DNA of 32,922 nucleotides from Bacteroidales bacterium (GTDB lineage: Bacteria > Bacteroidota > Bacteroidia > Bacteroidales > UBA7960). The position numbers and the translations under genes were made by a program. Below, one piece after another: positions 1 through 32,922 of the stretch. Under the pieces are notes generated by a model, which did no database searches, was not told where the DNA came from, and saw only the letters and a list, made by a program, of their open reading frames with translations. The stretch lies in contig PWKN01000124.1 in assembly GCA_003559735.1 (NCBI GenBank), positions 1-32,922 on the forward strand, written 5' to 3'. Every line of letters starts with the position of its first letter. Position 1 is the first letter of the stretch.

Positions 1-382
1 AAAATTCATCCGACAGCGCACCTCCGGCTACCATTGCCGGATGGTTCAGACGGGACACCTCCCCTTCGGTGAGCGGAAAAGGTTCAATGGCCGTGTAGTA
101 CACGCTGACATGATTCCTGGTGGTGCGCTCCAGGGTGAGCAACGCATTCAATCCGGTACCGAACCCTACTTCAAGTACGTGAAGCTGGCGTGGCTGGCCA
201 GGAACCAGTGTGACGGCCTCTTCTGTGCCTTTGACCCCAACCAGGTGATCAAACCCCTCCCTGATAAAAACGTGCATCGATTCACTGATGGCCCCGTGCG
301 CCGAATGATAATATTCACCCCACCCCGGCAAAAACAACGTATGTGAGCCGTCTGCAGTTTGTATGATCTCCCTTTTCAGCAT
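1..382 (-). CDS. mnmD: MnmD-like tRNA methyltransferase, 5' part only
   Basis: The reading frame starts at the ATG ending at 382 and runs off the left edge of the window, so only about 127 N-terminal residues are visible. Residues 25-36 (YHSAHGAISESM) and the Rossmann SAM-binding motif EVGFGTGLN (71-79) match the MnmD / Methyltransf_30 family. That family makes the last methylation of 5-methylaminomethyl-2-thiouridine at tRNA wobble position 34. In enterobacteria the domain is fused to an oxidase as MnmC; the cut prevents checking for a fusion here, but stand-alone MnmD is usual in this phylum. The gene begins 13 nt after the stop of the preceding methyltransferase gene, so the two are probably cotranscribed. 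Family recognition is by motif; substrate is inferred from the family. Confidence 0.85.
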   Translation of the reverse strand, partial: MLKREIIQTADGSHTLFLPGWGEYYHSAHGAISESMHVFIREGFDHLVGVKGTEEAVTLVPGQPRQLHVLEVGFGTGLNALLTLERTTRNHVSVYYTAIEPFPLTEGEVSRLNHPAMVAGGALSDEF

Positions 383-395
383 CACAAGAAAATGA

Positions 396-1106
396 TTATA
401 CCAGTACTATCTCAGCTACATAATTATACGATTCGCCCTGGAATATGATCTTTGTCTGCATCCCACATTGTCCGGCAATATGATCCAGGTTATCCGGATC
501 AACAAACAGCCACGGGAAAGGAGGTGCAAGATGCCCCTTGTACCCAAGCCGGTAATGAAGCTCCCCATAGTACCTTTCGCCCATTGGTATCAGTGCCGAA
601 CCGTCGTCCTGCCGATACAAATACATCAGATCGGTTGATTCAAGGTATATGGTCCCCTCCCGGTGCAAAAGCCTTTTTGCATGGGTCAGCAACTGTTTCA
701 GTCCGCCTAACGTTCCGGCCATCCCGGCACCATTCATCAGAAAAATGATCGTGTCGAACCCGCCTTCGCCAAATTGGAAAAAATCGAACATATATGCCTG
801 CTTAACACCCCTTTGGCGCATCACCTCCGCGGCACCTTCCGACCGGTCTATGGCCACAACTTCAAGCCCTTTGTCCTGCAGTGCAAGCGCGTGACAACCG
901 GCACCGGCACCGGCATCCAGCACCCTGCCCCGGCACCTGTCAAGAACCAGCTGCTCCCAGGAAGGCATCTGCTCAACAGCACGAAAAAAGTACCCCACCG
1001 GTAACTCTTCCGGTTCCGACAGGTCGGTGACCACCTTTATCACCCCATCGGTCTCACCCGACAGGTAATCTCTGAATGCTAGTCCGAAAATATCTGGCTC
1101 TGACAT
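396..1106 (-). CDS. Class I SAM-dependent methyltransferase, substrate unknown
   Basis: This 236-residue protein has the class I methyltransferase motif I (DAGAGAGCHA, starting at residue 64), an acidic residue at the end of strand 2 (VVAIDRS) and a hydrophobic motif corresponding to strand 4 (FDTIIFLMNGAG). No N-terminal targeting signal is seen, so it is probably cytosolic. I cannot assign a substrate: it resembles the generic Methyltransf_25 fold and not a named tRNA or rRNA enzyme. It lies between queA and mnmD, both tRNA wobble modification genes on the same strand, which only hints at an RNA role. The ATG ending at 1106 is preceded by an AGGA about 6 nt upstream. It directly abuts the 42-bp repeat array, leaving no obvious promoter of its own. 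Confidence 0.85.
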   Translation of the reverse strand: MSEPDIFGLAFRDYLSGETDGVIKVVTDLSEPEELPVGYFFRAVEQMPSWEQLVLDRCRGRVLDAGAGAGCHALALQDKGLEVVAIDRSEGAAEVMRQRGVKQAYMFDFFQFGEGGFDTIIFLMNGAGMAGTLGGLKQLLTHAKRLLHREGTIYLESTDLMYLYRQDDGSALIPMGERYYGELHYRLGYKGHLAPPFPWLFVDPDNLDHIAGQCGMQTKIIFQGESYNYVAEIVLV

Positions 1107-1116
1107 ATGATCCTGC

Positions 1117-1402
1117 TTTTGACCTTTGACTGCTGGCCGTTACCTGCTGGTACCAGTTCTTTAGCCGTTGGCTGCTGGCCGTTACCTGCTGGCAACTGTC
1201 CTTTGACCTTTGACTGCTGGCCGTTACCTGCTGGCAACTGTCCTTTGACCTTTGACTGCTGGCCGTTACCTGCTGGTGCCAGTCCTTTGGCCTTTGACTG
1301 CTGGCCGTTACCTGTTGGCAACAGCCCTTTGACCTCTGACTGCTGGCCGTTACCTGCTGGTACCAGTTCTTTAGCTGTTGGCTGCTGGCAACAGCCCTTT
1401 AG
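1117..1402. repeat. 42-bp tandem repeat built from heptamers
   Basis: The word TGCTGGC recurs at exactly 42-bp spacing at 1131, 1173, 1215, 1257, 1299, 1341 and 1383, giving six full units and a partial seventh. The commonest unit is itself six heptamers: TGCTGGC (twice), CGTTACC, AACTGTC and CTTTGAC (twice). Units starting at 1131 and 1341 share a variant second half (TACCAGTTCTTTAG) with one mismatch over the whole unit; the others use different variants. Because 42 is a multiple of 3, reading frames stay open on both strands, but the low-complexity products look accidental. The array fills the space between the queA-end element and the methyltransferase start codon. Function unknown; replication slippage is the likely origin. 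Confidence 0.93.
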
Positions 1403-1410
1403 TTATAACC

Positions 1411-1567
1411 ACTATTTAGAGTCTGTCCACAAAGTCAGGTGTCTGAACTATAATGTTCGGGTTCAAGGCTTGCGCAGTTTTGAAAACCAAGGAGTTTACT
1501 CTTGTAAAAACCTGTTTTCAAAACAAGCATAACGCAGAAACCGGACATTAGAGACAGACACTATTTA
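1411..1567. mobile_element. MITE-like hairpin element with 8-bp target duplication
   Basis: An element of about 141 bp (1419-1559) is flanked by perfect 8-bp direct repeats ACTATTTA (1411-1418 and 1560-1567), which look like a target-site duplication. The outer ends carry inverted GTCTGTC / GACAGAC. The inner part folds back on itself: TAATGTtCGG...GTTTTGAAAAC on the left matches GTTTTCAAAAC...CCGgACATTA on the right. About 20 nt near the left end have no partner on the right. There is no room for a transposase, so it would need one supplied in trans. The right copy of the duplication contains the queA stop codon, so insertion left the protein intact. The hairpin could also end transcription in both directions. 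I cannot name the parent IS family. Confidence 0.72.
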
Positions 1568-2790
1568 AAAAACAAACATCCATCACCATAACTCAAAAAA
1601 CGATAGCCTCTTGCAAGGGCATGCCGGTAAGCCTTCCTCCATGCCTCTCCCGCAAAAGCCTCCACCAGCAGCAAAAGGGTACTGCCTGGCTGATGAAAAT
1701 TGGTTACCAGGGCATCCGACATACGAAAACCATATCCGGGCACAATGATCAGGGCTGTTTCACCCCTGAGCGTTGCACTTTTCTTTTTTTCAAGCCACAT
1801 GGTCAACGCATTGAGGGCTTCTTTCTTTGCCGGCAGGGGACCTTTCCACTCATATGGCGCCCATTGCGACAAAAAAAGGGTTTCACCGGAAGGGATGTTC
1901 CCCTGGTGGATATGGGCTCCCAGCCAATAAAGGCTTTCAAGAGTGCGCATGCTGGTGGTTCCTACCGGTACAACCGGACCTTCATGGTCGAGGAGTGCCG
2001 ACAACAACTGGTGATCTACGGCAAATTGTTCGGCATGCATCAAATGGTCACCAATGGCATCTGTCATTACCGGTTTAAATGTCCCCGCACCAACATGAAG
2101 CGTCAGGAAGGCTGTTTTTATCCCTTTCTTTTCGAGCTTTTCAAATATCCCCGGAGTAAAATGCAGTCCGGCAGTGGGAGCCGCCACCGAGCCTTCTTTG
2201 CTGGCATACATTGTCTGATATGTGGTTTTGTCGCGCACCGTGGCCTCCCTGAGAATATAGGGGGGCAGGGGTGTTTTCCCGGCCTGCCCGAGTATTTCGG
2301 CAAATCCAATGTGCGAAGGTTCCCACCTGAAGTTGACCAGGTAACCGTCTCCAACCTTCCGTTCAATCGTGGCATACAGTGTAAAGTGTCCGCCAGGGTG
2401 CCTGATGACCAGGTCGCCGCCCTTCCATTTTTTTGCATTGCCAACCAGGCAATGCCATTGGACGGGGGCACCCTGACCCAATGCTGTTTGTATCTCTTTC
2501 GACGGCTTCTCCGGATGGAGGCAGAACACCTCTATCCGTGCCCCGGTTTCCTTGAAAAACTCGATGCGCGCCTGCACCACCCTGGTGTCATTGAAAACCA
2601 TCAGCGCATCGCCATCCAGGTATTGATGTATGTCGCGGTAAAAACCGTCGGCAATCCTGTCCTGCCTGCACACCAGCAGCCGGGCGGCATCCCTGTCGTC
2701 TGACGGATGATACGCTATGCGGCCGGGTGGCAGATGATAGGTATAGTCGTTGACATCGATGCGGGTTACAGCCTCTGAATACTCATTCAT
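1561..2790 (-). CDS. queA: S-adenosylmethionine:tRNA ribosyltransferase-isomerase
   Basis: QueA transfers and isomerises the ribosyl group of SAM onto preQ1 at tRNA wobble position 34, giving epoxyqueuosine. The 409-residue product shows ALMVFNDTRVVQARI (about 62-76), SVAAPTAGLHFT (201-212) and, near the C-terminus, FHQPGSTLLLLVEAF, all hallmarks of the family. It is longer than the 340-350 residues of proteobacterial QueA, as is usual in Bacteroidota. The start ATG overlaps the stop of the upstream acyl-CoA ligase gene in an ATGA, so translation is probably coupled. The stop codon lies inside the target duplication of the adjacent 141-bp element, and the reading frame is intact. Confidence 0.96.
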   Translation of the reverse strand: MNEYSEAVTRIDVNDYTYHLPPGRIAYHPSDDRDAARLLVCRQDRIADGFYRDIHQYLDGDALMVFNDTRVVQARIEFFKETGARIEVFCLHPEKPSKEIQTALGQGAPVQWHCLVGNAKKWKGGDLVIRHPGGHFTLYATIERKVGDGYLVNFRWEPSHIGFAEILGQAGKTPLPPYILREATVRDKTTYQTMYASKEGSVAAPTAGLHFTPGIFEKLEKKGIKTAFLTLHVGAGTFKPVMTDAIGDHLMHAEQFAVDHQLLSALLDHEGPVVPVGTTSMRTLESLYWLGAHIHQGNIPSGETLFLSQWAPYEWKGPLPAKKEALNALTMWLEKKKSATLRGETALIIVPGYGFRMSDALVTNFHQPGSTLLLLVEAFAGEAWRKAYRHALARGYRFLSYGDGCLFFK

Positions 2791-4724
2791 TTATGCAGGG
2801 AAGCTATGGTTTGCCTGTTGAAGGGATGAAACAGATCCTTTCCCCCAGGTGTGTAAAGTGATTGTATTTCTGAAGCATAATATGCCTGTATCGCCGGACG
2901 AACGATCTTCATTGTGCTGTTCATCAGTCCGTTGCTTTCCGAAAAGGGCGCTGAAAGGACCCTGACGGCAGCCGGAAGCCATCTGGGTGGGAACATGCCT
3001 TCATATAGGCCGCCCGGCATAAACCGGTCAAGCTCACTCCGCACCTTGAGCAACGCCTCTTCCTGACCTTTCTCCGTATTGGCTTCCAGTCCGCTCTTCG
3101 TCAGGTACTCCTCCATGATCGCTTTGTTGACTACCACAAGGGCCACTGTATATGTGTTTTGGTTGTTGTAGAGCATCACCTGGTCAAAGTAGGGCGACTT
3201 CTCCACCATGGTTTCTTCGATGCCCTCCGGACTGTATTTTTCGCCATCACTTCCGATTAGCAGGCTTTTCGTGCGTCCAAGCACATACAGGTAGCCATCC
3301 TTGTCAAGATAACCCAGGTCGCCGGTATGCAGCCAGCCGTCACGGATGGTTTCCTCAGTCGCCTTTTCATTGTTCCAGTAACCGGCCATCACATTGTCGC
3401 CGCGCACTATGATCTCCCCCTGCGTTCCGATCGGCTTCTCCACTCCGTCTTCACCACATATCTTCAAATCAAGCCACGGAACCACCTTCCCCGACGATCC
3501 CATCTTATGAAAATCTGGTGTGTTGGATGAGATTACTGGCGATGCTTCGGTTAACCCATAACCCTGGTACATCGGTATGCCAATGGCATAAAAAAAACGT
3601 TGCAACTCAATGTCGAGCAACGCACCACCACCCACAAAAAACCTCAGTCGTCCGCCAAAACCTGCACGCACCTTGCTGAACAAGATGGCATCAAACAGGC
3701 GGTACAGCGGACCCAGGAGAGAACGCCAACCGGTCCCCTTATTATACCCTTCCCTGTTGTAGGCAACAGCAACCCGCATACCGGTCCGGAATAACCACCA
3801 GGCAACCTTCCCCTTTTCCCGTACCCCCTTCTCAATGTTGTTCCTGAAATTTTTTGCCAGGGCGGGGACGCTCAGAAGGAAATGCGGACTGACTTCCTTT
3901 ATGCACACAGGGATGTTTCTTATGGTCTCGTTGATGGTCTTTCCGGGTTTCAGCGAAGCAAGACTGGCACCATTGCGCACCAGTGCATAGATGCCAACGG
4001 TATGCGCAAAGGAATGATCCCACGGAAGGATGTGGAGCGAGGTATATTCGGGGGGGACATCAAAGATGGCTGAGGCTTGCTCCACATTGTGAATGTAATT
4101 CTTATGTGTTAAGATAATCCCCTTGGGATCATCGGTCGTTCCTGATGTATAACATATGTTGGCATAGTCGCCGGGATTGATCGATTCGGTGACTTTTTCG
4201 AGCATCCCCGAACGGGTCTGCTGCAGCTCATCACCCAGCTGCCTGACGTCTTCAATACAGAGCACCTGCCGCTTATTCCCGTCACGTGCGTTCTGCGCCA
4301 TTTCATCAAGGGGATCCAGCACGATCACACATTCTGTGGTTTTGAGCTGATCCATTAACCTGAATACCTTGTGCTGGTGATTGCCCGATACGATGATGCC
4401 TTTGCACCCGGCATGCTGCAGACGAAAAAGCAAATCGCCGGGTGCCTCTATCTTTACGGAGAGGGGGACACAGATGCAGCCAGCGAAAAGCACAGCCAGC
4501 TCGCTGATAACCCAATCACTACGTCCCTCCGATATCAGTGCAACCCTGTCGCCCTTCTCAAAACCAAGACTCAAAATGCCCCGGGCGGTCCGCCGTACTT
4601 CCTTGTATGCATCAGCATAATTAATGCCCTCATATACTGTGTGTTTCTTTTCCTTGAGGAACACATTACCGGGAAATCTGTTTGCACTTTCCTCAAAAAG
4701 ATGCGGAATGGTCCGGTATTCCAT
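2787..4724 (-). CDS. Long-chain acyl-CoA synthetase (AMP-forming ligase)
   Basis: This 645-residue ANL-superfamily enzyme would activate fatty acids to acyl-CoA through an acyl-adenylate. Visible motifs are the phosphate-binding loop YTSGTTDDPKGI (192-203), LPWDHSFAHTVG (about 233-244), YGLTEASP (389-396), TGDLGYLDKDG (467-477), GRTKSLLI (483-490) and GEKYSPEGIE (494-503). A lysine in STMKIVRP near the C-terminus is the likely catalytic lysine. It belongs to the FadD/FAA1-like long-chain group; chain-length preference cannot be read from sequence. The gene overlaps queA by 4 nt and appears to lead the queA operon. A Bacteroidota-type -7 box lies about 32 nt upstream of its start. Confidence 0.9.
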   Translation of the reverse strand: MEYRTIPHLFEESANRFPGNVFLKEKKHTVYEGINYADAYKEVRRTARGILSLGFEKGDRVALISEGRSDWVISELAVLFAGCICVPLSVKIEAPGDLLFRLQHAGCKGIIVSGNHQHKVFRLMDQLKTTECVIVLDPLDEMAQNARDGNKRQVLCIEDVRQLGDELQQTRSGMLEKVTESINPGDYANICYTSGTTDDPKGIILTHKNYIHNVEQASAIFDVPPEYTSLHILPWDHSFAHTVGIYALVRNGASLASLKPGKTINETIRNIPVCIKEVSPHFLLSVPALAKNFRNNIEKGVREKGKVAWWLFRTGMRVAVAYNREGYNKGTGWRSLLGPLYRLFDAILFSKVRAGFGGRLRFFVGGGALLDIELQRFFYAIGIPMYQGYGLTEASPVISSNTPDFHKMGSSGKVVPWLDLKICGEDGVEKPIGTQGEIIVRGDNVMAGYWNNEKATEETIRDGWLHTGDLGYLDKDGYLYVLGRTKSLLIGSDGEKYSPEGIEETMVEKSPYFDQVMLYNNQNTYTVALVVVNKAIMEEYLTKSGLEANTEKGQEEALLKVRSELDRFMPGGLYEGMFPPRWLPAAVRVLSAPFSESNGLMNSTMKIVRPAIQAYYASEIQSLYTPGGKDLFHPFNRQTIASLHK

Positions 4725-4755
4725 AATTTTCTGGCAATTTCGTTATATTCGTTGA

Positions 4756-4789
4756 CAAACGTACATATCGCGCAAAACCATTATTTTTG
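4756..4789. promoter_or_regulatory. Divergent promoter region, ligase gene / sulP gene
   Basis: The 138-nt gap between the two divergent genes has TACGTTTG on the minus strand (4763 to 4756), a perfect TAnnTTTG box for the acyl-CoA ligase gene. It also has TATTTTTG on the plus strand (4782-4789), a matching box for the SulP gene, implying a 5' UTR of about 65 nt. Neither has a clear TTTG at the expected -33 spacing, so these calls rest on the -7 boxes alone. Confidence 0.42.
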
Positions 4790-4862
4790 CACGGACAAAC
4801 ACCATCGGGACTGTCTGAATGGCAAGCCAAAGATATAGAATGTTCATCAAACAGGGATAAAA

Positions 4863-6530
4863 ATGTTTGAGCCCGTCTTTTTCGATGCCATTAAAAAATA
4901 CAAAAAGCATCGCTTGTTCAGCGACCTCACAGCAGGGATTATCGTGGGGATCGTTGCACTGCCACTGGCCATAGCCTTTGCCATCGCTTCGGGTGTACCG
5001 CCTGAAATGGGACTGATCACCGCAGTGGTGGTGGGCTTTTTCGTTTCCTTTTTGGGCGGAAGCAGGGTTCAGATTGGCGGACCCTCAGGGGCACTTATTG
5101 TTGTCATTTACGGTGTGATGCAACAGTTTGGCCTGGAGGGAGTGATCGTGACTTCCATCATGGCTGGCATTATGCTGATAATCATGGGATTGCTGCGAGC
5201 CGGGACGATCATCCAGTTTATGCCATACCCGATCATTACAGGCTTTACCAGCGGCATTGCCCTGATGATCTTCTCATCACAAATACAGGAGGTAATGGGG
5301 TTCACCGGTCCGGAATTGCCACCAGGTACGGTCGACAAATGGGTGTACTTTTTCCGCCACCTGGATGGCATTAACTTCACCGCTGCCGGTATGGGACTGC
5401 TCACTGTACTGGTCACCATATTCTGGCCGGGGATCTACAAGAAAGTACCGGGCTCTCTGGTTGCCATCATCATCGTAACCGCCCTGACCCATATGTTTCA
5501 CCTCGACCTCGAAACCATCGGAACCCGGTTTGGCCGTTTTTCGGCCTCCTTCCAGCTAACCAGCCTCTCATTCGTGAACTTCGGTATGCTGCAGCAGCTG
5601 TTTATACCAGCGTTCACCTTGGCCATGCTGTGCTCCATAGAGTCGCTCCTCTCTGCCATTGTCGCCGATGGGGCAACCGGTTACCGCCACCGGCCAAATA
5701 CCGAACTCATGGCACAAGGGATCGCCAACATCCTGTCGCCCATGCTGGGGGGCATGGCGGGCTCCGGGGCACTGGCCAAAACCATGACAAACATCCGGAA
5801 CGGGGGTAAATCACCACTGGCCGGAATGATCCATGCGGTCATCCTCCTCCTGTTCATGCTTTTTATGGGAAAAATGGCGATGATGATACCACTGACCGCA
5901 CTGGCTGGCGTATTGATCGTTGTTGCCTACAATATGAGCGAGTGGAGATCATTCAGGAGCATCATAAAAAGCTCGCGCGGCGATGCCACCGTGCTGATTA
6001 CCACCTTCCTGCTCACCGTGCTTGTCGGACTCAATTTTGCGCTGCCGTTCGGTATCATCATGGCAATGATCCTGTTCATTAACAGGGTGATGCAAACAAC
6101 CGACATTGAAGTGCTGCGCAATGAGGTGGAAAACGAAAGATCCCACGTCACAGAAGATTTTGAGACACTCGAAATACCCGGGGGAGTCGAGGTGTTCCAG
6201 ATCAAGGGTCCGTTTTTCTTCGGGATCGCCAACAAGTTTGATGAAGCCGAACGAGAGATCAGGGAGATCCCGAAAGTCAGGATCCTGCGTATGCGCCGCG
6301 TCCCATTTATTGACTCTACCGGCATGAAAAACCTGCGCAGCTTTGTTGAGCGCTCGAAAAAACACAATACGCAGATCATCCTGTCAGGACCTACGCCAAA
6401 AGCCATGGAGTCACTCAAAAAAGAAGGCCTTTACTACGATATCGGGGAAGAAAACATATGCGAAAACATCGAAGCTTCACTGGCACATGCACGGAATATC
6501 GTAAAGGACCATCGCCTGCATCATTCATAG
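4863..6530 (+). CDS. SulP-family inorganic anion transporter with STAS domain
   Basis: The 555-residue protein has a short cytosolic N-terminus, then a run of hydrophobic segments from about residue 20 to 410, beginning with the SulP signature region (SDLTAGIIVGIVALPLAIAF... split around residues 20-40). A C-terminal STAS domain follows at about 440-545 and contains IDSTGMKNL. SulP proteins (SLC26 relatives) carry sulfate, bicarbonate or other anions across the inner membrane; the substrate cannot be chosen from the sequence. It appears to be a single-gene unit, followed by a repeat block and then by rplS with its own promoter. The ATG at 4863 fits the normal start of the family. Confidence 0.92.
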   Translation: MFEPVFFDAIKKYKKHRLFSDLTAGIIVGIVALPLAIAFAIASGVPPEMGLITAVVVGFFVSFLGGSRVQIGGPSGALIVVIYGVMQQFGLEGVIVTSIMAGIMLIIMGLLRAGTIIQFMPYPIITGFTSGIALMIFSSQIQEVMGFTGPELPPGTVDKWVYFFRHLDGINFTAAGMGLLTVLVTIFWPGIYKKVPGSLVAIIIVTALTHMFHLDLETIGTRFGRFSASFQLTSLSFVNFGMLQQLFIPAFTLAMLCSIESLLSAIVADGATGYRHRPNTELMAQGIANILSPMLGGMAGSGALAKTMTNIRNGGKSPLAGMIHAVILLLFMLFMGKMAMMIPLTALAGVLIVVAYNMSEWRSFRSIIKSSRGDATVLITTFLLTVLVGLNFALPFGIIMAMILFINRVMQTTDIEVLRNEVENERSHVTEDFETLEIPGGVEVFQIKGPFFFGIANKFDEAEREIREIPKVRILRMRRVPFIDSTGMKNLRSFVERSKKHNTQIILSGPTPKAMESLKKEGLYYDIGEENICENIEASLAHARNIVKDHRLHHS

Positions 6531-6561
6531 AAATGCCTGTTCAGGACAAGCCGCAAACAAT

Positions 6562-6718
6562 CGGCAACCCGGCGGGTTTGTCACCTGTACCACTACGGCC
6601 AGCCATATCGTCCTGGACATACAGGGAATAAGCGGCAACACGGCGGGTTTGTCACCTTGCCATCGTGGCAAGCCATATCTCGTCGAGAACAAACAGGGAA
6701 TAAGCGGCAACACGGCGG
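6562..6718. repeat. 71-72-bp direct repeat, about 2.2 copies
   Basis: Between the SulP gene and rplS, CGGCAACxCGGCGG recurs at 6562, 6633 and 6705 (spacing 71 and 72 bp). Copies also share GGGTTTGTCACCT, AGCCATAT and ACAGGGAATAAG. The second copy contains a small perfect hairpin, TTGCCA-TCG-TGGCAA (6657-6671). The third copy is truncated after 14 bp. No plausible protein is encoded. It may be a dispersed intergenic repeat of this genome; the window holds no other copy. The rest of the 311-nt gap holds the rplS promoter. Confidence 0.88.
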
Positions 6719-6753
6719 ACAAGCGATCTTTGAGAAAAAAACAACAGAATCGT

Positions 6754-6783
6754 TTTGTAAATGAAAATAAATCCCTAAATTTG
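6754..6783 (+). promoter_or_regulatory. rplS promoter, Bacteroidota type
   Basis: TTTG at 6754-6757 and TAAATTTG at 6776-6783 are separated by 18 nt. This is a full match to the phylum's primary sigma-factor consensus (TTTG ... TAnnTTTG). The predicted transcription start is near 6790, giving an rplS leader of about 50 nt. Confidence 0.8.
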
Positions 6784-6841
6784 CACTCCTTTTATGCAAG
6801 CGGTCATGGCATAAAAGATAATCTTCAAAAAACACTGAGCG

Positions 6842-7198
6842 ATGAATAAGTCGGAAATAATGAATTTTGTGCAGGATACCCTTGTAGAAAAGAGAGAATG
6901 GCCTGCATTTAAGTCCGGAGACAATGTTACCGTCTTTTATAAGATCAGGGAGGGAAACAAGGAGCGTATCCAGCCTTTCCAGGGAGTGGTGATCCAGCGC
7001 CGCAGCAGTGGCGTGACAGAAATGTTCACTGTTCGCAAGATGTCAGGAAACATAGGAGTGGAAAGGATCTTCCCGGTACACTCTCCCTTTATCGACAAGG
7101 TCGTGGTGAACCGGCGCGGACTGGTACGGCGTGCAAGGATCTTCTATCTCCGCAAGCTGCGTGGAAAGAGTGCACGTATCAAAGAACGCAGATTTTAA
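6842..7198 (+). CDS. rplS: 50S ribosomal protein L19
   Basis: The 118-residue basic protein matches L19 along its length, including the segments [32 protein letters not shown] and the C-terminal [13 protein letters not shown]-like tail. L19 sits at the 30S-50S interface of the ribosome. It is flanked by its own strong promoter (6754-6783) and a terminator (7230-7265), so it is probably monocistronic. In many bacteria rplS directly follows trmD; here trmD is about 2 kb away on the other strand. Confidence 0.97.
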
Positions 7199-7229
7199 GC
7201 AACCTACGGTAAGACTTTTTATGATCCCG

Positions 7230-7265
7230 GAGACACACCTGTTTGGCTGTGTCTCTGTTTTTTTT
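7230..7265 (+). terminator. Rho-independent terminator after rplS
   Basis: A perfect 8-bp stem GAGACACA (7230-7237) / TGTGTCTC (7248-7255) with a 10-nt loop is followed by TGTTTTTTTT. It lies 31 nt after the rplS stop and is the clearest intrinsic terminator in the window. The remaining part of the gap up to ftcD shows no convincing promoter. Confidence 0.9.
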
Positions 7266-7432
7266 ATATTTTCGCATTGAATGCAAGCCAGCATCCCGGC
7301 CAGGGTAATCCGTCTGCATCACCACTACAGGTTATGCAAGTTGGTGATCGCCCGATGGCCCTGTTGCTGCGGGCAAATTCGCAAGCGCCAGGTTCATGTG
7401 ACTTTCATACATAAAAATTAAACTGTATACAT

Positions 7433-9127
7433 ATGCAAAAGCTGATAGAATGTGTTCCCAATTTCAGTGAAGGGAAAGATATGGGTATTATTGACAGGAT
7501 CACCAGCGAGATAGAAGCCGTTGACGGAGTAAAGCTGCTGGATGTTGATCCGGGACGTGCAACCAACCGTACGGTGGTAACCTTTGTGGGAACCCCCGAT
7601 GAAGTGGTCGAAGCGGCTTTCCGGGCTGTAAAAAAGGCGTCGGCGCTGATCGATATGCGCAGGCACAAGGGTGCCCATCCGCGGATGGGAGCCACCGATG
7701 TGTGTCCGCTGGTCCCTGTGGCAAACATATCGATGGAAGAGGTGGTGTCGTATGCACACAAACTTGCCAAACGCATCGGCGACGAGCTGGACATACCGGT
7801 GTATTGCTATGAAAACGCTGCCCTGAAGCCTGACAGGAAAAACCTGGCAAACTGCCGCAGTGGCGAATATGAGGGGATGGCAGACAAGCTGGCACAGCCT
7901 GAATGGAAACCCGACTTCGGTCCTGGTAAGCTGAATGAGCCGGCAGGGGTCACAGCAGTGGGTGCCCGCGATTTCCTGGTGGCATACAATATCAACCTCA
8001 ACACCACCTCCACCCGGCGGGCCAACGCTGTTGCCTTCGATGTGCGCGAAAAAGGACGTGTAAAACGGGAGGGACATCCCCTTACAGGGAAAATTGTTAA
8101 AGACGAAAAAGGTGACCCGGTCCATATTCCCGGAACCTTAAAAGAGGTGAAGGCCATCGGTTGGTTCATAGAAGAATATGGCATCGCACAAATATCGATG
8201 AACCTCACCAACATCAGTGTAACCCCGGTTCACGTGGCCTTTGACGAGGTGTGCGATAAGGCTGCCAAAAGGGGAATGCGTGTAACCGGTTCTGAACTCG
8301 TCGGACTGGTACCATTGAATGCGATTCTCGACGCCGGAAAATATTTCCTGAAAAAGCAACAAAGAAGCCTGGGTGTATCGGAAGAGGAGCTGATCAAAAT
8401 CGCCGTGAAGTCGATGGGACTGGATGAGCTGAAGCCTTTCAACCCGCGCGAAAAGATCATCGAATACATGATTGCCGACGATGAAGACACCAGGCTGGCA
8501 AATATGTCCGTCAGGGATTTTGCCAACGAAACAGCAAGCGAATCTCCAGCCCCCGGCGGTGGCTCAGTGTCGGCCTACGTCGGCGCCCTGGGTGTATCGC
8601 TGGGCACGATGGTGGCAAACCTGTCGTCGCACAAACGCGGATGGGACGAACAATGGGAACAGTTTAGCGTATGGGCCGAAAAAGGACAAGCCATTAAAGA
8701 TGAACTGATGTTCCTTGTTGATGAAGATACCCGGGCATTTAACCGCATCATGGAGGCGTTCGGACTCCCGAAGAAGACGGCTGAAGATAAAAAGGTCCGC
8801 CACCAGGCCATTCAGGAAGCTACAAAATATGCCATCCAGGTACCTTTTCGTATCATGCAAAAAGCATACGAGGCATTGGAGGTATTAGAGGTGATGGCAG
8901 AAAAAGGGAACCCTGCCTCGGTGAGTGATGCCGGAGTGGGTGCACTTTGTGCACGAACTGCAGTTACCGGTGCCTTTATGAACGTAAAGATCAATGCCGC
9001 CGACCTGGAAGACAAAACATACTTTGAAAAAATCCATAAGGAAGGGCTTGAGATCGAAGCATCCGCCCGTCGCAAAGAAGAAGAGATCATCCGGAAGGTG
9101 GAGCAGCTGATGGTGAAAAGTGAATAG
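7433..9127 (+). CDS. ftcD: Glutamate formimidoyltransferase / formimidoyl-THF cyclodeaminase fusion
   Basis: The 564-residue protein joins both activities of histidine catabolism and folate one-carbon recovery. The N-terminal transferase (about 1-330) moves the formimino group from formimino-glutamate to tetrahydrofolate and shows ECVPNFSEG and HKGAHPRMG (78-86), with the family's catalytic histidine at 82. The C-terminal cyclodeaminase (from about 358) releases ammonia to form methenyl-THF and starts with the family-typical SVRDFANETASESPAPGGGS region. The architecture equals the mammalian bifunctional enzyme. No hutH, hutU or hutI is next to it. It converges with trmD, with only 16 nt between the stop codons. 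Confidence 0.96.
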   Translation: MQKLIECVPNFSEGKDMGIIDRITSEIEAVDGVKLLDVDPGRATNRTVVTFVGTPDEVVEAAFRAVKKASALIDMRRHKGAHPRMGATDVCPLVPVANISMEEVVSYAHKLAKRIGDELDIPVYCYENAALKPDRKNLANCRSGEYEGMADKLAQPEWKPDFGPGKLNEPAGVTAVGARDFLVAYNINLNTTSTRRANAVAFDVREKGRVKREGHPLTGKIVKDEKGDPVHIPGTLKEVKAIGWFIEEYGIAQISMNLTNISVTPVHVAFDEVCDKAAKRGMRVTGSELVGLVPLNAILDAGKYFLKKQQRSLGVSEEELIKIAVKSMGLDELKPFNPREKIIEYMIADDEDTRLANMSVRDFANETASESPAPGGGSVSAYVGALGVSLGTMVANLSSHKRGWDEQWEQFSVWAEKGQAIKDELMFLVDEDTRAFNRIMEAFGLPKKTAEDKKVRHQAIQEATKYAIQVPFRIMQKAYEALEVLEVMAEKGNPASVSDAGVGALCARTAVTGAFMNVKINAADLEDKTYFEKIHKEGLEIEASARRKEEEIIRKVEQLMVKSE

Positions 9128-9143
9128 GTCTACGGAAATCGGG

Positions 9144-9821
9144 TCATTCGTCAATCAAACCGGGACGCCGATCCTTTGTGCGCTGCACAGACTGCTCATG
9201 ACGCCATTCGGCAATCTTCAGGTCGTGACCCGACAGCAGGATGTCAGGTACCTTCCAGCCCTTATAATCGGCCGGACGTGTATATACCGGTGGCGACAAT
9301 AACTGGTCCTGGAACGAATCAGACAAGGCAGAGGTTTCATCACCGAGTACGCCCGGGACAAGACGAACCAATGCATCTGTAAGGATGGCCGCCGGCAGTT
9401 CCCCACCCGACAACACGTAATCACCTACCGATATTTCAAGGGTGACCAGGTACTGACGAATACGTTCGTCAATGCCTTTATAATGACCGCACAACAAGAT
9501 CAGGTTGCTGCGTGTAGAGAGGCTGTTTGCCATGGCCTGGTTCAGCAACTCGCCATCGGGAGTCATATAAATGACCTCATCATACGTCCGCTCCGATTTC
9601 AGCATGTTGATGCACCGCTCAATGGGCTCTATCATCATCACCATCCCGGCACCTCCCCCAAAAGGATAGTCATCGACACGCCGGTGCCTGCCGGTGGCAA
9701 AATCACGTATGTCGTGCAAATGAATGTCCGCCAGCCCCTTATCAATGGCTCGCCTGACGATGGAGTGTGAAAAAGGACCTTCAAACATCCCCGGAAATAT
9801 GGTCAGTATGTCTATGCGCAT
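9144..9821 (-). CDS. trmD: tRNA (guanine-37 N1)-methyltransferase
   Basis: TrmD methylates N1 of G37 next to the anticodon and prevents +1 frameshifting. The 225-residue protein shows the trefoil-knot (SPOUT) signatures [24 protein letters not shown], here split as DIRDFATG (about 38-45) and [11 protein letters not shown] (about 50-60), plus [12 protein letters not shown] and [15 protein letters not shown] in the SAM-binding knot. Length is that of the family core. It lies 61 nt downstream of the SDR gene on the same strand, so cotranscription is possible. It has left the usual rpsP-rimM-trmD-rplS cluster, which may itself be worth noting in comparative work. Confidence 0.97.
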
Positions 9822-9882
9822 AACCCGATCAAATATTCACGATATTTTTTCATCAAGACAAAAAAGCAAGAACGCCCTGCTT

Positions 9883-10533
9883 CTACCCCGCCAGGTCAAA
9901 TACTTCACTCGATTCGGCCATGGTTATGCCGCTTTCCTTAACAAATGAACCGTTGACCATTGCCCTGGCCACTGTTGCTGCATGGATGGGACGGTATTTG
10001 CGTGCAATGCGCAAGCGGTTTAACAGCCTCAGCACGCCGGCACCGAGGTTTTCTGCGGGACGGTTCTCATTTCTTTTTCCAGTGAGCATACCCGGACGGA
10101 TTATGACCGTGTGCTGTACCGGCAAGGCACGGATGTCCCTTTCCAGCTCAGCTTTCATTCGCATATAGAAAAAAGGTGACCGGAGTCTTGCTCCGGCAGC
10201 AGATACCAGCACCAGCGTTTTTAGTCCGTTTGCCGCCGCAGCCGATGCCACGCGATACTGGAAGGTATGATCCACCTCATACTGTTGCCGCTTGCCTCCT
10301 GCTTTGGCACGGGTGGTTCCCATGCACAGGAAAAGAATGTCTCCACGTACCAGATCCTTCCAGGTGTGTGGCTCCGAAAAATCAATCAGATGTTCGGTGA
10401 GCTTGTGATGAACAATGCCGGTGGGTCGGCGGACCAATATCAGGACCTTGCCAAAACGATCATCACCGAGCAGCTGATCCAAAAGATGTGAACCCACCAG
10501 TCCGGTCGCACCTGCAATAACCGCTGTTTCCAT
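9883..10533 (-). CDS. Atypical SDR, NAD(P)-binding, HTATIP2/TIP30-like
   Basis: This 216-residue protein starts with the Rossmann dinucleotide motif GATGLVG (8-14) and has a strand-end VSAAGA (110-115) and YMRMK (Tyr123, Lys127), matching the SDR Ser-Tyr-Lys arrangement. The overall pattern resembles the bacterial homologues of HTATIP2/TIP30 in the NAD(P)H-binding atypical SDR group. A longer start at 10581 is in frame, but I prefer 10533 because it puts the Rossmann strand right at the N-terminus as usual. The substrate is unknown. It precedes trmD on the same strand with no evident functional link. Confidence 0.82.
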   Translation of the reverse strand: METAVIAGATGLVGSHLLDQLLGDDRFGKVLILVRRPTGIVHHKLTEHLIDFSEPHTWKDLVRGDILFLCMGTTRAKAGGKRQQYEVDHTFQYRVASAAAANGLKTLVLVSAAGARLRSPFFYMRMKAELERDIRALPVQHTVIIRPGMLTGKRNENRPAENLGAGVLRLLNRLRIARKYRPIHAATVARAMVNGSFVKESGITMAESSEVFDLAG

Positions 10534-10674
10534 TTGTGAATAGTATGTTGTTACTAACTGAACCTGTATAACCGTCGTCAAAAACGCAAACCTTACTGCA
10601 CAACCATAAACCCGGACACTACAGATCAGACGTCCGGCTTCATGGACAAATACTGATTATTCACGCTTGCCGTG

Positions 10675-12315
10675 CTAAAGCTCAAGGTGCCGCAACCCTT
10701 GCTTAAACATAACATCCACTGGTATGTCTGCATTGTTGATCCGGTCAATGTCCCTTTGCAGTGTTTCAGGCATGGTGCCGTCTTGCCTGATCAGGTTCTG
10801 TGCGGACTGGTAATCGCCGTCACCCTGTATGGTAATGAGTTTTTCCACTGCCTTCTCCACGGCGTTTCGCATATTGTCGAAATCAACCTTGTAGGTATTG
10901 GTCTCCTCGCAACGGGCAAAGGCCTCTTCACGGGCAAAGAAGTTGAACCTTATCATCCCGGCCGTTCCATGTGCTCCCGCTGTACCAAAACGGCTTGACC
11001 GCATTACACTTGCAAAAGAGGTTACGTAAGCCTGCCTGAGCTCTTCTTCAGTAAGCGCTCCCATTTCATGCAGCTGTGTAATGAGGAAAAGGGCCATCAG
11101 GTCGGAAACAGTGGCATCAATCACTCCGTGGTATTCACGAAGCGCATCGCGAACAGGACCCTGACCGGTAACCGTGTTGGAAATACCCAGTCCGCCAGCA
11201 ATTTCGTGAAAGGCGGTGAGTCGAAAAAATGCATCAAAACCTACATAATCGCGCTGGTCTTCATGGATCTTCATATCACCAATGGGCTTCAGTATTTTAT
11301 CAAACTTTGCTTCCATCACATTGACCAGCTGCATGCTTCGTGTTCCCATCTTACGCTGAACTTCAGGATCATGCGGAAGATGAAGTGCAATGATCTTCGG
11401 TCCTGCATTACAATGACCAGCATAATAGATGGCTTCGTATACACCAATATCGGAATGATCGCCCGGTACTTCCTGTTTATACCTGTCGGGCACAGGCAGC
11501 CTTTCCTGCAGGTCTGGCACCATATCGACATACCGGCGAAGGACTTTACTGCGTTCGTGATCCTTGATTAGAATATAGGCACTGTGGGCTGCCTTATGAC
11601 CGAACTTACGGTCCTCACCGGTATCAAACGGTCTCAGTATCAAATCGATATTGTTGTCACGCATCTGCATCCAGGCCATATCGCTCTCCCTGTAGTCGTC
11701 CGACAAAAAAGCCTCTGCAAGCTCCTCAAGGTAATTGGCAAATGGTTTGTATTCGGACAATAACGTGGCTTTCTGAAGCAATCGCACGATTTCTTCATTC
11801 TGTGCGGCAAACGCATCGGCATAGGGTATCGATACAAGCGAACCATCAGCCGTACGGCGGATCATGGTATACGGACTACGTTTGTCGGGATCATCCCACT
11901 CATTGAACTCATCGCGCTCCATATCGGGCGGGTAAAAATTGGCACCGAGCGGCTTATCATCAAATCCGGCAACAAAAGGTGTATGCCCTTCAAGCCTTCC
12001 CCAGGGACCATAGTTTATTCTGGCATAGTCGCGGGCGTAGGGTTCATCAATGTAATCCATCAGCTGATCGCGCGAGCCGTAGGACTGTATCCAGAAAATG
12101 TCGTCCACAACGTCGGCCGCAGATATCAGCAAAGGGATCATGTCCCGCTCCTGCTCACTCAGTTGCGAAAGATCGGCGGTGAGAACGACTTCCTCATACT
12201 GTGCAATACGCTGACGCAACTGCTCCTGGTACTCGGTGTCTGCCGGCTGGCAGGAATAAAAAAGAAAGGATAGGAAAATAACGGAAATAAAGAAAGCGCT
12301 GAAACGTACCATCAT
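10675..12315 (-). CDS. M49-like (DPP III-type) lipoprotein, zinc site lost
   Basis: The 546-residue precursor has a lipoprotein signal peptide (hydrophobic 5-20, cleavage expected before Cys22 in FYSC). It aligns by motif with the Bacteroidota short form of peptidase family M49 (dipeptidyl-peptidase III-like): NYGPWGRL (about 101-108), LPVPDRYK (273-280), the active-site region from 365, and RFGTAGAHGTAG (442-453). The active-site helix reads HEIAGG (370-375): glycine occupies both places where a second zinc histidine would be in HExxH or HExxxH. The EECRAE-like segment with the third zinc ligand reads DATVSD (400-405). The reading frame is intact, so this looks like a maintained pseudoenzyme, not a decayed gene. 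Probable location is the periplasmic or outer-membrane surface. Confidence 0.8.
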   Translation of the reverse strand: MMVRFSAFFISVIFLSFLFYSCQPADTEYQEQLRQRIAQYEEVVLTADLSQLSEQERDMIPLLISAADVVDDIFWIQSYGSRDQLMDYIDEPYARDYARINYGPWGRLEGHTPFVAGFDDKPLGANFYPPDMERDEFNEWDDPDKRSPYTMIRRTADGSLVSIPYADAFAAQNEEIVRLLQKATLLSEYKPFANYLEELAEAFLSDDYRESDMAWMQMRDNNIDLILRPFDTGEDRKFGHKAAHSAYILIKDHERSKVLRRYVDMVPDLQERLPVPDRYKQEVPGDHSDIGVYEAIYYAGHCNAGPKIIALHLPHDPEVQRKMGTRSMQLVNVMEAKFDKILKPIGDMKIHEDQRDYVGFDAFFRLTAFHEIAGGLGISNTVTGQGPVRDALREYHGVIDATVSDLMALFLITQLHEMGALTEEELRQAYVTSFASVMRSSRFGTAGAHGTAGMIRFNFFAREEAFARCEETNTYKVDFDNMRNAVEKAVEKLITIQGDGDYQSAQNLIRQDGTMPETLQRDIDRINNADIPVDVMFKQGLRHLEL

Positions 12316-12375
12316 GTTTGATTTTAATTTTTATCTGTTTTGCATAACCAGGTCAATCGCTGATTATCATTTTTT

Positions 12376-12406
12376 CAAAATTACAAAAAACCGGCGACCA
12401 GGCAAA
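12376..12406 (-). promoter_or_regulatory. Promoter of the M49-like lipoprotein gene
   Basis: On the minus strand, TTTG (12406 to 12403) and TAATTTTG (12383 to 12376) are 19 nt apart, a full match to the Bacteroidota consensus. The predicted start of transcription is near 12370, about 55 nt before the start codon. The rest of the 303-nt divergent gap (12316-12618), apart from the guaD promoter, shows nothing I can name. Confidence 0.72.
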
Positions 12407-12561
12407 CCCTTTATTGCAAATCTTCAAGGATTTAAGAAAATTAAACAGTTTGCCTGCACGGGCATGACCCCATTCCGTAAACTAATTTGTTGTGCTTTGC
12501 CACATATACTCCGCCAGGGCAATAATCACCCGTTTTTGTGTCCGCACAGACCGCCGCCTCA

Positions 12562-12590
12562 TTTGAGAGAAAAAATTTTCCGTACTTTTG
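12562..12590 (+). promoter_or_regulatory. guaD promoter, Bacteroidota type
   Basis: TTTG at 12562-12565 and TACTTTTG at 12583-12590 are 17 nt apart. Transcription would begin near 12597, only about 20 nt before the ATG at 12619. This supports that start over an in-frame upstream ATG at 12538, which would lie ahead of the promoter. Confidence 0.75.
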
Positions 12591-12618
12591 TTTTAGGATA
12601 TCAAACACCCAATTCCTT

Positions 12619-13095
12619 ATGTGCACAGAACACAAAAAATTCATACAGGAAACCGTTCGTATGGCCGCTGAAAATGTTGACACCGGATTGGGGGGGCCTT
12701 TTGGCGCCATCATTGTAAAAGATGGCACCATCATCGGCAGGGGGGTGAACCGCGTTACAGGCAACAACGATCCCACAGCCCATGCTGAAGTAATGGCCAT
12801 TCGCCAGGCATGCCGGAACATCAACAACTTCTGCCTGGATGACACTACGATCTATACCAGCTGCGAACCTTGTCCGATGTGCCTGGCTGCAATTTACTGG
12901 GCACGGATCGGCGGCATATATTTCGCCTCCACCAATGCCGATGCGGCAAAAGCGGGATTCGACGATTCGTACATTTACAGGGAAATACCGCTCCCACTGG
13001 AAAAAAGAGCCATCCCCATCAGCCAGATCGATTGTCCGGATGGCTTCATGCCATTCAAGAAGTGGATGGAAATGGAAAACAAGACCAAATACTGA
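12619..13095 (+). CDS. guaD: Guanine deaminase, cytidine-deaminase fold
   Basis: The 158-residue protein matches the small zinc-dependent GuaD type of Bacillus subtilis, not the large amidohydrolase type. It hydrolyses guanine to xanthine and ammonia. Zinc ligands are His55 in TAHAEV and Cys85 and Cys88 in EPCPMC, with Glu57 as proton shuttle. Family-specific stretches are GLGGPFGAIIVKDG (23-36), IYWAR (92-96) and AGFDDSYIYREI (112-123). A TadA assignment is less likely because these stretches and the C-terminal KTKY tail are those of GuaD. It sits 52 nt upstream of a purine nucleoside phosphorylase gene on the same strand, giving a two-step guanosine-to-xanthine module. Confidence 0.93.
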   Translation: MCTEHKKFIQETVRMAAENVDTGLGGPFGAIIVKDGTIIGRGVNRVTGNNDPTAHAEVMAIRQACRNINNFCLDDTTIYTSCEPCPMCLAAIYWARIGGIYFASTNADAAKAGFDDSYIYREIPLPLEKRAIPISQIDCPDGFMPFKKWMEMENKTKY

Positions 13096-13147
13096 GTCCG
13101 GCAATTTGTATTATCTTCGCATAATCATTTTAAACCCCTGTATCGTT

Positions 13148-13969
13148 ATGATGGATAAATTGACTGAAACGGCAGCCTGGCTGAAAGAAAAAACCCGTAT
13201 AACGCCTGAAACAGGAATTGTACTGGGTAGTGGACTTGGCAGACTGGCAGATGAAATAGAGGTCAGCCACCGCATAATGTATAATGAGATCCCCAACTTT
13301 GAGGCATCAACCGTGGAGGGGCACGAGGGGAACCTGATATTTGGCGTGCTGGGAGGCAAACAGGTGGTGGCCATGCAGGGACGTTTCCATTATTATGAGG
13401 GCTACCCGATGGAAAAAGTCACTTTCCCGGTGCGTGTGATGCGCCTGCTGGGTGCCCATACCCTTTTTGTTTCGAATGCGGCAGGCGGACTGAATCCTGC
13501 TTTTGAGGTGGGCGACCTTATGATCATCCGTGACCATATCAATATGTTCCCTGAAAACCCTTTGCGCGGACCAAATGTCGATGAGCTGGGGACACGATTT
13601 CCCGAAATGAGCGAGACCTATTGCCGGAAACTCATCAAAAAAGCCAAAGAAATTGCCTCGCAACATAAGATCAGGTTCCAGTCGGGGGTCTATATAGGAA
13701 GCCCCGGACCCACCCTCGAAACCCCGGCCGAATACCGGATGTTCCGCATACTGGGTGCTGATGCCACCGGCATGTCAACCGTTCCTGAAGTCATTACCGC
13801 CCGCCACGCCGGAATGAGGGTCTTTGGCATTTCGGTAATTACCAACCTGGCAGAACCTTCCGAAAAGGACAAGCCAACTACCCATGAAACCGTCAAGCAT
13901 GAAGCCGGTATTGCCACCGCCAGCATGACCCTTATCTTTAAAGAACTCATCGCATCTTTGGGACAATAA
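13148..13969 (+). CDS. punA: Purine nucleoside phosphorylase, trimeric class
   Basis: The 273-residue enzyme splits inosine or guanosine with phosphate into the free base and ribose 1-phosphate. It shows the phosphate-binding loop GSGLG (27-31), EGHEG (57-61), QGRFHYYEGY (77-86), NAAGGLNP and the base-binding part ATGMSTVPEV followed by SVITNLA. The Asn in the last motif and the Glu of LETPAE are the pair that give 6-oxopurine specificity in this family. The reading frame extends further upstream inside guaD, but the ATG at 13148 gives the normal family N-terminus; the adjacent ATG at 13151 is equally possible. It follows guaD closely and is probably in its operon. Confidence 0.95.
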   Translation: MMDKLTETAAWLKEKTRITPETGIVLGSGLGRLADEIEVSHRIMYNEIPNFEASTVEGHEGNLIFGVLGGKQVVAMQGRFHYYEGYPMEKVTFPVRVMRLLGAHTLFVSNAAGGLNPAFEVGDLMIIRDHINMFPENPLRGPNVDELGTRFPEMSETYCRKLIKKAKEIASQHKIRFQSGVYIGSPGPTLETPAEYRMFRILGADATGMSTVPEVITARHAGMRVFGISVITNLAEPSEKDKPTTHETVKHEAGIATASMTLIFKELIASLGQ

Positions 13970-14087
13970 GCTGCTGAAACGGAACGACAATGGTATTTTT
14001 AAAAACCGCAGTTTTATCTGGTCGCAAAGGTTCTTTGTCTGGTACTGGAATAATGACTTTGAATTTGCAGGAGGGGGTGCACTGTTG

Positions 14088-14894
14088 CTATTTTGTCTGC
14101 TTCCTGTGAATAATACTGGATACATCTTCCCGCAAGCGATTTACCTGGCGTACAAGCTCCTGCTGTGACGTGTCGCCGTCGGGCATTTCACTGCTGATAT
14201 AATTGACAAACTTCCATACTTCACGCACGTCATTTATATGCACGTCATAAGGCTCATACACCGGGTTCAGCGAATGAAGCCTGAGCGTGCCGTCTTTCCT
14301 TAAACGGTTCTCCACTACCTTGAATACCACCCCGTCGTCAAGGGTGTGGATCACATAAGCGTGCCGGTCACGTATCAGATGCCAGTTCTGCAAAAACTCA
14401 CAAGTAACCCACGAACCATCAGGGATGGGCAACATGCTGTCGCCCGACACCTGGAAGCTGCGGTATTTCTTCTGCCGCGATAAAAACGGCATCTGGAAGA
14501 CCGGCAACACCCTGATAAACTCCGGATCAGCAAAACCGGACCGGTAACCGGCCTTCGCCTTCTCCGAAACCATCTCAATGTTCTCCTCGTTCTCACGATC
14601 AACCGTTGTGGCCAACACCCGCAACTTGCTTCCGGTAAGGAATACATCATACCCCCTTTCAAGCTGCGACAGCTGACTCTCAGCCAAACTTCCCAGGTCT
14701 GTCTTTATCAGGGTATCAACAGACACATTGAAATAACGCGAAAAAGCCACCAGGGTGTCCAACCCGGGCTGAGCCACCCCATTCTCATAACCGCTCAGCG
14801 TGGGGCGCTTCAAACCAAGCGCAACAGCCACATCGTCCTGGGTGCGGCCCCGGCGCTTGCGCAATAACTTGATATTGGATCCAAAATGTCCCAT
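14088..14894 (-). CDS. Cro/CI-type repressor with self-cleaving S24 domain
   Basis: The 268-residue protein has an N-terminal helix-turn-helix (about 6-62, TQDDVAVALGLKRPTLSGYE region) and a C-terminal S24 peptidase domain like LexA and phage CI. The S24 serine is Ser153 in SGDSM and the general-base lysine is probably Lys192 in VFKVVEN. An Ala115-Gly116 bond in KAKAGY is placed as the expected autocleavage site. By analogy with LexA/CI, cleavage after DNA damage would inactivate the repressor. It is transcribed away from the Y-family polymerase / DnaE operon and shares its control region, so it is probably the regulator of that operon. A short, probably coiled C-terminal tail (about 240-265) follows the S24 domain. 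Confidence 0.88.
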   Translation of the reverse strand: MGHFGSNIKLLRKRRGRTQDDVAVALGLKRPTLSGYENGVAQPGLDTLVAFSRYFNVSVDTLIKTDLGSLAESQLSQLERGYDVFLTGSKLRVLATTVDRENEENIEMVSEKAKAGYRSGFADPEFIRVLPVFQMPFLSRQKKYRSFQVSGDSMLPIPDGSWVTCEFLQNWHLIRDRHAYVIHTLDDGVVFKVVENRLRKDGTLRLHSLNPVYEPYDVHINDVREVWKFVNYISSEMPDGDTSQQELVRQVNRLREDVSSIIHRKQTK

Positions 14895-14990
14895 ACAAAC
14901 ACATAGCCTTTAATAAGGTACACGGCAGACAATGAACGAATGACAATCCCATTGCCCTCTTTTTTTGTCCGCCAAACGAACAATTCAATT

Positions 14991-15040
14991 TTTTTGATTA
15001 TATTATAAGCATATTTTTGATCATATTTTAATCAAAAATA
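14991..15040. promoter_or_regulatory. Candidate operator and promoter of the polymerase operon
   Basis: The 14-mer TTTTTGATyATATT occurs at 14991 and 15014, 23 bp apart on the same face of the helix. A third, inverted copy (ATCAAAAATA, 15031-15040) makes a perfect dyad with the second: TATTTTTGAT (15012-15021) and ATCAAAAATA around a 9-nt spacer. The dyad overlaps a Bacteroidota -7 box TATTTTTG (15012-15019); the nearest TTTG (14993-14996) is 15 nt upstream, slightly short. Placement suggests that the divergent Cro/CI-like protein binds here and blocks the promoter. Binding is inferred, and AT-richness makes chance dyads more likely. Confidence 0.5.
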
Positions 15041-15082
15041 CAAAATCTTTTGAACATACAAGCGAAAAATGATGTTTTTTTT

Positions 15083-16288
15083 ATGAAAAACAACAACCGG
15101 CGGCAACAGGGCAACAACGAACCGAGGAGCATCCTCCACCTCGACCAGGATACATTTTTTGTATCGGTAGAACGCCTGCATAACAACCGCTTGAAGGGAA
15201 TGCCGGTTGTGATAGGCGGAATGGGCGACAGGGGTGTTGTGGCAAGCTGCAGCTATGAAGCCCGCCAGTTTGGCATCCATTCGGCCATGCCTATGGGTAT
15301 GGCACGCCAACTGTGTTCCGGTGCCATATACATACGCGGCGACATGGATCTGTACAGCCGTTATTCCGATATGGTGACCAGCATCATTGCCGACAGGGTG
15401 CCGCTGTTTGAAAAGAGCTCCATCGACGAACATTATGTTGACCTGACAGGCATGGACCGTTTTTTCGGCTGCCGGCAATGGGCAAAAGAGCTGCGTCAAA
15501 CCATCATGAAAGAGACGGGACTGCCTGTTTCAATGGGCTTATCACTCAACAAAACCATCGCCAGGATCGCTACGGGAGAGGCCAAACCCAACGGACAACT
15601 GGAGGTGGCGTCCCCGGAGGTGATCCCCTTTCTCGACCCGCTGTCTATACGTAAGATCCCGATGATCGGTCCCAAAACCTATCACAACCTCCGCAATATG
15701 GGCATCGCCACGATCCGCACGCTTCGAAACATTCCGCCGGAAGTCTTTGAAAATATGCTGGGAAAGAACGGACGGGAAATATGGCGGCGCGCCAATGGCA
15801 TCGACAACAGTCCGGTACTGCCGTGGAACAGACACAAAAGCATCAGCACCGAAACAACCTTCAGCAACGACACCATCAACACCACGCACATCAGCAACAC
15901 CTTGCTGCACCTGTGCGAACAGCTTGCCTACAAACTCCGCAACAACCAGCAGCTTACGGGCTGCGTGTCGGTCAAAATACGGTATGCCAACTTCGACACC
16001 CACACCCTTCAGCAAAACATTCCTTATACCTCTTTCGACCATCTGCTGATCCCTGCCTGCCAGGAGCTTTTCAGACGTCTTTATAACCGGCGGATGCGCA
16101 TCCGGCTTGTCGGTGTCAGGTTCAGCCGGCTGGTAAGGGGCGTGCAACAACTAAACATGTTTGAAGACACCACGGAAACAGCAACCCTGTACCAGGCAAT
16201 AGACAAAATGCGCAACAAATATGGTGCCGGCATCCTGGGAAGGGCAGCGGGCAAGAAGCTCATTGAACTGCGAAACAACAATGAATGA
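15083..16288 (+). CDS. dinB: Y-family DNA polymerase, DinB-like (translesion)
   Basis: The 401-residue protein is a Y-family polymerase: catalytic Asp21 in LHLDQD, Asp115-Glu116 in SSIDEHYVDLTG, and Phe26 at the steric-gate position that excludes ribonucleotides. The little-finger region is followed by QLNMF (356-360), a good match to the sliding-clamp pentapeptide QLxLF. All catalytic acids are present, so it should be active, unlike ImuB. A TTG at 15050 would extend the frame by 11 residues, but the ATG at 15083 is preferred. Its stop overlaps a possible ATG of the next gene (ATGA at 16285), so the two polymerases are probably made together. DinB is the closest named relative; paralogues cannot be excluded. 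Confidence 0.9.
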   Translation: MKNNNRRQQGNNEPRSILHLDQDTFFVSVERLHNNRLKGMPVVIGGMGDRGVVASCSYEARQFGIHSAMPMGMARQLCSGAIYIRGDMDLYSRYSDMVTSIIADRVPLFEKSSIDEHYVDLTGMDRFFGCRQWAKELRQTIMKETGLPVSMGLSLNKTIARIATGEAKPNGQLEVASPEVIPFLDPLSIRKIPMIGPKTYHNLRNMGIATIRTLRNIPPEVFENMLGKNGREIWRRANGIDNSPVLPWNRHKSISTETTFSNDTINTTHISNTLLHLCEQLAYKLRNNQQLTGCVSVKIRYANFDTHTLQQNIPYTSFDHLLIPACQELFRRLYNRRMRIRLVGVRFSRLVRGVQQLNMFEDTTETATLYQAIDKMRNKYGAGILGRAAGKKLIELRNNNE

Positions 16289-16338
16289 CATGGTGCCCCG
16301 GCATCCCTGTACGGTCATGGTACATCACAACAGGCAAT

Positions 16339-19300
16339 ATGTACATCAACACACACACTTATTACAGTCTGCGCTACGGCACCCTGTCGCCAAAACAACT
16401 GGTAAGCCTTGCAGTACAAAACGGGACAGACCGGATGGCGCTTACCGACATCAACAACAGTACAGCCATGCCGGAGTTTGTAAGGCTGTGCCGCAAACAT
16501 GGCATCGCCCCGGTGGCAGGAATGGAGTTCCGGCAGGACAACCAACTGTTGTATGTCGTTCTGGCACGCAACGAAGACGGGTTCCAGCACATCAACACCT
16601 TCAGAAGCAGGCACAACATAACGGGGACCCGCCTGCCGCAACGCTTTCCTGTATGTGAACACACCTTTGCCATATACCCTTCCGGAAAAGACAACAAGGT
16701 GGCTGAAGCAATTGCCGGCTCCGGATGGCATCCTAACGAATATGCCGGCATCAGGGCCGGCGACCTCCATCGTCTGTATGCCTCACCCCTGAGGCACCAT
16801 CCCGGCAGACTGGTGGTACTGCACCCGGTCTCTTTCGAAAATACCGCCGGCTATGCACTGCACCTCCACCTGTGCGCAGTCCGGCACAACATACTGCTCA
16901 GCCGGCTAAAGCCACAACACAGCGGAACACCCGGCGATGTGATGCTTCCGGTACAACACCTGAAGCAACAATATGCCGCCTTCCCGCACATCATCAACAA
17001 CACGGAAAAACTCCTGGAAGCGTGCCATATCGACTTTGACTTTGGAGTCCTGAAAAACAAAAAAAGCTTTACCGGACAACCGGCCGATGACAGGACATTG
17101 CTGGAAAAGCTGGCCTTTGAGGGGATGAAGCGCCGCTACGGGAAAAACAACAAAGAGGCCATGCGGCGCATACAAAATGAACTGGCCGTTATCAGCAAGC
17201 TGAACTTCTCTTCTTACTTTCTCATCACATCAGATATTGTCCGCTATTCAATGTCGCGCGGATTCTACCATGTAGGCCGCGGCAGCGGTGCAAACAGCAT
17301 TGTTGCTTACTGCCTGCAGATCACCGACGTAGACCCCATCGCCCTCGACCTGTACTTCGAACGGTTTATCAACCCCAAACGGTCTACCCCGCCCGATTTT
17401 GACATCGACTACTCGTGGCGCGACCGCGACCAGGTGCTGGCATACATCTTTAAGCGATACGGAGATGCACATACCGCCTTGCTGGGAACCATTTCCACCT
17501 TCCATCACCGATCGGCAGTAAGGGAAATGGCCAAAGTATACGGACTCCCAAAAACAGATATCGATGTCCTGGCAGCAAGTGCACACCGAACTGACGAAAA
17601 CCATGAACGAAAGTCCGCCGACCTGCAAGACACAAAAGACGGCCATAAAACAGCCCGTACAGAGACAACAACAGGAAACAAAGAGCGCATCTGTGAAAAG
17701 GTGCTGCACCGGGCCCGGCAACTGGTTGGGTTCCCCAACCTGCGCAGCATCCATGCCGGTGGCGTCCTCATATCTGAAAAGCCGGTATGCCGGTACGCCG
17801 CCCTCGACCTGCCCCCAAAAGGACTGCCTACGGTACAATGGGATATGTACACCGCCGAAGACCTTGGTTTCGAAAAAATTGACATCCTCAGTCAGCGGGG
17901 TATCGGACATATAAACGAGTGCATCCGGATCATAAAGGAAAACCACGGCAGGGATGTTGACATTCACCGGATGGAGCTCATCAGGAAAGACCAGAAGGTA
18001 AAGGCATTGCTGCGCAACGGCAAAACAACCGGCTGCTTCTACGTTGAGAGTCCGGCGATGCGCAGCCTGCTGCAAAAGCTCAGGTGCGATGACTATCCCA
18101 CCCTGGTGGCCGCCAGCTCCATCATCCGGCCCGGTGTGTCGCGCTCAGGAATGATGGATGAATACATTCGCCGGAGCCACCACCCTGAAAAGATACAATA
18201 CCTGCACCCGGTGATGGAAAACCAGCTGAAAGAAACCTATGGGGTAATGGTCTACCAGGAAGACGTGATCAAGGTATGCCACCACTTTGCCGGACTTGGT
18301 CTTGCTGATGCCGATGTACTCAGACGCGCCATGAGCGGAAAATACCGGTCGAAAGAGGAAATGCAGCGGCTGACAAAGCGTTTCTTTGAGGGCTGCCGCA
18401 CAAAAGGCCACCCTGACCATCTGGCCAGGGAAGTGTGGCGGCAGATAGAATCCTTTGCAGGATACTCCTTCTCCAAAGCACACTCTGCCTCTTTCGCGGC
18501 CGAGAGTTTCCAGAGCCTTTACCTGAAAGCCCATTACCCGGTAGAGTTTATGACAGCCGTCATCAATAACTTTGGCGGATTTTACCGGAGCGGGGTCTAC
18601 TTCCATGAAGCGCGCAAAACAGGGGCCCGCATAGAACTACCCTGTGTCAACCGGGGCAGTTATCTGAATACCGTTGAGGGGAACACAATAATCACCGGCT
18701 TCGTGCACATCAGGAACCTTGAACAACAAACCGCACAACAGATTGTATGCGAACGTCAGCAACAGGGACCTTTCCAAAGTCTGGAAGACTTTGTAAGACG
18801 TACGGGCATTGCGGTGGAGCAACTGGTGACCCTCATCCGTACAACCGCCCTGCGGTTTACCGGCATTGCCAAACAACACCTCCTGTGGCAGGCGTACACG
18901 ATGACCGGGAAGGGCAGAAAAAAACAACCCACCCTTTTTGCACTACCGGCAAAAACGTTTCAACTTCCCGAGCCGGAAAGCGATGCGTTGACGGATGCGT
19001 ATGATGAGTTGGAACTGCTGGGCTTCACTCTGTCGATGAGTCCGTTTGAGCTGCTGCAAACCACTTTTCGCGGCGAAGTATGTGCAAAAGGGATGGCTGC
19101 TGCCGAAGGCCACCGGGTACGCATGCTTGGCTGGCTGGTGACCACCAAATACGTCCGTACCATCCGGAACGAAACCATGTATTTTGGATGCTTTCTCGAC
19201 CACCAGGGAGACTTCTTTGACACCGTCCACTTCCCCGAAACCGCCAGGAAATATCCTTTCCGCGGAAGCGGTATCTACCTGATGCAGGGACGAATTACAG

Positions 19301-19410
19301 TGGAATACAACCACCCTTCACTGGTGGTTGAAAAGATGGCACGCCTGCCAGTAAGCCCCGACCCCAGGGAAGATGTCAGGCCTGGGCAGTTGGTCCGCCA
19401 AGATTCATAG
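16339..19410 (+). CDS. DnaE-type DNA polymerase III alpha, error-prone cassette form
   Basis: The 1023-residue C-family polymerase keeps the catalytic aspartates: PDFDID (Asp353, Asp355) and Asp515 in EKIDIL. It also has GRGSGANSIVAY, VMVYQEDVIKV and AGYSFSKAHSASFA. The N-terminal PHP domain begins at once (MYINTHTYYSLRYG) but reads NTH and TDI where metal-binding PHP domains have histidines, so PHP proofreading is unlikely. QPTLF (863-867) resembles a clamp-binding motif, and a C-terminal OB-like region follows. It lacks an exonuclease partner here and is paired with a Y-family polymerase under an S24 repressor, which points to a DnaE2-like mutagenic role rather than replication. An earlier ATG at 16285 overlaps the dinB stop; 16339 fits the family N-terminus better. 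Confidence 0.9.
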   Translation: MYINTHTYYSLRYGTLSPKQLVSLAVQNGTDRMALTDINNSTAMPEFVRLCRKHGIAPVAGMEFRQDNQLLYVVLARNEDGFQHINTFRSRHNITGTRLPQRFPVCEHTFAIYPSGKDNKVAEAIAGSGWHPNEYAGIRAGDLHRLYASPLRHHPGRLVVLHPVSFENTAGYALHLHLCAVRHNILLSRLKPQHSGTPGDVMLPVQHLKQQYAAFPHIINNTEKLLEACHIDFDFGVLKNKKSFTGQPADDRTLLEKLAFEGMKRRYGKNNKEAMRRIQNELAVISKLNFSSYFLITSDIVRYSMSRGFYHVGRGSGANSIVAYCLQITDVDPIALDLYFERFINPKRSTPPDFDIDYSWRDRDQVLAYIFKRYGDAHTALLGTISTFHHRSAVREMAKVYGLPKTDIDVLAASAHRTDENHERKSADLQDTKDGHKTARTETTTGNKERICEKVLHRARQLVGFPNLRSIHAGGVLISEKPVCRYAALDLPPKGLPTVQWDMYTAEDLGFEKIDILSQRGIGHINECIRIIKENHGRDVDIHRMELIRKDQKVKALLRNGKTTGCFYVESPAMRSLLQKLRCDDYPTLVAASSIIRPGVSRSGMMDEYIRRSHHPEKIQYLHPVMENQLKETYGVMVYQEDVIKVCHHFAGLGLADADVLRRAMSGKYRSKEEMQRLTKRFFEGCRTKGHPDHLAREVWRQIESFAGYSFSKAHSASFAAESFQSLYLKAHYPVEFMTAVINNFGGFYRSGVYFHEARKTGARIELPCVNRGSYLNTVEGNTIITGFVHIRNLEQQTAQQIVCERQQQGPFQSLEDFVRRTGIAVEQLVTLIRTTALRFTGIAKQHLLWQAYTMTGKGRKKQPTLFALPAKTFQLPEPESDALTDAYDELELLGFTLSMSPFELLQTTFRGEVCAKGMAAAEGHRVRMLGWLVTTKYVRTIRNETMYFGCFLDHQGDFFDTVHFPETARKYPFRGSGIYLMQGRITVEYNHPSLVVEKMARLPVSPDPREDVRPGQLVRQDS

Positions 19411-19690
19411 GCAGTCCGGGGCCCTTGATCTCCTTGATGGGGCCATGCACCGACTCAAACTTGGCGATGTTTTCCCTGAGTGCATTCATCAGCCGTTTGG
19501 CATGCTGGGGAGTCAGGACTACCCTCGACTTCACCTTGGCCTTGGGAACACCAGGCATCAGCCGTACAAAGTCTATGACAAACTCGGTATGGGAATGCGT
19601 GATGATGGCCAGGTTGGAATAAGTGCCCTCTGCTACTTCTGCACCCAGTTCTATGTTGATCTGCTTGTCTGATTTTTTCTCTTCAGCCAT
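19376..19690 (-). CDS. DUF3467 protein
   Basis: The 104-residue acidic-to-neutral protein matches DUF3467, with AEGTYSNLAIITHSHTEFV-type strand (about 20-38), MPGVPKAKVKSRVVLTP and HAKRLMNALRENI. The function of the family is unknown. It follows rpoC with a 39-nt gap and is regularly found there in Bacteroidota, so it is probably the last gene of the rpoBC operon. Its 3' end overlaps the 3' end of the convergent dnaE-type gene by 35 bp. No signal peptide or membrane segment is seen. Confidence 0.9.
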   Translation of the reverse strand: MAEEKKSDKQINIELGAEVAEGTYSNLAIITHSHTEFVIDFVRLMPGVPKAKVKSRVVLTPQHAKRLMNALRENIAKFESVHGPIKEIKGPGLPMNLGGPTAQA

Positions 19691-19729
19691 AATACATTGT
19701 ATGTTTTTTGGTTATCATATGTTCTCCTG

Positions 19730-22700
19730 CTACACCCGCTCTTTCTCTTCTGCCGGTCGTCCCTCAGCCGCCTTCTCCTTGGAGGCCATCAGCAGGTTAT
19801 ATTCCTCCATGGAACCCACGATGATGTTGTCGTATTCGCGCAATCCGGTTCCGGCAGGGATCAGGTGACCAACGATCACATTTTCCTTCAATCCGTTCAG
19901 TCTGTCTGTCTTTGCATTCACCGCTGCATCGGTAAGCACTTTGGTTGTTTCCTGGAATGATGCCGCAGATATGAAACTTTGTGTCTGCAGCGAAGCTTTT
20001 GTGATTCCCTGCAACTGCTGACGCGCAGTAGCCCCGTTGGCGTCGCGGGCAACAACAAGCTTTTTGTCCCTGCGCTTCAGCATGGAGTTCTCATCGCGCA
20101 GCTTGCGCGCAGATACGATCTGACCAGGCTTCAGCAAAGAGTCGCCCGGGTCTTCAACAACCTTACTGCCAAACAGGCTGTCGTTCTCTTCCATAAACTC
20201 CACCTTATTGACCACTTCATTCTCCAGGAACCGGGTATCGCCGGGATCTTCTATGACAACCTTCCGCATCATCTGTCTTACAATGATCTCAAAATGCTTG
20301 TCATTGATCTTCACCCCCTGCATGCGGTACACTTCCTGCACCTCGTTGACGATGTATTCCTGAACCGCGGTTGGCCCTTTAATGGCAAGAATGTCTGCCG
20401 GAGTGATCGGTCCGTCCGACAACGGCGTGCCGGCCTTCACAAAGTCATTTTCCTGTGCGAGGATCTGCTTGGTCAGGGGCACCAGGTACCGCTTTTCATC
20501 ACCCGTTTTCGATGTGATGATCACCTCCCTGTTGCCGCGCTTGATCTTCTTACCAAAAGATACCACCCCGTCAATTTCCGACACCACGGCGGGATCAGAA
20601 GGGTTTCGCGCCTCAAACAACTCTGTGATGCGGGGCAAACCACCGGTAATGTCGCCCGATTTACCCACTGCACGGGGGATCTTCGCAATGATCGTTCCCG
20701 GCTTCACTTCCCTGTCCTCATTGATCACAACATGCGCACCAACAGGCATGTCATATATACGTTCCGTCTTCCCGCCGTTGCTGACAATACTGACAGAAGG
20801 GTTACGGGTTTTGTCCTTGGAGTCAATGATCACCTTTTCATAATAACCGGTCTGCTCATCTGAATCAGTACGGTATGTACTCCCCTCCTTCATGTTGTTG
20901 TATGCCACCTTACCCGGCACATCAGAGATAATAACAGCGTTATAGGGATCCCATTCGCATATCAGGTCTCCGCTCTCAACACGGTCACCGTGTTTGAAGT
21001 AGAGGTTGGCACCATACGGGATGTTCTGACTGGTAAGTATCATCTGGGTATTCTTATCTACAATGCGCATTTCTGCCGACCGCCCGATCACCACATGGTA
21101 TTCCTGCCCTTCGTTTGAAGAGAAGGGCACCGAACGCAGTTCATCGATCTCCAGTACACCGGCATATTTGGCATTGATCTTTGAAGCAGTTGCAATGTTT
21201 GACGCCGTACCACCCACGTGGAAAGTACGCAGTGTCAGCTGTGTTCCGGGTTCCCCGATCGACTGTGCAGCGATCACGCCTACCGCCTCACCCTTCTGTA
21301 CCATACGTCCGGTTGCCAGGTTGCGTCCGTAACATTTGGCACATACGCCTGCCTTCGACTCACACGTAAGCACCGAACGGATCTCTACCGCTTCGACCGG
21401 AGACTCCTCGATGACCTGCGACAGCTCTTCCGTCAGCTCTTCGCCAGCCTTTACGATCAATTCACCCGTGGTGGGATGATAGATGTCATGCAGGGTATTG
21501 CGACCAAGAATACGGTCGTACAAGGCCTCTACGGTCTCCTCATTGTTTTTCAGTGCGGTGGCCGTCAGACCCCTCAGGGTGCCGCAGTCAAACTCATTGA
21601 TAATCACATCCTGGGCCACGTCGACAAGACGTCGTGTAAGGTATCCGGCATCTGCTGTTTTCAGGGCAGTGTCAGCCAGACCCTTCCGGGCACCGTGCGT
21701 CGAGATAAAATACTCAAGTACCGACAACCCCTCCTTAAAGTTCGAAAGGATCGGGTTTTCAATGATCTCTCCCCCTTTGGCACCCGACTTTTGGGGCTTC
21801 GCCATCAAACCACGCATACCCGACAACTGGCGGATCTGCTCTTTCGAGCCACGGGCACCGGAGTCGAGCATCATGTAAACAGGATTGAACCCCTGGTTGT
21901 CGGCCGTGGTCTTGTCGATCAACACCTTTGTAAGACGGGCATTGGTGTGTGTCCAGATGTCAATGATCTGGTTGTATCTTTCATTGTTGGTGATAAAGCC
22001 CATGCTGTAGTTGCCACGAACCTCCTCCACCTGGTCATCGGCCTGGTTGATAAGTATCTGCTTCTCTTCCGGGACAATAATATCGCCCAGGTTAAACGAC
22101 AATCCGCCGCGGAAAGCGAGGTTGAAGCCCAGGTCTTTGATGTCGTCAAGGAATTTTGATGTACGGGATATGCCCGTCTCTTTCATGATCCCACCGATGA
22201 TGTCACGGAGGGCTTTCTTTGTTAGCAGCTGGTTAATGAACCCATACTCTTCAGGGATCACCTGGTTGAAGAGGACCCTTCCGACTGTCGTTTCAATCCG
22301 CTGCATTACCAGCTGGCCTTTCTCTTTTACGGGCACCCTTACGTTGATGATGGCATGCAGGTCGGCAGCACCTTCATTGTGGGCGATGATCACTTCCTCC
22401 GGACCATAGAATGTCAGGCCTTCGCCTTTTACCGGGTGCTCTTTGGTGCTCTTACGTGCCTTTGTCATATAGTACAAACCGAGCACCATATCCTGCGAGG
22501 GCACGGCTATGGGTGCACCGTTGGCTGGATTGAGAATGTTGTGCGATGCCAGCATCAGCAACTGTGCTTCCAGTATGGCAGCATTTCCAAGGGGAAGATG
22601 TACGGCCATCTGGTCGCCGTCGAAGTCGGCATTAAAAGCAGTACACACAAGCGGGTGCAGCTGAATGGCTTTCCCCTCAATGAGTTTAGGCTGAAAAGAC

Positions 22701-24043
22701 TGAATTCCAAGCCGGTGCAGCGTAGGTGCACGGTTTAGCAATACAGGGTGCCCCTTCAGCACATTCTCCAGTATGTCCCATACAACAGGATCTTTCCTGT
22801 CAACGATCTTCTTTGCCGATTTTACAGTCTTTACGATGCCCCTTTCCAGCATTTTCCTTATGATAAAGGGCTTAAACAGCTCTGAAGCCATCTCTTTGGG
22901 AATACCGCATTCGTGAAGGCCCAGCTCGGGACCCACCACAATGACCGAACGTGCGGAATAATCAACACGCTTACCCAGCAAATTCTGACGGAAACGTCCC
23001 TGTTTCCCTTTCAGGCTGTCAGACAGCGACTTCAACGGTCTGTTCGACTCTGTCTTAACGGCATTTGTTTTCCGTGAGTTGTCGAATAATGAATCGACGG
23101 CCTCCTGGAGCATCCGTTTCTCGTTTCGCAGTATTACGTCGGGCGCCTTGATCTCTATCAGCCGCTTAAGCCTGTTGTTCCTGATGATCACCCGCCGGTA
23201 AAGGTCATTCAGGTCGCTGGTGGCAAAACGACCGCCATCCAGGGGGACAAGCGGACGAAGTTCGGGCGGGATCACAGGCACCACATCCACGATCATCCAT
23301 TCAGGCTTGTTCTCCAGACTCTTCTGTGCATCGCGGAAGGCTTCAACAACCTGCAAGCGTTTCAGGGCATCGGCCTTGCGCTGCTGCGAAGTTTCAGTGT
23401 TTGCCTTATGGCGCAGGTCATAGGACAGCTGATCCAGGTCAAGCCTGTTAAGAAGATCCTTCAGTGCATCAGCACCCATGCGGGCAACAAACTTATTGGG
23501 GTCGTCATCCTCGAGCATCTGGTTCTCTATCGGAATAGACTCCAGGGCAGTAAAATATTCCTCCTCGGTGAGGAAATCCATGAAGTTCAGCTCGTCAGAC
23601 TTTACCCCGGGATTGATCACCACATAGCGCTCATAATAAATGATCTGGTCAAGTTTCTTCGAAGGGAGTCCGAGTAAATAGCCAATCTTGTTCGGGAGGG
23701 TACGGAAAAACCAGATATGTGCCACCGGGACAACAAGCTTTATGTGTCCCATCCGCTCACGGCGGACCTTTTTTTCGGTCACTTCCACACCACATCGGTC
23801 ACATACAATGCCCTTGTAACGAATCCGCTTGTATTTGCCACAATGGCATTCCCAATCCTTTACCGGACCAAAAATCCGCTCACAGAACAGTCCGTCCCTT
23901 TCGGGCTTATAGGTGCGGTAATTGATCGTTTCTGGCTTCAATACCTCTCCATGGGAACGTTCCAGCACCGATTCGGGAGAGGCGAGACTGATGGTAATGC
24001 TGGAAAAATTGCTTTTTACGTTTGATTCTTTTCTGAAAGCCAT
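19730..24043 (-). CDS. rpoC: RNA polymerase subunit beta'
   Basis: The 1437-residue protein is the beta' subunit of RNA polymerase. It has the N-terminal zinc ribbon with Cys66, Cys68, Cys81 and Cys84, the catalytic magnesium motif NADFDGDQM, the second zinc-binding cluster ([13 protein letters not shown]) and the bridge-helix/trigger-loop region [16 protein letters not shown]. Length and ending fit Bacteroidota RpoC. It follows rpoB with an 85-nt gap that shows no promoter match, so the two are probably cotranscribed. Confidence 0.98.
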
Positions 24044-24128
24044 ATATATATGTATGTTGTTAAGAACGTTTTCTTTCCGTGTGCGCCAGACCTGCCCGTT
24101 ATATGTTCAGCAAGTTCTGTGCCACCGG

Positions 24129-27100
24129 TTAATCAAAATGTATATTCAGGCCCAGTCCCCTTAACTCATGTACCAATACATTGAACGATTCGGGTACGCC
24201 CGCTATGGGCAGGTTGTCGCCTTTCACGAGTGATTCATAGGTTTTTGCCCTTCCGATCACGTCGTCCGACTTCACTGTGAGTATCTCCTGGAGCACATTG
24301 GCTGCACCAAAGGCTTCCAATGCCCATACCTCCATTTCCCCGAAACGTTGTCCGCCAAACTGTGCTTTACCACCAAGCGGTTGCTGCGTGATGAGCGAAT
24401 AGGGACCGATCGAACGTGCATGCATCTTATCGTCCACCATATGTCCGAGCTTCAGCATATAGATCACACCCACAGTGGCAGGCTGGTCAAACCGTTCACC
24501 GGTACCCCCGTCATAGAGGTATACCTTTCCGTTCTCCGGCAAACCGGCCTTAGCCATGTATTCATTGATCTCATGGACATTGGCGCCGTCAAAAATCGGA
24601 CTGGCATATGTCATGCCCAGCTTCTGTCCTGCCCAGCCAAGCACCGTCTCATAGATCTGTCCGAGGTTCATCCTTGAAGGCACTCCAAGCGGGTTCAGCA
24701 CTATGTCAACAGGGGTACCGTCTTCAAGGAACGGCATGTCTTCCTGGCGGACGATCTTGGCAACAATCCCTTTGTTTCCATGGCGTCCGGCCATCTTATC
24801 CCCCACCTTCAGCTTGCGCTTTTTGGCAAGGTACACTTTTGCCAGCTGAACAATACCCGTTGGCAGCTCATCACCTACAGTTGCAGTGAACTTCATCCGG
24901 TTATAAACGCCGAGGATGTCTTTGTGCTGGATCGAATAGTTGTGCAGGAGTTCCCTGATCAGCTGATTCTTCTTTTTGTCGGTGGTCCAGTTATTTGGAT
25001 TAATGGTTGAATAGTCGATGCCGTTAAGGGTTTTTTGCGTAAACTTTGTGCCCCTTGGCACCACCGATTCTTTCAGGCTGTTGGTAACACCCTGTGAGGT
25101 TTTTCCTGAAACCAGCACGGTGAGCTTGTCGATCAGTTTAGACCTCAGCTCTGCAGCTTTCTCGTTGAACTCCGCATCGAGCTTCTCTATATACGTCTTC
25201 TCCTTATTTTTTGCCTTACGGTCCTTGATGATCCGTGAAAAGAGTTTTTTGTCAACAATTACACCTTTGGTGGCCGGTGGTGCTTTCAGGGAAGCATCCT
25301 TCACGTCCCCGGCCTTGTCCCCGAAAATGGCACGCAGAAGCTTTTCCTCCGGTGTGGGATCGGTTTCCCCTTTCGGTGTGATCTTACCGATCAGGATATC
25401 CCCTTCGTTCACTTCTGCCCCAATACGTATCAGTCCGTACTCATCAAGGTCCTTGATGGCATCGGCACTTACGTTGGGAATGTCACTGGTAAGCTCTTCC
25501 GCTCCTCTTTTGGTGTCGCGCACATCAAGAGAAAATTCTTCAATGTGGATGGAGGTAAAGACATCGTCGCGTACAATTTTCTCAGACACTACGATGGCGT
25601 CCTCAAAATTGTATCCTTTCCACGGCATAAATGCTACCTTCAGGTTTCGGCCAAGGGCAAGCTCACCATTTTTTGTCGCATAACCTTCACACAGCAGCTG
25701 CCCTTTCTTTACACTCTGGCCTTTCTTAACGATGGGTTTGAGACTCAGGCAGGTGTTCTGATTGGTCTTGCTGAACTTGGTCAGCTGGTAAGTTTTTACA
25801 TCATCTTCAAAACTTACCAGTCGCTCCTCCTCGTTCCGGGTATATTTTATGGTGATGGTATCGGCATCTACATATTCGACAATGCCATGCCCCTCGGCAT
25901 GAAGCAGCACCCTTGAATCGTTTGCCACCCTTTTTTCAAGACCCGTACCCACAATGGGAACCTCCGGATTGATCAGCGGAACGGCCTGGCGCATCATATT
26001 GCTGCCCATAAGGGCCCGGTTGGCATCGTCGTGTTCCAGGAAAGGGATCAGTGACGCAGCGATAGAGGCGATCTGGTTCGGACCAACATCCATCAGCTTG
26101 ATCTGATCTGGCTCAACAATGGGATAGTCAGCCTGGTAACGCACTTTTAACCGTTCATCTGCAAACTGACCATCTTTGGTCAGCGGGATGTTTGCCTGAC
26201 TGATGATTTCCGTCTCTTCCTCTTCGGCCGACAGGTAGACGGGGGATTTATCGAAACGCACCTTGCCATTCTCAACCTCAAAATAAGGCGTTTCAATAAA
26301 ACCAAGCTCATTTACCTTGGCATACACACACAAAGAAGAGATCAGTCCGATGTTCGGCCCCTCAGGAGTTTCTATGGTACACAACCGGCCGTAATGCGTA
26401 AAGTGAACGTCCCTGACCTCAAATCCGGCACGTTCACGCGACAGACCGCCGGGACCCAGCGCCGACATCCGGCGTTTATGCGTAATTTCTGCCAGCGGAT
26501 TGGTCTGGTCCATGAACTGCGACAACTGGTTTGTTCCAAAAAAGGAGTTGATCACCGACGACAACGTTTTGGCATTGATCAGGTCGGTAGGTGCAAACAC
26601 TTCGTTGTCGCGCACATTCATCCTTTCACGAATGGTCCTGGCCATACGTGCCAGTCCGACACCAAACTGTGCATAAAGCTGCTCCCCGACAGTCCGCACC
26701 CGGCGGTTGCTCAGGTGGTCAATGTCATCCACATCGGCTTTTGCATTCACCAGCTCAATAAGGTATTTTACAATGCAGATAATATCTTCCCGGGTAAGCA
26801 CCTTCACATCCATCGGTGTGTTGAGGTTCAGTTTCCTGTTGATGCGATACCGTCCGACATCGCCCAGGTCATACCGCTTATCAGAGAAAAACAGCTTATC
26901 GATCATGCTGCGGGCTGTTTCATCATCGGGTGGATCGGCGTTCCTGAGCAAGCGATAGATAAACTCTACGGCTTCTTTTTCCGAGTTGGTGGTGTCTTTT
27001 TGCAGGGTGTTGTAAACCAGCATATAATCGTTCACGTTCACCCCTTCCTTGTGCAATATGATGGTTTTTACACCCGCATCAATGATCAGGTCAATGTGTT

Positions 27101-27941
27101 CATTCTCCAGCACCGTTTCGCGATCAATGATCACTTCGGTACGTTCAATGGATACCACCTCCCCGGTATCTTCATCTACAAAGTCCTCGACCCACGACCG
27201 CAACACCCGTGCCGCCAGTTTTCGTCCGGTATATTTTTTCAGTCCTGTTTTTGTTACCTTCACCTCGTCGGCCAGGTCAAATATTTCCAGGATCTGTTTG
27301 TCTGTCTCAAAGCCTATGGCCCTCAACAATGTTGTTACCGGTAGTTTTTTCTTCCGGTCAATGTATGCATACATCACACTGTTGATATCGGTGGCAAACT
27401 CTATCCACGAACCTTTGAATGGAATGATCCGTGCACTGTAGAGCTGGGTGCCGTTGGCATGTACGCTTGTTCCGAAGAACACGCCGGGCGACCGGTGCAA
27501 CTGTGACACCACCACCCTTTCGGCCCCATTAATAAGGAATGTACCCCTGGGGGTCATGTAGGGGATGGTTCCAAGGTAAACATCCTGTATGATGGTTTCA
27601 AAGTCCTCGTGCTCCGGATCCGTACAATACAGTTTTAATTTCGCCTTCAGCGGGACACTGTAGGTCAGTCCCCTGTCGATGCATTCACGGATGGAATACT
27701 TTGGGGGATCAATAAAATAATCCAGAAACTCAAGTACAAAGTTGTTTCTGGCATCTGATATGGGGAAATTCTCACTGAACACTTTGAAAAGTCCCTCATT
27801 CTTCCTGTTTTCAGGTGTTGTCTCCAACTGGAAAAAGTCCTGAAAGGACTTTATCTGGATTTCAAGAAAATCGGGGTAATCAAAGTGCGTGCTTACCGTT
27901 CCGAAATTTACCCTTTCTGCGTTTTTTTGTTGTGCTGCCAA
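24129..27941 (-). CDS. rpoB: RNA polymerase subunit beta
   Basis: The 1270-residue beta subunit shows the rifampicin-pocket region with [24 protein letters not shown] (about 510-535, read in parts), then [29 protein letters not shown]-like [12 protein letters not shown], and the C-terminal [14 protein letters not shown] and [18 protein letters not shown]. The rifampicin-pocket residues look wild type (Asp in FMDQ, His in ITHKRR, Ser in GPGGLSRE). The start [14 protein letters not shown] is the normal family N-terminus. A 269-nt gap with a hairpin separates it from rplL. Confidence 0.98.
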
Positions 27942-28003
27942 GGTATGTAGGTTTGAAGTTACTAAAAGCTAAAAGATAAAACAGGATAACCGAAATAACG
28001 ATC

Positions 28004-28036
28004 AGACTTCTCAGCGAAACAGCTCCGGAGAAGTCT
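28004..28036 (-). promoter_or_regulatory. Hairpin in the rplL-rpoB intergenic RNA
   Basis: A perfect 9-bp stem AGACTTCTC (28004-28012) / GAGAAGTCT (28028-28036) encloses a 15-nt loop, about 60 nt upstream of rpoB in the 269-nt gap. It has no U-tract, so it is not an ordinary terminator. In Escherichia coli the same gap holds an attenuator and an RNase III site that lower rpoB relative to rplL; a similar role is inferred here. No TAnnTTTG promoter box is found on the minus strand of this gap. Confidence 0.55.
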
Positions 28037-28210
28037 TCATGGTGTTGTTATGTGGCTTTGACTGGTTTGGTTGCGTGCCTGCAGAAAAACACATTCGTCA
28101 TAACAAATGATCCCTCCCTGTATGAACGGTGGTGCTTCCGTGTTGTTGCTGAAGCCGGCATTTCCCTTGCAAGCACGCCAGCAAACCAATAGTGTCATCG
28201 TTACATAACA

Positions 28211-28591
28211 CTACTTTATCTCAACTTCTGCTCCCGCTTCGTCGAGTTGTTTTTTCAGCGACTCGGCTTCGTCTTTTGTAACTCCTTCTTTGATGGCTTT
28301 TGGTGCACCATCAACCAGTTCTTTTGATTCCTTAAGGCCAAGGCTGGTGAGTTCTTTAACGAGTTTCACAACAGCAAGCTTGGAAGGCCCTGAGGCTTTC
28401 AGGATAACATCAAACTGGGTTTTTTCTTCCGCAGCCTCGCCGCCTGCTTCACCTCCGGCAGCTGCAACAGCTACCGGTGCTGCTGCTGCCGGTTCAATAC
28501 CATATTCGTCTTTTAAAATTGTTGCCAACTCATTTACCTCTTTCACTGTCAGGTTAACCAGTTGTTCTGCAAAAGCTTTCAAATCTGCCAT
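28211..28591 (-). CDS. rplL: 50S ribosomal protein L7/L12
   Basis: The 126-residue stalk protein has the N-terminal dimerisation part (1-35), an Ala/Gly-rich hinge (about 37-52) and the C-terminal domain that recruits translation factors ([19 protein letters not shown] and [11 protein letters not shown]). It is highly acidic, as expected. The gene follows rplJ with a 60-nt gap. Confidence 0.98.
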
Positions 28592-28651
28592 TTTTTATCG
28601 TTTTTTATTGGGTTTTACGAATGAAAATTTGTTTAATTCAATGAAATAATC

Positions 28652-29182
28652 TTAACTCTCTTTTTCAGAAAGCGTTTTAACAAGGCCGGCAATTGTATTT
28701 CCTCCCGACTGAAGGGAAGAGATGACATTTTTCGCAGGCGATTGTAATAATCCGATAAGGTCTCCGATCAATTCTTCCCTTGATTTGATGTTCGCCAATG
28801 TCTCGAGCTGTTCTTCGCCAACAAAGATTGCTTCTTCGATGTATGCCCCTTTAAACAAGGGTTTCTCGCTTTTCTTTGATTTGCGGAATTCTTTGATCAG
28901 CTTTGCGGGGACATTTCCGGTATCAGAGATCATCACTGAGGTGGCACCGACCATTACCCCGTAAAGCGGGGAAAGGTCTTTTTCGCTTTTCTCAATTGCT
29001 TTTTTCAGCAGGGTGTTTTTTACTACCTCCAGGGATACATTTCTCCGGAAACACAACCTCCTGAGATCATTGATGGTCTCTACGTTCAAATCAGAAGTAT
29101 CGGCCAGATAAATGATATCGCTGTTTTTCAGTTTTTCTGTCAGCGATTCAATGATCTGATATTTTTCTTCTCTGGTTTTCAT
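28652..29182 (-). CDS. rplJ: 50S ribosomal protein L10
   Basis: The 176-residue protein forms the base of the ribosomal stalk and binds L7/L12 dimers through its C-terminal helix. It matches L10 at VSLEVVKNTLLKKAIE (about 49-64) and SREELIGDLIGLLQSPAKN (about 133-151). It lies 39 nt after rplA. That gap looks too short for a large L10-binding leader, so any autoregulation would need an element reaching into rplA. Confidence 0.97.
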   Translation of the reverse strand: MKTREEKYQIIESLTEKLKNSDIIYLADTSDLNVETINDLRRLCFRRNVSLEVVKNTLLKKAIEKSEKDLSPLYGVMVGATSVMISDTGNVPAKLIKEFRKSKKSEKPLFKGAYIEEAIFVGEEQLETLANIKSREELIGDLIGLLQSPAKNVISSLQSGGNTIAGLVKTLSEKES

Positions 29183-29221
29183 AAAGTGTAAACATCTTTA
29201 AAGGCTCACCACCTTTTTCGT

Positions 29222-29917
29222 TTATAATGAAACTGATTTTGTTTCCACCTGGATGCCCGGACTCATGGTGCTCGACAAATATATGCTGCGCACATAGGTC
29301 CCTTTAGCAGCGGCAGGCTTCAACCGTAAAATTGTCTGAATGAGTTCTTTGGCATTATCCACGATCTTTTCTTTCCCAAACGACACTTTCCCGATCCCTG
29401 CATGCACAATACCAAACTTATCCACTTTAAAGTCGATCTTACCGGCTTTCACTTCAGACACCGCTTTACCGACATCCATTGTTACGGTGCCGGCCTTGGG
29501 ATTGGGCATCAGTCCGCGCGGACCGAGAATTCGTCCCAACGCACCAACTTTGGGCATCACATTGGGTGTGGTGATGATCACATCCACATCTGTCCAGCCG
29601 CCTTTGATCTTCTCAACGTATTCATCCAGGCCAACGTAATCAGCTCCGGCTTCTTTTGCTTCATCTTCCTTATCAGGACCACAAAGTACGAGTACACGAA
29701 CGGTCTTTCCTGTTCCGTGCGGCAGGGTAACCACCCCCCTGACCATCTGATTGGCCTTCCGGGGATCTACGCCAAGACGGATATCCAGGTCAACGGATGC
29801 ATCAAAATTTGCATAATTGACCTTTTTAACCATATCTGCCGCTTCGGATAAGGTGTACACCGCATTCTTATCGAACTTTGCTAAAGCTTCCTTTTGTTTT
29901 TTCGTTAATTTCGCCAT
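29222..29917 (-). CDS. rplA: 50S ribosomal protein L1
   Basis: The 231-residue L1 protein of the ribosomal exit-side stalk shows the family signature [28 protein letters not shown] (read in two parts, residues about 113-141) and the paired domain ends [17 protein letters not shown] and [16 protein letters not shown]1 also represses translation of the rplK-rplA unit in other bacteria. It follows rplK with 58 nt between. Confidence 0.98.
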
Positions 29918-29975
29918 TGTATAAGATTGCGTTAAGCTTTAATAATTCATGCCTGTGCCTGGCATTCTGCCGGCA

Positions 29976-30413
29976 CTAAGCAGGGCGTTCCCCTTTGATA
30001 CGAATACCCATACTGCGTGCAGTACCCGCTACCATGTTCATGGCAGAGTCTACCGTAAAGCAGTTAAGGTCAGGCATCTTTTCTTCAGCGATCACCCGTA
30101 CCTTATCCCAGGTAATTGTTGCTACTTTGGCTCTGTTGGGTTCTGCCGAACCTGATTTGATCTTGGCTGCTTCACGCAGTTGCACGGCAACGGGCGGGGT
30201 TTTGATGATAAAGTTAAAGGACTTGTCCTTAAACACCGTAATGATCACCGGTATCACCTTCCCTGCCTTGTCTTGTGTACGGGCGTTGAACTGCTTGCAA
30301 AACTCCATGATGTTCACACCTTTGGCACCCAATGCAGGTCCCACCGGCGGAGAAGGGTTTGCAGCACCCCCTTTGATCTGCAGCTTTATGATTCCACTAA
30401 CTTCTTTTGCCAT
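29976..30413 (-). CDS. rplK: 50S ribosomal protein L11
   Basis: The 145-residue L11 binds 23S rRNA at the GTPase-associated centre. Visible family parts are [19 protein letters not shown] (about 10-28), [15 protein letters not shown] and the C-terminal [12 protein letters not shown]. The N-terminal domain is proline-rich as usual. It follows nusG after 106 nt; this leader might contain an L1 binding site, but I cannot identify one with confidence. Confidence 0.98.
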
Positions 30414-30519
30414 TTTTTTTAATTGTTTTTCACATTAGGGGACTGATTTTTTATACAGGGGCAGCATCAATGACCGGGAACCGACAACTCCTTGATCTGC
30501 AACACACCCCGGCGAATGA

Positions 30520-31062
30520 TCACTCTTTCTCCACCTGCATAAAACTCAATTCCAAAGGTGTTTTCCGTCCGAAGATCTTCACCATTACCTTCAGCTTTTT
30601 CTTCTCTTCATTGATCTCTTCAATAACACCTGAGAAACTGTTAAACGGACCGTCTGTAACTTTCACTGTTTCTCCCACTATGTATGGGACATTCAATTCT
30701 TCCCCTTTTCCTGACAGCTCGTCAACTTTTCCTAAAATGCGGTTGACTTCCGCTGGCCGGAGGGGTACCGGGTCACCACCAGAGCCCAAAAAACCCAGTA
30801 CACCAGGAATGTTTCGAATAATATGCGGGATCTCCCCTACCAGGGCGGCCTCAATGAGCACATATCCGGGGAAATAGTTGCGCTCAGCGCTGATCTTTTT
30901 CCCCTTGCGCACCTGATAGACCTTCTCTGTCGGAATGAGTACCTGCGACACGTAATCCCCGAGCCCCTGGTTGGCGATCTCATTATCAAGGTATTGTTTT
31001 ACCTTTTTTTCGCCACCGCTGACAGCCCGGACAACATACCATTTTTTTACTTGTTCGCTCAT
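30520..31062 (-). CDS. nusG: Transcription termination/antitermination factor NusG
   Basis: The 180-residue protein has the NGN domain (about 5-115: KKWYVVRAVSGGEKKVKQYL, NYFPGYVLIEA, IPGVLGFLG) and a C-terminal KOW domain (about 125-178: VKVTDGPFNSFSGVIEEI). NusG binds RNA polymerase and links transcription to translation or Rho. It sits between secE and rplK in the conserved order. Confidence 0.97.
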   Translation of the reverse strand: MSEQVKKWYVVRAVSGGEKKVKQYLDNEIANQGLGDYVSQVLIPTEKVYQVRKGKKISAERNYFPGYVLIEAALVGEIPHIIRNIPGVLGFLGSGGDPVPLRPAEVNRILGKVDELSGKGEELNVPYIVGETVKVTDGPFNSFSGVIEEINEEKKKLKVMVKIFGRKTPLELSFMQVEKE

Positions 31063-31155
31063 ACTGACACTAAGAGATCTTTGTTCCGCTATTTGTTTTT
31101 GTCCGGCAATGAAAATCAGATATAACTATTTTGTGCCGAAGCAAAAACGGGATCA

Positions 31156-31350
31156 TTACAAAAAGAGACGGTAAAATTGCTCTAAAACGGAGCTAAAGGA
31201 AATATCCATCAGATAAACGACCAGTGCGATTATCAGGGAAGCAATGGATACCACCACTGCGCTGCTCTGCAGTTCACTCCAGGAAGGCCAGGAAACCTTA
31301 TTGATCAGCTCATCATAGGATTCCTGGATATAGGCTCTGATTTTCTTCAT
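31156..31350 (-). CDS. secE: Preprotein translocase subunit SecE
   Basis: The 64-residue protein is a minimal SecE: an amphipathic N-terminal helix with ESYDELINKVSWPSWSEL (about 10-27) and one membrane segment (about 30-52). It clamps SecY in the inner-membrane translocon. It lies 20 nt after tRNA-Trp and 93 nt before nusG, as is typical. Confidence 0.96.
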   Translation of the reverse strand: MKKIRAYIQESYDELINKVSWPSWSELQSSAVVVSIASLIIALVVYLMDISFSSVLEQFYRLFL

Positions 31351-31370
31351 TTTTCAATCAATTTTTTTTG

Positions 31371-31443
31371 CACGGGTGGAAGGAATCGAACCCTCAACCA
31401 ACGGTTTTGGAGACCGCTACTCTACCAATTGAGCTACACCCGT
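31371..31443 (-). tRNA. tRNA-Trp (anticodon CCA)
   Basis: A 73-nt cloverleaf reads on the minus strand: acceptor ACGGGTG / CACCCGT, D-arm GCTC...GAGT, anticodon stem GCGGT / ACCGT with loop CTCCAAA (anticodon at 31410-31408), T-arm GAGGG-TTCGAAT-CCTTC, discriminator G. The 3' CCA is not encoded. It lies between tuf and secE. Confidence 0.97.
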
Positions 31444-31452
31444 TCACGTAAT

Positions 31453-31486
31453 GGCTTTTGATGGCATCAGGCTGCCATCAAAAGCC
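31453..31486 (-). promoter_or_regulatory. Strong hairpin between tuf and tRNA-Trp
   Basis: A perfect 14-bp stem GGCTTTTGATGGCA (31453-31466) / TGCCATCAAAAGCC (31473-31486) with a 6-nt loop lies 20 nt after the tuf stop and 9 nt before the tRNA-Trp 5' end. No U-run follows it on the minus strand (the next bases are ATTACGTGA), so it is more like an mRNA-stabilising or processing hairpin than a classical terminator. A partial terminator cannot be excluded. Confidence 0.65.
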
Positions 31487-31505
31487 TTCACTATGAAAAA
31501 TATGA

Positions 31506-32693
31506 TCAGTCAACAATTTCGGTTACCTGTCCGGCACCCACCGTGCGTCCGCCTTCACGGATCGCAAAACGGAGTCCCTTGTCCATTGCGACATCAGCGA
31601 TCAGCTCAACATTGATTGTCAGGTTGTCACCGGGCATTACCATTTCACGTCCCTCCGGAAGCATGATTTCACCGGTCACGTCAGTGGTGCGGAAGAAGAA
31701 TTGCGGACGGGATTTGTTTCCGAATGGTGTGTGGCGTCCACCTTCTTCTTTCTTCAGGACGTATACCTCAGCTTTGAACTTTCTGTGCGGCTTAACCGAC
31801 CCGGGCTTACAAATAACCATACCCCTTGTAATTTTGTCCTTGTCGATTCCGCGAAGCAACAAACCAACATTATCGCCTGCTTCACCACGGTCAAGAATCT
31901 TGCGGAACATTTCCACACCCGTTACGACGGATTTCATTTTTTCTGCACCCATACCGATAATATCGACCGGGTCACTGCTGTTGATCACACCTGTTTCAAT
32001 ACGGCCAGTGGCAACAGTACCCCGTCCGGTAATCGAGAACACGTCCTCAACAGGCATCAGGAAGTCCTTATCCACATCACGCTTTGGTAACGGAATATAG
32101 TTATCAACGGCATCCATCAGTTCAACGATCTGCTCAATTCCCTTGGGCTCATTATTGAGTCCGGCAAGGGCAGAACCACGGATCACGGGGATGTTGTCAC
32201 CATCAAACTCGTAGAATGACAGCAGTTCACGGATCTCCATTTCAACCAGTTCCAGGAGTTCTTCATCATCCACAAGGTCAACCTTGTTCATGAATACTAC
32301 CAACTCGGGAACACCAACCTGGCGGGCCAAAAGAATATGCTCACGTGTCTGGGGCATTGGACCATCTGTAGCAGCAACCACAAGGATCGCACCATCCATC
32401 TGGGCAGCACCCGTTACCATGTTCTTCACATAGTCGGCGTGTCCGGGACAGTCAACGTGTGCATAGTGACGCGTCTCTGTCTGATACTCTACGTGTGCTG
32501 TATTGATGGTGATACCTCTTTCCTTCTCCTCGGGCGCATTGTCGATCGAATCGAATGACCTGATCTCAGACCATCCTTTTTCTGCCAATACTTGTGTGAT
32601 CGCAGCGGTGAGTGTGGTCTTGCCATGGTCAACGTGACCAATGGTGCCAATATTCACGTGCGGTTTCGTACGTTGAAATTTTTCTTTTGCCAT
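31506..32693 (-). CDS. tuf: Elongation factor Tu
   Basis: The 395-residue GTPase delivers aminoacyl-tRNA to the ribosome. G-motifs are GHVDHGKT (19-26), DCPGHADY (about 81-88) and NKVD (about 136-139). Domain 2 and 3 signatures include [13 protein letters not shown] and GGRHTPF. It stands in the tRNA-Thr / tuf / tRNA-Trp / secE arrangement and is probably part of one long transcript processed at the tRNAs. Confidence 0.98.
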
Positions 32694-32752
32694 ATCTTAC
32701 TGGTGTTTAGGTTTAATTAAATGGATTCAACAAAAAGATTTCTTCAAAGTAG

Positions 32753-32824
32753 AGCCGATGACGGGAATTGAACCCGTGGCCTCTTCCTTACCAAGGAAAC
32801 GCTCTACCCCTGAGCTACATCGGC
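32753..32824 (-). tRNA. tRNA-Thr (anticodon GGT)
   Basis: A 72-nt cloverleaf on the minus strand: acceptor GCCGATG / CATCGGC, D-arm GCTCAGGGGTAGAGC, anticodon loop TTGGTAA (anticodon at 32792-32790), T-arm CGGG-TTCAATT-CCCG, discriminator T. CCA is not encoded. It precedes tuf by 59 nt. Confidence 0.97.
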
Positions 32825-32843
32825 AGGTAGCATGTATTTTTAG

Positions 32844-32916
32844 AGCGGAAAACGGGACTCGAACCCGCCACCTACAGCTTGGAAGGCTGTCGCTCTACCA
32901 GATGAGCTATTTCCGC
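32844..32916 (-). tRNA. tRNA-Gly (anticodon TCC)
   Basis: A 73-nt cloverleaf on the minus strand: acceptor GCGGAAA / TTTCCGC, D-arm GCTCATCTGGTAGAGC, anticodon stem ACAGC / GCTGT with loop CTTCCAA (anticodon at 32883-32881), T-arm with GGTTCGAGTCC, discriminator T. CCA is not encoded. It lies 19 nt upstream of tRNA-Thr; the window ends 6 nt beyond its 5' end. Confidence 0.97.
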
Positions 32917-32922
32917 TTAAAA

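Follow-up and report, generated by a model that had tools for sequence, protein, structure and literature searches.

The locus considered here raises the question of whether a dipeptidyl peptidase III (DPP III) homologue with an altered zinc site is a dying gene or a protein kept for a task other than peptide cleavage. It lies in a window of 32,922 nucleotides, the whole stretch of Bacteroidales DNA that was analysed. A first-pass annotation had read the gene as an intact 546-residue lipoprotein of the M49 type with its own promoter, and the frame, the leader and the promoter were borne out. One open frame of 546 codons runs uninterrupted on the minus strand from 12315 to 10675, and the hydrophobic leader of its product ends at Cys22 (FYSC, followed by Q), which was invariant in 20 of 20 aligned orthologues. 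The Bacteroidota promoter consensus is captured by the pattern TTTG-N17-21-TAnnTTTG. This pattern matched four times in the window, where 0.47 matches were expected, and four or more matches occurred in none of 100 shuffles; one match precedes the gene (Table 1). A second match, at 12562-12590 on the plus strand, is divergent from the zinc-less gene and lies upstream of a phosphorylase gene at 12839.

Table 1. Features of the DPP III-like gene and its product, in window coordinates.
Feature	Position	Strand	Basis
Zinc-less DPP III-like (M49-fold) lipoprotein, 546 aa	10675..12315	-	frame, PDB homology, predicted fold
Lipoprotein signal peptide, residues 1-22, lipobox Cys22	12250..12315	-	sequence; Cys22 invariance
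Bacteroidota-type promoter, TTTG-N19-TAATTTTG	12376..12406	-	pattern match
H370-E371-I-A-G374-G375, once the zinc helix; Gly instead of the second zinc His, with the first His and the catalytic Glu retained	11191..11208	-	sequence, alignment, counts
Counterpart of the second zinc motif EEAKAD, reading D400-A401-T-V-S-D405; Ala instead of the zinc Glu	11101..11118	-	sequence, alignment, counts
Former peptide-amine anchor E-x-Y, now D231-T-G233	11617..11625	-	residue counts; anchor role from docking (PMC9820243)
Residues 301-315: H301, H312, H315 where active relatives have D301, N312, N315	11371..11415	-	alignment, counts
K337 = C. abyssi Lys346 (bonds dipeptide, S1'-S2') = Corallococcus Lys351 (hinge)	11305..11307	-	kept 120/120
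R439 (= C. abyssi Arg450, primed-side dipeptide), R442, H449 (= Corallococcus His465)	10969..11001	-	each 25/25
D534 = Corallococcus Asp547, hinge-lysine partner in closed form	10714..10716	-	24/25, 1 gap

Elsewhere in the window, an HTH/S24 regulator beside a Y-family polymerase and a DNA polymerase III alpha gene (14091-19407) resembles an inducible mutagenesis cassette, and positions 19733-32693 hold an ordinary cluster with EF-Tu, NusG, the ribosomal proteins L11, L1, L10 and L12 and the RNA polymerase subunits beta and beta'. Across 28 loci, neighbouring gene families recurred in at most 10, many of the contigs being short. The recurring neighbours were a PF05430 methyltransferase (10 loci), a queA-methyltransferase and an AMP-binding ligase (9 each) and UbiA, NUDIX and SulP (7 each). 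They look metabolic or housekeeping, and no dedicated operon partner stood out in the 28 loci.

The relationship to M49 was examined by a phmmer search against the PDB, which retrieved the DPP III of Caldithrix abyssi (6eom, E 8.7e-94) and of Corallococcus (5zum, E 3.3e-75), both over nearly the full length. Both enzymes are members of the short, HExxH-bearing branch of M49 (PMC5805324, PMC9820243). The Pfam M49 model PF03571 gave 17.9 bits and stayed below its gathering cut-off of 21; no NCBIfam model reached its cut-off for the window protein, and no family fitted four of its relatives either. An AlphaFold model made from a 52-row alignment (pLDDT 93.7, pTM 0.90) superposed on 6eom with Z 46.2 and TM 0.86-0.89, and on 5zum, from Corallococcus sp. 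EGB, with Z 47.0 over 517 aligned residues. The overlay on human DPP III that had been proposed as a check was also obtained, with Z 26.2 for the form with bound tynorphin, and Z was 31.6 for the closed DPP III of B. thetaiotaomicron. Full-length homology and the two-domain DPP III fold, the latter in a predicted model, place the protein in the HExxH subfamily. The likeness to M49 noted at first is real, but the nearest enzymes are those of the short subfamily and the general family model stays below its threshold.

The zinc ligands of C. abyssi DPP III, which binds zinc and cleaves, are H379 and H383 of the HEISH motif and E412 of EECKAD (PMC5805324). In the phmmer alignment these positions fall on H370, G374 and A401 of the window protein, so that one of the three ligands is kept and two are lost. 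The subfamily site HExxH ... EExKAD reads HEIAG ... DATVSD. Residues 370-375 (HEIAGG, with codons 374-375 at 11196-11191) contain neither HEXXH nor HEXXGH, and the Glu of EEX(K/R)A(D/E) is missing from residues 400-405, position 401 being Ala or Val in all 25 orthologues. A scan of the whole protein found no HExxH, HExxxH or HxxEH, which rules out a shifted alignment concealing another motif; in the same scan, 2 of 20 orthologues had such a match elsewhere (L012 at 252, L016 at 139). The first-pass annotation had thus read both motifs and the missing second histidine correctly. Its statement that all usual zinc ligands are replaced has to be revised, since H370 is kept together with the general base E371, and its comparison with HEXXGH and EECRAE gives way to HExxH and EE(C/A)KAD.

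Residues were counted in 120 proteins, namely 25 non-redundant, full-length members of the zinc-less clade, 17 members of a second zinc-less group and 78 active relatives. The named loci and the G genomes overlap (L076, for example, is the contig of L002), and duplicates were taken out before counting. None of the 25 orthologues has His374 or Glu401, which answers the proposed check for a shared change, and position 374 varies freely among G, A, I, E and M. His370 is present in 23 of them and lost in two. The catalytic Glu and the essential His, corresponding to Glu451 and His568 of the rat enzyme, are kept as E371 and H449 in every orthologue. Rat DPP III with either single mutation, H455Y or E508A, had neither zinc nor activity (PMC3268031). 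Because both equivalent positions are changed in the window protein, it would in all likelihood bind no zinc and have no peptidase activity.

The changes extend beyond the zinc site. In docking of the Corallococcus enzyme the peptide amine is anchored by Glu245, Tyr247 and Asn326 (231, 233 and 312 in the window protein), and His465 (449) contacts a peptide carbonyl (PMC9820243). The Glu-x-Tyr and the Asn of this anchor are missing from the window protein, which has D231, G233 and H312. Residue 233 is Gly in 25 of 25 orthologues and Tyr in none, as against Tyr in 78 of 78 active relatives, and Glu231 is found in 2/25 against 78/78. Position 312 is His in 16, Asn in 6 and Tyr in 3 of the orthologues (Asn in 77/78 active relatives), Asn315 is kept in 2/25 (78/78), and position 301 is His in 24, Gln in one and Asp in none (Asp in 75/78). 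That 233 and 401 have been lost together fits the bond in human DPP III between Tyr318 and the zinc ligand Glu508 (PMC9967118). Among 81 positions invariant in 34 active relatives, at least 8 of 16 sampled zinc-less members differed at 17, comprising 5 of the 8 functional positions and 12 of the remaining 73 (Fisher p 0.009). The active set had been defined by the three ligand positions; with these removed, 3 of 5 functional positions were changed (p 0.046).

Another part of the cleft has been retained. Lys337, Arg439, Arg442 and His449 are present in 25 of 25 orthologues each and Asp534 in 24, with one gap; among the active relatives Lys337, Arg439 and His449 occur in 78/78 each and Asp534 in 77/78, again with one gap. 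All 120 proteins have Lys at 337 and Arg at both 439 and 442, with or without a zinc site. The crystal of the C. abyssi enzyme has an Ala-Lys dipeptide in S1'-S2' with bonds to Arg450 and Lys346, the bonded group being unnamed (PMC5805324), and in Corallococcus Lys351 bonds Asp547 in the closed hinge, with Arg455 (R439) near the hinge (PMC9820243). The name 'carboxylate clamp' was considered for K337 and R439 and rejected, the papers giving primed-side dipeptide and hinge contacts instead. Judged from these residues, the zinc-less clade has lost the zinc site and the amine anchor and has kept the primed side and the hinge. Since the zinc and the amine grip are gone while fold, hinge and primed side are kept, binding a ligand and closing on it would be the simplest job to survive. 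On balance, we think that the protein is a retained, neofunctionalised pseudopeptidase whose clam shell closes on a ligand, probably a peptide.

The cleft could also be irrelevant, with the protein serving as a structural or adhesive lipoprotein of the cell surface. The invariant lipobox cysteine and the lack of a dedicated genomic partner agree with such a role, and folding or the hinge, not ligand binding, may be the reason why K337, R439 and D534 persist, the Corallococcus equivalents being hinge residues, which counts against the ligand reading. However, former active-site residues, ligand-facing in the parent enzyme, have stayed or become newly fixed, with H449, Gly233 and E371 at 25/25 each, and we regard a purely structural role as unlikely. 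A metal site rebuilt from H370 and other histidines (H301, H312 and H449), for peptidase or other chemistry, could in principle exist and would likewise count against ligand binding. H301 is new and nearly fixed, H449 and E371 are invariant, H370 is kept in most orthologues, and the M49 fold serves Fe/pterin chemistry in PolE. New metal chemistry is made less likely by the free variation at 374 and by His312, which is not fixed, and H370 itself is lost in two orthologues. PolE, moreover, keeps the motif HE/DxxHx(21-23)E (PMC12614342), whereas the window protein has no HExxH; a rebuilt site is therefore rather improbable.

The distribution of the two forms was followed in the family of the window genome, which comprises 47 genomes, 21 in the same genus and 26 outside it. 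Within the genus the zinc-less copy occurs in 16 of 21 genomes, in 14 of them with the motif read and in two, G016 and G020, as a partial sequence assigned by identity; G007 has decayed pieces and four have none, among them G015, which is 96% complete. An active paralogue was seen in only one of the 16 carriers, G002. Outside the genus, the active copy is present in 23 of 26 genomes (motif read in 22; G330 partial, by identity) and the zinc-less copy in 12, all of which also carry an active copy, with both motifs read. G021, G026 and G336 gave no match at E 1e-20, G026 having a short piece only. In the window's own genome, which is 95.95% complete, a profile search at E 10 matched only the window copy. 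Many of the assemblies are incomplete, but chance is unlikely to explain why 15 of 16 carriers show no active copy, so that most of the genus appears to have dropped the active gene and retained the zinc-less one.

These counts bear on the idea that the protein regulates an active DPP III paralogue or assembles with it, in the manner of the alpha subunit of mitochondrial processing peptidase, which is inactive. Another metallopeptidase family offers a precedent for such a pair (PMC11266112), and pairing would suit the 12 carriers outside the genus. In the genus it is disfavoured, because the active copy is mostly missing there, even allowing for incomplete assemblies, and the profile search showed no second copy in the window's own genome; we consider it quite improbable. 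The lipoprotein may have an unrelated partner other than the active paralogue. Of the two functions guessed in the first-pass annotation, ligand binding agrees with the retained primed-side and hinge residues, but the regulatory role is at odds with the genus, where 15 of 16 carriers show no active copy.

Among 34 loci from named genomes, 29 are zinc-less (27 with the motif read; L107 and L108 partial, by identity) and 5 are active. Three of the 29 come from the bins GEM2 and DLM2, which we take to be Canadian soda-lake mats. The labels GEM2 and DLM2 were not found in the accessible text of PMC6748926. The other 26 are in bins named CSSed, T3Sed, T1Sed or B1Sed, the dataset names of Siberian soda-lake sediments (PMC6146748, PMC6704655). 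A habitat effect is not claimed: the named carriers come from soda-lake bins, but the family has been sampled largely there. A zinc-less copy (L106 / L168) stands at the end of a 13509-base contig binned as Lentimicrobiaceae, by bin contamination or gene transfer, and an active copy in a bin labelled Pirellulales (L109) groups with Bacteroidota copies, by mis-binning or transfer.

In a maximum-likelihood tree of 70 proteins, the 20 zinc-less members formed one clade (100/100) nested within the active HExxH family and sister to the active copies L032/L033 (97/88). Among the intact-site proteins examined, none was more than 54% identical to the window protein, so these relatives are paralogues and not close orthologues, and no close orthologue with an intact HExxH was found. 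A sequencing error or recent decay is ruled out, as the change is common to 25 non-redundant orthologues. Selection was estimated from dN/dS, the values being rough as dS exceeded 1 in most pairs. By NG86, 7 of 10 zinc-less pairs gave 0.027-0.083, in agreement with purifying selection, for which a test had been proposed, and the other three, all involving the window gene, were saturated in dS and gave no estimate; 7 of 8 active pairs gave 0.035-0.123. YN00 gave 0.047-0.128 for 5 of the 10 zinc-less pairs, with 0.128 for one pair, and 0.064-0.113 for 3 of the 8 active pairs. In the genome pair G023/G029, where both copies could be compared, the value was 0.049 for the zinc-less and 0.045 for the active copy.

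In 14 of 15 genome pairs divergence was greater for the zinc-less copy than for its active paralogue, the two being equal in the remaining pair, and the gene in G007 (L049, G007:C23) is broken into four matched pieces, as might be expected of a functionless gene released from selection. Such decay is nevertheless very improbable, since dN/dS lies near 0.05 as in the active copies, no internal stop occurs among the listed zinc-less matches of the family except that of G007, and 44 of the 81 active-invariant positions are unaltered in all 16 sampled members. Taken together, the shared loss in 25 of 25 orthologues, the single clade of 20, the low dN/dS (with the window gene's own pairs saturated in dS) and the overlay of the model agree with the maintained pseudopeptidase proposed at first: essential residues are lost from an intact gene under selection, and the protein is a DPP III homologue maintained without its zinc site and very probably a pseudopeptidase, its inactivity being read from sequence.

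Zinc-less copies were also found in other families of Bacteroidales. Searches with two odd members, each against 198 genomes, gave matches of which a selection was examined, and these added 17 zinc-less full-length proteins, 16 of them with a lipobox match. They are diverse DPP III-like lipoproteins (L043, L046, L132-L135, L138, L141, L143, L151-L158). Lys337 and Arg439 are kept in 17/17 and Glu371 in 16/17, His449 is present in only 1/17 and Glu401 in 4/17. In G200 and G096 the gene of this group stands in tandem with an active copy. The predicted model of L132 (pLDDT 89.6) superposed on 6eom with Z 49.6. In a quick tree of 73 proteins two changes were needed for the zinc-less state, and a single origin of all zinc-less copies was disfavoured (AU p 0.0127, in a quick tree with long branches). 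The zinc-less forms of DPP III thus probably have two or more origins.

For the ligand-binding pseudopeptidase we propose the following course. A gene for an active HExxH-type DPP III of Bacteroidales would have been duplicated, giving a lipoprotein of the cell envelope. Loss of the zinc ligands at 374 and 401 and of most of the amine pocket (E231, Y233, N312, N315) should have left it unable to act as a DPP III. Selection would have kept the clam-shell fold and the primed-side and hinge residues K337, R439 and D534, with R442, H449 and E371, and new residues have been fixed, namely H301, H111 and, at the former amine anchor, G233. The lobes of DPP III close on a ligand (PMC9820243), and here the two lobes would still close, on a molecule bound at the primed side that is most likely a peptide or some other carrier of a carboxylate. 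The bound state itself would be the output, as capture for uptake, as presentation to a partner or as a signal. The ligand class, peptide or carboxylate-bearing, and the output are a tentative part of the proposal. That a carboxylate is the group held on the primed side is our inference; the C. abyssi paper, in its accessible text, names no group. Counted against the proposal are the saturated dS of the window gene, the greater divergence in 14 of 15 pairs, the decay in G007, the four genomes of the genus with no copy, and position 312, which is still Asn in 6 of 25.

Still more tentatively, it may hold for the secreted DPP III lipoproteins of Bacteroidales in general that zinc-free forms arose at least twice, dropping the zinc and the amine anchor and keeping the primed grip and hinge, and that in one soda-lake genus the zinc-free form outlived its active parent in most genomes. 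If this is true, the zinc-free forms would make up a novel class of ligand-capture protein in the envelope, derived from a peptidase, in which clam-shell closure and not catalysis is the working step. The interest of zinc-less DPP III lies in its likely repeated origin and in its persistence where the active parent is gone. A natural experiment is provided by genomes that carry both an active and a zinc-less sister, by what are probably at least two origins and by a genus with mostly the zinc-less copy. The set allows the catalysis-linked parts of the cleft, zinc and amine anchor, to be told apart from the primed side and the hinge, which persist without catalysis, and with these copies a binding-only role of the M49 fold becomes directly testable.

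Pseudopeptidases that have kept the fold and a maintained gene while losing metal ligands are known from M12, M13, M14, M16, M24 and M41 (PMC11266112). In the accessible text of this 2024 review of metallopeptidase pseudoenzymes the words 'M49' and 'dipeptidyl' are absent, and we found no report of an M49 pseudopeptidase or zinc-less DPP III in the open-licence PMC literature as far as its text was available. PolE/DUF6421, an Fe-pterin oxidase, shares an M49-like fold with altered chemistry (Z 17.5-18.9; PMC12614342); its metal motif is absent from the window protein (HEIAG, Ala401), which rules out an Fe/pterin enzyme of that kind. The active HExxH paralogues of the same family (e.g. L032, L031 and L034) are the nearest branches of the tree and mostly have a lipoprotein leader, but they keep every checked catalytic, zinc and amine-anchor residue. 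The Corallococcus enzyme, close in fold, is active with HELMH/EEAKAD and Glu245-Tyr247-Asn326, where the window protein has D-T-G and a His (PMC9820243). C. abyssi DPP III resembles the window protein in full-length homology, length, signal peptide, two-domain fold and the equivalents of E371, H449, K337 and R439, and differs from it in having HEISH and EECKAD (PMC5805324); in the window protein the second His and the Glu of these motifs are missing, and so is the greater part of the amine anchor.
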